Shown here: piece by piece, positions 1 to 64,000 of the stretch
How the letters are laid out: each line of letters begins with the position of its first letter
How positions within the stretch are numbered: the stretch's first letter is position 1
Assembly (NCBI RefSeq): GCF_003751225.1
Contig: NZ_RJKE01000001.1
Location: 1,674,001 to 1,738,000, forward strand
DNA length: 64,000 nt
From: Actinocorallia herbida
GTDB taxonomy: Bacteria > Actinomycetota > Actinomycetes > Streptosporangiales > Streptosporangiaceae
Direction of reading: 5' to 3'
Notes under the pieces: model-generated
The model's input: only the letters and a program-made list of their open reading frames with translations
Told to the model about the DNA's origin: nothing
The model's database searches: none
Position numbers and translations under genes: made by a program

Positions 1-20
1 CGACCTGCCGACTTGAGTGG

Positions 21-221
21 ATGGGCGCTGGGATGGGCGGGGAGATGCAGGGTACGGCCCCCCGGGAGGACCGGGGCGAGGCCGGGGTCACCGCGGTGCT
101 GGCCGGGCTCGACGGGCTGGACGCGCTGCCCGTCGGCGGGCACGTCGCGGTCTTCGAACGGGTCCACGCGGGCCTCCAGGAGATCCTGGCGGCCTCGGAC
201 GAGACGCGGGAGGCGCGATGA
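21..221 (+). CDS. small conserved-position ORF upstream of tlyA
   Basis: This ORF of up to 66 residues ends in TGA overlapping the tlyA start (ATGA), so the two are probably translationally coupled. In-frame ATG codons also lie at 33 and 45, and I cannot decide the start because no clear ribosome binding site is visible. The product is acidic to neutral with an Ala/Leu/Val-rich centre (VLAGLDGLDALPVGGHVAVF) and an amphipathic C-terminal helix, with no signal peptide or membrane segment. Small proteins of this kind often precede tlyA in actinobacteria, but I know no function for them. A reading frame ending at base 16 (DLPT, stop) just upstream could be the tail of the preceding gene, with too little sequence to call. 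Confidence 0.55.
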   Translation: MGAGMGGEMQGTAPREDRGEAGVTAVLAGLDGLDALPVGGHVAVFERVHAGLQEILAASDETREAR

Positions 222-1024
222 GCCCCGTGGCCCGCCGCAGGCTCGACGCCGAGCTGGTGCGGCGCAAGCTCGCCAGGTCGCGCGAGCACGCGGGGCAGCT
301 GATCACCGCGGGCCGGGTCAAGGTGGCCGGCCAGGTGGCGACGAAGGCCGCGACGCAGGTGGAGCCCTCGGCGGCGCTCGTGGTCGAGGAGTCCGAGGAG
401 GGCCCCGAGTACGTCTCGCGCGGCGGGCACAAGCTCGCGGGCGCCCTCGCGGGCCTGCCCGGCCTGGACGTGACGGGGCGCAGGGCGCTGGACGCGGGCG
501 CCTCCACGGGCGGCTTCACCGACGTGCTGCTGCGCGCGGGCGCCGCCCACGTGGTCGCGGTGGACGTCGGGTACGGGCAGATCGCCTGGTCGCTGCGCAC
601 GGACGAGCGGGTGACGGTCGTGGAGCGGCTGAACATCCGCGACATGACGCCCGAGCACGTGGGGGAGCCGCCGAGCCTGATCGTCGGCGACCTGTCGTTC
701 ATCTCCCTGACGAAGGTGCTCGCGCCGATCCAGGCGTGCGCCGCGCCGGACGCCGACTACGTGATGATGGTGAAGCCGCAGTTCGAGGTGGGCAAGGCCC
801 GGGTGGGCCAGGGAGGTGTGGTGCGCGATCCCGAGGTCCGCAAGGACGCCGTCCGGGAAGTGGCCGCCTACGCCGCGACCCTCGGCCTCGGCGTCTCGGG
901 CGTCGTGGCGAGCCCGCTGCCCGGTCCCGCGGGCAACGTCGAGTACTTCCTGTGGCTGAAGGCGGGGGCGCCCCCGCTCGCCGAAGAGGACCTCGCCCGG
1001 GCCGTCGCGGAGGGACCCGCATGA
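218..1024 (+). CDS. tlyA: TlyA family rRNA (cytidine-2'-O)-methyltransferase
   Basis: The protein has 268 residues. An S4-type RNA-binding domain covers about residues 1-60 (RRRLDAELVRRKLARSREHA). It is followed by an FtsJ/RrmJ-like Rossmann methyltransferase domain with the SAM-binding motif DAGASTGGF at residues 92-100. The family 2'-O-methylates cytidines in 16S and 23S rRNA, which is the basis of capreomycin/viomycin susceptibility in mycobacteria; some members are annotated as hemolysins. The ATG at 218 overlaps the stop of the small ORF upstream, and its own stop overlaps nadK, so the three are one transcription unit. Length and motif order are normal. Confidence 0.93.
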   Translation: MSPVARRRLDAELVRRKLARSREHAGQLITAGRVKVAGQVATKAATQVEPSAALVVEESEEGPEYVSRGGHKLAGALAGLPGLDVTGRRALDAGASTGGFTDVLLRAGAAHVVAVDVGYGQIAWSLRTDERVTVVERLNIRDMTPEHVGEPPSLIVGDLSFISLTKVLAPIQACAAPDADYVMMVKPQFEVGKARVGQGGVVRDPEVRKDAVREVAAYAATLGLGVSGVVASPLPGPAGNVEYFLWLKAGAPPLAEEDLARAVAEGPA

Positions 1025-1917
1025 CCCGCTCGGTACTGATCATGGCCCATACCGGCCGCCCCGGCGCGGTGACCAGCGCGCAGCTGCTCATCCGGCGGCT
1101 CGCCGACGCGGGGATCAACGTCCGGGTGCTGGAGGGCGAGGCCAAGGACATCGGCTGCTCCGGGGTCGAGGAGTTCCCCGCCGAGCCCGCCGCGACCGCG
1201 GGCGCCGAGCTGGTCATCGTGCTCGGCGGCGACGGCACCCTGCTGCGCGCGGCGGAGCTGACCCGGCACACGGGCACGCCGGTGCTCGGCGTGAACCTCG
1301 GGCACGTCGGCTTCCTCGCCGAGGCCGAGCGGGCGGACCTCGCGGTGGTGGCGAGCCGTGCCGTCAGCCGGGAGTACGAGGTCGAGGAGCGGATGGCGAT
1401 CGACGTCACCGTGCGGGTGGACGGCAGCGAGCACAAGACGTGGGCGCTGAACGAGGCGTCGGTGGAGAAGCTGGCGCGCGAGAAGCTGCTCCAGCTCGTC
1501 GTCGGGATCGACGGCCGTCCGCTGTCCCACTGGGGCGCCGACGGGGTGGTCTGCGCGACCCCGACGGGCTCGACCGCCTACGCGTTCTCCGCGGGCGGCC
1601 CCGTGGTGTGGCCGGAGGTGGAGGCGATGCTCGTCGTGCCGATCAGCGCGCACGCCCTGTTCGCCCGGCCGCTGGTGGTCTCCCCGTCGTCGACGGTGGC
1701 GGTGGAGGTGACGCACGAGAACGAGGGCGCGGTCCTGTGGTGCGACGGCCGAAGGACCGTCGATCTGCCGCCGGGTTCCCGCGTCGAGGTGCGGCGCAGT
1801 GACGTGCCCGTACGCCTGGCGCGGCTGCACCTGACGCCGTTCACCGACCGGCTGGTGACGAAGTTCGGTCTTCCGGTGGCCGGCTGGCGGGGGCGCGTTC
1901 GCACACAGGAGCGATAA
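1021..1917 (+). CDS. nadK: NAD kinase
   Basis: The protein has 298 residues and phosphorylates NAD+ to NADP+. The diagnostic GGDGT motif is at residues 69-73, followed by a conserved ALNE element and the glycine-rich ATPTGSTAY segment that binds NAD. The start ATG overlaps the tlyA stop by four bases, and recN follows 15 bases after the stop. The tlyA-nadK-recN order is standard in actinobacteria, so this is a housekeeping copy, presumably cytosolic. Nothing is unusual in length or motifs. Confidence 0.95.
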   Translation: MTRSVLIMAHTGRPGAVTSAQLLIRRLADAGINVRVLEGEAKDIGCSGVEEFPAEPAATAGAELVIVLGGDGTLLRAAELTRHTGTPVLGVNLGHVGFLAEAERADLAVVASRAVSREYEVEERMAIDVTVRVDGSEHKTWALNEASVEKLAREKLLQLVVGIDGRPLSHWGADGVVCATPTGSTAYAFSAGGPVVWPEVEAMLVVPISAHALFARPLVVSPSSTVAVEVTHENEGAVLWCDGRRTVDLPPGSRVEVRRSDVPVRLARLHLTPFTDRLVTKFGLPVAGWRGRVRTQER

Positions 1918-1932
1918 TCTGTCCCCGGACGG

Positions 1933-3699
1933 ATGCGGCATGAGCGGATGAGGTGTCCGGAATTGAGACCAAGCCCGGAATTGCGGCCGAGGGTCGAAGA
2001 GGTCCGGATCTCCGGCCTCGGAGTCATCGACGAGGCCGTGCTCGAGCTGTCCGAGGGCTTCAACGTCGTCACCGGTGAGACCGGCGCGGGCAAGACCATG
2101 GTCGTCACGAGCCTGAACCTGCTGTTCGGCGGCAGGGCCGACCCGCAGCGGGTCCGGCCCGGCGCGGAACGGGCCACGGTCGAGGGGCGGATCACCCTCG
2201 ACCCCAAGGGCCGGGCCGTCACCCGGGTCGAGGAGGCCGGCGGCGAACTCGACGAGGACACCCTGATCGTCAGCCGGTCGGTGTCGGCCGAGGGCCGCTC
2301 CCGCGCCCATCTGGGCGGGCGGTCGGTGCCGGTGAGCACGCTGCTCACCCTGGCCGACGACCTCGTGGCCGTGCACGGCCAGTCCGACCAGCAGCGGCTG
2401 CTCCAGCCGGGCCGCCAGCGCGCGGCGCTCGACAGGTACGCGGGGGAGGCCCTGGTCGGCCCGCTGCGCGTCTACTCCGAGGCCTACCAGCGCCATCGCA
2501 AGGTCAGCGCCCTGCTCGAGGAGCTGACGACCCAGGCCCGCCAGCGCGCGGACGAGGCCGACCGCCTCAGGTTCGGCCTCGAGGAGATCGAGAAGGTCGC
2601 CCCGCAGGCCGGTGAGGACCTGGAGCTGGCCGCCGAAGACGAGCGGCTGGCCAACGCCGACGCGCTCCGGCACGCCTCCAGCACCGCCCACGACGCCCTG
2701 CTGGGAGACATGTCCCGGATGGACGCGCTCGCCGACGTGGCGAGCCTGCTCGGCACCGCGCGCTCGGCGCTGGACGCCGCCCGCGACCACGACCCCGCGC
2801 TGGGCGCCTTGGCGGACCGGCTGGCCGAGGCCGGGTACCTGGTGTCCGACATCGGAGGCGAACTCGCGGCCTATGCCGAGTCCGTCGAGGCCGATCCGGC
2901 CCGGCTCGCGGCGGTGCAGGAGCGCCGCGCCGACCTGTCGATGATCGCCCGCAAGTACGGCGGCAGCGTGGACGAGGCGATCGCCTGGTCGGCCGAGGCC
3001 GCCGCGCGCCTCACCGAGCTGGACGGCGACGACGAGCGGATCGCGGAGCTGGCGGCGGAGGAGGCCGAGCTCGGCGTGCGCCTCCAGGAGCTGGCCGACG
3101 CCGTCACCGACGTCCGCACCGAGGCCGCCGACAGGTTCGGCGCCGCGGTGACCGCCGAGCTGACCGCGCTGGCGATGCCGCACGCGTGCGTGGTGGCCGC
3201 GCTCAGCCGGGCCACCGCCTTCGCCTCGCACGGGCAGGACGAGGTCGAGCTGCGCCTCGCCTCGCACCCCGGCGCGCCCGCGCTGCCGCTGAACCGGGGC
3301 GCCTCGGGCGGCGAGCTGTCCCGGGTGATGCTGGCGATCGAGGTCGTCTTCGCGGGCTCCGACCCCGTCCCGACCTTCGTGTTCGACGAGGTCGACGCGG
3401 GGGTGGGCGGCAAGGCCGCGGTGGAGATCGGGCGCCGGCTGGCCCGGCTCGCCCGCACGTCGCAGGTGATCGTGGTCACGCACCTGCCGCAGGTCGCGGC
3501 GTTCGCCGACCAGCATCTGCTGGTCGAAAAGTCCGATGACGGCACGGTCATCAGCAGCGGTGTGACAGCCTTGGACACCGAGTCCAGAATCCGGGAATTG
3601 TCCCGGATGCTGGCGGGCATGGCCGACAGCGAGCTGGGACGCGCCCACGCCGAAGAGCTGCTGGCGATAGCCGCACGGGACAAGGACGGACACGCCTGA
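1933..3699 (+). CDS. recN: DNA repair ATPase RecN
   Basis: This SMC-like ATPase of up to 588 residues acts in recombinational repair of double-strand breaks. The Walker A motif GETGAGKT lies at about residues 48-55. The centre is rich in Glu/Ala/Arg heptads expected to form the antiparallel coiled coil. The ABC signature GASGGELSR is near residue 456 and Walker B (FVFDEVDAG) near 482. Family members usually begin a few residues before VEEVRISGLG, so the real start may be ATG 1948 or a nearby TTG rather than ATG 1933. I see no LexA box directly upstream. The gene probably depends on the tlyA-nadK promoter. Confidence 0.94.
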   Translation: MRHERMRCPELRPSPELRPRVEEVRISGLGVIDEAVLELSEGFNVVTGETGAGKTMVVTSLNLLFGGRADPQRVRPGAERATVEGRITLDPKGRAVTRVEEAGGELDEDTLIVSRSVSAEGRSRAHLGGRSVPVSTLLTLADDLVAVHGQSDQQRLLQPGRQRAALDRYAGEALVGPLRVYSEAYQRHRKVSALLEELTTQARQRADEADRLRFGLEEIEKVAPQAGEDLELAAEDERLANADALRHASSTAHDALLGDMSRMDALADVASLLGTARSALDAARDHDPALGALADRLAEAGYLVSDIGGELAAYAESVEADPARLAAVQERRADLSMIARKYGGSVDEAIAWSAEAAARLTELDGDDERIAELAAEEAELGVRLQELADAVTDVRTEAADRFGAAVTAELTALAMPHACVVAALSRATAFASHGQDEVELRLASHPGAPALPLNRGASGGELSRVMLAIEVVFAGSDPVPTFVFDEVDAGVGGKAAVEIGRRLARLARTSQVIVVTHLPQVAAFADQHLLVEKSDDGTVISSGVTALDTESRIRELSRMLAGMADSELGRAHAEELLAIAARDKDGHA

Positions 3700-3752
3700 G
3701 CACCCGCGCGCCCGACTCGGGCGGTCGCGGGCTCTGGCAGGATGAGAAGGCA

Positions 3753-4994
3753 ATGAGCGGACCGGGGGACGGATCGGATACGCGCACGCGCCGTTGGCCG
3801 GTGCCCGCGCGCCTGCTGAGGCTGCGCCGCCGCCGCGGCGCGCCCGAGGCCGACGGGATCGTCGGCACCGCGCGGGTCGACAAGCGCACCAAGGACCTCG
3901 CCAAGCGGCTCCAGCCCGGTGAGATCGCGGTGATCGACCACGTCGACCTCGACCGCGTCGCCGCCGAGTCGCTGGTGTCCGCGGGCGCGGCCGCCGTGGT
4001 GAACGTCGCGCCGAGCATCTCCGGCCGCTACCCCAACCTCGGCCCGGAGATCCTGGTCGAGGCCGGGATCGCGCTGGTCGACGACGTGGGCCCCGACATC
4101 TTCGAGAAGGTCCACGAGGGCGAGACCCTCCAGATCGACGGCGGCCGGGTCCTCCTGGACGGGGAGCTGCTCACCAAGGGCATCCGGCACACCGCCGAGA
4201 CCGTCACCGAGGCCGTCGAGGAGGCCAAGGGCAACCTGTCGGTCCAGCTCGAGTCCTTCGTCGCCAACACGATGGAGTACGTCAAGAAGGAGCAGGACCT
4301 CCTCATCGACGGGGTCGGCGTCCCGGACGTCACAACCTCCTTCGAGGGCAGGCACGCGCTGATCGTCGTCCGCGGGTACCACTACCGCGAGGACATCGCC
4401 ACGCTGCGGCCCTACATCCGCGAGTACAAGCCCGTCCTCATCGGCGTCGACGGCGGCGCGGACGCCCTGCTCAAGGCCGGATACAAGCCCGACATGATCG
4501 TCGGGGACATGGACTCGGTGTCGGACGAGGCGCTGACCAGCGGCGCCGAGATCGTCGTGCACGCCTACCGGGACGGCCGGGCGCCGGGCCTCCAGAGGGT
4601 CGAGGACCTCGGCGTCACCGACGCCGTCACCTTCCCCGCGGCCGCGACCAGCGAGGACTGCGCGATGCTGCTCGCCGACGACAAGGGCGCCCAGCTCATC
4701 GTCGCGGTCGGCACCCACATGAACATGGTCGAGTTCTTCGACAAGGGCCGCGCCGGCATGTCCAGCACGTTCCTCACCCGGCTCCGGGTGGGCAGCAAGC
4801 TGGTCGACGCCAAAGGCGTGAGCCTGCTCTACCGCAGCCGGATCTCCTCCTCCGCGCTGCTCGTCCTGGTGGCCGCCGCGCTCGTCACCATGGTCGCCGC
4901 GCTCGCCGTCACCCCCGTGGGCCCGCTGGTGCTGTCGAGCCTGGTCGAGCGGTGGCACTCCTTCCTCTTCTGGCTGACCGGACTCTTCACGTGA
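3753..4994 (+). CDS. steA: cytokinetic ring protein SteA
   Basis: The protein has 413 residues and a thiamine-pyrophosphokinase-like fold: VIGVDGGADALLKAGYKPDMIVGDMDS resembles the diphosphate-binding part of that family, here split as GVDGGADALL and DMIVGDMDS. One C-terminal transmembrane segment lies at about residues 365-390. SteA together with SteB is linked to septal cell separation in corynebacteria. No thiamine function is expected, since the neighbours are division and envelope genes. A CAGGAT box at 3738-3743 ahead of ATG 3753 may be a promoter -10. The stop overlaps the GTG of steB, implying coupled synthesis of the pair. Confidence 0.88.
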   Translation: MSGPGDGSDTRTRRWPVPARLLRLRRRRGAPEADGIVGTARVDKRTKDLAKRLQPGEIAVIDHVDLDRVAAESLVSAGAAAVVNVAPSISGRYPNLGPEILVEAGIALVDDVGPDIFEKVHEGETLQIDGGRVLLDGELLTKGIRHTAETVTEAVEEAKGNLSVQLESFVANTMEYVKKEQDLLIDGVGVPDVTTSFEGRHALIVVRGYHYREDIATLRPYIREYKPVLIGVDGGADALLKAGYKPDMIVGDMDSVSDEALTSGAEIVVHAYRDGRAPGLQRVEDLGVTDAVTFPAAATSEDCAMLLADDKGAQLIVAVGTHMNMVEFFDKGRAGMSSTFLTRLRVGSKLVDAKGVSLLYRSRISSSALLVLVAAALVTMVAALAVTPVGPLVLSSLVERWHSFLFWLTGLFT

Positions 4995-5962
4995 TCGATT
5001 TCCGCTACCACCTCGTCTCGATCGTCGCCGTGTTCCTGGCACTGGCGACAGGACTGCTGCTCGGCTCGACCAGCGCGGTCCAGGAGGTCTCCCAGACCGT
5101 CGCGGACAAGAGCCTGCAGTACATCCAGAAGAACAACGACGAGCTGCGCGCGCAGGTCACCGCGCAGGACGAGCAGCTCGCGGGCCAGGAGCAGTACGCC
5201 CAGGTCACCGGGCCGACCGTGCTCGCCGACCGGCTGAAGGACTCCTCGGTGGTGTTCGTGCTCGCGCCGGGCGCCAGCGAGCAGACCCGCACCGGCCTGG
5301 ACGCCGCGGTGAAGTCCGCGGGCGGCACGGTGTCGGGCTGGGTGTCGCTGACCGACGCCTACCTCGCCGACGGCGAGGCCGAGGTGGTCGACCAGCTCGC
5401 CGAGCAGCTCAAGCCGACCGGCCTGACCTACCCCGAGGACGCCAACGCCTACGCCAAGGCGGCGGCGCTGCTCGCGCACGTCCTGGTCACCAAGGACACC
5501 GAGAAGGCAGGGCACGAGGACGTCGCCTCGGGCGCGGTGCTGGAGGCGTTCAAGCAGGCCGGGCTGCTCACCACCAGCGGGAACCCCGCGGCCCGCGCCA
5601 CGCTGGCGCTGCTGGTCGCGCCGGGCACCCCGTACGCCGGCGACGGCGCGGAGACCGACAACAACGCGCTCGTCGCGCTGGCCGGCTCGCTGGACGGGGC
5701 GGGACAGGGCACGGTCGTCGCGGGCAACACCGCCTCGGCCGAGTCGGGCGGGCTGCTGTCGGCGCTGCGCTCCGCCGAGATCGGCGAGCGCGTGTCGTCG
5801 GTGGACACCGCGGACACCGCCACCGGGCAGATCGTCGGCGTGCTCGCGCTGAACGTCGAGATGAACGGGGAGTCCGGCGAGTACGGTACGGGCTCAGGGG
5901 TCAGCGGCTTCCTGCCCGACCCCCTCCCGCCCGTTCCCGCCGACACCGGAGCCAGGCCGTGA
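4991..5962 (+). CDS. steB: SteB / MctB family membrane-anchored protein
   Basis: The protein has 323 residues and starts at GTG 4991 within the steA stop. The N terminus IDFRYHLVSIVAVFLALATG is a signal anchor typical of the DUF3186 family. It is followed by a coiled-coil stretch (about residues 35-65, rich in Gln/Asp/Glu) and a long extracytoplasmic domain. Mycobacterial MctB was described as a copper-related channel, while in Corynebacterium the homologue works with SteA in cell separation. The steA overlap favours the latter role here. The C terminus is Pro/Asp-rich (PDPLPPVPADTG). Its stop overlaps the next GTG start. Confidence 0.85.
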   Translation: MIDFRYHLVSIVAVFLALATGLLLGSTSAVQEVSQTVADKSLQYIQKNNDELRAQVTAQDEQLAGQEQYAQVTGPTVLADRLKDSSVVFVLAPGASEQTRTGLDAAVKSAGGTVSGWVSLTDAYLADGEAEVVDQLAEQLKPTGLTYPEDANAYAKAAALLAHVLVTKDTEKAGHEDVASGAVLEAFKQAGLLTTSGNPAARATLALLVAPGTPYAGDGAETDNNALVALAGSLDGAGQGTVVAGNTASAESGGLLSALRSAEIGERVSSVDTADTATGQIVGVLALNVEMNGESGEYGTGSGVSGFLPDPLPPVPADTGARP

Positions 5963-7302
5963 AACGACTTCTGATGGGCGCCGTGCTCGGCGCGGCCGCC
6001 GCCCGCACCGCCTATGTCGCGCTGACGCGCAGGCCGCCCGGCGCGGGCGGGCGCGAGGGCGCGGAGGTGTGGGGGCGCACGAACCACCGGGGCGAGGCGG
6101 TGACCCTGCTGGAGGGCCCGGCGTTCGCGCTCGGCAGCGCCGCCGCCGCGCTGGTGCTGCCCGGCACGCCCGGCAGGCTGCGCGCCGCCGCGCTGGTGGC
6201 GGGCGCGGGTTCCGGCGCGTTCGGCGCCTACGACGACCTGGCGGGCTCGGCGTCGTCCCGCGGGTTCAAGGGCCATCTGACCGCCCTGGCGCGCGGCGAG
6301 GTCACCACCGGCGCGGTGAAGATCCTCGGGATCGGCGCGAGCGGCCTCGCCGCCGCGGCGCTCGCCGGATCGCCCGCCGCCACGCCGCTGCGGCGCACGC
6401 TGGACACGCTGCTGAACGGCGCGATCGTCGCCTCGGCCGCGAACCTGATGAACCTGTTCGACCTGCGGCCCGGCCGCGCGATCAAGGTCGGCGTGCTGAC
6501 CGGCGCCCCGCTCGCGCTCGGCGCGGGCTCGGCCGTCGTCGCCGCCCCCCTGGGCGCCGCCTTCGCCCTCCTGCCCGAAGACCTCGGCGAACGCGCGATG
6601 CTCGGCGACGCCGGCGCCAACTCCTTCGGCGCCCTCCTCGGCCTCGCCGCGACCCGGCTGGGCCTCCCCGCCCGCGTCGCCGTCCTGGGCGGCCTCGTCG
6701 CCCTCAACGGCGCCAGTGAGTACGTCAGCTTCACCAAGGTCATCCGCGAGAACCCGCTGCTCGACCGCCTCGACATGCTCGGCCGCCGCCCGGTCGAGCC
6801 CCCGCCCGCCCCCGAGCCCGCGGAACCCGAGACCGTTTCCCCCGCCACGGCCACGGTCTCCCCCCGGTCCGGAACCGGAGAGACCCCGGCCGGGCCGGGC
6901 GCCGCGCCCAGGGAAACGGTCCCCGACGAGGCGGCGAAGACCGCCCGCGACGTGGAAACGGTCTCCCCCGACGCGGAAGCCGTTTCCGCCGGGGCGGAGC
7001 CGGTCTCCCCGGGAGCCGCAACGGTGTCCGCCGACCGGGCGGCCCCGTCTCCCGAGACCGGGCCGGGTGCCGCGCCCGCGGACACGTCCTCCGCTGAAGC
7101 GGAAACGGTTTCCCCGGATGCGGAGACCGTTTCCGCTGGGCTGGAGACGGTCTCTCCCGACGCGGAGACCGTTTCCGCCGGGGTGGGCACGAGGCCGGGG
7201 CGGGGCGAGACGGCGTCCGGGGAGCCGGAGGAGGAGTCCGTCGCTGAGGCGGGCGAGCCCGGCGACGGCGTGGCGGGGCCGCGGGAGCAGTCGGGTTCGT
7301 GA
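5959..7302 (+). CDS. MraY/WecA-like membrane glycosyl-phosphotransferase with heptad-repeat tail
   Basis: The protein has 447 residues and a GTG start overlapping steB. Residues 1-280 form a multi-span membrane domain with polyprenyl-phosphate sugar-1-phosphate transferase landmarks. These are TNHRGEAVTLLEGP (41-54), the acidic pair YDDLAG (91-96), NLMNLFD (162-168) and MLGDAGANSFGALLG (214-228). True MraY is usually encoded in the dcw cluster, so this is a paralogue whose substrate I cannot name. The position between steB and murJ suggests envelope lipid-linked precursor work. Residues 291-447 are a low-complexity acidic tail of ETVSxxx heptads, which I know of in no MraY relative. The stop overlaps murJ. 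Confidence 0.78.
   Translation: MKRLLMGAVLGAAAARTAYVALTRRPPGAGGREGAEVWGRTNHRGEAVTLLEGPAFALGSAAAALVLPGTPGRLRAAALVAGAGSGAFGAYDDLAGSASSRGFKGHLTALARGEVTTGAVKILGIGASGLAAAALAGSPAATPLRRTLDTLLNGAIVASAANLMNLFDLRPGRAIKVGVLTGAPLALGAGSAVVAAPLGAAFALLPEDLGERAMLGDAGANSFGALLGLAATRLGLPARVAVLGGLVALNGASEYVSFTKVIRENPLLDRLDMLGRRPVEPPPAPEPAEPETVSPATATVSPRSGTGETPAGPGAAPRETVPDEAAKTARDVETVSPDAEAVSAGAEPVSPGAATVSADRAAPSPETGPGAAPADTSSAEAETVSPDAETVSAGLETVSPDAETVSAGVGTRPGRGETASGEPEEESVAEAGEPGDGVAGPREQSGS
6829..7290 (+). repeat. 21-bp periodic palindrome array encoding ETVSxxx heptads
   Basis: Reading in frame from base 6829, the tail of the MraY-like gene divides into about 22 units of seven codons, such as ETVSPAT, ATVSPRS, ETVSPDA, EAVSAGA, EPVSPGA and ETVSAGL. 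Near-palindromes of the form GGARACSGTYTCC begin at 6828, 6849, 6912, 6954, 6975, 6996, 7017, 7101, 7122, 7143 and 7164. All spacings are multiples of 21 bp. The best copies are GGAAACGGTTTCC at 7101 and GGAGACCGTTTCC at 7122 and 7164. A second-order repeat puts GPGAAP in units 4 and 12. Because the unit is palindromic, the opposite strand also reads ETVS in one frame. Confidence 0.9.
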
Positions 7303-8876
7303 GGCGGGGGCTTGGCGGGATCGCCGGGGCCGCCGCCCTCATCGCGGTCCTCACGGTGCTGGCCCGGATCGCGGGGTTCGGGCGGACCTTCGTGTTCTCC
7401 CAGACCGTCGGGGCCTCCTGCCTGAGCGACGTGTACTTCGCCGCCAACCAGATCCCGAACATCATGTTCGAGATCGTCGCGGGCGGCGCGCTGGCCAGCA
7501 TGGTCGTACCGGTCCTCGCGGCACCCGTCGAGCGCGGCGACGCCGACACCGTCCGGCGGACGGCCTCGGCGCTGCTCACCTGGGTGCTGCTCGCGCTGGT
7601 GCCGCTGGCCCTGGTCGTCGCGCTGGCGGCCGGGCCGATCATGGACCTGCTCAGTCTCGGGCAGGTCGAGTGCGACGCCGAGGCGTTCCGGGCGCTGGGC
7701 ACGCGGATGCTCGTCGTGTTCGCGCCGCAGATCGTCTGCTACGGGCTCGCCGTGGTGCTCTACGGGGTGCTCCAGGCGCACCGGCGGTTCACCGGACCGG
7801 CGATCGCCCCGCTGGTGTCGAGCCTCGTGGTGATCGGCGCCTACCTGGCCTACGTGCCCGCGATGGCCGGGAACGACCCCGACGATCTCACGTCGGTGCC
7901 GCGGACCGCCGAGCTCGTGCTGTCCGTGGGCACGACCCTCGGGGTGTCCGCGCTCGTGGTCGTCGCCGGGCTGGCCGCGCTGCGGCTGCGGCTGGGGTGG
8001 CGGCCCGCGCTGCGCTTTCCCGAGGGGGTGGGCGCGCGAGTGCGCGGACTGGCGCTCGCGGGCCTGGCGACGGTCGTCGCCCAGCAGGTGGCGATGCTGG
8101 CGATCCTCGTGCTCGCCAACCAGGGGTCGGCGAAAACGCTCAGCCAGTACAACTTCGCCTGGGCGGTGTACCTGCTGCCGTGGGCGATCCTCGCCGTCCC
8201 GATCGCGACGAGCGCGTTCCAGGCGCTGTCGGCGCGCGCGGACGACGCCGCGGAGTTCGACCGGACGGCGGCCTCGACGACCCGGGCGGTCGTGTTCGCG
8301 TCCTGCCTGGGCGCGGCGGGCATCGCGGCGATCGCGCGGCCCGTCGGGGTGGTCTTCAACCTCGACAATCCCGAGGGCGCGGTGGTGCTCGCGCGCGCGC
8401 TCGTCTGCTTCGCCCCCGGGCTGCTGGGTTACGGGCTCGTCGCGCATCTCGGCCGCGCGCTCTACGCGTGCGGCAAGGGCCGCGCGTCGGCCTGGGCGAC
8501 GGTGGCGGGCTGGGGCGTCGTGCTGGTCGCCGACGTGATCCTGGCGTTCGCCCTCCCGGACGACTGGGTCGCCGCCGGGTTCGCCCTCGGCAACACCCTC
8601 GGCATGACCGTCGCGGGCGTGCTCCTGGCCGCCGCGCTGGTCCGGGTCCGGGGCCGGGCGGCGCTGGCCGGGCTGGGCCGGACCCTCGCCGTGGGCGTGG
8701 TCGCGGCCTGCGCGGCGGGCACCGCCGGATACGCGCTGGCCCGGGCGCTCGGCACGGGCGGACTGGGCCAGAGCGTCGCCTCCGGCGCGGCCTCGGGCCT
8801 CCTGGCCGTCGCCGTCTTCGCCGCCATCGCCGGAGTCGCCTCCCGCCGCGACCTCAAGGCGCTCGCCCGCCGCTGA
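7299..8876 (+). CDS. murJ: MurJ-type lipid II flippase (MOP/MVF family)
   Basis: The protein has 525 residues and about 13-14 hydrophobic segments. It begins RRGLGGIAGAAALIAVLTVL and carries the family-typical RIAGFGRTFVFSQTVGAS and QIPNIMFEIVAGGALASMVVP near the N terminus. The MVF/MurJ family moves lipid-linked peptidoglycan precursors across the cytoplasmic membrane. It lacks the large C-terminal kinase-like extension found in mycobacterial MviN. The GTG start lies in the stop of the MraY-like gene, so transferase and flippase are co-translated. This would fit a dedicated lipid-linked precursor route, though that is inference. A long hairpin follows. Confidence 0.85.
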   Translation: MRRGLGGIAGAAALIAVLTVLARIAGFGRTFVFSQTVGASCLSDVYFAANQIPNIMFEIVAGGALASMVVPVLAAPVERGDADTVRRTASALLTWVLLALVPLALVVALAAGPIMDLLSLGQVECDAEAFRALGTRMLVVFAPQIVCYGLAVVLYGVLQAHRRFTGPAIAPLVSSLVVIGAYLAYVPAMAGNDPDDLTSVPRTAELVLSVGTTLGVSALVVVAGLAALRLRLGWRPALRFPEGVGARVRGLALAGLATVVAQQVAMLAILVLANQGSAKTLSQYNFAWAVYLLPWAILAVPIATSAFQALSARADDAAEFDRTAASTTRAVVFASCLGAAGIAAIARPVGVVFNLDNPEGAVVLARALVCFAPGLLGYGLVAHLGRALYACGKGRASAWATVAGWGVVLVADVILAFALPDDWVAAGFALGNTLGMTVAGVLLAAALVRVRGRAALAGLGRTLAVGVVAACAAGTAGYALARALGTGGLGQSVASGAASGLLAVAVFAAIAGVASRRDLKALARR

Positions 8877-8971
8877 CGCCCGCGGCCCCTCCCGGCCCCC
8901 GGCCGGGGCCCCGCGCCCTCAGCGCGTCCGCCCGCCGCTCGACCGCCGCGCCAGAGCACGCGCCCCCGGTC

Positions 8972-9020
8972 CCACCCGGTCGTGTTCCGGGCCCACGCGC
9001 CCGGAACAACGACCGGGTGG
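8972..9020 (+). terminator. 21-bp stem hairpin after murJ
   Basis: CCACCCGGTCGT followed by GTTCCGGGC pairs with GCCCGGAAC and ACGACCGGGTGG, with a single bulged A at 9008 and a short loop. It closes the tlyA-to-murJ run and is followed by G-rich sequence without a T tract, as is common for actinobacterial terminators. The remaining intergenic bases 8877-9085 hold nothing else I recognise. Confidence 0.8.
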
Positions 9021-9085
9021 GGGCGGGGCGCGTTAATCGGGGGAGGGTGGCGTGTCGTGGGGGTGGGATGCGGCAAGGTGGGGGC

Positions 9086-10216
9086 ATGGATGATGTTCAG
9101 GGGATGCGGGTGGCGCTGGTTCTGGGCCTCGCGTCCGGGGGGCTGGGACGGCATGTGAAGGCGGTGGCCGAGGGGCTCGCCGAGAGAGGGGCCCGGGTCG
9201 CGGTGTGCGGGCCGGGGGAGACCGAGCGGACGTACGGGTTCAGCGGGGCCGGGGTGCGGTTCGCCGAGGTGGACATCGCCGACCGGCCGCGGCCCGCGGG
9301 GGACCTGGCGGCGGTGCGGAAGCTGCGGGGGCTGCTGCGCGGGGCCGACATCGTGCACGCGCACGGGGTCCGGGCGGGGGCCATGGCGGTCATGGCGCGC
9401 GGCAGGCTCGCGTCCGGCGGGACCGGGCTGCGGGTGGAGGCCGGGCCGCCGGTGCTGGTGACGCTGCACAACGAGGCGCCGTCCGGGGGGATGGCCGGGG
9501 CGGCGTACGCGGTGCTGGAGCGGATCGTGGCGCGCGGCGCGACGGGCGTGCTCGGCGTCTCGCCGGACCTGGAGGAGCGGATGCGGGCGCTGGGCGCGCG
9601 CGACGTCGGGCACGCGATCGTCCCCGCCCCCCCGCTCGGCGCGGCCGCGCCGGGGGCGCGCGAGCGGCTGCGCGAGGAGCTGGGCGCGGGCGACGCGCAG
9701 GTGGTGCTCACCGTGGCGCGGCTCGCACCGCAGAAGGGCCTGCCGGTGCTGCTCGAAGCGGTCTCCCGGATGGGGCCCGCGGCGCCGCTGTTCCTCATCG
9801 CCGGGGACGGCCCCCTCGACGGCGAGCTGCGCGAGCGGATCGCCACGGCCGACCTGCCGGTGCGCCTCCTCGGCCGCCGGAACGACGTGGCCGAGCTCCT
9901 CGCCGCGTGCGACATCGTGGCGGTGCCGAGCATGTGGGAGGGGCAGCCCCTGTTCGTCCAAGAGGCGCTGCGGGCGGGCCGGCCGCTCGTCGCCACCGCG
10001 ACGGGCGGGGTGCCGCGCCTCGTCGGAGACGCCGCGGTGCTGGTCCCGGCGGGTGACGCGGCCGCGCTGGCCGCCGCGTTGCAGGGGATCCTGTCCGATC
10101 CGGGCCGCGCGGTGCGGCTCGGCGCGGCCGCCGCGCAGCGCGCGACCGCCCTGCCGACGGACGACGACGCGGTCGACCAGCTGGCCGCCCGCTACCGGGG
10201 GTTCCTCCCGGGTTGA
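9086..10216 (+). CDS. glycosyltransferase family 4 (GT-B fold)
   Basis: The protein has 376 residues and two Rossmann-like halves. The N-terminal half has the acceptor-side glycine loop LGLASGGLGRHVKAVAEGL. The C-terminal half has LTVARLAPQKGLPVLLEAV and the EX7E-type nucleotide-sugar motif in EGQPLFVQEALRAGRPLV. It probably transfers a hexose from a nucleotide sugar to a lipid or glycan acceptor on the cytoplasmic side; the acceptor is unknown. ATG 9086 follows a GGTGGGGG binding site, and ATG 9104 is an alternative. Standing just after murJ but beyond a terminator, it is probably transcribed separately. Confidence 0.85.
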   Translation: MDDVQGMRVALVLGLASGGLGRHVKAVAEGLAERGARVAVCGPGETERTYGFSGAGVRFAEVDIADRPRPAGDLAAVRKLRGLLRGADIVHAHGVRAGAMAVMARGRLASGGTGLRVEAGPPVLVTLHNEAPSGGMAGAAYAVLERIVARGATGVLGVSPDLEERMRALGARDVGHAIVPAPPLGAAAPGARERLREELGAGDAQVVLTVARLAPQKGLPVLLEAVSRMGPAAPLFLIAGDGPLDGELRERIATADLPVRLLGRRNDVAELLAACDIVAVPSMWEGQPLFVQEALRAGRPLVATATGGVPRLVGDAAVLVPAGDAAALAAALQGILSDPGRAVRLGAAAAQRATALPTDDDAVDQLAARYRGFLPG

Positions 10217-10334
10217 GTAGTGAGTAGAGTCACTTGCCGACGGGAGACGAATCGCGTTCTAGAATGAAACTCGAATACCGGTCTTCGCACCCCTGGGCGG
10301 AGACGCGGCCTGACTTCCAATCGAGAGGTGTGCA

Positions 10335-12515
10335 ATGGCCATCGGGCTGACCGAGGAGCACGAGGACCTGGCGGAGTCCGTACGAGGGCTGGCCGAGCGC
10401 CATGTGACGCAGGCCGTCCTCCGCGCCGCGCTGGACGCCGACGAGGAGACCCGTCCGGCGTTCTGGCGGCACCTCGCCGAGCAGGGCCTGCTCGGCCTGC
10501 ACCTGGCGGAGGAGCACGGCGGCCAGGGCTTCGGCCTGCTGGAACTCGCCGTGGTCACCGAGGAGCTGGGCCGCGCCGCTGCTCCCGGCCCCTTCGTGCC
10601 GACGGTGCTGGCCAGCTCCGTCATCGCCGCGTCGTCCAACGCCAAGGCGCACGCGCTGCTGCCGGGCCTGGCCGACGGCTCGGTCACCGCGGCCGTGGTC
10701 CTCGGCGGCGGCTTCACCGGCACCCGTGACGGCGACACGGTCGTCGTCGACGGCGTCGCGGAGACGGTCCTCGGCGCCGGCCTCGCCGACCTGATCGTGC
10801 TGGACGCGGGCGGCGAGTGGGTCGTCGTCGAGGCGGCCGAGCTGACGGTCACCGCCCGTCCGTCGCTGGACCGCGTCCGCCGCTCGGGCAGGGTCGAGGC
10901 GGCCGGCGTCCGGGTGAGCGCCGAGCGGGTGCTCGACGGCGTCACCGGCCAGGCCGTGTCGGACCTCGCCGCGGTGCTGTTCGGCGCCGAGGCCGCGGGC
11001 GTCGGCCAGTGGGCGGTCACCACCGCCTCGGAGTACGCCAAGGTCCGCGAGCAGTTCGGCCGCCCGATCGGCCAGTTCCAGGGCGTCAAGCACAAGGCCG
11101 CCCGGATGCTGATCAGCCTGGAGCAGTCGCGCGCCGCCGTCTGGGACGCCGCCCGCGCCGTCGGCGACGGTGCGGCCGACGCGCACTTCGCCGCCTCCGT
11201 CGCCGCGGTCATCGCGCCCGCCGCGATCGCCCAGATCGCCCGTGACGCGGTGCAGATCCTCGGCGGCATCGGCTTCACCTGGGAGCACGACGCGCACATC
11301 TACCTGCGCCGCGCCCTCACCCTCAAGGCCCTGTCGGCCTCCGCGTCCGACGCCGCCGCCGAGGTCGCCGACCTCGCCCTGGCCGGCGGCCGCCGCGAGG
11401 TGGAGCTGGAGCTGGACGACGACACCGCGCCGGTCCGCGAGCGGATCCGTGCCGAGGTCGCCGAGCTCGCCGCGATCACCGACAAGGCCGAGCTCAACAC
11501 CAAGATGGGCGACGAGGGCTGGACCGTCCCGCACTTCCCCCAGCCGTGGGGCAGGGGCGCCGACCCGATCGAGCAGATCCTCATCCAGCAGGAGCTGCGG
11601 GCCGCCAAGGTCAAGGCGCCGAACCTGGTGATCGGCGCGTGGCTGGTGCCGTCCCTGGTCGCCTACGGCACCGAGGAGCAGAAGGAGCGCTTCCTGCGCC
11701 CGACGCTGCGCGGCCAGATCATCTGGTGCCAGCTCTTCTCCGAGCCCGGCGCCGGCTCCGACCTCGCCGCGCTGTCGATGAAGGCCGAGAAGGTCGAGGG
11801 CGGCTTCAAGCTGACCGGCCAGAAGATCTGGACCTCGGTCGCGCACATCGCCGAGTGGGGCTTCTGCATCGCCCGCACCAACCCCGAGGCGCCCAAGCAC
11901 GCGGGCATCACCTACTTCCTGGTGAACATGAAGTCCCCGGGCGTGGACGTCCGGCCGCTGCGCGAGATGACCGGTGAGGCCCTGTTCAACGAGGTCTTCC
12001 TCGACGAGGTCTTCGTGCCGGACGACTGCGTCGTCGGCGAAGTCGACAAGGGCTGGCAGGTCGCCCGCAACACCCTGTCGAACGAGCGCGTGTCGCTGTC
12101 GACCGGCGGCGGCATGGGCATGGGCGTGCCGGAGCTGCTCGGCTGGTTCAAGGGCAAGGAGCTCGGCACGATCGCGAAGGCCGAGGTCGGCCGCCTGATC
12201 GCGCAGGGCCAGTCGATCGACCTCCTGGGCCTGCGCACCACCCTCAAGCAGCTGTCCGGGGTGAACCCGGGCGCCGAGGCGTCGGTCCGCAAGCTGCTGG
12301 GCGTGCAGTTCAACCAGGACGTCGCGGACTACTGCTTCGCGAGCCAGGGCGAGCTGGCGGCGCTGGAGGAGCCGATGGCGGCCACCGGCATCGTGGCGCG
12401 CGCGATGCTGTTCAGCCGGGCGATGACGATCTACGGCGGCACCACCGAGGTGCAGCTCAACATCATCGGCGAGCGGCTGCTGGGCCTCCCGCGCGATCCC
12501 GAGCCGGGCAAGTAG
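10335..12515 (+). CDS. fused tandem acyl-CoA dehydrogenase
   Basis: At 726 residues the protein is twice the usual length and holds two acyl-CoA dehydrogenase folds. The first half (about 1-345) ends with GGIGFTWEHDAHIYLRRA, Glu317. The second (about 375-726) has FSEPGAGSDLAAL, ITYFLVNMKSPGV and the classical YGGTTEVQ catalytic Glu at 705 near the C terminus. The enzyme would oxidise an acyl-CoA to the 2-enoyl-CoA using FAD, passing electrons to ETF. Such fusions mimic the alpha2beta2 heteromeric dehydrogenases of steroid and branched-acid catabolism; the substrate is not evident. A TAGAAT box at 10260-10265 and a GAGAGGTG binding site precede the ATG. Confidence 0.9.
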   Translation: MAIGLTEEHEDLAESVRGLAERHVTQAVLRAALDADEETRPAFWRHLAEQGLLGLHLAEEHGGQGFGLLELAVVTEELGRAAAPGPFVPTVLASSVIAASSNAKAHALLPGLADGSVTAAVVLGGGFTGTRDGDTVVVDGVAETVLGAGLADLIVLDAGGEWVVVEAAELTVTARPSLDRVRRSGRVEAAGVRVSAERVLDGVTGQAVSDLAAVLFGAEAAGVGQWAVTTASEYAKVREQFGRPIGQFQGVKHKAARMLISLEQSRAAVWDAARAVGDGAADAHFAASVAAVIAPAAIAQIARDAVQILGGIGFTWEHDAHIYLRRALTLKALSASASDAAAEVADLALAGGRREVELELDDDTAPVRERIRAEVAELAAITDKAELNTKMGDEGWTVPHFPQPWGRGADPIEQILIQQELRAAKVKAPNLVIGAWLVPSLVAYGTEEQKERFLRPTLRGQIIWCQLFSEPGAGSDLAALSMKAEKVEGGFKLTGQKIWTSVAHIAEWGFCIARTNPEAPKHAGITYFLVNMKSPGVDVRPLREMTGEALFNEVFLDEVFVPDDCVVGEVDKGWQVARNTLSNERVSLSTGGGMGMGVPELLGWFKGKELGTIAKAEVGRLIAQGQSIDLLGLRTTLKQLSGVNPGAEASVRKLLGVQFNQDVADYCFASQGELAALEEPMAATGIVARAMLFSRAMTIYGGTTEVQLNIIGERLLGLPRDPEPGK

Positions 12516-12522
12516 CGCAATT

Positions 12523-12568
12523 CCGGGCAGTAGGGGTGAACGGTAAGTCCGTCGCCCCTACCGCCCGG
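12523..12568 (+). terminator. hairpin after the acyl-CoA dehydrogenase
   Basis: CCGGGC and GTAGGGG (12523-12536) pair with CCCCTAC and GCCCGG (12555-12568), and an inner ACGG/CCGT stem closes the loop. It starts eight bases after the stop codon. The TACACT -10-like box of the next gene begins immediately after it. Confidence 0.7.
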
Positions 12569-12627
12569 TACACTGCGTCGGCTTCCTGCCCCCGATCGCC
12601 CCCCACGCGCTGACCCCGGAGGACTCC

Positions 12628-13149
12628 GTGAAACCCCTCGCCCTCACCCTCGCCGCGCTGCTCACCCTGTCCGTCTCCGCCTGCGGTGGCGGAGGGAGCG
12701 AGGAGGAGGGCACGCAGCCGGAGACCTCGGCCGGCGCGGCCGCCGCGCCGTCGGACTCCGGGGTGCCGGTGCCGTCGGAGAAGTCCGGGGTTCCGCTGAT
12801 CGAGCCTTCCGAGACCGGCAAGCCCGCGCCGAAGCCCCAGCCGAACCAGGTCAAGGCGCTCGTCGGCACCTGGCAGGGCGACGGCCCGGTCAAGGAGTAC
12901 TTCGTCTTCACCGCCAAGGGCGACGGCATGCTCATCGCCCAGGACAAGACCCTGTGGACGGGCACGGTCATCCCCGCGGGCAAGAACACCTTCCGCCTGT
13001 CGTGGGAGGGCACCGACCCCGGCGCCACCTACTGGCAGGTGGTGCTGAAGGACGGCGGCAAGGCCTTCACCTTCGCCGCCACCGACCAGGACTACACCAA
13101 GGTCGCCAAGCCGAAGACCGACAAGACCGACAAGCCCGAGGAACAATGA
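12628..13149 (+). CDS. secreted lipoprotein of unknown function
   Basis: The protein has 173 residues. The signal peptide KPLALTLAALLTLS ends in a lipobox VSAC with the lipidated Cys at residue 19. A Gly/Glu/Ser/Pro-rich linker runs to about residue 75. A C-terminal domain (LVGTWQGDGPVKEYFVFTAKGDG onward, split by the display limit) resembles small beta-barrel or lipocalin-like folds: it begins with a GTW motif and ends in a Lys/Asp-rich tail. The start is GTG 12628 after GGAGGA. Its stop overlaps the ATG of the MoxR ATPase, so this surface lipoprotein is translationally coupled to a MoxR/VWA pair, which is unusual. I do not recognise a named family. Confidence 0.8.
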   Translation: MKPLALTLAALLTLSVSACGGGGSEEEGTQPETSAGAAAAPSDSGVPVPSEKSGVPLIEPSETGKPAPKPQPNQVKALVGTWQGDGPVKEYFVFTAKGDGMLIAQDKTLWTGTVIPAGKNTFRLSWEGTDPGATYWQVVLKDGGKAFTFAATDQDYTKVAKPKTDKTDKPEEQ

Positions 13150-14003
13150 CCCTGTTCGACTCGCCGGCCCAGGTGGCCGAGGCCCTCGCGGGCGTCGGCT
13201 ACCTGCCCGGACCCGAGATCGCCACCACCGTGTTCCTCGCGGACGCGCTCGGCAAGCCCCTGCTCATCGAGGGCCCCGCCGGGGTCGGCAAGACCGAGCT
13301 GGCCAAGGCGGTCGCCGCGGCCACCGGCGCCGAGCTGATCCGGCTCCAGTGCTACGAAGGACTGGACGAGGCCCGCGCGCTGTACGAGTGGAACTACAAG
13401 AAGCAGCTCCTGCGCATCCAGGCCGCCGGGGACCGGGCGTGGGACGACACCCACGACGACATCTTCACCGACGAGTTCCTGCTGGAGCGCCCCCTGCTGG
13501 CCGCGATCCGGCGGGAGGACCCGACGGTCCTGCTCATCGACGAGACCGACAAGGCCGACGTCGAGGTCGAGGGCCTGCTGCTGGAGGTCCTGTCGGACTT
13601 CCAGGTGACGATCCCGGAGCTCGGCACGATCACCGCGAAGCGGCGCCCGTTCGTCGTCCTCACCTCCAACGCGGCCCGCGAGCTGTCGGAGGCGCTCAAG
13701 CGGCGCTGCCTCTACCTCCACCTGGAGTACCCGCCGATGGAGCGCGAACGCGACATCGTGCTGTCGCGGGTGCCCGGGATCGAGGAGGGGCTCGCGGAGC
13801 AGATCGTCAAGACGATCGGGGCGCTGCGCGGCCTGGAGGTCAAGAAGGCCCCGTCGATCGCCGAGACCATCGACTGGGCGCGCACCCTCCTGGCCCTCGG
13901 CCTGGACACGCTCGACGCCCAGGCCGTCAAGGACACGCTCGGGGTCGTCCTCAAGCACGTCGCCGACCAGCGGCGGGCCGTCACCGAACTGAACCTGGGA
14001 TGA
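13146..14003 (+). CDS. MoxR family AAA+ ATPase
   Basis: The protein has 285 residues. Walker A is GPAGVGKT (43-50), Walker B VLLIDETDKAD (128-138), sensor 1 LTSN (172-175) and the following LKRRC carries a candidate arginine finger. The family acts as a chaperone-like remodeller that activates or inserts cofactors into target proteins, normally together with a VWA protein. Here that partner is encoded next, overlapping by four bases. Closest in style are the CoxD/APE2220-type MoxR proteins paired with CoxE-like VWA proteins. No CO dehydrogenase genes are nearby, so the client is unknown. The upstream lipoprotein could be related to it. Confidence 0.88.
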   Translation: MTLFDSPAQVAEALAGVGYLPGPEIATTVFLADALGKPLLIEGPAGVGKTELAKAVAAATGAELIRLQCYEGLDEARALYEWNYKKQLLRIQAAGDRAWDDTHDDIFTDEFLLERPLLAAIRREDPTVLLIDETDKADVEVEGLLLEVLSDFQVTIPELGTITAKRRPFVVLTSNAARELSEALKRRCLYLHLEYPPMERERDIVLSRVPGIEEGLAEQIVKTIGALRGLEVKKAPSIAETIDWARTLLALGLDTLDAQAVKDTLGVVLKHVADQRRAVTELNLG

Positions 14004-15367
14004 GCCTCCTCGACCGGCACTCCGGTTTCGTGCACGCGCTGCGCGAGGCCGGACTGCCGGTCTCCGTCGCCGAAGGGCTCGACGCCGTCCGCGCGCTAGG
14101 GCACCTCGACCTCATCGACCGCGAAGGGCTGCGCACGGCCTACGCCGCGACGCTCGTCAAGCGGCCCACCCACCGGCCGCAGTTCGACCTGCTCTTCGAC
14201 CTGTGGTTCCCCGCCGCGCTCGGCGCGGGCGAGGGCAACGCCGACCGCGACCCCGCGCACCGCTCCGGCAAGCCGCCCGCGCTCGACCCCGAGGTCCAGG
14301 CGATGCGCGGCGAACTGTTCGAGCTGCTGCTGTCCGGCGACGAGGAGGCGATGCGCGCGTTCGCCCGGATGGCCGTCGCCAGGTACGGCCGCAGCCCCAA
14401 CGGGCAGAGCTGGTTCTCCTCCGGGGTGCTGCGCGCCATGTCGGCGGACACCCTCATGGCCTCGCTGCTCCAGGCCGTGCTCAGCGAGCGCGGCGGGGTG
14501 GAGGAGGCCGCCGCGCGGCGGATGTTCCGGAACCGGATGGGCGCGTTCGAGCAGGCCGTCGGCACCGAGGTGCGGCGCCGCATCGCCGAGGACACCGGGG
14601 TCGAGCGGACCGGCCGCGCCACCGTCAAACCGCCGCTGGAGCAGCTCGACTTCAACCGGGCGACCCGCACCGACCTCGCCGAACTGCGCCGCCAGGTGCA
14701 CCCGCTGGCCCGTCGGCTGGCGTCCCGGCTCGCCCAGCGCAACCGGCTCGGCGACCGCGGCCGCCTGGACTTCCGCAGGACGGTCAGGGCCTCGCTGGCC
14801 ACCGGCGGCGTCCCGCTCACCACGCATTTCAAGCCGAAGCGGCCGCACAAGCCCGAACTCGTCATCCTGTGCGACGCCAGCGACTCCTGCCAGTCCTTCG
14901 CGCACTTCACGCTGCTGCTCACCTTCGCGCTGCGCGAGCAGTTCACCAAGGTCCGCGCGTTCGCCTTCATCGACTCCACCGACGAGATCACCAAGTACTT
15001 CGCGCCGGGTTCCGACGTCGTCGAGGCGATGCGGCGGATGACGCGCGAGGCCGACCTGGTGTGGCTGACCGGGCGCAGCAACTACGGGCACGCCTTCAAG
15101 ACCTTCGACGACAAGTACCGGGACGCCGTCACGTCGCGGACGTCCCTGCTCATCCTCGGGGACGCCCGCTCGAACTACGGCCCGCTGGCGCTGCCGATCG
15201 TGCGGCGGATGGCCGAGACCGCCCGGCACGCCTACTGGCTGAACCCCGAGCGGCCCCGCGACTGGGACACCGGCGACTCGGCGGCGAGCACCTACGGCGA
15301 CGTGATCGAGATGCACGAGTGCCGCAACCTCACCCAGCTCGCGGAGTTCGTCGAACTGCTCGCCTGA
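14000..15367 (+). CDS. CoxE-like von Willebrand factor A domain protein
   Basis: The protein has 455 residues. The N-terminal half is helical and charged. The C-terminal VWA domain begins near residue 285, with a metal-ion-dependent adhesion site DASDS at 292-296 after ELVILC. Further motifs are FIDSTDEIT and the conserved TGRSNYGHA, typical of CoxE. It would bind the MoxR ATPase upstream and hold the substrate. There is no signal peptide or membrane segment, so the complex is cytoplasmic. The ATG overlaps the moxR stop. Confidence 0.86.
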   Translation: MSLLDRHSGFVHALREAGLPVSVAEGLDAVRALGHLDLIDREGLRTAYAATLVKRPTHRPQFDLLFDLWFPAALGAGEGNADRDPAHRSGKPPALDPEVQAMRGELFELLLSGDEEAMRAFARMAVARYGRSPNGQSWFSSGVLRAMSADTLMASLLQAVLSERGGVEEAAARRMFRNRMGAFEQAVGTEVRRRIAEDTGVERTGRATVKPPLEQLDFNRATRTDLAELRRQVHPLARRLASRLAQRNRLGDRGRLDFRRTVRASLATGGVPLTTHFKPKRPHKPELVILCDASDSCQSFAHFTLLLTFALREQFTKVRAFAFIDSTDEITKYFAPGSDVVEAMRRMTREADLVWLTGRSNYGHAFKTFDDKYRDAVTSRTSLLILGDARSNYGPLALPIVRRMAETARHAYWLNPERPRDWDTGDSAASTYGDVIEMHECRNLTQLAEFVELLA

Positions 15368-15465
15368 CGTCCTCACCACGCCGAATCGGGGGTGTGAGAC
15401 TACCCGTACGGCGGACACACCGCAGGGCAACACCGGTGTAACACCGTGTGCCTACCGTCGCGCAC

Positions 15466-15921
15466 ATGACCGCATCCGCCCTGCTCGTCCCCCTTGCGCC
15501 CGCCGCCCTCGGCGTCCTCACGGCCCGGATCGTCGTAGCCGGCGGCCGGGCGGCCGACCGCGCCGCGTTCGTCGCGGCCGTCGGCGGGGCGGGCGTCCGG
15601 CAGGGCCAGGGGGTCGTCCTGGACCTGTGCGCGGCGCGGCACGCGGTGCCGTCGGCGCCGGACCTGGCCGGGGCGCTCGGCGCGGTCGTGCTGGCCGACC
15701 CCCGGTGGCCGGGTCCCGCCCGGACGGTCCTCGACGCCTGCGAGGACGCCGGCGTGGCCGTCGCCGTCGCGGTCGCCGACGGCTTCCCGCACGACGCTCT
15801 CCGCGCGGCCCTCGACCTGGACGAGGCGGTGCCGCTCGTGCCCTGCGTCCCGGCCGACCCGGGGTCGGCCCGCGCGGTGCTCCGCGCGCTGTTGCGCGCG
15901 GGCGTCGTCGCGACGGTCTGA
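15466..15921 (+). CDS. CvnD-like G-domain protein lacking the P-loop
   Basis: The protein has 151 residues from ATG 15466, probably leaderless because TACCGT at 15453-15458 sits seven bases upstream; GTG 15448 is an alternative start. ARIVVAGGRAADRAAFVAAV matches the shape of the first strand and P-loop of the small GTPases of conservons (VAGGFGVGKTTFVGAV). The C-terminal ALDLDEAVPLVPC and VLRALLRAGV match the CvnD ending. The nucleotide-binding GxxxxGKT is replaced by GGRAADRAA and the middle is shortened. It stands alone, with no CvnA, CvnB or CvnC neighbours. I infer a degenerate or non-GTP-binding relative, and the assignment rests on my reading of motifs only. ACACCGGTGT at 15430-15439 is a palindrome upstream. 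Confidence 0.55.
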   Translation: MTASALLVPLAPAALGVLTARIVVAGGRAADRAAFVAAVGGAGVRQGQGVVLDLCAARHAVPSAPDLAGALGAVVLADPRWPGPARTVLDACEDAGVAVAVAVADGFPHDALRAALDLDEAVPLVPCVPADPGSARAVLRALLRAGVVATV

Positions 15922-15940
15922 GCCGCGCCGCCCCCGCGGG

Positions 15941-16480
15941 TCAGGAGAGGGCGCGGGACAGGAGATCGGCGACGGCGTCGGGGTCGATGCGGTCGCCGGT
16001 GAGGTGGTAGAGGTTCTCGTGGTAGAGCAGGATCGTGGCGAAGGTCGCGGCGGCGATCTCCAGCCGGGCGGTGTCGCCCCGCGCGCCGGGCAGCGCGGCC
16101 TCCAGCGCGCGGCGGGCCAGGCTGACGAGTTCGCGGTTGAGCCCCCCGAGCCGGTCGCGGACGCTGCGGTGGGTGTCGGCCTCCCGGAACAGGATGCGGC
16201 GCATCCGGGGCGAGGCGCGCAGCGGCAGGCGGGCGGCGACGCGGCGCAGCGCCCCGGCCGGGTCGGCGGCCTCGGAGTCGGGGGCGTAGGCGTCCTCGAT
16301 GGCGGTCCGCTCGTCGACGAGGGTGACCAGCACGTCCATCTTCTGCGGGAAGTAGTGGAAGACCAGGCCCTTGGGCACCGCGGCGACCTCCGCTATCCGC
16401 GCGGTGGAGGTGCCGTCGTAGCCGGTCTCGGCGAACAGCTCCTCGGCCGCGTCGAGGATCCGTGTGCGTGAGTCGCTCAA
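15941..16480 (-). CDS. TetR family transcriptional regulator
   Basis: The protein has 179 residues when started at TTG 16480. An upstream GTG at 16531 would lie inside a terminator hairpin and add residues without family similarity, so I prefer the TTG. The N-terminal helix-turn-helix reads RILDAAEELFAETGYDGTST then ARIAEVAAVPKGLVFHYFPQ. The C-terminal ligand domain has no recognisable specificity. It follows the SPW membrane protein gene, whose promoter carries a perfect 20-bp palindrome. That is a plausible target, making this an autoregulated membrane-protein/repressor unit. Confidence 0.85.
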   Translation of the reverse strand: MSDSRTRILDAAEELFAETGYDGTSTARIAEVAAVPKGLVFHYFPQKMDVLVTLVDERTAIEDAYAPDSEAADPAGALRRVAARLPLRASPRMRRILFREADTHRSVRDRLGGLNRELVSLARRALEAALPGARGDTARLEIAAATFATILLYHENLYHLTGDRIDPDAVADLLSRALS

Positions 16481-16501
16481 GACCGCCCCCAGGTCGCAAG
16501 G

Positions 16502-16533
16502 ACGTGGTCCCCGGCGGGCGCCGGGGACCACGT
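16502..16533 (-). terminator. 14-bp perfect stem between SPW gene and tetR
   Basis: ACGTGGTCCCCGGC pairs perfectly with GCCGGGGACCACGT around a GGGC tetraloop. It begins 14 bases after the SPW stop and ends before the tetR start, so it terminates or attenuates the SPW transcript ahead of the repressor gene. Confidence 0.8.
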
Positions 16534-16546
16534 GGTGTCGCTCGGT

Positions 16547-16885
16547 TCAGCTCGCGGCGGCCCGCGCCGGCGCCGCGTACGTGGCGTACAGCCCGACGAT
16601 AACCGTGACGGCTCCGGCGATCCATGCCGTCCAGGCGGCACCGTCGTCACCTGTGAACTGCCACGCCCAGGGCGCGACGAAGAGCAGTACCGCGAACGCC
16701 GTCACGGTCCACTCGCTGGGGCCCGCCCTGCCGAGCAGGCCGAACAGCCCGGTGAGCGCCAGCAGCGCGCCGAGCACGATGAGGGGTTCGCGTCCCGCGC
16801 CGTCGGACCACAGGTCCGGCGCGAGCACCGCCGCGAGTCCGGCCACGAGGGCCACCGCGGCCTGGTAGGAGAACTTCACCGACAT
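16547..16885 (-). CDS. SPW repeat family membrane protein
   Basis: The protein has 112 residues from ATG 16885, with GGAGG nine bases upstream. It shows four hydrophobic segments arranged as two hairpins. The repeats are characterised by PDLW (residues about 24-27, APDLWSDG) and PSEWTVTAFAVLLFVAPWAW. SPW repeat proteins are small actinobacterial membrane proteins of unknown function. Its promoter region contains a perfect TetR-type palindrome, and the TetR gene follows downstream. Confidence 0.75.
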   Translation of the reverse strand: MSVKFSYQAAVALVAGLAAVLAPDLWSDGAGREPLIVLGALLALTGLFGLLGRAGPSEWTVTAFAVLLFVAPWAWQFTGDDGAAWTAWIAGAVTVIVGLYATYAAPARAAAS

Positions 16886-16939
16886 TCCACAACCTCCAGG
16901 GGTATTCCGGACTTCCTCGTCCACCCCTGAGAATCCTCC

Positions 16940-16959
16940 GATTGACCGTCCGGTCAATC
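16940..16959. promoter_or_regulatory. 20-bp perfect palindrome, likely TetR operator
   Basis: GATTGACCG and CGGTCAATC flank a TC centre. The site sits about 55 bases upstream of the SPW membrane protein start. Its form (TTGACCG-N2-CGGTCAA) is typical of TetR family operators, and a TetR gene lies two genes downstream on the same strand. Binding is inferred. Confidence 0.7.
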
Positions 16960-17052
16960 AGCCTTCGGGGCGACGAAGCCCTGGCGCCGAGGTGAGGTCG
17001 GCCTTACTCCGCTGGACGATCACCGCGCCGGCCTGCTAGGCCCCGTCGGGGC

Positions 17053-17916
17053 TCACCGCAGGCCGTCGCGCGCCCGGCCGTAGCCGACGGCGAAGCCCAC
17101 CACGACGGCGAGGGAACCCAGAAGCAGGGGGAGGTAGGGCACCTCGGAGGAGCCGATCAGGATGAAGGACTCGCCTCGGCTGATGATGAGGACCCCGGTA
17201 GCGGTGAGGGCGAGGTGGACGGTCGCGGCGAGGGGCCAGCGGACGGACCGGGTGAGGAGACCCGCGCCGAGCAGTGCGGCGAAGACGAGGACCGAGGGCA
17301 TGAGGAAGCCGAGCCGAGCCAGGCCGGAGGCGTTCGGGACGAAGGCCGGCAGGACCGCCACTGCGAGCTGGAGAAGCGGCAGCACCAGCAGTGCCCACGG
17401 CCATCCGCGAGTGGGGATCCCTCGCTTGCGCGCTGCGGCGAGGACCGCGAGGAGAACGAAGAGGACGGCCCAGCGTCCGGCGCTCGCCGGGAGCAGCCGG
17501 GAGTCGAGCGGCCCGTCGGCCAGATGGGTGACCAGGAGTTCGCCCGCGCAGGTCGCGACGCCGGACGCCAGGGCGACGACGGCCTTGCCCCGCAGGAGCG
17601 CGACGACGAGGACGGCCCATGCGGCGACCGCCAGATAGGAGGCCGGGTGGTTCAGCACGAACACCAGCCGCGGTACGGAGGCCATCCGGTCGAGCAGCAG
17701 GTACAACAGGAGGCCGAGGTGGAGGCCGTCGATCCACGGGGAAAGGCCGGACCTGCCGGACAGCCTGGTGCGGAGGCCCGCGGTGGTGAGGGCGAGGGCC
17801 TCGCGAGAGGAGAAGCGGCCGCCGGTCTCGGCGAGGGTGGCGAGGAGTTCGGGGCCGTGCTGGGCGCGGTAGGCGCGGGGATAGCAGCGCAGGAGGTGGC
17901 GGTAGATCGGGGACAC
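17053..17916 (-). CDS. membrane protein paired with a PadR regulator
   Basis: The protein has 287 residues, with a GTG start preceded by AAAGGAC. The N terminus MSPIYRHLLRCYPRAYRAQHG is the motif of actinobacterial membrane proteins encoded beside PadR repressors. About seven hydrophobic segments follow from residue 62 onward. Such pairs are often found near ABC exporters or lantibiotic-type resistance genes, but none is present here. The function is unknown. It lies 40 bases downstream of padR on the same strand and is probably co-transcribed and repressed with it. Confidence 0.75.
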   Translation of the reverse strand: MSPIYRHLLRCYPRAYRAQHGPELLATLAETGGRFSSREALALTTAGLRTRLSGRSGLSPWIDGLHLGLLLYLLLDRMASVPRLVFVLNHPASYLAVAAWAVLVVALLRGKAVVALASGVATCAGELLVTHLADGPLDSRLLPASAGRWAVLFVLLAVLAAARKRGIPTRGWPWALLVLPLLQLAVAVLPAFVPNASGLARLGFLMPSVLVFAALLGAGLLTRSVRWPLAATVHLALTATGVLIISRGESFILIGSSEVPYLPLLLGSLAVVVGFAVGYGRARDGLR

Positions 17917-17956
17917 GGGAGTGGGGGTCCTTTGCTCGGGGGCGGAACGCGGGAGG

Positions 17957-18292
17957 TCAGGCGGGGGAGGTGAAGGGCGCGGGACCGCGGCGGAGGACGA
18001 CGCGGGCGGCGGCCTCCAGGCGGGCGGCCTCGGCGTGCAGGGCGGCCGTGCCCTCGCCGGTGAGCCGGAAATAGCGGCGGGGGCGGCCGCTGACGGTCTC
18101 CTCGCGGTCGAGGGCGATCAGGCCGCGGTCGGCGAGCCGGTCGAGCGCGCCGTACAGGGTGCCGACGGCGAGGCGGACCCGGCCGCCGGAGTCGGTCTCG
18201 GCGCGTTTGATGATGGCGTAGCCGTGCAGGGGGCCGTCCTGGAGGGCGGCCAGGACGTGGTATGTCGGCTCGCTCAGGGGCGCTGGTCTCAT
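17957..18292 (-). CDS. PadR family transcriptional regulator
   Basis: The protein has 111 residues, mostly a winged helix: LSEPTYHVLAALQDGPLHGY, then VRLAVGTLYGALDRLADRGL and the wing GRPRRYFRLTGEG. It ends with a short dimerisation helix. PadR repressors usually control the adjacent membrane-protein gene and themselves. A 9-bp inverted repeat (CATACTTCG ... CGAAGTATG) overlaps its start codon and promoter, which fits autorepression. There are few bases before the ATG for a ribosome binding site. Confidence 0.9.
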   Translation of the reverse strand: MRPAPLSEPTYHVLAALQDGPLHGYAIIKRAETDSGGRVRLAVGTLYGALDRLADRGLIALDREETVSGRPRRYFRLTGEGTAALHAEAARLEAAARVVLRRGPAPFTSPA

Positions 18293-18327
18293 ACTTCGGC
18301 ACTCTATACATCGAGCAACGAAGTATG
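18290..18327. promoter_or_regulatory. inverted repeat over the padR start, probable PadR operator
   Basis: CATACTTCG (18290-18298) and CGAAGTATG (18319-18327) are perfect 9-bp arms separated by 20 bases containing TGTATAGAGT on the minus strand. The left arm includes the padR ATG. Occupancy by a PadR dimer would block transcription and possibly initiation of translation. The arrangement is seen directly and the binding is inferred. Confidence 0.65.
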
Positions 18328-18388
18328 GGGGGTTTTCGGGAGAACGCGCGCTCGGCGCTGAAACATGGACCGTCTAGGCTGGTTCGCG

Positions 18389-18423
18389 CGGGCCTCCGCT
18401 CAGCTCGAATGAGCGGAGGCCCG
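18389..18423. terminator. hairpin with GCTCGAA loop, copy 1
   Basis: A stem of at least 14 bp (CGGGCCTCCGCTCA against its complement) closes the seven-base loop GCTCGAA at 18403-18409. It shares loop and stem core with two other hairpins at 18454-18478 and 19250-19295. It lies between the padR promoter and the decayed secreted-protein gene. Confidence 0.75.
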
Positions 18424-18453
18424 TCCAGCGCCCGGAGACGGGGGAGGGCCCCG

Positions 18454-18478
18454 CTCCGCCCAGCTCGAATGGGCGGAG
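18454..18478 (-). terminator. hairpin with GCTCGAA loop, copy 2
   Basis: CTCCGCCCA and TGGGCGGAG flank the loop GCTCGAA. Outer GGGTCC/GGGCCC segments extend the stem on the minus strand. It lies 36 bases after the end of the minus-strand gene at 18514-19005 and is its likely terminator. Confidence 0.75.
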
Positions 18479-18513
18479 AAGGACCCTCGTCTCAGGTGAG
18501 GCGGTGGGAGCGG

Positions 18514-19005
18514 TTACGGGGTGACGCCGAGGACCCGGGTCATGGCGCCGCCGGAGGCCGCGCCGTTCAGGGCGAAGACACCGCTGGTGACGGTGGCGTT
18601 GCCCGGGCACACGAAGCTGCCCGCGGTCTTGGGCAGGACCTTGCCGGTCAGGTCGACCTGGGCCTGGGCCGCGGCGTTCGGGCGGCTCGTGTTGTCGGGG
18701 TTGTAGCCGGGCGCCGACAGGGTGCCGGTGATGCCGTGGGTGCGGCTCACCCCGAACACGGTCGCCTTGATGGAGAACCCGGTCAGGCTGATGGTGCCGG
18801 TCGCGGGCGGGGCGCCGCCGTAGGTCACGGCGCCGGCCCACGGCAGGCCCTGCGGGGCGATCGACGAGGCGAGGCCGGAACGGCCGCCGACCGACGGCCC
18901 GGTCATGCTGAGCGCGCCCGCGGAGGTGACCGTGCCGCTGAGTGTGACCGCCGTGCAGGTGGTCGTGCCCGCGAGGACGGCCGAGACCGTCATCGGCGAC
19001 AGCAT
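18514..19005 (-). pseudogene. truncated paralogue of the small secreted protein at 19317-19910
   Basis: The 163-residue frame aligns with its neighbour over almost its whole length: GTTTCTAVTLSGTVTSAGAL against GTTTCTSSTLGGTVTSAGAL, SLTGFSIKATVFGV against TLNGFSMRATVLGV, and LPKTAGSFVCPGNATVTSGV against IPKTAGIFLCPSSATITTGV. It has no signal peptide or clear ribosome binding site, and an in-frame stop lies 16 codons upstream. Two of the four cysteines of the paralogue are arginines here (GGRSG, GVSRTHG). I read it as a 5'-truncated, decaying copy. A short intracellular protein is the alternative. Confidence 0.6.
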
Positions 19006-19316
19006 AAGTGAGTACTTGCCGGATTCGCCTTCCCTGGTAAGTGATAACTTTCACGAAATCCCAGGTCGGGTGTTTCCCATGATGTTCAAGGGGGGTGAAG
19101 GGCTCATGTGACTGCTGGGATCCCTTCGGTGGTCCGATCCGGCCGGGCGATCGGTGCGGGATGACGGTTCCGCACTGATATATGAAAAAAGGATTCTGTC
19201 CGGCATCCGTCGGCGGGCTTCCAGAATGGCGGTTCGCCGGGAAGCATGAAAAAGGGCCCGCCTCCGCCCAGCTCGAATGGGCGGAGACGGACCCGGTCGC
19301 CCTTATGCCCGCCGGA
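19006..19316. other. intergenic region between the two paralogues, with terminator
   Basis: These 311 bases contain no convincing gene. They are richer in A+T than the surroundings, for example around 19181-19195 (ATATATGAAAAAAGG). At 19250-19295 sits the third GCTCGAA-loop hairpin: CTCCGCCCA/TGGGCGGAG extended by GGGCCC against GGGTCC, followed on the minus strand by TTTTT. It is a good intrinsic terminator for the gene at 19317-19910. Remnants of the missing 5' end of the truncated copy were looked for around 19006-19110, and I could not recognise a signal peptide in any minus-strand frame. Confidence 0.7.
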
Positions 19317-19910
19317 TCACGGCGTCATGCCGAGGCGGACCACGGTGCTGCCGCTCAGACCGGTCAGGTCGTACACGCCGGTGGTGATCGTGGCGCTCGA
19401 CGGGCACAGGAAGATGCCCGCGGTCTTCGGGATGGTGATCCCCGAGAGGGTGACCTTCGCCTGGCCGGCGCCGACGGGGTTGCTCGCCGGCGCGGTGATG
19501 TTCGCACCGTAGGTGCAGTTCACGCCGAGGACGGTCGCCCGCATCGAGAAGCCGTTCAGCGTGACGGTGCCGTCGGTCGGCGTCCCGGTGTAGTTGACCG
19601 CTCCGGTCCAGTTGAGACCCAGCGGGGTGATGGCCGAGGCGGTGCCGGAACAGCCCGTCACGCTCGCCGAGCTGATCGTCAGCGCGCCGGCGCTCGTCAC
19701 GGTGCCGCCCAGGGTGGAGCTGGTGCAGGTGGTGGTGCCGCCGCCGGAGATGACGAGGCTGCCGCTGAGCGCGGCCTTGGCGGTGCCCGAGTAGGCCGTG
19801 CCGGTGTCCCAGTTGATGACCGTGCCGACCGCGTGCGCCGGGGTGGACACCACCGCGGCCGCGAGGGCCGCGGCTCCCATGAGGCCGACGGCCTTCTGGA
19901 TCCTTGCCAT
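19317..19910 (-). CDS. small secreted protein of unknown function
   Basis: The protein has 197 residues with a strong AAAGGAG binding site seven bases before the ATG. The signal peptide ARIQKAVGLMGAAALAAAVV ends at TPAHA (residues 23-27). The mature part is Thr/Ser/Gly/Ala-rich with short beta-strand-like repeats and four cysteines (TTTC, TGC, VNC, FLC), suggesting two disulfides in an all-beta domain. I do not recognise a named family. A truncated paralogue follows downstream, and an intrinsic terminator closes the gene. Codon use is less G+C-extreme than in the neighbours, which would fit acquisition. Confidence 0.75.
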   Translation of the reverse strand: MARIQKAVGLMGAAALAAAVVSTPAHAVGTVINWDTGTAYSGTAKAALSGSLVISGGGTTTCTSSTLGGTVTSAGALTISSASVTGCSGTASAITPLGLNWTGAVNYTGTPTDGTVTLNGFSMRATVLGVNCTYGANITAPASNPVGAGQAKVTLSGITIPKTAGIFLCPSSATITTGVYDLTGLSGSTVVRLGMTP

Positions 19911-19911
19911 T

Positions 19912-19940
19912 TGACATCTCCTTTTCTCGTTGTGATGTCA
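19912..19940 (-). promoter_or_regulatory. inverted repeat flanking the ribosome binding site
   Basis: TGACATC (19912-19918) and GATGTCA (19934-19940) are perfect 7-bp arms on either side of the AAAGGAG element of the secreted-protein gene. In the mRNA they could form a stem presenting or hiding the binding site, or they could be a protein-binding site in DNA. A regulatory role is only suggested. Confidence 0.45.
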
Positions 19941-20081
19941 CTGAGGATTAAAGGAGCCGCTGCGGGGCCGGTCAATGGATGTGTCAAACGGCATATTGGC
20001 CGGATTGTGACACGGGTAACACGCCGTTAATTGTTTGTGTGACAGGGAGCACGGATCTTCGTGGTCTTGTCACCGGAAAAC

Positions 20082-20113
20082 AAAAATGCCGGTCCGTTGA
20101 AATCGGACCGGCA
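20082..20113 (-). terminator. intrinsic terminator of the GNAT gene
   Basis: TGCCGGTCCG pairs with CGGACCGGCA around TTGAAAT, and on the minus strand the stem is followed by TTTTTG. It lies 19 bases beyond the GNAT stop. Bases 19941-20081 are A+T-rich for this genome and hold the promoter region of the secreted-protein gene. Confidence 0.85.
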
Positions 20114-20131
20114 CTTCTGGTGACCGACGGC

Positions 20132-20653
20132 TCACAGGTCGAGGTGCCACCACTGGGCGATCACGTCATCGCCGAACAGCCGCTCGGGACCCTCCGACTC
20201 GATCTGGAATCCCGCCTTGACGTACAGGTGGCGGGACGCGTCCAGGCCCGCGACCGTCCACAGGACCATCTCCCGGTATCCGGCCGCGCGGGCGAAGTCC
20301 AGGCAGGCGTCGACGAGCCGCCCCCCGATCCCGAGGCCGCGCGCCTTCTCCTCCAGCAGGAGCAGGCGCAGTTGGGCGACCTCGCCCGGCCGGTCGGCCT
20401 TGACGCAGAAGACGCTGCCGACGGGCTCCCCGTCCACCTCGGCGATCCAAGCGCGCTCCCGTACGGGGTCGTGCCGCTCGCCGTAGGCCGCGGTGATCCT
20501 TGCGATGAGGGTCTCGTACGTCGTGTCCCAGCCCAGGGCGGCGTGGTAGTACACGGCGTGCCGCCAGGTGACCCAGCCGAGGTCGCCGGGACGCAGACCG
20601 CGAAGGGAGACGACGGGGGCCGTGGTGTTCTGCTCGTTCACCTGCCCAGTCAA
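20132..20653 (-). CDS. GNAT family N-acetyltransferase
   Basis: The protein has 173 residues from TTG 20653 (GAGGGA five bases upstream), or 169 from GTG 20641. It has a standard GNAT fold: WIAEVDGEPVGSVFCVKADR, then the acetyl-CoA loop LLLEEKARGLGIGGRLVDAC (R-G-L-G-I-G) and LYVKAGFQIESEG near the end. It resembles the catalytic half of MarR-fused acetyltransferases. The substrate is unknown. The upstream P-loop gene ends nine bases before it on the same strand, so the two may form an operon. Confidence 0.85.
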   Translation of the reverse strand: MTGQVNEQNTTAPVVSLRGLRPGDLGWVTWRHAVYYHAALGWDTTYETLIARITAAYGERHDPVRERAWIAEVDGEPVGSVFCVKADRPGEVAQLRLLLLEEKARGLGIGGRLVDACLDFARAAGYREMVLWTVAGLDASRHLYVKAGFQIESEGPERLFGDDVIAQWWHLDL

Positions 20654-20662
20654 TCAAATCCC

Positions 20663-21238
20663 TCAGCGGAACCTGATGCGCTCCACCCGGTCGGCCTCGG
20701 CCCGGTCCAGCACCATGGCCGACGCGGCGACGGTGAGCCGCCCGTGCCGGGCCCGCTCCAGCACCTCGCGCCAGCGCCGCACCTGCCGCGCGAACGTGAC
20801 CGGGGTCACGGTCCTGCCCCGCTTGTGCTGCCCTTCGAGGGCGATCTCCGGCGGGACGTCCAGGAGGATCACATGGGTCTCGTGCCCGGCGCGGGCGGCG
20901 AGCCGGGCGAAGGCGCGGGTCAGCAGCGGCCAGGTGCCGCGGGTGTGCGCGACCACCGCCCGCCCGGCCAGGACGGCCCGGCCGATCCGCCACACGTGCA
21001 GCGCGTAGACGAAGGGGATGCGCGCCCGCGCCGGAACCGGCCGGAGGTACGGCGCGCACGTGTTCCGCGCCTGGCGCGAGTCGATCACGAGGGCGCCGTC
21101 CGCCTCGACCGGCGTGCGCTCGTCGTCGGTGAGCCCGTAGATCCGGCGCAGCAGCGTGCTCTTGCCCGCGCCGGGCAGCCCGGCCACCAGGACCAGCGAT
21201 CCCCGCGGGAACACCAGCTCCCGCCGTTCCTCTGGCAT
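20663..21238 (-). CDS. P-loop AAA/kinase-like ATPase
   Basis: The protein has 191 residues from ATG 21238. Walker A is GLPGAGKST, preceded by RGSLVLVAG near residue 20. VILLDVPPEIALEGQHKRGR and the late VTPVTFARQVRRW suggest a zeta-toxin or small-molecule-kinase-like P-loop fold. Such proteins are annotated only as AAA family ATPases, and I cannot name a substrate. No antitoxin-like gene is visible. The gene lies directly upstream of the GNAT gene. Confidence 0.75.
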   Translation of the reverse strand: MPEERRELVFPRGSLVLVAGLPGAGKSTLLRRIYGLTDDERTPVEADGALVIDSRQARNTCAPYLRPVPARARIPFVYALHVWRIGRAVLAGRAVVAHTRGTWPLLTRAFARLAARAGHETHVILLDVPPEIALEGQHKRGRTVTPVTFARQVRRWREVLERARHGRLTVAASAMVLDRAEADRVERIRFR

Positions 21239-21355
21239 ACGCCTCGATCCCGGTTCAGACTGTGACGAAATCCCATCATGCCGCACACAGGTCCAACTCC
21301 CGGAGCCCCCACGCCGTTCCCCGCCGAAGACATGGCGAAGATCAGGGGCGCCGCG

Positions 21356-22012
21356 TCACCAGCCGCGTTCGCGCCAGTGCGGGACGGACGGGCGCTCGCG
21401 GCCGAGCGTGGAGTCCTTGCCGTGGCCCGGATAGAACCAGGTCTCGTCCGGCAGTACCTCGAACACCCGTTCGGTGACGTCGGTGAGGAGCCGGTCGAAG
21501 AGCTTGGCGTCGCCCCAGGTGTTCCCGACGCCGCCGGGGAACAGGCTGTCTCCGGTGAACAGGTGCGGCCGCGCGGGGGCTCGCAGCAGCAGGGCGATCG
21601 AGCCCGGAGTGTGGCCGCGCAGGTGGATGACCTCGAGGGCGTGCTCGCCCAGCGTGATCGTGTCGCCGTGCTCGACCGGCTCGGTGACCGGGACGGGCAG
21701 CGGCTCGGCGTCGTGCGGGTGCGCGGTCACCGCGGCGCTGGTGGCGCGGGCGACCTCCGCGAGCGCCTGCCAGTGGTCCTGGTGGCGGTGGGTGGTGACG
21801 ATCCGGTTCAGCGGCCGGTCGCCGATCAGCTCGAGCAGCCGGTCGGCCTCCGCCGCGGCGTCGATGAGCAGCTGCTCGCCAGAGGCGGTGTCCCGCAGCA
21901 GGTAGGCGTTGTTGTCGTACGGGCCGACGGCGAGCTTCGCCACGGTCAGGCCGGGCAGCAGCTCCCGGATGTCGGCGGGACCGCCGACGGCGACGTCTCC
22001 GGTGTAGCTCAT
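21356..22012 (-). CDS. metallo-beta-lactamase fold hydrolase
   Basis: The protein has 218 residues with GGGAGCAAGG just upstream of the ATG. The zinc-binding motif THRHQDHW (HxHxDH), the further ligand region LRGHTPGS, the aspartate in FTGDSLFPGG and a late YPGHG place it with glyoxalase II-like or persulfide-dioxygenase-like hydrolases. The start overlaps the stop of the mycothiol-type gene upstream (ATGA). A thiol-adduct hydrolase acting on mycothiol conjugates is therefore plausible, but that is inference from context. Confidence 0.85.
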   Translation of the reverse strand: MSYTGDVAVGGPADIRELLPGLTVAKLAVGPYDNNAYLLRDTASGEQLLIDAAAEADRLLELIGDRPLNRIVTTHRHQDHWQALAEVARATSAAVTAHPHDAEPLPVPVTEPVEHGDTITLGEHALEVIHLRGHTPGSIALLLRAPARPHLFTGDSLFPGGVGNTWGDAKLFDRLLTDVTERVFEVLPDETWFYPGHGKDSTLGRERPSVPHWRERGW

Positions 22013-22722
22013 GCCTTGCTCCCATCGGTGGCGGCCGGATACGGCCAGGGTGGTACGGGGGCGTGCGGCGAAGGACTCCTGCCCGTCACCCAGCCCAGCA
22101 GTTCTGACGCCGGAGCGCGCAGCCCGGGACCCGGCCCGCCCAGCTCCACGGCGAGGTCGGGGTCCGTGGCGGTGATCCGGGAGTACGGCACGGCGCCGCG
22201 CAGCATCGGCAGGGACTCCGTCAGCTCCCAGCGCAGATAGGACCGCGGCCAGTCTTCTACGGTGTAGCCCGCGGCGAGGTCGACATGGTGGACCTCGACC
22301 TCGCGCCAGCGCCGGTACAGCGTGTACCAGGCCGGATGCGACCAGCCCCCCAGAGCCGCCACGGGGGCGTCCCAGCGGTCGTCGGGCAGCGCGCGGGCCA
22401 GCGCGTGCAGCCGCGCCGCGGACTCCCGCACGTCGGCGACGAGCACCGCGTGCGGCAGGTGCGCGCCCGCCTCGATCTCCGTCTCGCGGGCCTCGGCGCT
22501 CGGGTACTGCGGGGTGACGACGCCGGTGGCCGCCCACTCCAGCAGCCGGGAGTAGGAGTCGGCGTTGCGCGCCACGTGCCGCGCGACATGGCCGCGCGTC
22601 CAGCCCTCCAGCGGTGACGGCGCGCGCAGCGCGGGCTCGTCGAGTCCTGCCAGGGTCCGTTCCAGCCGCTCCTGGGAGGCGACGACCTCCCCGAGCACGG
22701 CGCGCCAGTCGTGCATGCCCAT
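22009..22722 (-). CDS. maleylpyruvate isomerase / mycothiol-dependent DinB-fold protein
   Basis: The protein has 237 residues from ATG 22722; ATG 22716 fits the GAGGAT binding site slightly better. The N-terminal four-helix bundle carries the metal-binding histidines in EGWTRGHVARHVARNADSYS and later REVEVHHVDLAAGY. A C-terminal domain ends GWVTGRS. The family uses mycothiol as cofactor, for example in maleylpyruvate isomerisation. The isomerase name is generic and the reaction is unknown. It is co-translated with the metallo-hydrolase. Confidence 0.85.
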   Translation of the reverse strand: MGMHDWRAVLGEVVASQERLERTLAGLDEPALRAPSPLEGWTRGHVARHVARNADSYSRLLEWAATGVVTPQYPSAEARETEIEAGAHLPHAVLVADVRESAARLHALARALPDDRWDAPVAALGGWSHPAWYTLYRRWREVEVHHVDLAAGYTVEDWPRSYLRWELTESLPMLRGAVPYSRITATDPDLAVELGGPGPGLRAPASELLGWVTGRSPSPHAPVPPWPYPAATDGSKA

Positions 22723-22887
22723 ATCCTCGCGCACCGCGGTGACGTCCCGGACACCAGGAGGGGCCGGAGCGGTGGCCGTGCGAAGACCCGCAGGCCAGAC
22801 GATCCGCAGGCCAGACGATCCGCCCTTTTCGAGGTCGATGTCCGAAGACCGCCGGAGACTGTCAGTGGCCCGGCCTAGCCTTGGGGT

Positions 22888-23400
22888 GTGCAGTCTTTCG
22901 GGTGGACCCTGCTCCAGACGCCGATCGGTCCGCTTCTGCTCGCGGAGACCGAGACGGGACTCGTCGCCGTGCGCTTCCACGCGCACGACCCGGCGCGGGA
23001 GGTCGCGGTCCTCGCCGAACGCCTCGGCCGCGCGCCGGCGCGCGGCGGCGCACGGGAGGCGTCCGCGCAGCTCTCCGCCTATTTCGCCGAGGACCTCACC
23101 GAGTTCGGCCTGCCGCTGGACTGGCGGCTCGTCACCGGCTTCTCCCGGCACGTCCTGCGCGAGCTGGACGCCTCGGTCCCGTACGGCCAGGTGATCTCCT
23201 ACGGCGACCTCGCCGAGCGCGCGGGCTCGCCCGACGCGGCCCGTGCCGTCGGCGCCGCCATGGGCGCCAATCCGCTGCCCGTCGTCGTCCCCTGCCACCG
23301 CGTCGTCGGCGGCGGCGGCCTGGGCGGCTTCGGCGGCGGCCGCGCCACCAAGGAGGCACTCCTCTCCCTGGAAGGCTCCCTGCCGGCGCCCCTCTTCTGA
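22888..23400 (+). CDS. ogt: methylated-DNA--protein-cysteine methyltransferase
   Basis: The protein has 170 residues and removes alkyl groups from O6-alkylguanine by irreversible transfer to its own cysteine. The acceptor motif VVPCHRVV has Cys136. The helix-turn-helix region VPYGQVISYGDLAERAGSP precedes it, and the glycine-rich stretch after it is typical. The GTG start appears leaderless, with TAGCCT about seven bases upstream. It is convergent with the M28 peptidase gene. It is a stand-alone Ogt without an Ada-type regulator domain. Confidence 0.93.
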   Translation: MQSFGWTLLQTPIGPLLLAETETGLVAVRFHAHDPAREVAVLAERLGRAPARGGAREASAQLSAYFAEDLTEFGLPLDWRLVTGFSRHVLRELDASVPYGQVISYGDLAERAGSPDAARAVGAAMGANPLPVVVPCHRVVGGGGLGGFGGGRATKEALLSLEGSLPAPLF

Positions 23401-23416
23401 CGTCGGGGCCCGCCGG

Positions 23417-24931
23417 TCAGGGCGTCGTCGCGGCGGAGCGTTCGACGACCTTGGGCGCCCGCGCGGGCAGGTCCGCGGCCGCGGCGAAGGCGAGGGCGGT
23501 GTGGGCCATCGCCCGCAGGTTGACGCCCAGAGCCGTGGTGTTGAGGTTGTCCAGGGTGTCGCAGGCGCGGTGGTAGCAGGCGTCGTAGGGCTGTCCCGCG
23601 GTACCGCCGAACCTGGCGGCCTCGGCCTCGGTCTTGCGGCCCTCGGCGCCGGTGAACAGGCCGCCCGACGGGATGCCCCGGGCGATGAACGGGCCGTAGT
23701 CGGACCGTCCGGTGAAGTCGCTGCCCTGGTGCGGCAGGCCCGCGGTGTCGAAGTAGTCGGCGTAGACCTGCTCGATGCGGCCCGAGCCCTCCGGCCCCGG
23801 GCCCTCGCCCGTGCGGTCGGAGTCGTCGCCGTCGTAGATGCCGTAGACGTGGTTGGGCGAGGCGATCATGTCGTGGTTGAGGTAGACCCGGATCTTCGCG
23901 CGCTCCGCGGCGCTCAGCGCGTCCACATAGTGCGCGGAGCCGAGCAGGCCGAGCTCCTCCGCGCCCCACCAGGCGAACCGCAGCCGGTTGCGGGCCGGCT
24001 GCTCCCGCGCGTACCTGGCCACCTCGAGGAGCGCGGCCGCGCCCGAGCCGTTGTCGTTGATGCCGGGACCCTCGGGCACGCTGTCGAAGTGCGCGCCCAC
24101 CATGACGACGCGGTCGGCGGCGCCCTGGTCGGTCTCGGCCAGCACGTTCCAGGTGGTCCGCCGGCTGCTCGTCGTCGCGGTGACGATCCGGGCGGTAGTG
24201 CCCGGCGCCGCGAGGTCCCCGCCGACGGCCGCGGACGCGCCGAGGACCGGGACGGTGACCTTCCCGGGCTCGCCGAGGGTGCCGGAGACGGCGTCGGTGT
24301 GCTTCGCGCCGCCGTCGTTGAAGATCACCACGGCCGCCGCGCCCGCGTCCTGGGCGTGCTTCGCCTTGGTGTGGAACGGGCAGGTGCCGCGCCGCAGCAG
24401 CGCGATCTCGCCGCGGCCGAACCCTGCGAAGTCGGCGGTCTCGCAGCCCGAGGTGCTCGCCTTGCCTGCGGCGGGCGCCTCGGCGTCGACGGCCCGCACC
24501 GGGGCGGTCACGTCGCCGGAACCCGAGTACGTCATCGTCGTGAAATCCCCGGCGACCGCGGCGTCCGTGCCGGTCGGGGTGTAGGTCAGCTCGGCGGGGC
24601 CGGTCCGGATCAACTCGGCGGGCTTGTCCTCGCGGAAGTACGGGACGTCGAACTCCTGCACGACCGGCCGGTACCCGGCCTCGCGGAGCTGCTCGATGAG
24701 GTAGTCGCGGGAGGCGGCGTATCCGGGCGTGCCCGCCGCGCGGGTGCCGCCGTGGGCGTCGGCGATCCGGGCGAGCGCCTTCAGATGCGCCCGCACCGTG
24801 TCCACCCGGACCGCCCCCGCGGCGGAGAGCACCGGGTCGCCGCGCTGCGCGCACGCCGCGGAAGGCGCCGCGGAGAGAGTCACGGCGACGGCGGCGGCGG
24901 CCAGCGCCCGGCGGCGTCGGGGCAACTGCAT
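23417..24931 (-). CDS. secreted M28 family aminopeptidase with PA domain
   Basis: The protein has 504 residues from ATG 24931, preceded by GAGGAG. The signal peptide QLPRRRRALAAAAVAVTLSA ends near PSAACA. SAAC could also act as a weak lipobox, so a lipid anchor is not excluded. A protease-associated insert (about residues 140-265) contains IALLRRGTCPFHTKAKHAQD. The zinc ligands are in GAHFDS, INDNGSG, WWGAEELGLLGS and YLNHDM, with a final His in CYHRACDT. It is an extracellular aminopeptidase similar in layout to that of Streptomyces griseus. It lies 112 bases after uvrA on the same strand. Confidence 0.92.
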   Translation of the reverse strand: MQLPRRRRALAAAAVAVTLSAAPSAACAQRGDPVLSAAGAVRVDTVRAHLKALARIADAHGGTRAAGTPGYAASRDYLIEQLREAGYRPVVQEFDVPYFREDKPAELIRTGPAELTYTPTGTDAAVAGDFTTMTYSGSGDVTAPVRAVDAEAPAAGKASTSGCETADFAGFGRGEIALLRRGTCPFHTKAKHAQDAGAAAVVIFNDGGAKHTDAVSGTLGEPGKVTVPVLGASAAVGGDLAAPGTTARIVTATTSSRRTTWNVLAETDQGAADRVVMVGAHFDSVPEGPGINDNGSGAAALLEVARYAREQPARNRLRFAWWGAEELGLLGSAHYVDALSAAERAKIRVYLNHDMIASPNHVYGIYDGDDSDRTGEGPGPEGSGRIEQVYADYFDTAGLPHQGSDFTGRSDYGPFIARGIPSGGLFTGAEGRKTEAEAARFGGTAGQPYDACYHRACDTLDNLNTTALGVNLRAMAHTALAFAAAADLPARAPKVVERSAATTP

Positions 24932-25043
24932 CTGAGACTCCTCGCGTCCCTCCCCGGCCGGTGGACACGCCGCACCGGTGGGCGGACTCCCCCGTGGACC
25001 CGCCCTGGCCGGGTGGCGCAGGCCGCGCGCGGCGGCCGGGCCG

Positions 25044-27881
<2,838 letters not shown>

Positions 27882-27992
27882 GGTGTGTTTCCCCAGATCA
27901 TCGGTGGTGCGGGCGCCGAACGAAGTGGCCCGATTCAGGCTAACCACGGGGAGTGACATTTTCGTCCCCGCGGGCGGTGCGCCACCCGTCAC

Positions 27993-28007
27993 CGTACACG
28001 TGTTCGA
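27993..28007. promoter_or_regulatory. LexA/SOS box-like palindrome upstream of uvrA
   Basis: On the minus strand the site reads TCGAAC-ACGT-GTACG, one mismatch from the actinobacterial LexA core CGAAC-N4-GTTCG. It lies in the region shared by uvrA (minus) and the antiporter gene (plus). uvrA is LexA-controlled in many bacteria. Function here is inferred. Confidence 0.6.
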
Positions 28008-28076
28008 ACCGCGGTCGCCACCGAACCGCGCATGTTCGTGTCCCCGCAAGGTCGCTTCCGGCGGCACAATGGCGCG

Positions 28077-29663
28077 GTGGACGACGGAGTGGCGATGCTC
28101 GCGGTGATCGTGATCTTCATGCTGGCGACGGTCGTGGCCGTCGGCATCGGGGACCGGATACGGCGGCCTTATCCCGTCCTCGTGAGCGTCATCGGGCTGG
28201 CCGTCGCCTTCACCCCCCTGCCCACCCTCCAGATCCCGCCCGACCTGATCCTCCCGCTCTTCCTCCCGCCGCTGATCTACGCCACCGCGCAGCGCACGTC
28301 CTGGCGGCTGCTGATCTCCCGGCGCCGCACGATCTTCTGGCTCGCCGGGGTGCTCGTCCTGCTCACCGTGGCGGCGTCGGCGGCCACGACGTACTGGGCG
28401 ATCGGCGGCGTCAGCATCGCCGCCGCGGTCGCGCTCGGCGCGGCGGTCGCGCCGCCCGACCCGGTCGCGGCCGAGGCCGTCGCCGGGCCGCTGGACCTTC
28501 CGCGCCGGGTGATCACCGTGCTCCAGACCGAGGGCCTGTGCAACGACGCCACGGCCTTCGTGGTGTTCGGCGTGGCGATCTCGGCGGTGGAGACCGGCCA
28601 GTACTCGCTGCCTTCCGCGGTCCTGTTGTTCGCCTGGGAGGTCATCGCGGCCATCGGCATCGGGTTCGGCCTCGGCTGGATCGCGACCTGGCTGCAGAAC
28701 CGCCTGGACAACGTGACGGCCCGCAGCGCCCTCACCCTGGTCTTCCCCTTCGCCACCTACCTGACGGCCGACGCCTTCCACGCCTCGGGCGTGCTCGCCG
28801 TCGTCGCCGTCAGCCTCTACATCGGGCAGACCGGCGCCGACGAGGCGGGCGTCAACGACAGGCTCACCACGAACGCCTTCTGGGACACCCTGGAGATGCT
28901 GATCACCGGCCTCGCCTTCGGCCTCATCGGGCTGGAACTGCGCGAGGTGTGGCCCGGCGCGGACAGGCTCCCGGCCTACGCGCTGCACGCGGCGATCATC
29001 TGCGCGGTCGTCATCGCGCTGCGCTTCGCCTGGATGATGTCCGTCGGCGCCTTCATGCGCAGGTTCGGCACCTACGGGTACCGCGAGGGCTATCAGGACG
29101 ACGTGGCCAGGGACTGGCGCGACGACTTCATCCTCGCCTTCTGCGGGTTCCGGGGACTGGCCACGCTGGCCCTGGCCCTCGCCCTCCCCGCGACGACCCC
29201 CCACCGCGCCGAACTCCTCTTCGTCGCCTTCATGGTGATCCTGGTGACGCTCGTCGTGCCCGGCCTGGTGATGCCCTGGATCGTCAAGGCCCTCGGCGTG
29301 CGCAAGGAGGCGGAGGTGGAGGAGGAGGCGATCCAGGACCTCGCCTACCGCGCCTCCCGGGCCGCCCTCCGACGCCTCCGCCAGCTCGACTCGGACGAGG
29401 ACTTGCCTACCGAGGTCGTCCAGCGGCTCCGCTACACCCAGCGCCAACTCGTCGCCGAACTGTGCGACGTCGTCCCCGAAGACCTCCAGGAGGGCTTCGA
29501 GCAGCGCAGGATGCACCGCGAGATCCGCAACCGCGTGGAGGCCCAGATGCTCGAGGCCTCCCGCGCCGAGGTGCTCCTCGCCCGCACCGAACCCGGCGTG
29601 GACCCCGAGGCCGCCGATCAGGTGCTGCGCCGGCTCGACCTGAAGAGCGCCCACCTCCTGTAG
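28077..29663 (+). CDS. CPA1 family Na+/H+ antiporter
   Basis: The protein has 528 residues from GTG 28077, chosen because CACAAT lies six bases upstream as the -10 of a leaderless mRNA. Upstream ATG 28032 is in frame but lies inside that promoter. About 12 membrane segments cover residues 1-420. The core motif [15 protein letters not shown] and the following [15 protein letters not shown] contain the acidic ion-binding residues. A cytoplasmic C-terminal domain of about 110 residues, rich in Arg/Glu/Leu, follows. The likely role is pH and sodium homeostasis. Confidence 0.9.
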
Positions 29664-29686
29664 GCCGGGTGTCCTTCGTCCCGGCC
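29663..29686. terminator. hairpin between convergent genes
   Basis: GGCCGGG (29663-29669) pairs with CCCGGCC (29680-29686) over a 10-base loop, placed between the antiporter stop and the end of the minus-strand tetR gene. Confidence 0.55.
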
Positions 29687-29700
29687 GGTCCCCGGGTGTC

Positions 29701-30267
29701 TCAGACGGACGCGATGGATTCCAGGTGGGCGCGGAGTCTTTCGCGGACGGTGTCGGTGGACAGCTGGTCGGGATAGAGGAGGAGGTGGAGCGTGAAGCCG
29801 TCGATGAGGGCGTGGAGGCGGTCCACTTCGGCGGAGGGCGCGCCGATGTAGGGGAGGAGCTGGGCGAGGAAGCCGCGGAGGTCCCGCTGGACGCGGTGGG
29901 TGAGGGCGTCCAGGGCGGGGTCGAGGCGGGCGCGGATGACGAAGCCGAACCAGACCTCGGCCTCGATGCGGCGGGCCTCGTCGAGGGGGATCATCTGCTC
30001 GCAGTAGGCCTGCACGATCTCGACCGGGGTGCCCGGGACGTCGAGGGTGGCGATGCGCGCCGCGAACCTGTCGCCGACCAGGGCGAGCGCGGAGGCGACG
30101 AGGTCGGACTGGTCGGGGAAGTAGTGCCGCAGCGCCCCGGGGGAGCACCCCGCCTCGGCGGCGACGTTCCGGACGGAGACGGCGTCCACGCCGTCGCGCG
30201 AGACGACGCGCCAGAGCGCTTCGGTGAGCTGCCTGCGGCGGGCGACGTGGTCGACGATTTTCGGCAC
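29701..30267 (-). CDS. TetR family transcriptional regulator
   Basis: The protein has 188 residues with a GTG start directly after an AAGGG stretch. The helix-turn-helix reads [20 protein letters not shown] then [20 protein letters not shown], close to the AcrR/BetI-like subgroup. The C-terminal half ([20 protein letters not shown] and [11 protein letters not shown]) is typical of that group. It is divergent from a small membrane-protein gene. The short intergenic region holds an imperfect palindrome, so it probably represses itself and that gene. Confidence 0.88.
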
Positions 30268-30275
30268 CCCTTTTT

Positions 30276-30295
30276 TATAACACAGTCGTGTTGTA
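30276..30295. promoter_or_regulatory. palindrome between divergent tetR and membrane-protein genes
   Basis: The core AACAC-AGTC-GTGTT (30279-30292) has perfect arms and extends with one mismatch to TATAACAC and GTGTTGTA. It overlaps TTATAA, the probable -10 of tetR, and abuts the region upstream of the plus-strand gene. It is a likely TetR operator. Confidence 0.65.
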
Positions 30296-30337
30296 TCGTG
30301 GGGATCTCACACACCCGTATGAAAAAAGCGAGGGATC

Positions 30338-30907
30338 ATGCTGGTCGCCCTGGTCATCGGCGCCGAGATCGCCTTCTGGGTCCTGCTCGGGCTCGGCCTG
30401 CTCGTCCGCTACGGCCTGCGCAGGCGCCGGCTGGGCGGCGCCCTGCTCCTCGGCACCCCGCTCGTCGACCTCGCCCTGCTCACGATCACCGCGCTCGACC
30501 TCGAGCGGGGCGGGCAGGCCACCGGCGCGCACGGCCTCGCCGCGATCTACCTCGGCGTGTCGGTCGGCTTCGGCCACCAGATCATCGGCCGGATGGACGC
30601 CTGGGCCGCCCACCGCTGGGACGGCGCCCCCGCCCCGGCGCGCAAGCCCAAGCACGGAAGGCCGCACGCCGCCTACGAGCGCCGCCAGTTCGCCCGACAC
30701 GTGCTGGCGTGGGCCGTCGGCAGCGGCCTGCTCATGGCCGCCGTCCGGTACGTCGGCGACGCCGACCGCACCGGCCCGCTCCTGCACCTCGCCACGGTCT
30801 GGACGGTCGTCCTGGTGATCGACGCCTTCGTCTCGCTCAGCTACACCTTCTCGCCGAGGCCCGAGCCCGAGGGCGCGCCGGGCAGGACGCCGCAGGAGAC
30901 GGCCTGA
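30338..30907 (+). CDS. integral membrane protein of unknown function
   Basis: The protein has 189 residues, with GAGGG just upstream of the ATG. It has about five hydrophobic segments: residues 1-22, 32-50, 65-82, 120-138 and 145-165. A basic cytoplasmic loop (RKPKHGRPHAAYERRQ) and a Pro/Glu-rich tail are visible. It is divergent from a TetR regulator and probably its target. Small membrane proteins in this arrangement are sometimes exporters or stress proteins, but nothing in the sequence settles that. Confidence 0.75.
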   Translation: MLVALVIGAEIAFWVLLGLGLLVRYGLRRRRLGGALLLGTPLVDLALLTITALDLERGGQATGAHGLAAIYLGVSVGFGHQIIGRMDAWAAHRWDGAPAPARKPKHGRPHAAYERRQFARHVLAWAVGSGLLMAAVRYVGDADRTGPLLHLATVWTVVLVIDAFVSLSYTFSPRPEPEGAPGRTPQETA

Positions 30908-30962
30908 CCTGCGACGCCCGCCCTACGCCGGGGTAGGGCGCGACCATCCCGGAACGTCACCC

Positions 30963-31379
30963 ATGATGGTCCCCATGTCCGAGAAACTCAGCCGCCGGGC
31001 AGCGCTCGGCACCTTCGGTGCGGCAGGACTGGCGGGCATCACCGCCTGCGGAGCGGAGTCCGCCGGCCGCGACACGCCCCCGAACCTCGTCGGCAAGGAA
31101 CTGGCGAAGGCCGCCGACGTCCCCGTGGGCGGTGGCAAGATCGTCGGCGAGTACAAGGTCTTCGTCGTCCAGCCCACCGAGGGCGTCTTCAAGGCGTTCA
31201 GCTCGGTGTGCACCCACCAGGGCTGCGGGGTGGGCGCGCCGCGCGACGGCAAGGTCTCCTGCCCGTGCCACGGCAGCGAGTTCGACGCCTTCACCGGAGC
31301 CGTCACCCACCCCCCGGCCAAGGCCGCCCTCCGCGAGTACGCCGTAGAGGTCAAGAACGGCGGCATCGTCGCCGTCTGA
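30963..31379 (+). CDS. Rieske [2Fe-2S] protein, Tat-exported lipoprotein
   Basis: The protein has up to 138 residues; ATG codons at 30963, 30966 and 30975 are all possible starts. The N terminus SEKLSRRAALGTFGAAG is a twin-arginine signal followed by a lipobox-like GITAC. The cluster-binding motifs are CTHQGC and CPCHGSEF, giving the Cys/His-Cys/His pairs of a Rieske centre, and the domain closes with the usual Val-rich strands. It is a small stand-alone periplasmic-side electron carrier with no cytochrome b or oxygenase partner beside it. Its partner is unknown. Confidence 0.9.
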   Translation: MMVPMSEKLSRRAALGTFGAAGLAGITACGAESAGRDTPPNLVGKELAKAADVPVGGGKIVGEYKVFVVQPTEGVFKAFSSVCTHQGCGVGAPRDGKVSCPCHGSEFDAFTGAVTHPPAKAALREYAVEVKNGGIVAV

Positions 31380-31423
31380 CCGCCCCGCATTTCCGCAGGG
31401 CGCCGCCGGGCGCGGCCCCGCAC

Positions 31424-31501
31424 GTGATCGGGCGCCCCGGGTCCGCCCCGTGGGCCCCGGGGGCCGGAGGCGCGGTCCCGGGATCCCAAGCGCCCGATCA
31501 C
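31424..31501. repeat. long-range inverted repeat upstream of uvrC
   Basis: GTGATCGGGCG (31424-31434) and CGCCCGATCAC (31491-31501) are perfect 11-bp arms around a G+C-rich centre that can itself fold. It fills the gap between the Rieske gene and the uvrC promoter and may be the Rieske terminator. The sequence GTGATCGGGCGCCCCGG recurs exactly at 48780-48796. Confidence 0.55.
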
Positions 31502-31538
31502 CGCGCGACGAAGGAGCGCGGAGGATTAGTCTGGCGGT

Positions 31539-33515
31539 GTGGCAGATCCCGCGTCCTACAGGCCCGCCCCCGGCGCGATTCCGGAATCGCCGGGGGTCTA
31601 CCGGTTCCGTGATGAGCACGGCCGGGTCATCTACGTGGGCAAGGCCAAGAACCTCCGGTCCCGGCTGAGCTCCTACTTCGCCGACCACGCCGGGCTGCAT
31701 CCGCGCACCCAGGGCATGGTCACCACGGCGGCGTCCGTCACCTGGACGGTCGTCGGCACCGAGGTCGAGGCGCTCCAGCTGGAGTACTCCTGGATCAAGG
31801 AGTACGACCCGCGCTTCAACGTCAGGTACCGCGACGACAAGTCCTACCCGTACCTCGCGCTGACCATGAACGAGGACTACCCGCGCGTCATGGTCATGCG
31901 GGGGGCCAAGCGCAAGGGCGTCCGCTACTTCGGCCCCTACTCCCACGCCTGGGCGATCCGCGAGACCGTCGACCTCCTGCTGCGCGTCTTCCCGGTGCGC
32001 ACGTGCAGCGCCGGGGTCTTCAAGAGGCACGGCCAGATCGGCCGCCCCTGCCTGCTGGGCTACATCGGCAAGTGCTCGGCGCCGTGCGTCGGCCGGGTCG
32101 ACGAGGAGGAGCACCGCGCGCTCGCCGAGGACTTCAGCGCCTTCATGGCCGGCGACACCGGCCGGTTCATGAAGCGGCTGGAGCGCGAGATGCTCGCCGC
32201 CGCCGACGCCGAGGAGTACGAGACCGCGGCCCGCCGCCGCGACGACATCCGCGCGCTGGAGCGGGCGCTGGAGAAGCAGGCGGTCGTGCTGTCCGACAGC
32301 ACCGACTGCGACGTGATCGCCTTCGCCCGCGACGAGCTCGAGGCCGCCGTCCAGGTCTTCTACGTGCGCGGCGGCCGGATCCGCGGCCAGCGCGGCTGGG
32401 TCGTCGACCTCGTGGAGGAGCGCACCACCGGCGAGCTGGTCGAGGACTTCCTCATCCAGGCCTATGGCGACGGCGACTCGGTGCCGCGCGAGGTCCTGGT
32501 GCCCGAGGCCCCGCCGGACGAAGAGGCGATGAACGAGCTGCTCAGCGAGGCGCGCGGCGCCCAGGTCCGGGTCCGGGTGCCCAAGCGCGGCGACAAGAAG
32601 GACCTGCTCGGCACCGTCGCGCGCAACGCGCACGAGGCGCTCAAGCAGCACAAGACCCGCCGGGCGGGCGACCTCACCGCGCGCAGCCGCGCCCTCCAGG
32701 AGCTCCAGGACACCCTGGAGCTGGACCAGGCCCCGCTGCGCATCGAGTGCTTCGACGTCTCCAACCTCCAGGGCACCAACGTCGTCGCCTCGATGGTGGT
32801 GTTCGAGGACGGCCTGCCGCGCAAGTCCGAGTACCGCAGGTTCACCATCAAGACCGTGCAGGGCCAGGACGACGTGCGCTCGATCCACGAGGTCATCACA
32901 CGCAGGTTCAAGCGGTACCTCGCCGAGAGCCAGAAGGCCGGGGAGCTGTCGCCGGAGGGCATCGCGGGGGAGGACGCCGAGGGCCTGCTGTCGTCCTACG
33001 GGTTCGGCGGCGACGACGAGGGCGCCCGCCGCCCGCTGGATCCCGAGACGGGCCGCCCCCGCAAGTTCGCCTACCCGCCGAACCTGCTGGTGATCGACGG
33101 CGGCCCGCCCCAGGTGGCCGCCGCCCAGCGCGCGCTCGACGAGCTGGGCATCGACGACATCGCGGTCTGCGGCCTCGCCAAGCGGCTGGAGGAGGTCTGG
33201 CTCCCCTCCGATCCCGACCCGGTGATCCTCCCGCGCACGAGCGAGGGCCTCTACCTGCTCCAGCGGGTCCGCGACGAGGCGCACAGGTTCGCCATCAACT
33301 TCCACCGGGCCAAGCGGTCCAAGGCCATGACGGCGAGCGAGCTGGACGGCGTCCCGGGCCTCGGCCCGGCCCGCCGCACCGCGCTGCTCAAGCACTTCGG
33401 CTCGGTCCAGCGGCTGAAGAAGGCGACGCCCGAGCAGATCGCGGAAGTCCCCGGCATCGGGTTGAGCACGGCACAGTCCATCGCGGCGGCACTCCAGGGG
33501 GGAACCACCACATGA
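31539..33515 (+). CDS. uvrC: excinuclease ABC subunit UvrC
   Basis: The protein has 658 residues and is the dual-incision nuclease of nucleotide excision repair. It has an N-terminal GIY-YIG domain ([20 protein letters not shown]) and a Cys-rich element ([13 protein letters not shown]). The UVR helix pair starts near residue 205, the C-terminal RNase H-like nuclease domain contains [12 protein letters not shown], and two helix-hairpin-helix motifs ([27 protein letters not shown]) end it. The GTG start appears leaderless with TAGTCT upstream. It overlaps rapZ by four bases. The uvrC-rapZ-yvcK-whiA order is the actinobacterial norm. Confidence 0.96.
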
Positions 33516-34384
33516 CACAGCACGTCCCCGACATCGTGATCGTGACCGGCATGTCGGGCGCCGGGCGCAGCACCGCGGCCAAGGCGCTGGAGGACCTCGA
33601 CTGGTTCGTGGTCGACAACCTCCCGCCCGGTCTGCTGGCGACCATGGCCGACCTCGGCGGACGCGTCCAGGACGCCGTCCCGCGCATCGCCGTCGTGGTC
33701 GACGTGCGCAGCCGCGCGTTCACCTCCGACCTGCACTCGGCCATCGGGGAGCTGGAGGCGCGCGGCACCCATCCGCGCGTGGTCTTCCTGGAGGCGAGCG
33801 ACGACGCCCTGGTGCGCAGGTTCGAGAGCGTCCGCCGCCCGCACCCGCTCCAGGCCGACGGCCGGATCCCCGACGGCATCGCCCGCGAGCGCGCCCAGCT
33901 CCTGGAGATCCGCGCCGCGGCCGACCTCGTCATCGACACCACGAACCTGAACGTGCACCAGCTGCGCGCCAAGGTCGTCGACGCGTTCGGCGACACCGGC
34001 GGCGAGTCCAGCCTGCGCGCGACGGTCGTCTCCTTCGGCTACAAGTACGGCCTGCCCGTCGACGCCGACCTCGTGGTCGACTGCCGGTTCCTGCCCAACC
34101 CGCACTGGGTGCCGGAGCTGCGCCCGCAGAACGGGCGGGACGAGGCGGTGCGCGACTACGTCCTCGGCCAGCGCGGCGCCAAGGAGTTCCTCGACTCCTA
34201 CACCGACGTGCTGCGGCTGCTGATCGAGGGGTACGAGCGCGAAGGCAAGCACTACGTCACGCTCGCAGTGGGGTGCACCGGGGGGAAGCACCGCAGCGTG
34301 GCGATGGCCGAGCAGTTCGGCCAAAGACTCAGAGACGAGGGAGTGGACGTCCAGGTGGCCCACCGAGACCTCGGCAGGGAGTAA
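33512..34384 (+). CDS. rapZ: RapZ family P-loop nucleotide-binding protein
   Basis: The protein has 290 residues. The P-loop reads GMSGAGRST, with Arg in the usual Lys position as in other actinobacterial members. [11 protein letters not shown] and the C-terminal [15 protein letters not shown] are family signatures. In E. coli RapZ is an RNA adaptor controlling glucosamine-6-phosphate synthase, while the actinobacterial role is not settled. It overlaps uvrC and is immediately followed by yvcK. Confidence 0.93.
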
Positions 34385-35332
34385 GTGAAGAACCCCGGTG
34401 TGGTCGCCCTCGGGGGCGGCCACGGTCTTTACGCGTCGCTGTCCGCCCTGCGCAGGGTCACCGACAGGCTGACCGCCGTCGTCACCGTCGCCGACGACGG
34501 CGGCTCCTCCGGCAGGCTCCGCCGCGAGCTCGGCGTCCTCCCGCCCGGCGACCTCCGGATGGCGCTCGCCGCGCTCTGCGGCGACGACCAGTGGGGCCGC
34601 ACCTGGAGCGAGGTGGTCCAGCACAGGTTCCGCAGCCAGGGCGACCTGCACGAGCACGCGGTCGGCAACCTCCTCATCGTGGCGCTGTGGGAACTGCTCG
34701 GTGACACCGTCGAGGGGCTGGACTGGGTCGGGCGGCTGCTCGGCGCGCAGGGCAGGGTGCTGCCCATGTCCACGGTCCCGCTCGACATCGTCGCCGACGT
34801 GCTGGGCGTCGACCCCGACCGGCCGCTGGAGATCACCCGGGTGCGCGGCCAGGTCGAGTGCGCGAGCACCTCGGGCAAGGTGCAGAGCGTCTCCCTCGTG
34901 CCGGAGGGCCCCCCGGCCAGCCCGGAGGCGGTGGAGGCCGTCTACGAGGCCGACTGGGTGGTGTTCGGCCCCGGCTCCTGGTTCACCAGCGTCCTGCCGC
35001 ACCTGAAGGTGCCCGAGCTGCACCGCGCGCTGGTGGAGACCCGCGCCCGCCGCGTCGTCGCGCTCAACCTCGCCCCCCAGCCGGGGGAGACCGACGACTT
35101 CTCCCAGCAGGCCCACCTCGACGTCCTGCACGCGCACGCCCCCGACCTGCGGGTGGACGTGGTCCTCGCCGACGCAGGGGTGGTCGAGGACCACGAGGCG
35201 CTCGGCAAGTCCGCGCAGCGGCTCGGCGGCGAGCTGCTGCTCGCCGACGTGGCCATGCGGGACGGCTCCCCGCGGCACGATCCCGCCCTGCTGGCCCAAG
35301 CTTTCGTACAGATCTTCGCTAGTGGCGCATGA
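34385..35332 (+). CDS. yvcK: YvcK family UDP-GlcNAc-binding gluconeogenesis factor
   Basis: The protein has 315 residues. The GTG start directly abuts the rapZ stop. It has the CofD-like fold with VALGGGHGLYASLSALR at the N terminus, VADDGGSSGRLRRELGVLPP and VFGPGSWFTSVLP. YvcK proteins bind UDP-sugars and adjust carbon flow to cell-wall precursors; in mycobacteria the homologue is CuvA. Placed between rapZ and whiA, it belongs to a conserved cluster that links sugar metabolism, envelope and differentiation. Confidence 0.93.
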   Translation: MKNPGVVALGGGHGLYASLSALRRVTDRLTAVVTVADDGGSSGRLRRELGVLPPGDLRMALAALCGDDQWGRTWSEVVQHRFRSQGDLHEHAVGNLLIVALWELLGDTVEGLDWVGRLLGAQGRVLPMSTVPLDIVADVLGVDPDRPLEITRVRGQVECASTSGKVQSVSLVPEGPPASPEAVEAVYEADWVVFGPGSWFTSVLPHLKVPELHRALVETRARRVVALNLAPQPGETDDFSQQAHLDVLHAHAPDLRVDVVLADAGVVEDHEALGKSAQRLGGELLLADVAMRDGSPRHDPALLAQAFVQIFASGA

Positions 35333-35418
35333 TCCCGCGGGAATCCGGGAGACTGGTGCGGACATTCCGACGCGCGGGGTCAGCCGTCTTGTGCTGGCGG
35401 GGGGAGAAGAGGTAGCGC

Positions 35419-36399
35419 ATGGCGATGACCGGCGTGGTGAAGGACGAACTGAGCCGGCTGCCCATCATGAAGCCCTGCTGCCGGAAGGCCGAGGTGTCGA
35501 CGATCCTGCGCTTCGCGGGCGGGTTGCATCTGGTGAGCGGCAGGATCGTGATCGAGGCGGAGCTCGACACCGGGGCCGCCGCGCGCCGACTGCGCAAGGA
35601 CATCAACGAGGTCTTCGGGCACACGTCGGACGTGATCGTGCTGGCGCCGAGCGGGCTGCGCAAGGGCAACCGGTACGTGGTGCGGGTGATCCGGGACGGT
35701 GAGTCCCTGGCCCGGCAGACCGGCCTGATCGACAACAACGGCCGTCCGGTGCGCGGCCTGCCGCGGCACGTGGTGGCGGGGGCCGCCTGCGACGCCGAGT
35801 CGGCCTGGCGCGGCGCGTTCCTCGCGCACGGCTCGCTGACGGAGCCGGGCCGCTCGATGTCGATGGAGATCACCTGTCCGGGCCCGGAGGCGGCGCTCGC
35901 GCTCGTCGGCGCGGCCCGGCGGCTGAAGATCAACGCCAAGACCCGCGAGGTGCGCGGGGTGGACCGGGTCGTGGTCCGCGACGGCGACGCGATCTCGGCG
36001 CTGCTGACCCGGCTCGGCGCGCACGACAGCGTGCTGGCCTGGGAGGAACGGCGGATGCGCCGCGAGGTGCGGGCGACCGCCAACCGGCTGGCCAACTTCG
36101 ACGACGCCAACCTGCGCCGGTCGGCGCGGGCCGCGGTGGCGGCCGGGGCAAGGGTCGCCAGGGCGATGGAGATACTCGGCGAAGAGGCTCCGGACCACCT
36201 GATCGCCGCCGGTAGGCTCCGGTTGGAGCACAAGCAGGCTTCCCTGGAGGAGCTGGGCCAGCTCGCCTCGCCGCCGCTGACCAAGGACGCCATCGCGGGA
36301 CGGATCCGGCGGCTGCTGGCGATGGCCGACAAGCGGGCGTCCGATCTCGGACTTCCGGGGACCGAGGCGAATCTCACGCCGGACATGCTGGTCCCCTGA
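35419..36399 (+). CDS. whiA: sporulation/division regulator WhiA
   Basis: The protein has 326 residues. The N-terminal LAGLIDADG-type domain ([20 protein letters not shown] at the start) lacks nuclease activity in this family. A C-terminal DUF199 helix-turn-helix carries [20 protein letters not shown] and [12 protein letters not shown]. WhiA activates sporulation septation genes with WhiB in Streptomyces and is also conserved in non-sporulating Gram-positives. It is the last gene of the uvrC cluster. The ATG follows GAGAAGAGG. Confidence 0.95.
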
Positions 36400-36452
36400 C
36401 CCGCTCCGCCGGGCCCGGACGGCACCGGGGCACAGGCACGCTGCTCACGCCC

Positions 36453-36492
36453 CTGGTCTAAACCAGACATCTATACCAATTCGGTCTAGACC
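36453..36492. promoter_or_regulatory. two DasR-like palindromes upstream of gap
   Basis: Site 1 is CTGGTCTAAACCAG (36453-36466). Site 2 is GGTCTAGACC (36483-36492), a perfect 10-bp palindrome centred 28 bp away. Both resemble the Streptomyces DasR element TGGTCTAGACCA, bound by a GntR/HutC family repressor that senses aminosugar phosphates. A near-identical palindrome lies upstream of tkt at 59041. The rest of 36400-36664 holds the gap promoter region, which I could not define exactly. Confidence 0.65.
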
Positions 36493-36598
36493 TCCGGGAA
36501 CGCGGTCAGGGTGAAGGCGTCACCCCAGGTCCGGGGAGGTGCGTTCACCCCGCCGTTCAGCCCGTACCAGTACCGATCTTGCGCGACCCGTTCGGTAG

Positions 36599-37669
<1,071 letters not shown>

Positions 37670-37680
37670 GTAGTGCGCAC

Positions 37681-37719
37681 GGAACGGGGCTTTTCACCTG
37701 GGTGAAAGGCCCCGCTTCC
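37681..37719 (+). terminator. large hairpin between gap and pgk
   Basis: GGAA and CGGGGCTTTTCACC pair with GGTGAAAGGCCCCG and TTCC over a two-base TG turn, with one bulged C and one G-U pair. Because pgk follows on the same strand, it may partially terminate or stabilise the gap mRNA so that gap is made in excess. Confidence 0.7.
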
Positions 37720-37757
37720 GTTGCCGTCCGCTTTTCACTCCGGGTGTGAGGGGTTCC

Positions 37758-38945
37758 ATGAAGACTGTCGACGAGCTCGACGTGCGCGGTAAGAAGGTGC
37801 TGGTCCGGACGGACCTGAACGTGCCGCTCGACGGCGCGAAGATCACCGATGACGGGCGGATCCGGGCGAGCCTGCCCACGATCCGGCAGCTCGTGGAGAA
37901 GGGCGCGCGGGTCGTCGTCGTGGCGCACCTGGGCCGCCCCAAGGGCGAGCCGAAGCCCGAGTTCTCCCTCGGCCCGGTCGCCGGGCGCCTCGCCGAGCTG
38001 CTCGGCCAGGGCGTGGCGTTCGCCTCCGACACCGTCGGAGAGTCGGCCAAGGCCGTCGTGGCGGCGCTGGGCGACGGCGAGGTCGCGCTGCTGGAGAACC
38101 TGCGGTTCAACGCGGGCGAGACCAGCAAGGACGACGCCGAGCGCGGCGCGTTCGCCGACAGGCTCGCCGCTCTCGCGGACGTCTACGTCGGCGACGGCTT
38201 CGGCGCGGTGCACCGCAAGCACGCCTCGGTCTACGACGTGCCCCGCCGCCTCCCGCACGCGGCCGGCGGCCTCATCGCCACCGAGGTCGGCGTGCTGAAG
38301 AAGCTCACCAAGGACGTCGCCCGGCCTTATGCGGTCGTGCTCGGCGGCTCCAAGGTCTCCGACAAGCTCGGCGTCATCGACAACCTGCTGGAGACCGCCG
38401 ACCGCATCCTCATCGGCGGCGGCATGGTCTTCACCTTCCTCAAGGCCCAGGGCCACGAGGTCGGCAAGTCCCTCCTCGAAGAGGACCAGATCCCGGTCGT
38501 CCTCGACTACCTCGCGCGCGCCGAGGCCAAGGGCGTCGAGTTCGTCCTGCCCGTCGACATCGTCGCCGCGACCGCCTTCGCCGCGGACGCCGACCACGCC
38601 GTCGTCGCCGCGGACGCGATCCCCGCCGACCGGCTCGGCCTGGACATCGGCCCCGAGTCGGGCAAGCTGTTCGCCTCCCGGCTCGCCGACGCCAAGACGG
38701 TCTTCTGGAACGGCCCGATGGGCGTGTTCGAGATGGAGCCGTACTCCCACGGCACCCGCGCGGTCGCGCAGGGCCTGCTGGACTCGGCCGCCTTCACCGT
38801 CGTCGGCGGCGGCGACTCCGCGGCCGCGGTGCGCACCCTCGGGTTCGACGAGAACGCCTTCTCCCACATCTCCACCGGCGGCGGCGCCAGCCTCGAGTAC
38901 CTCGAAGGCAAGACCCTGCCCGGTCTCGAAGCTCTGGAGGACTGA
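37758..38945 (+). CDS. pgk: phosphoglycerate kinase
   Basis: The protein has 395 residues. ATG 37758 ([20 protein letters not shown]) is preferred over GTG 37746, which lies in the GAGGGG binding site. Substrate-binding [11 protein letters not shown], the hinge, and the nucleotide loop GGGDSAAAV with [11 protein letters not shown] are all present. It forms ATP and 3-phosphoglycerate. The start of tpiA is five bases after its stop. Confidence 0.96.
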
Positions 38946-38950
38946 TCCTT

Positions 38951-39736
38951 ATGGCCCGCAAGCCCCTCATGGCCGGCAACTGGAAGATGCACAACAACCA
39001 CCTCGAGGCGATCCTGCTCGTGCAGAAGATCTCCTTCGGGCTCAAGGACAAGGACCACGAGGCGGTCGAGGTCGCCGTCCTGCCCCCGTTCACCGACATC
39101 CGCTCGGTGCAGACCGTCGTCGACGCCGACAAGCTCAAGCTGGTCTACGGCTCGCAGGACATCTCGGCGCACGACAAGGGCGCCTACACCGGCGAGATCT
39201 CCGGCTCGATGCTGGCCAAGCTCGGCTGCACCTTCGCCACCATCGGGCACTCCGAGCGCCGCCAGTACCACGGTGAGGACGACGCCCTGGTCAACGCCAA
39301 GACCAAGGCCGCGCTGAAGAACGGGCTGACCCCGATCGTCTGCGTCGGCGAGGGCCTGGACGTCCGCAAGGCGGGCGAGCAGGTGCCCTACACCCTCGCG
39401 CAGGTCGACGGGGCCCTGGAGGGCCTGACCGCCGAGCAGGCCAAGACCGTCGTCATCGCCTACGAGCCCGTCTGGGCGATCGGCACCGGCGAGGTCGCGA
39501 CCCCCGAGGACGCCCAGGAGGTCTGCGGCGCGATCCGGGGCCGGCTGGCCAAGCTCTACGACACCGACGTGGCCGAGTCCGTGCGCGTCCTGTACGGCGG
39601 CTCGATGAAGTCCTCGAACGTGGCGGGCATCATGGCCAAGCCGGACGTGGACGGAGGCCTCATCGGCGGCGCGGCGCTCGACGCGGATGAATTCGTCAAG
39701 ATCTGCCGATACCGGGACCATTCGGCAGTGAGCTGA
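38951..39736 (+). CDS. tpiA: triosephosphate isomerase
   Basis: The protein has 261 residues. The catalytic Lys lies in AGNWKMHNN, the electrophilic His in [11 protein letters not shown] and the catalytic Glu in [12 protein letters not shown]. The phosphate-gripping loop VLYGGSMK and GLIGGAALD close the barrel. It interconverts dihydroxyacetone phosphate and glyceraldehyde-3-phosphate. It is the third gene of the glycolytic unit, probably co-transcribed with pgk. Confidence 0.97.
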
Positions 39737-39762
39737 CGCCAAACTTCAACGCCCGTGGGGTA

Positions 39763-39776
39763 GGTTCAGCTGAACC
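39763..39776. promoter_or_regulatory. 14-bp perfect palindrome in the secG promoter region
   Basis: GGTTCAGCTGAACC lies 27 bases after the tpiA stop and upstream of a possible -10 (CATAGC) of secG. It could be an operator. There is no loop, so it is less likely to be a terminator. Confidence 0.4.
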
Positions 39777-39890
39777 ACCGGCTCGTTCGTCGTACCCTTC
39801 ATAGCGTTGGGTAAACCGTTCGTCCGTGCCGGACGTCCTATACATTCAAACGAGCCCCGCAGCCGCGGGGCGGCTCAGAAGGCGCTAACC

Positions 39891-40130
39891 GTGATTCTTG
39901 CAACCTCGATCGTGCTGATCATCACGAGCCTGCTCTTGATCGTGCTCGTGCTGCTGCACAAGGGCAAGGGCGGAGGCCTGTCGGACATGTTCGGCGGCGG
40001 CATCTCCTCCTCGCTCGGCGGATCATCGGTCGTCGAGCGCAACCTGGACCGTCTCACGATCGCCACCGGAGTGATCTGGTTCGCCGCCATCGTGGTACTC
40101 GGCTTTCTGTACAAGGCCAAGGGCCTGTAG
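39891..40130 (+). CDS. secG: preprotein translocase subunit SecG
   Basis: The protein has 79 residues from GTG 39891 with AGAAGG upstream. It has two transmembrane segments, ATSIVLIITSLLLIVLVLLH at the N terminus and ATGVIWFAAIVVLGFLY at the C terminus. They are separated by the conserved KGKGGGLSDMFGGGISSSLG loop. It is an auxiliary SecYEG subunit. Its position after tpiA is conserved in actinobacteria. Confidence 0.95.
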   Translation: MILATSIVLIITSLLLIVLVLLHKGKGGGLSDMFGGGISSSLGGSSVVERNLDRLTIATGVIWFAAIVVLGFLYKAKGL

Positions 40131-40167
40131 ATCTGAGCGCAGCAGCGGCTGCAACAAACCTTTCGAA

Positions 40168-40194
40168 CGCGCCGGGAGCCTGGCTCCCGGCGCG
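40168..40194 (+). terminator. 12-bp stem terminator after secG
   Basis: CGCGCCGGGAGC pairs perfectly with GCTCCCGGCGCG around a three-base loop, 38 bases after the secG stop and upstream of rbpA. Confidence 0.85.
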
Positions 40195-40218
40195 CATGAT
40201 TCACTTTGAGGAGTGTCC

Positions 40219-40593
40219 GTGGCTAGTGGCAGTGCCATTCGCGGCAGCAGGGTAGGCGCCGGCCCGATGGGCGAGGCGGAGCGCGGCGAGGCCGCCCCTC
40301 GCGTCATCATCAGCTTCTACTGTGCCAACAAGCACGAGACCCGGCCCAGCTTCGCCAGCGACTGCCAGGTCCCCGAGACCTGGGACTGCCCGCGGTGCGG
40401 CCTGCCCGCCGGCACGGACTCCGCGAACCCGCCCGCGGCCCCCAAGAACGAGCCCTACAAGACCCACCTCGCCTACGTGAAGGAGCGCCGCTCCGACGCC
40501 GACGGCCAGGCCATCCTCGACGAGGCCCTCGGCAAGCTCCGTGAGCGCCGCCGTCTCGTCCAGGCCGCCATGGCGGCCGCGGCCCGCAACTAG
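40219..40593 (+). CDS. rbpA: RNA polymerase-binding protein RbpA
   Basis: The protein has 124 residues from GTG 40219 with GAGGAG at 40208. The first residues ASGSAIRGSRVGAGPMGEAE form the N-terminal tail that contacts the polymerase. A zinc-binding core has CANKH and CPRCG, and the basic C-terminal sigma-interaction helix region is [10 protein letters not shown]. It activates transcription with the principal sigma factor and affects rifampicin tolerance in Streptomyces and mycobacteria. I see no clear SigR-type promoter upstream. Confidence 0.96.
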   Translation: MASGSAIRGSRVGAGPMGEAERGEAAPRVIISFYCANKHETRPSFASDCQVPETWDCPRCGLPAGTDSANPPAAPKNEPYKTHLAYVKERRSDADGQAILDEALGKLRERRRLVQAAMAAAARN

Positions 40594-40607
40594 GGCTCCC
40601 GGCACAA

Positions 40608-40659
40608 GCGCGCAGAAGGCCCGGTTCCCCCGCGCGGGGGAACCGGGCCTTCTGCGCGC
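40608..40659 (+). terminator. 24-bp perfect stem terminator after rbpA
   Basis: GCGCGCAGAAGGCCCGG continuing into TTCCCCC pairs without mismatch with its complement across a GCGC tetraloop, a total of 24 bp. It begins 14 bases after the rbpA stop and insulates it from the accessory block that follows. Confidence 0.9.
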
Positions 40660-40700
40660 CCGGGGTGATCTCCGGGTGATCGCCGGGCTACCGTGGGCGC

Positions 40701-41051
40701 ATGGGACTGAAGCTGGCGGCGGTGACCGTGGACTGCGCGGAGCCGAGGAGCCTGGCGCGGTGGTGGGCCGACGCGCTGGGCGGGGAGATCGTCGCGGACT
40801 ACGAGGTCTACGTGGCGGTGGCCGGGGCCGGGGGAGTGCTCAGCTTCCAGAAGGTCCCGGCGCCGACACCGGGCAAGAACCGGATCCATGTGGACTTCGG
40901 GGCCGCCGACCGGACGGCGGAGGTAGCCCGGCTCATCGCGCTCGGCGCCGTCGAGGTCGGCACGCACACCTTCGGGGACCTCACCTGGACGGTCCTGGCC
41001 GATCCCGACGGCAACCGGTTCTGTGTCTCGGAGGAGTCTTCCGGCGGATGA
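40701..41051 (+). CDS. VOC superfamily glyoxalase-like protein
   Basis: The protein has 116 residues and a single vicinal-oxygen-chelate module pair: LAAVTVDCAEPRSLARWWAD, RIHVDFGAADRTAEVARLIA and TVLADPDGNRFCV. The DPDGN ending is typical of the glyoxalase-like family (PF18029 type). It could bind or modify a small molecule, but the metal ligands are incomplete and no substrate can be named. It is the first gene of the accessory block between rbpA and pgl. Confidence 0.8.
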   Translation: MGLKLAAVTVDCAEPRSLARWWADALGGEIVADYEVYVAVAGAGGVLSFQKVPAPTPGKNRIHVDFGAADRTAEVARLIALGAVEVGTHTFGDLTWTVLADPDGNRFCVSEESSGG

Positions 41052-41158
41052 TCCCGTGTTCGTGTGATGCCGTCGGGCACGCTGGGATCTACGGTGAAAG
41101 ATGACTGATCATCAACGGCGATATCGATCATCGGGGACGATGGCGGAGGAGCGGGGAC

Positions 41159-42499
41159 ATGGCTGAAGAGGCGGATGTCGTGGTCGTCGGGCTGGGGCCC
41201 GGTGGGGAGAACGCGGCGGGGCTGCTCGCGGAGGCGGGGCTCTCGGTGACGGCGGTGGAGGCCGGGCTGGTCGGCGGCGAGTGCCCGTACTACGGGTGCG
41301 TGCCGACGAAGATGATGGTCCGGGCCGCGGACGCGCTGGGCGAGGCGCGCCGGGTCCCGCACTTCGCCGGACGGGCCGAGGTCACCGCCGACTTCGGGGT
41401 CGCCGCGAAGCGGGTCAGGGAGCAGGCCACCGACGACTGGAACGACAAGGTCGCGGCCGACCGCCTCACCGGAAAGGGCGTCACCCTGGTGCGCGGGTAC
41501 GGCGTGCTGACGGGGCCTCGCGAGGTCACCGTCGGCGACCGGGTGATCCGGGGCCGCAAGGGCGTCCTGGTGAACCCGGGCACGGCGCCGCTCGTCCCGC
41601 CCATCGACGGGCTCGCTGGCACCCCCTTCTGGACCAACCGCGACGCCGTCAAGGCCACCGAGGCCCCGGTGTCGCTGATCGTGCTGGGCGGCGGCGCGAT
41701 CGGCGTCGAGCTGGCGCAGGTCTTCGCGAGGTTCGGCACGAAGGTGACCGTCGTCGAAGGCTCGGAAAGGCTCGTCGCCCCCTTGGAGCCGGAGGCGGGG
41801 GACCTGCTGCGCAAGGTCTTCGAGGCCGAGGGGATCACCGTGCACACCGGCGCCCGGGCGTCGCGGGTGGGCCACGACGGCGCGGAGTTCACCCTGGAGC
41901 TCGGCGGCCGGACCGTCCGGGCCGAGCGCCTGCTGGTCGCCACGGGCCGTAAGACCGACCTGGAGCGCCTCGGGGTCGCCGCCGTGGGGCTCGATCCCAA
42001 AGCGCGCTCCATCCCCGTCGACGGCCGGATGAGGGCCGGAGACGGCCTGTGGGCCATCGGCGACGCCACGGGCAAGGGCGCGTTCACGCACGTGTCGATG
42101 TACCAGTCGGCGATCGCGGTCCGCGACATCCTCGGCCAGGACGGCCCCGAGGCCGACTACCACGCGCTCCCGCACGTCACCTTCACCGATCCGGAGATCG
42201 GCGGGGTCGGGCTGACCGAGGCCAGGGCGCGGGAGGCGGGGATCGAGGTGCGCACCGCGACCACCGACATCGGCGCGTCCACCCGGGGCTGGATCCACGA
42301 GGCCGAGGGGTTCGTCAAGCTCGTGGCCGACGGCGACCACCTCGTCGGCGCCGCCGTCGCCGGCCCGTACGGCGGCGAGATCCTGGGCTTCCTGGCCCTC
42401 GCCGTCCAGGCCCGGGTCCCGGTGGAGACCCTCAAGCACATGATCTACGCCTACCCGACGTTCCACCGGGCGATCGAGGCGACGGTCGCCGAGCTCTGA
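41159..42499 (+). CDS. FAD-dependent pyridine nucleotide-disulfide oxidoreductase
   Basis: The protein has 446 residues. The FAD-binding GLGPGGENAAGLLAEAG, redox-active pair GGECPYYGCVPTKM (CxxxxC), NAD(P)-binding GGGAIGVELAQVFARFG and FAD site GDATGKG give the class I disulfide-reductase layout. At the C terminus the catalytic HPTxxE of lipoamide dehydrogenase is replaced by YPTFHR, so the usual His-Glu dyad is missing. The disulfide is present, so a mercuric-reductase-like or quinone/thiol reductase role is possible. It is not the E3 of a pyruvate dehydrogenase complex. GAGGAG precedes the ATG. Confidence 0.85.
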   Translation: MAEEADVVVVGLGPGGENAAGLLAEAGLSVTAVEAGLVGGECPYYGCVPTKMMVRAADALGEARRVPHFAGRAEVTADFGVAAKRVREQATDDWNDKVAADRLTGKGVTLVRGYGVLTGPREVTVGDRVIRGRKGVLVNPGTAPLVPPIDGLAGTPFWTNRDAVKATEAPVSLIVLGGGAIGVELAQVFARFGTKVTVVEGSERLVAPLEPEAGDLLRKVFEAEGITVHTGARASRVGHDGAEFTLELGGRTVRAERLLVATGRKTDLERLGVAAVGLDPKARSIPVDGRMRAGDGLWAIGDATGKGAFTHVSMYQSAIAVRDILGQDGPEADYHALPHVTFTDPEIGGVGLTEARAREAGIEVRTATTDIGASTRGWIHEAEGFVKLVADGDHLVGAAVAGPYGGEILGFLALAVQARVPVETLKHMIYAYPTFHRAIEATVAEL

Positions 42500-42569
42500 C
42501 CGGATCGTTCCGCCCCCGGGCCAGGCCGTGTCTGTCCGGGGGCGGCCGGGGCCGGGCAGTATCGGGGGC

Positions 42570-43151
42570 ATGACCCGAGCACACCTCGTCATCGACGTCC
42601 AGGAGTCCTTCCGCGCGCTGCCGTCCTGGGAGGTGATCTCCGAGCCCAAGATCGCCGACCGGGTCGGCGAACTCGTCGCGGGCGCCAGGGAGAGGGGCGA
42701 CCTCGTCGTCTGGATCCTGCACGCCGCGGCCGGCTCGGGCACCGCCTTCGACCCGGCCCTCGGCCTCGTCCGCCCGCTGGACGAGCTGGCGCCGCTGCCG
42801 GACGAGCCCGTCCTCACCAAGACCGCGCACAACGCCTTCACCACCACCGGCCTGCACAAGCTGCTCACCGAGCGGGGGATCACCGAGGTCTCGGTCAGCG
42901 GCATCCGCACCGAGCAGTGCGTGGAGACCACCGCGCGGGTCGCGTCCGACCTCGGCTTCGCCGTGCTGTTCGTCACCGAGGCGACCGCCACCCATCCGCT
43001 GGGCGCCCCCGGCACCCCGCCCGACGCCTCCGCGGCCGACCTGCTGGCCGACCCCCGGACGCTCCCGGCCGCGGAGGTCATCCGCAGGACCGAGTACGCC
43101 CTGTCCGGAAGGTTCGCGCGGATCGCCACCATCGCGGACGCCATAGGCTGA
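42570..43151 (+). CDS. isochorismatase-fold cysteine hydrolase
   Basis: The protein has 193 residues from ATG 42570, apparently with CAGTAT as a near -10. The catalytic triad is visible as Asp9 (LVIDVQESF), Lys84 (VLTKTAHNAF) and Cys117 (GIRTEQCVET). Such enzymes hydrolyse amides, for example nicotinamide or related compounds. The substrate is not identifiable. The next gene, seven bases on, encodes a GlxA-type regulator, a frequent partner of this family. Confidence 0.88.
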   Translation: MTRAHLVIDVQESFRALPSWEVISEPKIADRVGELVAGARERGDLVVWILHAAAGSGTAFDPALGLVRPLDELAPLPDEPVLTKTAHNAFTTTGLHKLLTERGITEVSVSGIRTEQCVETTARVASDLGFAVLFVTEATATHPLGAPGTPPDASAADLLADPRTLPAAEVIRRTEYALSGRFARIATIADAIG

Positions 43152-43158
43152 CCAGATC

Positions 43159-44133
43159 ATGTCGAAGGTCGTGTTCCTGCTGCTGCCGGGCATCCATCTG
43201 CTGGACCTCGCGGGACCCGCGCAGGTCTTCTCCTCGGCGTCCGAACTCGGCTTCGGCTACGACCTGCACTACGTCGCCGAGCGGCCGCGGGTGCCCTCGC
43301 ACCAGGGGCTCCCGCTGGCCGCCGGGACCAGCTGGCCCGATCTCGGTCCCGACGACCTGGTGCTGGTCCCCGGCTGGCACGGCACGAGCCCCGTCGGGGC
43401 GGACGCGGCCCGCCGTCTCGCGGCGCACCACGCGGGCGGCGGGACCGTCGCGAGCGTCTGCGCCGGGGCCGACGCGCTGGGCAGGGCGGGCCTGCTCGAC
43501 GGCCGCCGCTGCACCACCCACCACGCGCTCCAGGACGCCCTGGCCCGGCGGTATCCGAAGGCCACGGTCGTCCGGGACATCCTCTACGTCGCCGACGACC
43601 GGGTGGTGACGTCGGCGGGGATCGCCAGCGGCACCGACCTCGCGCTGCACCTCCTGGCCGAGAGGCACGGGCCCGCCGCGGCGGCGCGGGTGGCCCGATC
43701 GATGGTCGTCTACGTGCGCCGCAACGGTGACGAGCCGCAGGCCAGCGTCATGCTCGCGCACCGCGCGCACCTGTCCGACGCCGTCCACCGGGTGCAGGAC
43801 CTCATCGACGCACGCTTCGCCGAGCCGCTGACGCTCGCCGGCCTCGCCGCGCACGCCGGGGTCAGCCCGCGCACCCTGACCCGCCGCTTCACCGCCGCGA
43901 CCGGCCTCACCCCGCTGCGCTACCAGCAGCTCCTGCGCGCCGAGCACGCCGAGCGGCTGATCGCCCGGGGCGGCACGGTCGAGGCGGCGGCCCATGCCGT
44001 GGGCTTCCAGGACGCCCGCATGCTCCGCCGGCTGCGCGCCCGCGGGGGCGGGGCGGACACCCGTCTGGAGGAGGAGCCGGGCGCGTCAGGATCGGCATTC
44101 CGGAGGAGGGGAACGGGATTCCCCGTTCCCTAG
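43159..44133 (+). CDS. GlxA family transcriptional regulator (DJ-1/PfpI plus AraC)
   Basis: The protein has 324 residues. The N-terminal DJ-1/PfpI-like domain (1-190) has the nucleophile-elbow Cys101 in ASVCAGADAL. The C-terminal AraC domain (about 215-310) has LAAHAGVSPRTLTRRFTAAT and AAAHAVGFQDARMLRRL. Such regulators control adjacent amidase-like genes, here the isochorismatase-fold enzyme with which it is probably co-transcribed. The C-terminal tail after the AraC domain is Gly/Arg-rich, and its last codons overlap a hairpin. Confidence 0.9.
   Translation: MSKVVFLLLPGIHLLDLAGPAQVFSSASELGFGYDLHYVAERPRVPSHQGLPLAAGTSWPDLGPDDLVLVPGWHGTSPVGADAARRLAAHHAGGGTVASVCAGADALGRAGLLDGRRCTTHHALQDALARRYPKATVVRDILYVADDRVVTSAGIASGTDLALHLLAERHGPAAAARVARSMVVYVRRNGDEPQASVMLAHRAHLSDAVHRVQDLIDARFAEPLTLAGLAAHAGVSPRTLTRRFTAATGLTPLRYQQLLRAEHAERLIARGGTVEAAAHAVGFQDARMLRRLRARGGGADTRLEEEPGASGSAFRRRGTGFPVP
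44109..44130. terminator. hairpin over the 3' end of the glxA-like gene
   Basis: GGGAACGGG pairs with CCCGTTCCC over ATTC, ending directly before the TAG stop. It lies just ahead of TAGTCT, the likely -10 of the next gene, so it could be a terminator or an operator. Confidence 0.5.
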
Positions 44134-44143
44134 TCTGAAGTGC

Positions 44144-44950
44144 ATGACAGCGGGCGATACCGGACGGCGATTGGCAGAACCCGGTGAACTGGACACCCGG
44201 GTCGAGGTGTACACGCTGGCGCTCGACGGGCGCCGCTACGAGCTGGTGTGCGCGAAGTCGGGGGCGCTGGGCGTCCGGGCGCGGCTGCTGGTGGACGGCG
44301 AGGAGCGGGCCGAGACGGTCAAGGAGCTGGAGTCGCTCAAGCTCGCCGACGGCGACCTGGCGATCGAGGTCAAAGTCGACTTCCGTCGCCGCCCGAAGAA
44401 GATCAAGGCCAGGTTCGCGGGCCGTGAGGTGCACTTCATCCCGCCCGAGGGCTCACACCTCGCCAAGCTGGAGCGCTGGGAACGCGAACGCCCGCTCCGC
44501 TACGCCTCCCGCCACGTCCTCATCGCCACCGCCCAGGTCCTGATCCCCCTGCTGGGCCTCAGCGCCCTGCTCCGCCTGCTCGTCCCCCGCGTCGACTGGC
44601 CCGACCTGCCGCACCTCGACCTGCCGTCCGTCCCCTGGCCGGACCTCCCCGACCTGCGCCCGGACCTCGACCTCCCGGACCTCACGCCCCCGCAATGGCT
44701 CCAGCCGCTTCTCGACGCGGGCAAGCTCCTCGGCCCGATCCTCCTGGCCGTCGCCATCGCCGTTCGCGAGATCCGCAAGAACCGCCGCAAGTTCGCCGCC
44801 CGAGAGGCCGCCGCCCGCGCCTCCCGGAACGCCTCCGACGGGCCGGTGGAAGGCCCCCGTGCGGCAGCGGCGGAGCCCCGGGACGAGGGGGCCCGCTCCG
44901 GCGCCGAAGGCACGGCGGACGCGGACCCGGAGCGCGGCCCGGAGCGCTAG
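44144..44950 (+). CDS. two-TM membrane protein with Pro-Asp-Leu loop
   Basis: The protein has 268 residues from ATG 44144, apparently leaderless (TAGTCT seven bases upstream). The N-terminal cytoplasmic domain of about 115 residues is beta-rich and charged (VDFRRRPKKIKARFAGREVH). A membrane segment covers residues 124-147 and a second about 190-208. Between them (148-183) lies a loop built of PDL/LDLP units, such as WPDLPHLDLP and WPDLPDLRPDLDLPDL. The cytoplasmic tail is Arg- then Glu/Ala-rich. I do not recognise the family. Its TAG stop shares CTAG with the stop of the convergent maoC gene. Confidence 0.7.
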   Translation: MTAGDTGRRLAEPGELDTRVEVYTLALDGRRYELVCAKSGALGVRARLLVDGEERAETVKELESLKLADGDLAIEVKVDFRRRPKKIKARFAGREVHFIPPEGSHLAKLERWERERPLRYASRHVLIATAQVLIPLLGLSALLRLLVPRVDWPDLPHLDLPSVPWPDLPDLRPDLDLPDLTPPQWLQPLLDAGKLLGPILLAVAIAVREIRKNRRKFAAREAAARASRNASDGPVEGPRAAAAEPRDEGARSGAEGTADADPERGPER

Positions 44951-45405
44951 TTGTCGCGGTAGAGGGCCAGAACTTCGGCGACGCAGGCGGGGCGGCGCTG
45001 GCCGTCGATCTCCATGGTGACCTTGAGGGTGCCGAGCTTGCCGGCGGGGGAGTTCTTGAGGTCCATGAGGACGGCCCTGGCGCGGACCTTGGCGCCGACG
45101 GGGACGGGGGTGTGGAAGCGGACCTTGTTCAGGCCGAAGTTCACCACCATCGTCAGGGACTCGACGGCGAAGGTCTGCGCGACGTGGGAGGTGACGAGGC
45201 TCAGGGTCAGGTAGCCGTGCGCGATGGTGGTGCCGAACGGGCTCTCGGTCGCGGCCCGCTCGGGGTCGATGTGGATCCACTGGTGGTCACCCGTGGCGTC
45301 GGCGAAGGTGTTCACCTGCTCCTGGGTGATCTCCTGCCACTCGCTGTGGCCGAGTTCCTCGCCGACGGCCGCGGCGAACTCCGCAAGATCGGTGAACGTG
45401 CGCAT
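44947..45405 (-). CDS. MaoC-like (R)-specific enoyl-CoA hydratase
   Basis: The protein has 152 residues from ATG 45405 with GAGGAG eight bases upstream. It is a single hot-dog domain with the hydratase-2 catalytic Asp/His in FADATGDHQWIHIDPERA and the NodN-like GTTIAHGYLTLSL. It would hydrate trans-2-enoyl-CoA to the (R)-3-hydroxyacyl-CoA. It stands alone, divergent from the dienelactone hydrolase gene, with no other beta-oxidation genes nearby. Confidence 0.9.
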   Translation of the reverse strand: MRTFTDLAEFAAAVGEELGHSEWQEITQEQVNTFADATGDHQWIHIDPERAATESPFGTTIAHGYLTLSLVTSHVAQTFAVESLTMVVNFGLNKVRFHTPVPVGAKVRARAVLMDLKNSPAGKLGTLKVTMEIDGQRRPACVAEVLALYRDN

Positions 45406-45531
45406 GGGGGCAACTCCTCGGGGGTCGGTCGGATTGGGATATTCCAGCACGACCCGCCGGTCAGTGCGAACCGGCCCCCTGGTCGGCGGGCCGGTTGGAC
45501 GGGCCCCGGTGATCTCTGATATCCGGACCCG

Positions 45532-46296
45532 ATGAACCAGACCATCGACTCCGCAGACGCGTTCACCTCGGGCACGATCCCGATCCCCGGCCATCAGGGC
45601 GACGAGATCGAGGCCTACCTGGCCCGTCCCCTGGCGGCCGCGCCGCGCGGCGGCGTGATCGTGCTGCACCACATGCCCGGGTACGACGAGGGAAGCAAGG
45701 AGATCGTGCGCAGGTTCGCCGCGCGCGGCTACAACGCGATCATGCCGAACCTGCACTACCGGGACGCGCCGGGCGCCGACCCGGACGACGCCGCGGCGGC
45801 CAGCCGGGCGAACGGGGGCGTCCCGGACGAGCGGCTCGTCGGGGACGCCGCGGGCGCCGCCGCCCGCCTGCGGGGCCTGCCGAACGCCAACGGCAGGGTC
45901 GGCGTCATCGGCTACTGCTCGGGCGGCCGCCAGGCGTTCCTCGCGGCCTGCTCCCTCGATCTGGACGCCGCGGTGGACTGCTACGGCGCGTTCGTCACCG
46001 CCCACTCGCCCGACGGCTACCCCGTCGTCGTCCCGCCCGTCGTGGGGCTGGCGAAGGACCTGGCGTGCCCGCTGCTCGGCCTGTTCGGCGCCGACGACAA
46101 GTTCCCCGCGCCGAGCGAGACCGCCGAGCTGTCCGCGGTCCTCACCGAGCTGGGCAAGGAGTTCGAGTTCCACACCTACGAGGGCGCGGGCCACGCGTTC
46201 TTCTCGGTGAACCGTCCGGCCTACCGCCCGGAGGCCGCGGTGTCGGGCTGGGCGCGCGTGTTCGACTTCTACGGGCGGCACCTGCACACCCGGTAG
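45532..46296 (+). CDS. dienelactone hydrolase family protein
   Basis: The protein has 254 residues. It has an alpha/beta-hydrolase fold with the dienelactone-hydrolase triad Cys129 (GYCSGGR), Asp188 (GADDKFP) and His221 (GAGHAFF). The early VLHHMPGYDEGSKEI forms the oxyanion region. It is close to carboxymethylenebutenolidases of chlorocatechol pathways, but other such genes are absent, so a general lactone or ester hydrolase is more likely. TGATAT upstream may be a -10 box. Confidence 0.88.
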   Translation: MNQTIDSADAFTSGTIPIPGHQGDEIEAYLARPLAAAPRGGVIVLHHMPGYDEGSKEIVRRFAARGYNAIMPNLHYRDAPGADPDDAAAASRANGGVPDERLVGDAAGAAARLRGLPNANGRVGVIGYCSGGRQAFLAACSLDLDAAVDCYGAFVTAHSPDGYPVVVPPVVGLAKDLACPLLGLFGADDKFPAPSETAELSAVLTELGKEFEFHTYEGAGHAFFSVNRPAYRPEAAVSGWARVFDFYGRHLHTR

Positions 46297-46363
46297 CCGC
46301 CCCGCGGCCCGGACGGGCGGCGCGCGGCCGCCGCCGTCCGGCGCCATGGCAGGCTAGGACGCC

Positions 46364-46642
46364 ATGTGCACCTATCACACCGAGTTCGCCGAACTGGAGG
46401 GCAGCGCCAAGGGCAAGGACGGATGGTTCTCCGTCACCCGCGCCGCCGTCTACGTCGACCACCCGTACCACGCGCCGCTGGACCACTCGGTGAACATCGA
46501 CTTCACCGCGCCCGAGCTCGGGCCGGCCGCCCGGGTGGCGGTGGAGCTGACCGAGGAGTCCGCGCGCGCCCTCGTCGCGGCGATCGAGGCGGCGCTCGCC
46601 GCCGCGCCCCCCGGCCTCGCGGCGAGCCCCGCGAAGTCCTGA
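46364..46642 (+). CDS. DUF6295 family small protein
   Basis: The protein has 92 residues, beginning MCTYHTEFAELEGSAKGKDG and ending with an Ala-rich helix (ALVAAIEAALAAA). The pattern with DHPYHAPLDHSVNIDF and a fixed VAVELTEESARALV matches what I recall of the actinobacterial DUF6295 family. The function is unknown. The conserved Cys, His and Asp residues could bind metal. It is convergent with the histidine phosphatase gene, seven bases away. Confidence 0.75.
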   Translation: MCTYHTEFAELEGSAKGKDGWFSVTRAAVYVDHPYHAPLDHSVNIDFTAPELGPAARVAVELTEESARALVAAIEAALAAAPPGLAASPAKS

Positions 46643-46649
46643 GCGCGCC

Positions 46650-47288
46650 TCAGTCGAGAAAGGACGCGTCGTTGTAGAGGACGCGGGTCCCTTCGCGCCA
46701 GTGCGAGACCGAGGCGTTGCCGATCGTCTCCTTCTCGATCTCCATCACCTCGGCCTCCGTCAGGCCCTCGACGATGTACCGGAAGAGCACGATCACCGCG
46801 TCGTGCGTGGCGATGAGGACCCTGCCGTCGGAGGGGAGCTCGGCGAGCAGCGAGCGCAGCCGCAGGGCCACGTCGGTCCAGGACTCCCCGCCGGGCGGCC
46901 GGTGGTAGAACTTGCCGAGGAACGCCTGCCTGGCGTGCTCCTCGGGGTGGCCGAGCCGGATCCCCGAGGGGGTGAGCCCGGCGAACGCGCCGAGGTCGCG
47001 GTCGCGCAGCCGCTCGTCGATCCGCAGGTCCGGGGGGAACCCCGCGGTGGCGAGCGCGATCCGCGCGGTCTCCAGGGCGCGCACGTACGGCGAGGACAGC
47101 ACGAGCGTCGGCGGCGGGCGCCCGGCGAGGTACCCGCCGACCGCGGCGGCCTGCCGCTCGCCCAGCGGGGTGAGCGGGATGTCGGAGTCGCGCTCGCCGA
47201 GGCCCAGGGCGTCGGCGCCCGCGAGGATCGCCGCCTCGCGTGCGACGTTGCCCGTGCTCTGCCCGTGCCGGATCAGCGTCAGCTCCAT
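46650..47288 (-). CDS. histidine phosphatase (phosphoglycerate mutase-like) family protein
   Basis: The protein has 212 residues. The catalytic RHG motif is in LTLIRHGQSTGN, with a second His region VLIATHDAVIV, Arg in SSPYVRALETARIA, and an acid in RDLGAFAGL. It is a cofactor-independent-type phosphatase of the branch that includes PhoE and GpgP. The substrate is not evident, and it is unlikely to be the glycolytic mutase because it lacks that enzyme's extended motifs. Confidence 0.88.
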   Translation of the reverse strand: MELTLIRHGQSTGNVAREAAILAGADALGLGERDSDIPLTPLGERQAAAVGGYLAGRPPPTLVLSSPYVRALETARIALATAGFPPDLRIDERLRDRDLGAFAGLTPSGIRLGHPEEHARQAFLGKFYHRPPGGESWTDVALRLRSLLAELPSDGRVLIATHDAVIVLFRYIVEGLTEAEVMEIEKETIGNASVSHWREGTRVLYNDASFLD

Positions 47289-47343
47289 GCCGCCCTCCTA
47301 CCCAGTCCCCGGCCCGATCGAGCGGGACCGCGCGCCGGGTCCG

Positions 47344-48729
47344 TCAGCGGCCGGAGATCAGGTCGGCGACCTTGGCGATCTTCGACGTCCTGCGCAGGCC
47401 GCGCTCGCGCGCGTCGGCGCGCTTGTAGAGGCCGTACATGAGGTGGACGCCGAGCCAGCGGAGCGGCTCCGGCTCCCAGGGCCGCACGTGCCAGCCGACC
47501 CAGGGCAGGTCGGTGAGCTCGGTCCGCTCGTCCAGCACGAGGTCGCGCAGGGTGCGGCCGGCGAGGTTGGTGGTGGCGACGCCGTGGCCGGTGTACCCGC
47601 CGGCGTGGCCGAGGCCGCTGCGCCGGTCCAGCGCGGCGGTCGAGCACCAGTCGCGCGGCACCGCGAGCACCCCCGACCAGGCGTGTGCGACGGGCACGCG
47701 CGCGGCCGCGGGGAAGAAGTCGGCGAGCATGGCGTGCAGCTGGCGGATCGTGCGCTCGTGGGTGCGGCCCGCGTCGTCGATGCGCGAGCCGTACCGGTAG
47801 GGCTTGCCGCGGCCGCCGAAGGCGATCCTGCCGTCCGCCGTGCGCTGCGCGTACATGTAGTAGTGCGCCATGTCGCCGAGCAGTTCCGCGCCCCGCCACC
47901 CCGTCTCGGCCAGGACGTCCGGGGGCAGCGGCTCGGTGACGATCATCGAGCTGTTCATCGGCAGCCAGTCGCGGTGCAGCGGCCGGAACGCCGCGGTGAA
48001 CCCCTCGGTGGCCCGGATGACGTACTCGGCGGTCACCCGTCCGTACGGGGTGAGCGCGGCGGCCGAGGAGGTGATGGTCCTGGGCCGCAGCGCGGTGACC
48101 TCGGTGCCCTCGTACAGCTCCACGCCGAGGTTCTGGACGATCCTGGCGAGCCCGCGCACCAGCTTGGCGGGCTGCACCCGGGCGCAGTGCGGGGTGTACA
48201 TGGCGTCGACGGCCCCGGCGACCCGGATCCGCTCGCCCGGCTCGATCAGGCGGAGGTCGTCCCCGCCCCAGCCCCAGGCCCGCGCGTGCGCGATCTCCTG
48301 CCGCATCCGCCAGCGCTGCGCCCGGTTGCGCGCGACCGTCACCAGGCCGTCCTGGACGAGGTCGGCGTCGACGCCCTCCTTCGCCGCGACCCGCACGACC
48401 TCGGCGACCGCGTCGAACATCGCGTGCTGGAGCCGGATGACGGAGTCCCGCCCGAACCGCTCGGCGTACGCGGCGCCCGACCCGGCCAGCTCGCCGACGA
48501 CCCAGCCGCCGTTGCGCCCGGACGCCCCGAACCCCGCGAACTCCTTCTCCAGGACGACGATCCGCAGATCCGGCCGCGCCTTCTTGAGGTAGTAGGCGGT
48601 CCACAGGCCCGTGTACCCCGCGCCGACCAGGCAGACATCGGCCTGGATCGAGCCGGGCAGCCGTGGCGCGGGGGAGGGCAGTCCCGTCTCGCTGAACCAG
48701 TGGGACACCGCGCCGTTCACGAAAGCCAT
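47344..48729 (-). CDS. FAD-dependent amine/amino acid oxidoreductase (DAO family)
   Basis: The protein has 461 residues. The dinucleotide-binding motif is VCLVGAGYTGLWTAYYLKKA near residue 33, with GFGASGRNGGW following as in the gamma-glutamylputrescine oxidase and glycine oxidase group. The C terminus closes with GGYTGHGVATTNLAGRTLRD for the flavin. It probably oxidises an amine or amino acid with release of ammonia and hydrogen peroxide. The substrate is unknown. It stands alone on the minus strand. Confidence 0.88.
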   Translation of the reverse strand: MAFVNGAVSHWFSETGLPSPAPRLPGSIQADVCLVGAGYTGLWTAYYLKKARPDLRIVVLEKEFAGFGASGRNGGWVVGELAGSGAAYAERFGRDSVIRLQHAMFDAVAEVVRVAAKEGVDADLVQDGLVTVARNRAQRWRMRQEIAHARAWGWGGDDLRLIEPGERIRVAGAVDAMYTPHCARVQPAKLVRGLARIVQNLGVELYEGTEVTALRPRTITSSAAALTPYGRVTAEYVIRATEGFTAAFRPLHRDWLPMNSSMIVTEPLPPDVLAETGWRGAELLGDMAHYYMYAQRTADGRIAFGGRGKPYRYGSRIDDAGRTHERTIRQLHAMLADFFPAAARVPVAHAWSGVLAVPRDWCSTAALDRRSGLGHAGGYTGHGVATTNLAGRTLRDLVLDERTELTDLPWVGWHVRPWEPEPLRWLGVHLMYGLYKRADARERGLRRTSKIAKVADLISGR

Positions 48730-48859
48730 GCCGACATAGTGCTTGATCTCCGCTCCTTTGTCGCTCCTGCGCCGCCCGGGTGATCGGGCGCCCCGGCCCC
48801 GGGTCTCGACGGGTGGACGGGGGAGACCAACGTCACGCCGGTTTTCCGGCCCGGGAAAC

Positions 48860-48877
48860 CGAGTTCACACGAACTCG
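48860..48877. promoter_or_regulatory. 18-bp palindrome upstream of a GNAT gene
   Basis: CGAGTTC and GAACTCG flank ACAC, 50 bases ahead of the GNAT start. Symmetry and position suggest an operator, but no regulator gene is adjacent. The remaining bases 48730-48926 include the 17-bp sequence shared with the region upstream of uvrC. Confidence 0.5.
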
Positions 48878-48926
48878 TAACACTGATCGGAGAGTCTTAC
48901 TGAATCGAGAAAGAAGGGGGATTCCG

Positions 48927-49454
48927 ATGATTTCCACAGCCGCGGCGCCCGCCGTGATCCGGCCCGGGGCGTCCGGGCTCACCACACGTCCGCTGGGTCC
49001 GGGGGACCAGGCCGAGGTGGTGGCGATGCACGAGCGGTGCTCCATGGCGAGCCGCCGGCTTCGCTACTTCAGCGCGAAGCCGAAGCTGCCGCAGCGCCTG
49101 TTCGACGTGTTCTGCGACAGGTCCCGGGGGCTGTCCCTGGCCGTCGACGACGAGTCGGGGCGGGTCATCGCGCTCGGCCACATGATGTACGACGGCGCCT
49201 CGGGGGCGGCGGAGCTGGCCTTCCTCGTCGAGGACGCGTGGCAGAACCGGGGGATCGGCCGCCGGCTGACCGAGCTGCTGGTCGAACTGGGCCGCGCCGA
49301 GGGGCTCGCGGAGCTGCGCGCGAGCGTGTTCAGCGAGAACGCCAGGATGCGCAAGCTCCTCACCGCGCTCGGCGGCCGGACCCGGCGGACCGAGGACCCC
49401 GCGGTCCTGGAGATCGTGCTGGACCTGCGCGGGGCCGAAGCCGCCGCTGCGTAA
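48927..49454 (+). CDS. GNAT family N-acetyltransferase
   Basis: The protein has 175 residues from ATG 48927 with GAAGGGGG upstream. The motif A loop VEDAWQNRGIGRRLTELLVE (Q-N-R-G-I-G) and the preceding LGHMMYDGASGAAELAFLV define the acetyl-CoA site. ASRRLRYFSAKPKLPQRL near the N terminus is seen in the acetyltransferase domains attached to acyl-CoA synthetases and in Pat-like enzymes, so protein lysine acetylation is possible. There is no cNMP-binding domain. Confidence 0.85.
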   Translation: MISTAAAPAVIRPGASGLTTRPLGPGDQAEVVAMHERCSMASRRLRYFSAKPKLPQRLFDVFCDRSRGLSLAVDDESGRVIALGHMMYDGASGAAELAFLVEDAWQNRGIGRRLTELLVELGRAEGLAELRASVFSENARMRKLLTALGGRTRRTEDPAVLEIVLDLRGAEAAAA

Positions 49455-49484
49455 GGAACGCTCCACTCTTGAGACGATGGCCGG

Positions 49485-50279
49485 GTGGCCATCTACGACG
49501 ATCCCGAAGCCTATGAACTCGCCTGCGCCTTCCGCGACGTCCCCGCCGAGGCCGACGCGCTGCTGACCTGGGCGGCCCGGCACGGCAGGGAGCCCCGGAC
49601 CGTCCTGGAGCTGGCGGCGGGCCCCGCCGAGCACGTCAGGGAGCTGGCCCGCCGGGGCCTCGCGTGCACCGCGCTCGACCTGAACGCCGCGATGTGCGCC
49701 TACGCCAAGGCCAAGGAGCCCCGGCTCACCGTCGTCCAGGCCGACATGACGGACTTCGCCCTCGCCGAGCGGTTCGATCTGGTGATCACGATGCTGGACA
49801 GCACCGCGCACCTGCACACCCTCGACGCGTTCGCCGCCCACTTCGACCGCGCCGCCGCCCACCTCGCCACCGGCGGCGTCTACATCCTGGAGATGAGCCA
49901 CCCGGCCGACCGGCTCGGCCGCGACTCCTCCACCACCACCTCCTGGACCGCCGAGCGCGACGGGACCACCGCCGACGTCACCTGGGGCTCCCTCGACGAC
50001 CCCCTCGACCCCCTCACCCAGATGGTCGACGACCACGTCGTCATCCGCGTCACCGAGCCGCCCGCCCGGCCGGGCGGCCCCACCCGCGTCCGCACCGCCG
50101 AGGGCGTCGTCCCCTTCCGCTTCTGGACCGCCACCGAGCTCCAGGCCGCCGTCCGCGTCGCCGCCCTGGAACACCCGGAGACGGCCCTGGAGATCGTCGC
50201 TCAGTACGGCGACTTCACCGACGTCCCGCCCGCCGACCCGGCGGCCTGGCGCCTGATCAGCGTCTTGCGCAGGCTGTAG
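49485..50279 (+). CDS. class I SAM-dependent methyltransferase
   Basis: The protein has 264 residues from GTG 49485. Motif I is VLELAAGPAEHVRELARRG, motif II CTALDLNAAMCAYA and motif III VVQADMTDFALAERFDLVIT. The remainder is a beta-rich cap. The order and spacing are those of small-molecule methyltransferases, and no substrate can be named. It follows the GNAT gene by 30 bases and may share its transcript. Confidence 0.88.
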   Translation: MAIYDDPEAYELACAFRDVPAEADALLTWAARHGREPRTVLELAAGPAEHVRELARRGLACTALDLNAAMCAYAKAKEPRLTVVQADMTDFALAERFDLVITMLDSTAHLHTLDAFAAHFDRAAAHLATGGVYILEMSHPADRLGRDSSTTTSWTAERDGTTADVTWGSLDDPLDPLTQMVDDHVVIRVTEPPARPGGPTRVRTAEGVVPFRFWTATELQAAVRVAALEHPETALEIVAQYGDFTDVPPADPAAWRLISVLRRL

Positions 50280-50320
50280 ACGGGCACGGCTGCCGGGCCC
50301 GTGCGGGTATCTTGCTCGAT

Positions 50321-50590
50321 ATGTCTGAACCCATGACCGCGGCGGAGGCCGAACGCTTCATCGTGACCATGGTGCCCGTCGTGGCGCAGCACCTCGCCGA
50401 GAGCGGGCGGTTCCGGATCAGCGCGTGGACCGAGGAGCTCCAGGCGGTGTTCCGTGAGATCACCGGCCGGACGTCGGCGGCGCTCGGGCGGCCGCTGATG
50501 GGGTACACGAACGGCCGCGAGTTCTGGATCGTGCCGTCGGACGCGGCGGACGAGGTGGACGTGAACGCGGCGGCGCCCCTCACTCCTTGA
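50321..50590 (+). CDS. small protein of unknown function
   Basis: The protein has 89 residues. ATG 50321 is preceded at short distance by TATCTT, suggesting a leaderless mRNA. The N-terminal part is helical and acidic (AAEAERFIVTMVPVVAQHLA). The centre has a conserved-looking GRPLMGYTNGREFWIVPSDA. There is no signal peptide or Cys. The stop lies inside a terminator hairpin, which supports a real gene. I do not recognise the family. Confidence 0.6.
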   Translation: MSEPMTAAEAERFIVTMVPVVAQHLAESGRFRISAWTEELQAVFREITGRTSAALGRPLMGYTNGREFWIVPSDAADEVDVNAAAPLTP

Positions 50591-50602
50591 GCGAGGGGCG
50601 CC
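50572..50602. terminator. bidirectional hairpin between convergent genes
   Basis: GGCGCCCCTC pairs with GAGGGGCGCC, with a smaller CTC/GAG stem in the loop. It contains the stop codon of the small plus-strand gene and lies 17 bases beyond the pgl stop on the minus strand, so it probably serves both. Confidence 0.75.
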
Positions 50603-50618
50603 GTAGCGCGCGCCGAGG

Positions 50619-51380
50619 TCAGCCCGGAAGGCGGGACGCGGCGGCGCGGTCGAGCAGGTAGAGCGTCTCCGTGCGGCCCCGCGCCGTGGACACGGGGGCC
50701 TCCGAAGGGGACGTGCCGGTTGCCAGGCCGAGGCGGATGGCCTCCGCCTTGCCCTCGCCCGCGGCGACGACCCAGACCTCACGGGCCGCCTGGATCACCG
50801 GGACGGTCAGGGACACCCGGGTCGGCGGCGGCTTGGGGGAGTCGTGCACCCCGATGACGGTCCGCTTGTCCTCCAGCACGCCGGGCAGGCCGGGGAACAG
50901 CGACGCGATGTGCGCGTCCGGGCCGACCCCGAGCATGAGCACGTCGAACGACGGCGCCTCCACCGGGTCCTCCGGCTTGGCGGCGGCCCGCAGTTCGGCG
51001 GCGTGCCGGACGGCCGCGGCCTCCACGTCGTCGCCGTCCGGGCCGTCGGAGGCGGGCATCGGGTGGACCCGGGCGGGGTCCAGCGGCACCGCGTCGAGCA
51101 GCGCCTCCCTGGCCTGGAGGGCGTTGCGGTCGGCGTCGCCCTCGGGCACGAACCGCTCGTCGCCCCACCACACGTCGACCTTGGCCCAGTCGACGGCGTC
51201 GCGCGCGGGCGAGGCGGCGACCTCGGCGAGCAGCGCGATCCCGACGGTCCCGCCCGTCAGCACGATCGAGGCCTCGCCCCGTTCGGCCTGGACGTCGACG
51301 ATCCGGGTGATCAGCCGGGCCGCGACGGCCCGCGCGAGCAGGTCCGCGTCCGCGTGGACGATGATCTTCGGTGCGCTCAT
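50619..51380 (-). CDS. pgl: 6-phosphogluconolactonase
   Basis: The protein has 253 residues and hydrolyses 6-phosphogluconolactone in the oxidative pentose phosphate pathway. Family motifs are VLTGGTVGIALL, VWWGDERFVPEGDADRN and LGVGPDAHIASLFPG. The ATG overlaps the opcA stop by four bases. It is the last gene of the tkt-tal-pgi-zwf-opcA-pgl run. Confidence 0.94.
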   Translation of the reverse strand: MSAPKIIVHADADLLARAVAARLITRIVDVQAERGEASIVLTGGTVGIALLAEVAASPARDAVDWAKVDVWWGDERFVPEGDADRNALQAREALLDAVPLDPARVHPMPASDGPDGDDVEAAAVRHAAELRAAAKPEDPVEAPSFDVLMLGVGPDAHIASLFPGLPGVLEDKRTVIGVHDSPKPPPTRVSLTVPVIQAAREVWVVAAGEGKAEAIRLGLATGTSPSEAPVSTARGRTETLYLLDRAAASRLPG

Positions 51381-52408
51381 GATCCGGCCTTCCTGCGGGT
51401 GGCGCGCGGCTTGGCGGGTCCGCCCGCAGGGGCGTCCCCGGCGGCCTCGGCCCCGGCGTCGTCCTTGGCGGCGGCCGCGGGCTCGGGCGCGGGCGCCGGG
51501 GAGGTGTAGGTGCGGTCGAACCGCGAGACGGCGTCGTGGTAGACCTCGTCCGGGTCGAGCCGCCGCAGCTCCTCGGCCAGCAGCTCCGACATCGGCCTGC
51601 GGTGCAGCGCGACCTGTCGGTCGGGCTGGCCGGGCCGGGCCAGCGTGGCGACGCGGCCGTCGGGCCTGGTCACCGAGATCGGCCCCTCCTCGGTCTGGAG
51701 GACGACCGCGGTGATGCCGGGACCGTTGGACGTGGTCCGGGTCGCGGGCACGTCGAGCCGCCCGCCCAGCCAGGACGCCAGCAGCTCCGCGCTCGGGCTG
51801 TCGGGTTCGGCCTGCACCTCCGCCGCGATGATCGGCGGAGTCTTCTGGTCCAGCGCCGACGCCAGCAGCGTGCGCCACGGGGTGAGCCGGGTCCAGGAGA
51901 AGTCGGTGTCTCCCGGCACGTAGGACTTGTCGAGCTGGATGAGCGTGCCGAGCCGGTCCATGCCGGCGTAGGAGTCGGTGACGCGGCGCTGCGCGAGCGC
52001 GCCCAGCGGGTCGTCCGACGGGTGCGCGGGCGCCTGCCCCGGCCACCAGGTGACGACGGGCGCGTCCGGCACCACCAGCGGCAGCACGACCGAGTCGGCG
52101 TGCTCGGCGAGCGGCCCGTACATGCGCAGCAGGACGGTCTCGCCGGGGCCGGTCTCGCCGATCCTGATCTCGGCGTCCAGCCGGGAGGAGTTCCCGCGGG
52201 CGTCCCGCGAGATGACCGTGAGGACCCGGCAGGGGTGCTCGCGCGCCGCCTCGGTGGCCGCGCGCAGCGAGTCGTACTGCGCGGACTCGTCGGTGACGAT
52301 CACCAGGGTCAGCACCATGCCGACGGCCGGGCCGCCCATCTGGTGCCTGGCCTGGGTGAGCGCCTCCTGGATCCGCCGGGTCGTGGTCGCGGTGAGGTCG
52401 ATGTTCAC
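51377..52408 (-). CDS. opcA: glucose-6-phosphate dehydrogenase assembly protein OpcA
   Basis: The protein has 343 residues with a GTG start one base after the zwf stop. The core includes PLVVPDAPVVTWWPGQAPAH and DPLGALAQRRVTDSY, found throughout the actinobacterial OpcA family. OpcA is needed for full G6PDH activity and its redox response. The C-terminal 50 residues are a Pro/Ala/Lys-rich tail (ATRRKAGS end) without a fold. Confidence 0.94.
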   Translation of the reverse strand: MNIDLTATTTRRIQEALTQARHQMGGPAVGMVLTLVIVTDESAQYDSLRAATEAAREHPCRVLTVISRDARGNSSRLDAEIRIGETGPGETVLLRMYGPLAEHADSVVLPLVVPDAPVVTWWPGQAPAHPSDDPLGALAQRRVTDSYAGMDRLGTLIQLDKSYVPGDTDFSWTRLTPWRTLLASALDQKTPPIIAAEVQAEPDSPSAELLASWLGGRLDVPATRTTSNGPGITAVVLQTEEGPISVTRPDGRVATLARPGQPDRQVALHRRPMSELLAEELRRLDPDEVYHDAVSRFDRTYTSPAPAPEPAAAAKDDAGAEAAGDAPAGGPAKPRATRRKAGS

Positions 52409-52409
52409 G

Positions 52410-53960
52410 TCAGATCCTCCGCCACGCGCGGCCGTCGCGCTTCATCATCAGGTCCGACGACTTCGGACCGTATCCGCCGGACTTGTACTGGTCGGGGCGG
52501 CCGTGCGCGGACCAGTACTCCTCGACCGGGTCGAGGATCTGCCAGGACAGCTCGACCTCCTCCTGGCGGGGGAACAGCGGCGGGTCGCCGATGAGAACGT
52601 CCAGGATCAGCCGCTCGTACGCCTCGGGCGAGGACTCGGTGAAGGACTCCCCGTAGGCGAAGTCCATGTTGACGTCCCGGACCTCCATCGCGGTGCCGGG
52701 CACCTTGGAGCCGAACCGCATGGTGATGCCCTCGTCGGGCTGGATCCGGAAGACCAGGGAGTTCTGGCCGAGCTCCTCGGTCTCGGTGTGCGAGAACGGC
52801 AGGTGCGGCGCCCGCTGGAACATCATCGCGACCTCGGTGGCGCGGCGCGACAGGCGCTTGCCCGTGCGCAGGTACCACGGGACGCCCGCCCAGCGGCGCG
52901 AGTCGATCTCCAGCTTGATCGCGGCGTAGGTCTCGGTGGTGGAGTCGGACGGGATGCCGTCCTCGTCCAGGTAGCCCTTGACGTCCACGCCGCCCTGCCA
53001 GCCCGCGGCGTACTGGCCGCGCGCGCTGGAGCGGCCGAGGTCGCCGTCGGGCAGCCGCACCGAGGACAGCACCTTGGCCTTCTCGGCCCGCACCGCCTCG
53101 GCGCTGAACGAGGTCGGCTCCTCCATCGCGGTCAGCGCGAGCAGCTGGAGCAGGTGGTTCTGGATGACGTCCCGGGCCGCGCCGATCCCGTCGTAGTACC
53201 CGGCCCGGCCGCCGATCCCGATGTCCTCGGCCATGGTGATCTGCACGTGGTCGACGTACGACCGGTTCCAGATCGGCTCGAACATGGTGTTGGCGAAGCG
53301 CAGCGCCAGGATGTTCTGGACGGTCTCCTTGCCGAGGTAGTGGTCGATCCGGAAGATCGACTCCTCGGGGAAGACCCGGTGCACGATGTTGTTCAGCTCG
53401 CGGGCGCTCTTGAGGTCGTGCCCGAAGGGCTTCTCGATGACGACGCGGCGGAAGCTGTCCTCGGAACGTTCCGCAAGGCCGCTGCGCTGGAGCTGCTCCA
53501 CCACGACGTCGAAGAACTTCGGGGGTATCGACAGGTAGAAGGCGTAGTTCCCGCCCGTCCCGCGCGTCTCGTCGAGCTCCTTGACGGCGAGGGCCAGCGT
53601 GTCGAACGCGCCGGGGTCGTTGAACTCGCCGGGGACGAAGTGCATGCCCTCCGACAGGTGCCGCCAGACGTCCTCCCGGAACGGCGTGCGCGCGTGCTGC
53701 TTGACCGCCTCGTAGGCGACCTGCCGGAAGTCCTGGTTCTCCCAGTCGCGCCGGGCGAACCCCACGAGGGAGAAGCCCGGGGGCAGCAGTCCGCGGTTGG
53801 CCAGGTCGTAGATGGCCGGGAGCAGCTTCTTGCGCGAGAGGTCGCCGGTGACGCCGAACAGCACCAGCACGCTGGGCCCGGCGACGCGGGGAAGTCTCTT
53901 GTCGCGGGGATCGCGGAGCGGATTCCCGTCGATCCCGATCAGTTCTGCGGGCGAAGGCAT
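52410..53960 (-). CDS. zwf: glucose-6-phosphate 1-dehydrogenase
   Basis: The protein has 516 residues. The NADP-binding LFGVTGDLSRKKLLPAIYDL, the active-site signature RIDHYLGKETVQN with the catalytic His, and EKPFGHDLKSA are present. It oxidises glucose-6-phosphate to 6-phosphogluconolactone. It lies 121 bases after pgi, and opcA and pgl follow without a gap, so zwf, its assembly factor and the lactonase are made together. Confidence 0.97.
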   Translation of the reverse strand: MPSPAELIGIDGNPLRDPRDKRLPRVAGPSVLVLFGVTGDLSRKKLLPAIYDLANRGLLPPGFSLVGFARRDWENQDFRQVAYEAVKQHARTPFREDVWRHLSEGMHFVPGEFNDPGAFDTLALAVKELDETRGTGGNYAFYLSIPPKFFDVVVEQLQRSGLAERSEDSFRRVVIEKPFGHDLKSARELNNIVHRVFPEESIFRIDHYLGKETVQNILALRFANTMFEPIWNRSYVDHVQITMAEDIGIGGRAGYYDGIGAARDVIQNHLLQLLALTAMEEPTSFSAEAVRAEKAKVLSSVRLPDGDLGRSSARGQYAAGWQGGVDVKGYLDEDGIPSDSTTETYAAIKLEIDSRRWAGVPWYLRTGKRLSRRATEVAMMFQRAPHLPFSHTETEELGQNSLVFRIQPDEGITMRFGSKVPGTAMEVRDVNMDFAYGESFTESSPEAYERLILDVLIGDPPLFPRQEEVELSWQILDPVEEYWSAHGRPDQYKSGGYGPKSSDLMMKRDGRAWRRI

Positions 53961-54081
53961 GCCCGTCCCTTTCCTGCGTTCGATCAGAGATGGCGGTCAA
54001 GGAGGGGATCGACCGGTCTTGCCACGGCGGCCGCGGGACCGTTCCGGGCTGCCGCCCGGGTCCGTCCTCGTCCGCCGGAGT

Positions 54082-55743
54082 TCAGTTTTTCAGTGCGTCG
54101 AGCAGTTGCGCCAGTCCCTCGGCGCGATCACGGAGGTGCAGTCGCACGACCGGGCGGCCGCGCGAGCGCAGCGCGCGCAGATCGCCGATGGCCTGGGCGA
54201 ACTGGAGCGTTCCGAAGGTGTACGGGAGCCCCGGCACCGGGACGTCCAGGGGAGCGGCGCCGGTGATCTGGAGGAAGACCCCGTTCTGCGGGCCGCCCTT
54301 GTGGTACTGGCCGGTGGAGTGCAGGAACCGCGGCCCCCACCCGAAGGTGACGGGCGCGGGAGCCAGCCCCAGCCGTTCGGCGCGCAGCGTGAGCAGCGCC
54401 CGCAGCCCGGCCGCCTCGGCGTCGTCGCCGGTGCGGTCGAGGTAGGCCATGACGGCGAGGTACCCGCGGGCGGGAACGGACTCCAGCAGGGCGTCCAGCG
54501 CCTCGGTGAGGCCCCCCTCCAGGGAGTGCCCGCCCAGGGTGCCCCCGGTGTGCACCTCGACGGCGCCGTCGACCAGGTAGGGCGCGCCGTCGTCCAGCGC
54601 GGCCTCGCCCTCGGTCGCGAACGCGTCGAGGAGCGCCGCGGTGTTGTCCTTGGACTCCTGCACGTTCGGCTGGTCGAACGGGTTGATCCCGAGCACCCGC
54701 CCGGCGATCGCGGTCGCGTACTCCCACAGCAGGAACTGCGCGCCGAGCGGGCCCTTCACGGTGAGGGCCGCGGACTCGAAGTCGCCGAGGACCAGGCCGC
54801 GGACGTCCGGCGAGGGCGCGAAGCCCGGGGCGCCGACGCCCTCGACGAGGACGGGCAGGACGCCCTTGCCGTCCTTGCCGGTGGACTCGGCGAGGAGCTG
54901 CTCGGCCCACGCGCCGAACCCGGTGAGGCCCGAGCCGTTGTCGGCGATGAGCAGTTTGTCGCGGCCCGCGGCGGCCGCGACGCCGAGCGCCGCGCCGAGC
55001 GCGAGCGCCGGGTTGTCGTACGGCTGGCGCAGCGTCGGCGCGAGCGCCGCCGCCTCGTCCAGCAGCGCCCCGATGTCGGCCCCGGCCAGCGCGGCGGGCA
55101 CGAGCCCGAACGCCGACAGCGCGCTGAAGCGGCCGCCGACGTCCGGGTCGGAGAGGACCACGTGGTACCCGGCCCGGCGCGCGCTGTGCTCCAGCGGCGA
55201 CCCCGGGTCGGTGATCACGAGGAACCTGCGGCGCAGCGCGTCGCAGGTGATCCCCGCCTCGGCGAAGGCCGCCTCGAAGACCCGCCGGTGGCCGTCGGTC
55301 TCCAGGGTGCCGCCGCTCTTGGACGCCACGACGACGACGGTGCGCTCCGGCCGGTCGGCGATCACCCGGGCGACCTGGAGGGGGTCGGTGCCGTCCAGGA
55401 CGGTCAACTCCACTCCGGCGGTCCGGGTGATCACCTCCGCGGCCAGCGAGGAGCCGCCCATGCCCGCGAGCACGAAGCGGTCCAGGCCCTCGGCCCGGTA
55501 CTCCTCGGCGAGCCGCGTGAGCGGCTCGACCAGCGCGCGCGACGTCTCGGGCAGATCGAGCCACCCGAGCCGCCGGCCCGCCTCGGCCACCGCGTCGGGC
55601 CCCCACAACTGGGGGCTCCGCGCGGCGAGCGCCGCGGGGACGCCGTCGGAGGCGAGCCGATCGAGAATGCTCTCGGTCTCCTCCACGGCGTCACCGCGCA
55701 CGGTGACCGAGACACCCGCCGCCGCCGTGACGACAGAGGTCAC
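54082..55743 (-). CDS. pgi: glucose-6-phosphate isomerase
   Basis: The protein has 553 residues with a GTG start overlapping the tal stop. SIS-domain motifs include [32 protein letters not shown] and [16 protein letters not shown], and [13 protein letters not shown] forms the Pgi signature region. It interconverts glucose-6-phosphate and fructose-6-phosphate, joining glycolysis to the pentose phosphate genes around it. The long N-terminal extension of the open frame upstream of GTG 55743 overlaps tal and is not coding. Confidence 0.94.
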
Positions 55744-56837
55744 GCCTTGGCCTCCAGCTCGGTCTTCAGGATGTCCAGCAACTGGTTCCAGGAGACCTCG
55801 AACTTGTCGACGCCCTCGTCCTCGAGGACGCGGACGACGTCGTCGTAATCGACGCCGGCGTCCTTGAGCTCGGCGAACACCGCGTGGGCCGCGGCGTAGG
55901 AGCCGGTGACGGTGTCGCCGGTGATCTGCGCCTGCTCCGCCGTCGCCTTGAGGGTCGCCTCCGGCATCGTGTTGACGACGCCGGGCGCGACCAGCTCGGT
56001 CACGTACAGGGTCGGCGGCAGCGCCGGGTCCTTGACGCCGGTGGACGCCCACAGCGGACGCTGCGGCCGCGCCCCGGCGTCGGCCAGGGCCTGCCAGCGG
56101 TCGGAGGAGAACTTCTGCTCGTAGAGCTCGTAGGCGAGCTGGGCGTTGGCGACGCCCGCCTTGCTCTTGAGCTCCGGCTTGCCGAGCTTCTCCAGCCGCT
56201 TGTCGATCTCGGTGTCCACCCGGGACACGAAGAACGACGCGACCGACTCGATCCCGTTGATGTCGTGGCCGTTCGCGCGGGCCTGCTCGAGACCGGCGAA
56301 GTAGGCGTCGATGACCTCGCCGTAGCGCTCCAGCGAGAAGATCAGCGTGACGTTGACGCTGATGCCCTCGGCCAGCACCGCGGTGATCGCGGGCAGGCCC
56401 TCGCGGGTCGCCGGGATCTTGATCATCAGGTTGGGCCGGTCGACCTGCCACCACAGGGCCTTGGCCTCGGCGATGGTCGGCTCGGTCGCGCGGGCCAGCC
56501 GCGGGTCCACCTCGATCGACACCCGGCCGTCGACGCCGTCGGTCCGGTCGAAGACCGGCCGCAGCACGTCGCAGGCCCAGCGGATGTCGTAGGCGGGGAT
56601 GGCCCGGGAGGCCTCCTCGACGCTCACGCCGCGCACGGCCAGCTCGCGGAGCTGGGCGTCGTAGGCGTCGCCCTTGGACAGGGCGTTGGCGAAGATGGTC
56701 GGGTTCGAGGTCACGCCGACGACGCTGGAGTTCTTGACCAGGTCGGCGAGGTTGCCCGAGCGCAGGCGCTCACGGCTCACGTCGTCGAGCCAGATCGACA
56801 CGCCTGCGGCGGAGAGGTTCTTCAGGTTGTCACTCAT
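55740..56837 (-). CDS. tal: transaldolase
   Basis: The protein has 365 residues. The Schiff-base lysine lies in [13 protein letters not shown], with upstream [13 protein letters not shown] and [13 protein letters not shown]. Its length is typical of actinobacterial transaldolases. It transfers dihydroxyacetone units between sugar phosphates in the non-oxidative pentose phosphate pathway. It begins four bases after the tkt stop and overlaps pgi. Confidence 0.96.
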
Positions 56838-56841
56838 CTGC

Positions 56842-58932
56842 TTATCCCTTGGCCTTGGTGAGGCTTTCGCGGGCGGCGGCCACCACCGCTTCGGGGGTGA
56901 TGCCGAACTGCTGGTAGAGGGTCTTGTAGTCGGCCGATCCGCCGAAGTGCTCCAGGCTGATCGAGGCGCCGTCCTCGCCGACGTAGCGGTGCCAGCCGAG
57001 CGCGATCCCGGCCTCGACCGAGACCCGGGCGCGCACCGCGGGCGGCAGCACCTCGGCGCGGTAGGCGGCGTCCTGCGCGTCGAACCACTCCACGCACGGC
57101 ATCGACACCACGCGGGTGGCGGTGCCTTCGGCCTGGAGGGACTCGCGGGCGGCGAGGGCGAGCTCGACCTCGGAGCCCGTCGCGATGATGATCACCTCGG
57201 GCGTGCCGCCGTCGGCCTCGGCCAGGACGTAGCCGCCCTTGGCCGCGCCCTCGGCGGAGGCCAGGACGTCGCGGTCGAAGACCGGCACCTTCTGGCGGGT
57301 CAGCGCGAGGCCGGCCGGGCGGTCGGTGTGCTCGAGGATGGTGCGCCAGACGACGGCGGTCTCGTTGGCGTCGGCCGGGCGGACCACGTCGAGGCCGGGG
57401 ATCGCGCGGAGCGACCACAGGTGCTCGACGGGCTGGTGGGTCGGGCCGTCCTCGCCGAGGCCGATGGAGTCGTGCGTCCACACGTAGGTGACCGGCAGCT
57501 TCATCAGCGCCGCGAGGCGGACCGACGGGCGCATGTAGTCGGAGAAGACCAGGAACGTGCCGCCGTAGGGGCGGGTGCCGCCGTGCAGGGCGATGCCGTT
57601 GAGGATCGCGCCCATGGCGTGCTCACGGATGCCGAAGTGCAGGGTGCGGCCGTAGGGGCCGCCCTGCCACTCGTCGGTCTGGAACTCGGCGGGGATGAAG
57701 GACGGCTCGCCCTTCATCGTGGTGTTGTTGGACTCCGCGAGGTCGGCCGACCCGCCCCACAGCTCCGGCAGCACCGGGCCGATCGCCGACAGCACCTCGC
57801 CGGACGCGGCGCGGGTGGCGAGGTCCTTGCCCGCGGGGAACGTCGGGAGCTTGGCGGTCCAGCCCTCGGGCAGGCGGCGCTCGGCGATCCGGTCGTACTC
57901 GGCCGCGCGCTGCGGGTTCGCCGCGCGCCACGCCTGGTACTTCTCGTCCCAGGCCTTGCGCTCGGCGAGGCCGCGGTCGGCGACCTTGCGCGCGTGCTCC
58001 AGCACCTCGGGCGCCACATAGAAGTCCTTGGCCGGGTCGAACCCGAGGATCTCCTTGGTGGCGGCGACCTCGGCGGCGCCGAGCGCCGAGCCGTGGATCT
58101 TGCCGGTGTCCTTCTTGTTCGGCGCGGGCCAGCCGATGACGGTCCGCAGCGCGACGAAGGTGGGCCGGTTGGAGTCGAGCTTGGCGGCCTCCAGCACCTC
58201 GTACAGGCGCCGCACGTCCTCGACGTACTCGCCGGTCTTCAGCCAGTCGACCCGGACGGTCTCCCAGCCGTAGGCGGCGTAGCGGGCCAGGACGTCCTCG
58301 GACATCGCGATCTGGGTGTCGTCCTCGATCGAGATCCGGTTGTCGTCCCAGACGACCGTGAGGTTGCCCAGCCGCTGGTGGCCCGCGATCGCGCTGGCCT
58401 CGTGGCTGATGCCCTCCTGGACGTCGCCGTCGGAGCAGAACGCCCAGATGTTGTGGTCGAAGGGGGACTCGCCCGCGGGGGCGTCCGGGTCGAACAGGCC
58501 GCGCTCGCGGCGGGCGGCCATCGCCATGCCGACCGCGTTGGCGATGCCCTGGCCGAGCGGGCCGGTGGTGGTCTCCACGCCGGCGGTGTGGCCGTGCTCG
58601 GGGTGGGCGGGCGTCAGGCTGTTCCAGGTGCGCAGCGCCTTGAGGTCATCGAGCTCCAGGCCGTAGCCGGACAGGTAGAGCTGGATGTACAGCGTCAGGC
58701 TGGAGTGGCCGCAGGACAGCACGAAGCGGTCGCGCCCGGCCCAGTTCGGGTCGGACGGGTCGTGCTTGAGCACCTTGTTGAACAGCAGGTAGGCGGCCGG
58801 AGCCAGGCTCATCGCGGTGCCCGGGTGCCCTGAGCCCACCTTCTCGACGGCGTCCATGGCCAGCGCCCGGACGGTGTCCACGGCTCGGTCGTCAAGCTCG
58901 GACCAGTCAAGAGTGAGATTGTCGGTAGTCAC
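56842..58932 (-). CDS. tkt: transketolase
   Basis: The protein has 696 residues from GTG 58932 ([20 protein letters not shown]); TTG 58956 would add eight residues. The thiamine-pyrophosphate motif [32 protein letters not shown] at the N terminus, [19 protein letters not shown] and the C-terminal domain are all intact. It transfers two-carbon ketol units. It is the first gene of the pentose phosphate operon and has the DasR-like palindrome 110 bases upstream. Confidence 0.97.
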
Positions 58933-59040
58933 CGGAGAACGTCGGTCCTTCCACAAGTTCTACTGGAATTTGATCGGGTCGACCACGCCCGTGCCCGAGG
59001 CGCTGATCTCTACGAGCCTACTCATTATGGCCGTCGCAGT

Positions 59041-59058
59041 GATTGGTCTAAACCAATC
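59041..59058. promoter_or_regulatory. DasR-like palindrome between tkt and ctaB
   Basis: GATTGGT-CTAA-ACCAATC has perfect 7-bp arms and shares TGGTCTAAACCA with the site upstream of gap. It sits in the 331-base divergent region 58933-59263, closer to tkt. The rest of that region holds a possible ctaB -10 (TACAGT near 59189) and no gene that I can see. Confidence 0.65.
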
Positions 59059-59263
59059 GACCCCATAAGTCGGGAACACCGAGCACATGCCCGATCATTC
59101 CGTGTCCGACACCCGGCACGGGTCACCGGTGCGGGGGAGAGCGGAGGTGAAACACCGCACCCGATGATGGACCCCGCGGAGGGCGGCACTACAGTGAGCA
59201 CGCGGCCGCTAGGGGCGACCGTGATCCAGTCGAGTGGCTAGTTGAGCAGAAGGCTTTCCAGTT

Positions 59264-60268
59264 GTGACGGTGCTCAGTAACCGGGCCGACCGCGTCTCCG
59301 GCGCCCGCAGCGATGTCGAGACGGTAGAGGTCGAGGCGGTCGAGGCCGCCTCCGCGCAGGCGGTCGCCCAGGAGGCGCCGCTCACGCTCGGCGCGAAGGT
59401 GGGCGCCTATGTCGCGCTCACCAAGCCGCGGGTCATCGAACTTCTGCTGATCACCACGCTACCCGTGATGTTCCTGGCCGCCAAGGGGCTGCCCGACCTC
59501 GGCCTCGTCCTGGCCACCCTGGTCTGGGGCTTCATGTCGGCGGGCAGCGCCAACTCGATCAACTGCTACATCGACCGCGACATCGACGCCAAGATGCGCA
59601 GGACCCGCCGCCGCCCGCTGGCCCGCCACCAGGTGAGCCCCGTCGGCGCGCTGATCTTCGGCGCCTCCCTCGGCGTGATCTCCACCGTCGGCTTCCTGCT
59701 GACGGTGAACGCCCTGGCCGCCGCGCTGTCGGTCTTCGCGATCCTCTACTACGTCTTCGTCTACTCGATGGTGCTGAAGCGCCGCACGAAGCAGAACATC
59801 GTGTGGGGCGGCATCGCCGGGTGCATGCCCGTCCTCATCGGCTGGGCCGCGGTCACCGGGTCGCTCGCGGCCACCCCGTTCATCCTGTTCGGCGTCGTCT
59901 TCCTGTGGACCCCGCCGCACACCTGGACGCTGGCGATGCGCTACAAGGAGGACTACGCGCTGGCGGGCGTGCCGATGCTCCCGGTCGTCGCCACCCCCAA
60001 GCGCGTGGTCACCGAGTGCGTGATCTACACCTGGGCGACGGTGGCCTGCTCGCTGGCCCTGTGGCCCGCGGCCGACCTCACCCCGGTCTACGGCGTCGTG
60101 GCGCTCGTGCTCGGCGCGATCTTCATCATCGAGGCGCACCGGCTGCTGATCCGGGTGAACCGGGGCCTCACCGGCGCGCTGCTGCGGCCGATGCGGTTCT
60201 TCCACCTGTCGAACACCTACCTCGCGCTGCTGTTCACCGCCGTCGCGATCGACTTCCTCTTCCAGTGA
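59264..60268 (+). CDS. ctaB: protoheme IX farnesyltransferase (heme O synthase)
   Basis: The protein has 334 residues and a GTG start. An acidic N-terminal tail of about 45 residues precedes nine hydrophobic segments. The prenyltransferase Asp motifs are in [20 protein letters not shown] and the second loop [14 protein letters not shown]. It adds farnesyl to heme B to give heme O for the aa3 oxidase. The divergence from tkt and the nearby ctaA are conserved in actinobacteria. Confidence 0.96.
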
Positions 60269-60332
60269 CCCGCAGGTCTGCCCGGGGTTCCGCCCCTTAA
60301 CGGGCAGGCCGACGGTCGACTACTCTCGCGAC

Positions 60333-61544
60333 ATGACGACGCTCGATCCCCAGGCGATCCTGGACGGCCGGACCCCCGGCCGTCCTTCGCTGAAATTGAT
60401 CGTCGGGATGGTCGTCACCTCGACCTGCGCCCTGGCCACCCTCGCGGTCTTCGCCTTCCTCGGTGATGGAGGCACCTTCTTCGTCGGGCTCGCGCTGGCC
60501 CTGCTGCCGGTGCCGATCCTGCTGTCGGCGGTCCTGCTGCTCGACAGGCTGGAGCCCGAACCCGTCAGGGACCTGGTGTTCGCGTTCCTGTGGGGCGCGG
60601 GCGTGGCCGTCGTCGGGGCGCTGATCCTCAACACCCTGGGCTACAAGTATGTCACCGCGCCGTTCTTCGGCGACGACAAGGGCCTGGTGTGGACCGCGAC
60701 GGTGGGCGCTCCGGTCATCGAGGAGTCGTTGAAGGGCGCGGTCCTGTTCGTGCTGCTGTGGTTCCGGCGCAACGAGATCGATGGGATCACCGACGGGATC
60801 GTCTACGCCGCGATGGTCGCGCTCGGCTTCGCGATGATGGAGAACATCTCCTACTACATGCAGGCCATCGACGCCGGGGGCCAGGGCCGTCTGGAGGCCG
60901 TGTTCATCCTCCGGGGGCTGATCTCCCCCCTCGGCCACCCCCTGTTCACCGCGATGACGGGCCTGGGCGTGGCGTGGGCGGCCAACCACCGGCGCGGGCG
61001 GATCCCGGCCGTCATGGCGGGGCTGGCGGGAGCGATCCTGCTGCACGCGCTGTGGAACGGCGCGGCGGCCTACGGGGTCAGGGGCCTCGCGGTCGTGTAC
61101 GTGCTGGACTTCTGCCTGCTGCTGGTACTGCTGACACTGGTCTTCTTCGAACGCCGCGCGCTGGTGCACCAGATCGGCAGGCACCTGCCCGCCTACGTCC
61201 CGACCGGCCTGGTCTCACCACAGGACATCGTCATGCTCGGCCACATCCAGCGCCGCCGCGACGCCCGCCGCTGGGCCAGAAAAGTCGGCGGCAAAGGCGC
61301 AGCCCGCGCCATGTCGGACTACCAACTGGGCGCCACCGAACTCGTCCTGCTCCACAAACGCCTGGACGCCGGAGTCATCGAAACCGACTTCTTCACCACC
61401 CGCCGCACCCAACTGCTCAACCTCATGGCCGTCGCCCGCCAAGCACTACTCCTCAGCAGACCCGGCCGGCAACCCGTCACCCCACCCTGGGGACCATCAG
61501 GTCTGGCAGGGCCGCCGCCGCAGCCTCCGCGGCAGCGGCCCTAG
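60333..61544 (+). CDS. PrsW family intramembrane metalloprotease
   Basis: The protein has 403 residues with eight or nine membrane segments up to about residue 275. PrsW motifs are APVIEESLKGAVLF (EExxK), MMENISYYMQAI, SPLGHPLFTAM and LLHALWNGAAAY, giving the Glu and His residues of the CPBP/PrsW protease site. A cytoplasmic C-terminal part of about 130 residues follows, ending in a Pro/Gln/Arg-rich tail. In Bacillus PrsW cleaves an anti-sigma factor; the substrate here is unknown. TACTCT upstream of ATG 60333 suggests a leaderless mRNA. Confidence 0.87.
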   Translation: MTTLDPQAILDGRTPGRPSLKLIVGMVVTSTCALATLAVFAFLGDGGTFFVGLALALLPVPILLSAVLLLDRLEPEPVRDLVFAFLWGAGVAVVGALILNTLGYKYVTAPFFGDDKGLVWTATVGAPVIEESLKGAVLFVLLWFRRNEIDGITDGIVYAAMVALGFAMMENISYYMQAIDAGGQGRLEAVFILRGLISPLGHPLFTAMTGLGVAWAANHRRGRIPAVMAGLAGAILLHALWNGAAAYGVRGLAVVYVLDFCLLLVLLTLVFFERRALVHQIGRHLPAYVPTGLVSPQDIVMLGHIQRRRDARRWARKVGGKGAARAMSDYQLGATELVLLHKRLDAGVIETDFFTTRRTQLLNLMAVARQALLLSRPGRQPVTPPWGPSGLAGPPPQPPRQRP

Positions 61545-61553
61545 CGGCGCGGA

Positions 61554-62570
61554 TCAGCCCGCGACGGGCGCGGCCGGCACCTCGGCCCGCACCCGCTGGC
61601 TGAACAGGACGTGCAGGGCGGCGATCCACAGGATCGCGGAGCCGAACAGATGGACGCCGACCAGGGCGGTCTGGACGTCGACGGCGGTGGTCGACAGGTC
61701 GGTGTTCCCGTCGAAGCTCTCCAGCAGGAAGAACTGGGCGTAGCCGATCACGCCCTGCAGCAGCACCGCGCCGAGGAAGAGATGGACGGCCCTGCGGGTG
61801 CGCGCCGGAGCCCCGGTCCTGGCCATCAGCACCAGCAGCACGACGGCCAGCACGACCGTCGCCCAGGCCAGGAACGAGTGGATCCGGGTGATGTCGTGCA
61901 GGTGCATGAAGGTGAGGCGGTCGGCCGCGGAGTCGCCCGCGTGCGGCCCGGTGCCGGTGACGAGGGTGCCGACGATCAGCACGGCCACCACGGTCGCGGT
62001 CAGCAGCCGGGTCGCCCCCCTGACGGGCGGCGCGACGAGGACGCGGACGGGGCCGTCGCCCTCGCCGACCCGGACGTACAGCAGGAACGCGGCGAAGATC
62101 AGGGCCGAGGAGCACAGGTAGTGGATGGAGACCGTCGACGGGTTCAGCTTCGTGAGCACGGTGATGCCGCCGATCCCGGCCTGGAGCAGCACCCCGAGCG
62201 GCTGGAGCAGGGCCAGTACGACGAGCTCGCGGCGCTGCGGGCGCAGCCGCCGGGCCGCGACGAAGACGGAGACCGCGACCGCGAGCACCAGGAAGGTGAG
62301 CATCCGGTTGCCGAACTCGATGAGCATGTTGAACAGCGAGTGCGAGGGGTGCGCGGAGGGCACGAGGCTCTCTCCGGTGCACTTCGGCCAGGTCGGGCAG
62401 CCGAGGCCGGAGGAGGTGAGCCGGACCACCCCGCCGGTGAGGATGATCCCGGCGTTCACCACGACGGCCGCGAGCGCCAGCAGGCGCAGCGATGCGGTGG
62501 AGGGGTTCCAGACCGCGTCGCGCGCCCTGGCCAGCGGATTCTTGCTCTTGTCAACGGTCGTCACAGCCAC
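61554..62570 (-). CDS. ctaA: heme A synthase
   Basis: The protein has 338 residues from GTG 62570, chosen because TACGAT lies six bases upstream; GTG 62564 is also possible. It has eight membrane segments. The first half has VVRLTSSGLGCPTWPKCTGE with the Cys pair, and the heme-ligand histidines lie in SHSLFNMLIEFGNRM, STVSIHYL, HDITRIHSFLAW and LVGVHLFGS. It oxidises heme O to heme A. The gene is convergent with the PrsW gene. Confidence 0.94.
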   Translation of the reverse strand: MAVTTVDKSKNPLARARDAVWNPSTASLRLLALAAVVVNAGIILTGGVVRLTSSGLGCPTWPKCTGESLVPSAHPSHSLFNMLIEFGNRMLTFLVLAVAVSVFVAARRLRPQRRELVVLALLQPLGVLLQAGIGGITVLTKLNPSTVSIHYLCSSALIFAAFLLYVRVGEGDGPVRVLVAPPVRGATRLLTATVVAVLIVGTLVTGTGPHAGDSAADRLTFMHLHDITRIHSFLAWATVVLAVVLLVLMARTGAPARTRRAVHLFLGAVLLQGVIGYAQFFLLESFDGNTDLSTTAVDVQTALVGVHLFGSAILWIAALHVLFSQRVRAEVPAAPVAG

Positions 62571-62611
62571 GGCCTCATCGTAGGACGGCCTCCGCAGTGG
62601 CCCGACCCGGG

Positions 62612-63511
62612 TCAGGTTCTGGCGTTCCGGGTCGCTCCGGCGCAGGCCAGCATGACCGCGAGGATCGCCGCCCACTGGACCGGCGACAGGTGCTCGCCGA
62701 GCAGCAGCACCCCGACGAGCGCGGCGACGGCGGGCTCCAGGCTCATGAGGATGCCGAAGACGCCCTGGGGGATGCGCCGCAGCGCCTCGAGCTCCAGCGT
62801 GTAGGGCACCACGGACGACAGCAGCCCGACCCCGACGCCCAGCGCGACCAGTTCGGGGGTGAGCACCGACCAGCCGGCGTCGGCCAGGGCGGCCATCCCG
62901 GGCGGGAGGACGAGGACCGTCGCCACCACACTGGCCAGCGCGAGGCCCGTGGCGCCCGGAAGGCGCCGTCCCGCGGCCGCCGCGGCGAAGATGTACAGGG
63001 CCCAGCCGAGGCCCGCCAGCAGCGCCCACAGGACGCCGGGCACGTTGACGTCGCCGCCGTCCCTGGCGAGGGCGACGACCCCGCCGAAGGCCAGCGCGGC
63101 CCACAGCAGGTCCAGCGGCCGCCGCGACGCCAGGACCGCCACGCACAGCGGCCCGAGGAACTCGATGGTCACCGCGATGCCGAGCGGGATGTGCTGGAGC
63201 GACTGGTAGATCGAGAAGTTCATCAGCGCGAGTGACCCGCCGAGCGCGGCCGCCGCGCCCAGGTCCCGCCGGGACGCCCCGCGCAGCACCCGCCACAGCC
63301 GCTTGCGCACCATGAACCCGACCACGACCGCCGAGGTCACCAGCCGCAGCACCACGATCCACGACGGCGGCAGCCGGTCGAACATCCCCTTGGCCAGGCC
63401 CGCCCCGAGCTGCACCGACAGGATCCCGAACAGCACGAGGACCGACGGCGGCACGGACCCGAGCCCGGGAATCCCCCCGGCCCTGGCCTCGTCGGCCTGC
63501 GCCGCGCTCAC
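62612..63511 (-). CDS. EamA/RhtA-type amino acid exporter
   Basis: The protein has 299 residues from GTG 63511, which overlaps the stop of the ABC permease gene; TTG 63517 would add two residues. It has ten hydrophobic segments in two EamA halves, with LMNFSIYQSLQHIPLGIAVT in the first and GILMSLEPAVAALVGVLLLG in the second, as in RhtA threonine/homoserine exporters. The coupling with an ABC-2 permease suggests a shared transcript with an export cassette that continues beyond the window. Confidence 0.87.
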   Translation of the reverse strand: MSAAQADEARAGGIPGLGSVPPSVLVLFGILSVQLGAGLAKGMFDRLPPSWIVVLRLVTSAVVVGFMVRKRLWRVLRGASRRDLGAAAALGGSLALMNFSIYQSLQHIPLGIAVTIEFLGPLCVAVLASRRPLDLLWAALAFGGVVALARDGGDVNVPGVLWALLAGLGWALYIFAAAAAGRRLPGATGLALASVVATVLVLPPGMAALADAGWSVLTPELVALGVGVGLLSSVVPYTLELEALRRIPQGVFGILMSLEPAVAALVGVLLLGEHLSPVQWAAILAVMLACAGATRNART

Positions 63512-64000
63512 TCCCAACGGAAGAAGCGGGCGGCGAGCGCGAGGCCGGCGACCGCCCAGCCGGCGAGGATCAGCAGCTGGGCGCCAGGCAGGGCGGTGCC
63601 GTCGGCGAGGATCGCGCGCAGGGCGCCGGACAGCGCCGAGATCGGCAGCAGCTCCAGCACGGAGGCGAAGCCCGCGGGGAACTTGTCCAGCGGGAAGACC
63701 ACGCCGCCGAGAACGAGCAGCAGCAGGTAGACGAGGTTGGCCGCGGCGAGGGTGGCCTCGGCCCGCAGGGTCCCGGCCATGAGCAGGCCGAACCCGCTGA
63801 ACGCCGCGGTGCCCAGCAGGACGGCCAGGACCGCCGCGGCGGGGTTGCCCGCGGGGCTCCAGCCGAGCGCCAGCGCCACCGCGATGATCACGACGGCCTG
63901 GATCAGCTCGACCAGCACGACCGTCAGCGTCTTGGCGAGGATCAGCCCGGAACGCGGCAGCGGCGTCGCGCCGAGCCGCTTGAGCACCCCGTACCGGCGC
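63508..64000 (-). CDS. ABC-2 type transporter permease, 5' part missing
   Basis: Only the C-terminal 163 or so residues are in the window. RYGVLKRLGATPLPRSGLIL at the cut edge is the hallmark of the ABC-2 permease family after its first helices. Four to five membrane segments follow (VVIIAVALALG, LLLLVLGGVVFPLDKFPAG), then SALSGALRAIL and a terminal RFFRWE. These are drug or antibiotic-type exporters, and the ATPase gene is expected upstream, outside the window. Its stop overlaps the RhtA-type gene. Confidence 0.85.
   Translation of the reverse strand, partial: RRYGVLKRLGATPLPRSGLILAKTLTVVLVELIQAVVIIAVALALGWSPAGNPAAAVLAVLLGTAAFSGFGLLMAGTLRAEATLAAANLVYLLLLVLGGVVFPLDKFPAGFASVLELLPISALSGALRAILADGTALPGAQLLILAGWAVAGLALAARFFRWE

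Follow-up and report, generated by a model that had tools for sequence, protein, structure and literature searches.

Low-complexity protein tails built of in-frame tandem repeats are a general and well-known kind. The C-terminal tail discussed here, encoded in the window (the whole 64-kb stretch of Actinocorallia herbida DNA that was analysed), consists, like them, of head-to-tail copies whose period is a multiple of three and whose length varies among relatives. It shares with such tails the Pro/Ala/acidic make-up and the periods in multiples of three, and the large length differences between relatives that mark them are found in this family too. It differs from them in that its heptad repeat is long and regular and in that its codons are, by happenstance, nearly palindromic. 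In the literature on disordered tandem-repeat tails, no paper combining most of the features sought was found.

The body of the protein is compared below with MraY, which has 10 helices and five cytoplasmic loops and both ends of which are periplasmic (PMC4790310). The gene at 5959-7302 is flanked upstream by recN, steA and steB/mctB and downstream by murJ (Table 1). In Mycobacteriales, SteAB is a septal complex that acts on RipA (PMC12977500), and the neighbourhood of the gene is therefore one of cell-envelope work.

An MraY-like protein family flanked by steB and murJ

The gene order is shared by the relatives whose loci were read: all 29 have steB upstream, and 27 have murJ downstream. A murJ match is absent from the two others (L023 and L032), and the sequence of L023 ends inside the gene. 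The murJ ORF of A. herbida scores 176 bits against the NCBIfam model murJ_mviN, which is under the cut-off of that model (236).

Table 1. Features of the MraY-like gene, its repeat tail and its neighbours, in window positions
Feature	Position	Strand	Basis and remarks
steB/mctB, directly upstream of the MraY-like gene	4952-5962	+	Pfam MctB, 2.2e-74; listed ORF, true start may be later
MraY/WecA-like membrane protein gene (putative)	5959-7302	+	ORF, 447 aa, GTG start
Conserved core, aa 1-277	5959-6789	+	Profile/homology in family genomes
Pro/Ala/Glu-rich lead-in after the core (PVEPPPAPEPAEP)	6790-6828	+	Read directly
Heptad array, 17 x 21-bp units in exact register	6829-7185	+	6 ETVS, 8 TVS, 5 TVSP
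First GPGAAP of the second-order repeat	6892-6909	+	Unit 4
Second GPGAAP	7060-7077	+	Unit 12; 168 bp (8 units) downstream of the first
Best-preserved stretch, 42-bp dimer ETVSPDA-ETVSAG(L/V)	7090-7178	+	2.1 copies; TRF score 120
Acidic tail end, periodicity lost	7186-7299	+	Holds AGEPGDGVA
murJ	7299-8876	+	Pfam MurJ, 1.3e-50; start overlaps stop of the tail gene

The core was found in 316 of the 341 family genomes (E ≤ 0.001, own genome counted), is 59-87% identical to that of 29 relatives, and has six residues (D92, D93, N162, N165, D168 and D217) that are invariant among the 30 core sequences. The Pfam model Glycos_transf_4 (PF00953) matches 23 of these 30 members at E ≤ 1, the best at 4e-5; the A. 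herbida core itself reaches 13.1 bits (E 0.096), under the curated cut-off of 27, and no Pfam or NCBIfam model scores above its cut-off for this family member at 5959-6789. When the family profile was compared with the PDB, MraY stood at the top with weak E-values of 0.14 and 0.15 and nothing scored better; the partial alignment (E 0.14) covers MraY 178-299 and brings the NxxNxxD and GDxG segments into register with MraY. The initial annotation had called the protein MraY-like, and these weak profile matches bear it out; the product may thus be described as an MraY/WecA-like membrane protein of putative transferase kinship.

Like the MraY/WecA-type transferases, the core is hydrophobic, and it has apparent DD, NxxNxxD and GDxG-like motifs that follow one another as they do in those enzymes. 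Its DD motif is presumably the DD of MraY, and we take the invariant motifs to correspond to the cytoplasmic active-site motifs of that enzyme. The core is shorter, with 277 residues compared with 360 in the matched MraY chains, its sequence contains no HHH loop, and it seems to stop short of the last MraY helix. This family merits study more than the array that one of its members carries.

The hydropathy profile did not separate the helices, and single-sequence AlphaFold gave an unusable model (mean pLDDT 41), in which the tail is without secondary structure. By eye, the stretch after D217 resembles two helices, after which the core ends. Taken together, the cytoplasmic-like motifs, the weak alignment with MraY and the apparent lack of the last helix place the tail probably in the cytosol. 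It had also been proposed to be disordered and acidic: the acidity stands, with a net charge of -24, a fraction of ILMFWYC residues of 0.006 (0.6%) and low complexity, and the disorder is probable, judging from the sequence. Most of the relatives' tails of at least 15 residues carry a net negative charge as well (61 of 70), with 5 positive and 4 neutral.

The heptad array and its probable origin

The tail is likely to be explained by in-frame tandem duplication within a weakly constrained, disordered, acidic spacer. The coding frame and the heptad repeat in the 3′ part of the gene are as first described, and so is the recurrence of GPGAAP in units 4 and 12; the 21-base units that begin at 6892 and 7060 are identical at 18 of 21 bases. 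The estimate of about 22 ETVSxxx heptads was too high, since the register holds 17 units without a single indel, of which six have ETVS exactly and 11 were judged ETVS-like by eye. Over 6829-7290, identity at a lag of 21 is 0.53, compared with 0.38 +/- 0.02 when the codon order is shuffled (0 of 2000 shuffles reach it), and lags of 42, 63, 84, 105 and 126 are likewise high. Beyond the array, between 7186 and the stop codon (7302), any periodicity is very degenerate or gone.

The array of near-palindromes at 21-bp spacing is also real and far above chance. With up to two mismatches, GGARACSGTYTCC occurs at 23 sites in the window, compared with 8.6 +/- 3.1 after shuffling (0 of 100 shuffles reach 23), and 10 of the 23 lie at 6828-7176, spaced by exact multiples of 21 bp, where at least eleven had been counted before. 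An assembly artefact, named at the outset as a possible cause of the repeats, is unlikely because the units differ among themselves and the genome is a single contig of 9.8 Mb. Queried with the tail protein, that genome gave, beyond the tail, matches to the reverse strand of the tail DNA (E 0.002 and 0.12) and two others that were weak (E 0.34 and 0.61). The opposite strand also reads ETVS heptads because ETVS is strand-symmetric.

A 21-bp unit encoding ETVSxxx would have been duplicated in frame, lengthening the tail in A. herbida, and copying would also have involved 42-bp dimers and a 168-bp block. The exact register without indels, the 42- and 168-bp copies and the common use of the rare codon GTT count in favour of duplication, which we infer to be the mechanism. 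GTT makes up 5 of the 13 Val codons of the array, compared with 0.3% of 286 in six genes of the window, and GAA makes up 5 of its 13 Glu codons, compared with 8% of 176 in window genes. GC3 is 0.83 in the array and 0.96 in the core, and its mean is 0.92 in 20 relatives' tails of at least 45 residues. If the tail has any role, it would be that of an acidic spacer under loose constraint, in which length and charge outweigh sequence. On this evidence the ETVS heptad array is best explained by the ordinary expansion of repeats within a hypervariable tail, unusual as it is to the eye.

Synonymous and non-synonymous change between units had been put forward as a measure of selection on the peptide, and it gives a divided answer. 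At the three linker codons pN/pS is 1.02, which indicates no protein constraint, whereas at the four ETVS codons it is 0.63 over all 17 units; the value of 0.20 obtained over 11 units is biased, as these were picked for their likeness to ETVS. The low ratio at ETVS could reflect constraint on this motif at the protein level. At about 0.5, pS between units exceeds the values of 0.33 and 0.40 between the cores of A. herbida and its congeners, so that the array shows no clear sign of being younger than the split from the congeners; the excess would call for an array older than that split and lost twice, or for a tail that changes faster.

C-terminal tails of relatives

Tails were read in 88 relatives, comprising the 29 with loci, three of which are from outside the family (L022, L031 and L034), and 59 others taken from among the higher-ranked core matches, with some entries skipped. 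Two tails run off their contigs (L023 and L058), which leaves 86 closed tails. The two available congeners, whose cores are 87% and 81% identical to that of A. herbida, end 16 and 12 residues beyond the core, and the closed tails have a median length of 32 residues and a maximum of 126. TVS occurs in none of the 88 tails (86 closed and 2 open), and Pro/Ala-rich starts are common among them. The ETVS tail is species-specific; the congeners and the other relatives examined have shorter, different tails. Because both congeners lack it, a conserved role of the array is contradicted.

Some relatives also have periodic tails, whose periods and sequences differ from those of A. herbida. Tandem arrays detected by TRF (at least 3 copies, score at least 70) are present in six of the 86 closed tails (L054, L059, L065, L067, L079 and L089), with periods of 15, 30 and 39 bp, and three of these repeat tails, which stand at the equivalent position, have 126 (L089), 109 (L079) and 100 (L054) residues. 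Since the units differ, by eye, from one another and from ETVS, the repeats of the relatives would have had separate origins. Short repeats are thus a recurring feature of the C-terminal tail in this family, and in some members a conserved terminal peptide follows them.

A terminal peptide resembling (D/E)DAFRPxVPPQxGPAG(D/N)GVAxxPA is shared by many tails of g82, a genus-level group. Of 87 tails, 33 contain VP(P/R/A)Q. These include 32 from g82, and the presence of the motif in the remaining one (L026) is probably due to chance; 21 of the tails with VP(P/R/A)Q also have the GV(A/T/G) part. In L079 and L089, the repeats precede the terminal peptide. The tail of A. herbida has AGEPGDGVA beginning 17 residues from its end. 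Scored with 9-mers of the terminal peptide, it reaches 12.0, compared with 16.4-23.4 in the 21 tails, and 94 of 20000 shuffles score as high; the next tail scores 5.8 if L073 and L063, seemingly members that the expression failed to catch, are set aside. This weak match hints that the array may have grown inside the same spacer.

Among the tails of the g82 type, which are otherwise hypervariable, those of L052, L053, L062, L064, L089 and further relatives carry an end like DAFRPxVPPQxGPAGDGVAxxPA, which is a candidate binding motif.

Kinase sites, DNA sites and RNA pairing as alternatives

The ETVS units could be imagined as a multi-site kinase target, with (D/E)xETVS phosphorylated on its threonine by actinobacterial Ser/Thr kinases of the PknA/PknB type and recognised by FHA-domain proteins, linking the MraY-like protein to MurJ and division control; taken jointly, these proposals are quite unlikely. 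In PMC7164672, Thr sites whose phosphorylation is lost when PknA is depleted are enriched in acidic residues at -1 and at -3 to -6, and the flanks of ETVS fit this preference, with E at -1 in all six copies and D or E at -3 in five of the six. Another study places pThr sites sensitive to PstP close to acidic residues, close to the ends of proteins and in membrane-associated proteins, and reports that MurJ phosphosites rise on knockdown of the pstP operon (PMC6554272), which also suits a kinase target. However, the Pro preference described in PMC7164672 is at -1 and +2, whereas TVSP has Pro at +3, and for depletion of PknB no position was significant there. The kinase proposal is further weakened by the lack of TVS in the relatives' tails and by its dependence on a cytosolic side that is itself only probable. 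A kinase-site role of the ETVS units confined to this species is chemically plausible, with no conservation behind it. That a rapidly evolving regulatory spacer has been turned into a multi-site phosphothreonine array of (D/E)xETVS units that serves as a readout for kinases and FHA proteins is decidedly improbable; if it were true, the readers of the array would control lipid II synthesis and division.

The palindromes at 21-bp spacing, ten near-consensus sites just upstream of murJ, might instead constitute a protein-binding DNA array, an operator or a sponge that controls, for example, murJ, a reading that we consider very improbable. In G-GAR-ACN-GTN-TCN, four of the six arm pairs of the 13-mer (2-12, 3-11, 5-9 and 6-8) are dictated by the amino acids of ETVS once its serine is a TCN codon, which leaves the R:N pair and the outermost one free to vary. 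Perfect palindromes occur as often as expected when synonymous codons are redrawn at the codon usage of the window (1 observed, 1.1 expected), and of the six exact ETVS units only two have complementary bases at the inner pair that is free. The summed arm score of 69 is marginally above both nulls, which give 61.9 +/- 4.1 with redrawn synonymous codons (242 of 5000 as high) and 65.1 +/- 2.5 when the tail's own codons are permuted (462 of 5000 reach 69).

Near-consensus units (at most 1 mismatch) are in clearer excess, with 9 observed compared with 2.5 under the synonymous null (0 of 5000 as high) and with 6.0 when the tail's codons are permuted (58 of 5000 as high). This excess is expected if the units are copies, as copying of rare codons gives it, and the consensus was read off the same units. 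The palindromes are mainly a by-product of the ETVS codons, and neither selection on palindromy nor the DNA-binding array that the initial annotation had entertained is supported. A striking palindrome array can thus arise from the coded peptide, ETVS being nearly strand-symmetric.

Searches for the sites elsewhere point the same way. With up to two mismatches, GGAAACSGTTTCC is commoner in the genome than its reversed control (119 sites, the array counted among them, compared with 50), which would suit a DNA element; yet the exact consensus occurs at seven places in the 9.8 Mb, four inside the array and the other three each single, and all five adjacent pairs of units (at most 2 mismatches) in this genome lie within the array. 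A search for arrays outside the gene in the genomes of relatives had been suggested as a check. Among 337 other family genomes, seven have one adjacent pair each, and the reversed control has no pair. One of the seven is the congener G002, in which the pair is on a different contig from the gene. Any such match reads an ETVS-like pair in one frame by construction, and the pairs are taken as coincidental because their contexts (L109-L113 and L115) look heterogeneous by eye, with, for example, an AMP-binding-like protein in L111. No palindrome site with up to two mismatches is present in the 86 closed tails of relatives (8808 bases). On the synonymous nulls, the pattern searches of the genome and the family and the tails of relatives, a DNA array was rejected as the main explanation.

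It is likewise highly improbable that the array works as RNA, with units that base-pair among themselves and modulate how the overlapping murJ is translated. The array RNA is slightly more stable than its synonymous permutations (-229.8 compared with -216.1 +/- 7.1 kcal/mol, 5 of 150 as low), and the start of murJ overlaps the stop of the tail gene, but the folding effect is smaller than 2 sd and the array is missing from relatives with an identical gene order.

Two adjacent units were also sought in a collection of 84,980 species genomes, which may omit records of the own or a very near genome, and eight stretches were found; a scan of viral sequences gave two. Two of the eight were read by eye (L038 and L040), and their frames encode unrelated proteins, repeat-rich and membrane-like in the first and GNAT-like in the second. 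In L040, from Winogradskya humida, ETVSAAD-like heptads lie at about 2406 in the GNAT-like protein (by eye), which is unrelated to the MraY-like gene. In L038, from Sphaerisporangium fuscum (L114 is identical in sequence), there is a long RTE-rich acidic repeat region at about 2298, and two ETVS are read on the minus strand of the membrane-protein-like ORF (by eye).

Follow-up and report, generated by a model that had tools for sequence, protein, structure and literature searches.

A long perfect hairpin behind an RbpA-family gene of Actinocorallia herbida, a putative U-poor terminator or 3'-end stabiliser

In the soil actinobacterium Actinocorallia herbida, an exact palindrome lies between an RbpA-family gene and a block of twelve genes that is followed by the 6-phosphogluconolactonase gene, pgl. 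This position raises the question of whether the palindrome marks the border of the block or belongs to the gene that it follows. The whole stretch of DNA analysed, here called the window, is 64,000 nucleotides long, and the features of the locus are collected in Table 1. A sequence-only reading had described a terminator with a 24-bp perfect stem, among the strongest hairpins in the window, which separates rbpA from about 10 kb of genes and marks the border of an accessory block.

Table 1. Features around the palindrome in the window, and folding behind rbpA in four relatives with pgl close by
Feature	Position	Strand	Description
secG	39807..40130	+	upstream in the gap-pgk-tpi-secG-rbpA run
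RbpA-family gene	40213..40593	+	Pfam RbpA, 135.3 bits; paralogue of the canonical RbpA
Perfect palindrome	40608..40659	+	arms 26+26 (40608-40633 / 40634-40659), 100% complementary, no spacer
Inner 14-bp stem	40618..40649	+	GGCCCGG..CCGGGCC; the TTCT behind it is absorbed by the full stem
Twelve-gene block, rbpA to pgl	40701..50279	.	Pfam matches
Block members 1-6			glyoxalase-like, FAD/NAD oxidoreductase, isochorismatase-like, DJ-1/AraC regulator, seemingly membrane-bound protein without Pfam match, MaoC
Block members 7-12			dienelactone hydrolase, DUF6295, histidine phosphatase, DAO, GNAT, methyltransferase
Glyoxalase-like gene	40701..41051	+	first of the block, co-directional, start 41 nt past the hairpin
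pgl (6-phosphogluconolactonase)	50619..51400	-	right anchor of the variable interval; then opcA, zwf
Streptomyces sp. LS1784 (L068)			z -4.9; perfect stem 17 bp
Streptomyces sp. RPT161 (L070)			z -8.6; perfect stem 19 bp
Kitasatospora purpeofusca (L081)			z -8.4; perfect stem 22 bp
Knoellia koreensis (L037)			z -1.4, weak

The structural part of that description was borne out. As RNA, the palindrome forms a stem of 24 bp closed by a 4-nt CGCG loop, at -58.2 kcal/mol (z -10.5), and none of 200 shuffles gave an equal or better fold. Among the 25 longest of the window's 54 inverted repeats, no other perfect one reaches its length, and the only non-overlapping pair listed with longer arms, 7099-7178, is 78% complementary. 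The junction is also where it had been placed, with the stop codon ending at 40593, 14 nt before the start of the hairpin, and pgl at 50619.

The length of the stem exceeds what chance produces in this DNA. Over 60 dinucleotide shuffles of the window, used as the chance control for perfect stems, the longest perfect stem was 13 bp. Perfect stems with 12 bp or more and a loop of 3-10 were then counted in a genome sample of 40 spread 20-kb stretches plus the window, 864 kb in all, or about 9% of the 9.8-Mb single-contig genome. The 24-bp stem ranks first among the 58 found and is followed by stems of 21 and 20 bp, whereas one shuffle per stretch yielded 5 stems altogether, none longer than 13 bp. 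Gene 3' ends, taken as within 150 nt of a stop in genes from a simple GC3 caller, host 47 of the 58 stems: 35 lie at the 3' end of one gene, 12 at converging 3' ends, 9 elsewhere and 2 in coding sequence. All 14 stems of 16 bp or more in the sample are near gene 3' ends. Of the 34 stems of at least 14 bp, 17 are followed on one strand or both by a stretch of 8 nt with three or more U. This clustering and these U counts indicate that long perfect hairpins behind genes, U-tailed or not, are common in the genome, and that the hairpin at 40608-40659 is the extreme case of a common class.

The gene before the hairpin had been named rbpA. Its membership in the RbpA family is clear from Pfam, but it is not the canonical RbpA. 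The window protein matches an RbpA chain in the PDB (8dy7_G) at E 6.9e-12, and a second RbpA-family gene of the same genome, at about 6,546,104, matches the PDB RbpA chain at E 1.9e-43. By these similarities, the copy near 6,546,104 is the canonical RbpA and the window gene is a paralogue; the identity of the window gene with canonical RbpA was rejected. A literature search on the name RbpB found no paper, and the paralogue is left unnamed. In A. populi, the RbpA-family protein is 95-96% identical to that of the window. At least two RbpA-family matches were present in 87 of the 100 genomes searched, and in A. herbida it is the copy of the gap-pgk-tpi-secG run that stands further from characterised RbpA. 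A second perfect palindrome, 40168-40194 (13+13, 1-nt spacer), lies between secG and rbpA, 37 nt past secG, and may represent an end or attenuation of the transcript between these genes.

The best 80 RbpA-family loci of named records among the matches listed were taken as relatives. The gene order pgk, tpi, secG, rbpA was found in all 80, and gap is present in 78, the two exceptions beginning too near a contig end. The 75 nt past the rbpA stop were folded in 82 loci, namely the window, these 80 loci and the congener G002. All loci of the G series except L116 were excluded from the 82-locus counts, because some short ones had evidently been translated out of frame or beyond the stop codon and because some duplicate named species. 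Folding reached z < -2 in 57 of the 82 loci, z < -3 in 47 and z < -4 in 26, compared with 2, 1 and 0 loci in a downstream control at 180-255 nt. Points against a 3'-end role are the 25 loci, one of them G002, that fail to reach z < -2 over these 75 nt, the coding control, in which 19 of 82 loci reached z < -2, and the lack of a U-run past the stem in the window.

Both congeners have a hairpin in the interval downstream of rbpA, with a sequence unlike that of the window. In A. populi (G001) it is imperfect and followed by TCTTCG (z -2.7). In G002 it lies about 66 nt past the rbpA stop and is followed by TTTTTGT (z -2.8). One of 200 shuffles was as good in each case, and both signals are modest. 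The fixed 75-nt stretch gave only z -0.4 for G002, because the hairpin is partly beyond it. The best-hairpin listing, in which nearby pairs may prolong a stem (for the window, to 28 bp in 65 nt), served for inspection only.

Four loci provide the comparison that the border claim calls for, namely relatives with rbpA directly beside pgl. In these loci pgl lies 85-100 bp past the rbpA stop, measured to the edge of the pgl match, and the block is lacking. Strong hairpins stay behind rbpA in three of the four, in two Streptomyces and in Kitasatospora, and that of Knoellia is weak (Table 1). This result speaks against reading the hairpin as the border mark of an accessory block. Folding behind rbpA in most relatives, including three of the four block-free loci, argues that the hairpin goes with the RbpA-family gene, and on this comparison it belongs to that gene and not to a border. 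The case also shows that a hairpin located at a synteny break can be part of the conserved flank and not of the variable block.

The block had been called accessory, and this holds only at a wider range. All twelve genes are collinear in G002, with 52-89% identity, compared with 81-96% for the backbone genes tested. A. populi has five of the twelve (oxidoreductase, MaoC, histidine phosphatase, GNAT and methyltransferase); its interval measures about 16 kb, and the genes interspersed there include those of ABC-transporter, permease, histidine-kinase and RPE65-type proteins. Because of this conservation within the genus, the block is not a strain-specific insert. Block genes in relatives were counted downstream of rbpA when at least half of the length was matched, and the counts are lower bounds since the loci extend at most 10 kb downstream. 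Among the best 80 named loci listed, GNAT occurs in at least 11, DAO in at least 9 and the methyltransferase in at least 9, and these three recur 3' of rbpA in other, non-Streptomyces actinobacteria. The oxidoreductase and MaoC occur in one locus each (A. populi), and the other seven genes in none of the 80 within the 10 kb or less downstream of rbpA; at least one block gene is present in 17 of the 80. The rbpA-pgl interval ranges from 85 bp to 10.0 kb where pgl was found (43 of 82 loci, partial matches counted). With a stricter filter on the best 80 named loci listed, pgl was found in 39, was not found within at least 9 kb in 31, and 10 were too short. Judged from these gene orders, the interval is a variable stretch between conserved anchors across the wider group.

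Could the palindrome nevertheless be a border feature of an inserted block, for example an integration scar or a target site? It does sit at the junction, no block gene was seen in Streptomyces loci within 10 kb downstream of rbpA, and the GC content of the block (0.734) is slightly above that of the left flank (0.708), the right flank (0.720) and the window (0.725), a small difference. This origin is barely credible, however, given the strong hairpins at the same place in block-free relatives and the conserved gene order of the block in a congener that has a different hairpin. Pfam matches to the scanned proteins of the block include neither an integrase nor a transposase, and the genome contains no further exact copy of the palindrome's 17-base arm core. 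A repeated mobile palindrome was ruled out, as only the palindrome's own two arms match this core exactly. With up to two mismatches, the core gave 10 forward and 3 reverse matches in the genome, the two arms counted, and its reversed control gave 2 forward and 3 reverse, a forward excess on the side of the arm core. In a 488-base search of the genome, in which 40 of 490 first-look candidates were scored, the palindrome matched itself, and the only further hits were weak ones to the rest of the query.

The palindrome could also act as DNA, as a cruciform or as the operator of a DNA-binding protein, and might in this way control the glyoxalase-like gene. Its 52 bp form a perfect DNA palindrome just upstream of the start of that gene, and it also folds as single-stranded DNA. 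We regard this role as highly unlikely, since hairpins trail the rbpA stop in relatives whichever gene is next, the congeners keep a hairpin while its sequence changes, and the arm core is not repeated exactly elsewhere. The glyoxalase-like gene itself has TACCGT six bases ahead of its ATG (TACCGT-N6-ATG), and the congener has TAGTGT seven bases ahead. We take these motifs to resemble leaderless starts. Such a motif precedes 36 of 2343 ATG frames in the genome sample, internal ATGs counted, and it is only suggestive of a fresh transcription unit beyond the hairpin.

The remaining reading, that the hairpin is the 3'-end hairpin of the RbpA-family transcript, whether by self-termination or by Rho and capping, is very probably correct. 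The word terminator used in the sequence-only reading is well supported in so far as position and relatives point to a hairpin of terminator type closing this gene at its 3' end, but the canonical U-tailed form is not what was found. Past the full stem the sequence is CCCGGGGT, with one T in 8 nt and no T-run. Unlike in a canonical terminator, the TTCT is paired into the extended stem and no U-rich tract follows directly; the congener G002 has the U-tailed form behind the same gene. A standard terminator scan of 36000-55000, which demands a T-rich tail, did not list the hairpin, and this promoter and terminator scan is uninformative for this GC-rich genome. Rfam gave no match at gathering score in the window, and a known RNA family was on this ground ruled out as the identity of the hairpin.

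The best reading is therefore a putative U-poor, or I-shaped, terminator or 3'-end stabiliser of a known kind. I-shaped terminators are stable GC-rich stem-loops with a short loop, as in the fold given above. They lie within about 50 bp downstream of a stop codon (PMC12288462), and the distance here is 14 nt. Over the 8 nt past the stem their U count stays below three (PMC8269248), and the hairpin has one. It resembles the HS-U-lack ends of Streptomyces clavuligerus in its very stable GC-rich stem, short loop, position directly past the stop and few Us; in that species, 353 of 535 highly structured ends have fewer than three U and are related by the authors to I-shaped terminators or to Rho-made ends (PMC8269248). 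Stable stem-loops with few Us lie at mapped Streptomyces transcript ends (PMC8269248, PMC12207403). According to PMC12207403, Streptomyces has the longest and most stable hairpins with the lowest U content, only 4-6.6% of its transcript ends satisfy the canonical definition, and its U-rich terminators are described as the stronger ones. In S. avermitilis, the folding energies of U-lacking ends resemble those of random intergenic sequence, and most such ends are ascribed to Rho or processing (PMC8780764). A review describes I-shaped terminators in mycobacteria and cites work that by its title holds a U-tract to be required (PMC12288462). The 24 perfect base pairs exceed those of all other perfect stems in our genome sample. 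Bidirectional terminators of convergent genes share the symmetric perfect stem, and such stems occur in three relatives with convergent rbpA and pgl, but the next gene in the window is co-directional and one direction suffices.

In the I-shaped terminator reading, the transcript would start at rbpA or upstream in the gap-pgk-tpi-secG run, and the 24-bp stem would fold in the RNA once the RbpA-family gene has been read, just past the place of the terminating ribosome. Most likely, the stem itself would pause and release RNA polymerase, and it would then cap the released 3' end against exonucleases. By either route, the transcript would be kept out of the glyoxalase-like gene 41 nt on. Termination with 3' capping is favoured because this co-directional gene starts so close.

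Alternatively, within the same 3'-end role, transcription might be ended further on by Rho and the RNA then degraded by exonucleases as far as the stem, whose function would be only to protect the 3' end. We hold this possibility tentatively, as less likely than stem-driven release. It agrees with the absence of a U-run beyond the full stem, with a Rho encoded at 8200819-8202624 (657.8 bits, over the cut-off) and with the Rho or processing explanation offered for U-poor Streptomyces ends in PMC8269248 and PMC8780764. However, protection would hardly seem to call for a stem of anything like this length, the short distance to the next gene would leave little room for a Rho site, and the inner 14-bp stem followed by TTCT may allow weak intrinsic release. 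A second Rho-like frame, at 8819411-8820463, scores 471.2 bits, under the curated cut-off.

A bolder idea is that the lineage replaced U-tracts by very long perfect stems, and that the hairpin alone, with its would-be U-tail paired in, terminates without Rho. We consider it unlikely; if true, a terminator behind the gene of an RNA-polymerase-binding protein would be an extreme natural test case. The hairpin by itself matters little. Because a congener has a U-tailed hairpin behind the same gene, the locus is a clean natural setting for testing whether actinobacterial RNA polymerase terminates at perfect hairpins that are poor in U.

Other repeats were noticed in this genome. In the window, three hairpins that lie within 1 kb (18389-18423, 18444-18488 and 19254-19294) share a CCGCYCA...TGRGCGGA-like core and look like a repeated element. 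The inverted repeats at 6831-6921 and 7099-7178 have a GACCGTTTCC-type core and look like clustered operator or repeat sites. At about 9,091,420 of the genome (L174, 11420-11464), a perfect palindrome with a 20-bp stem lies between convergent genes and contains two TTATCCACA motifs, which we presume to be DnaA-box-like.
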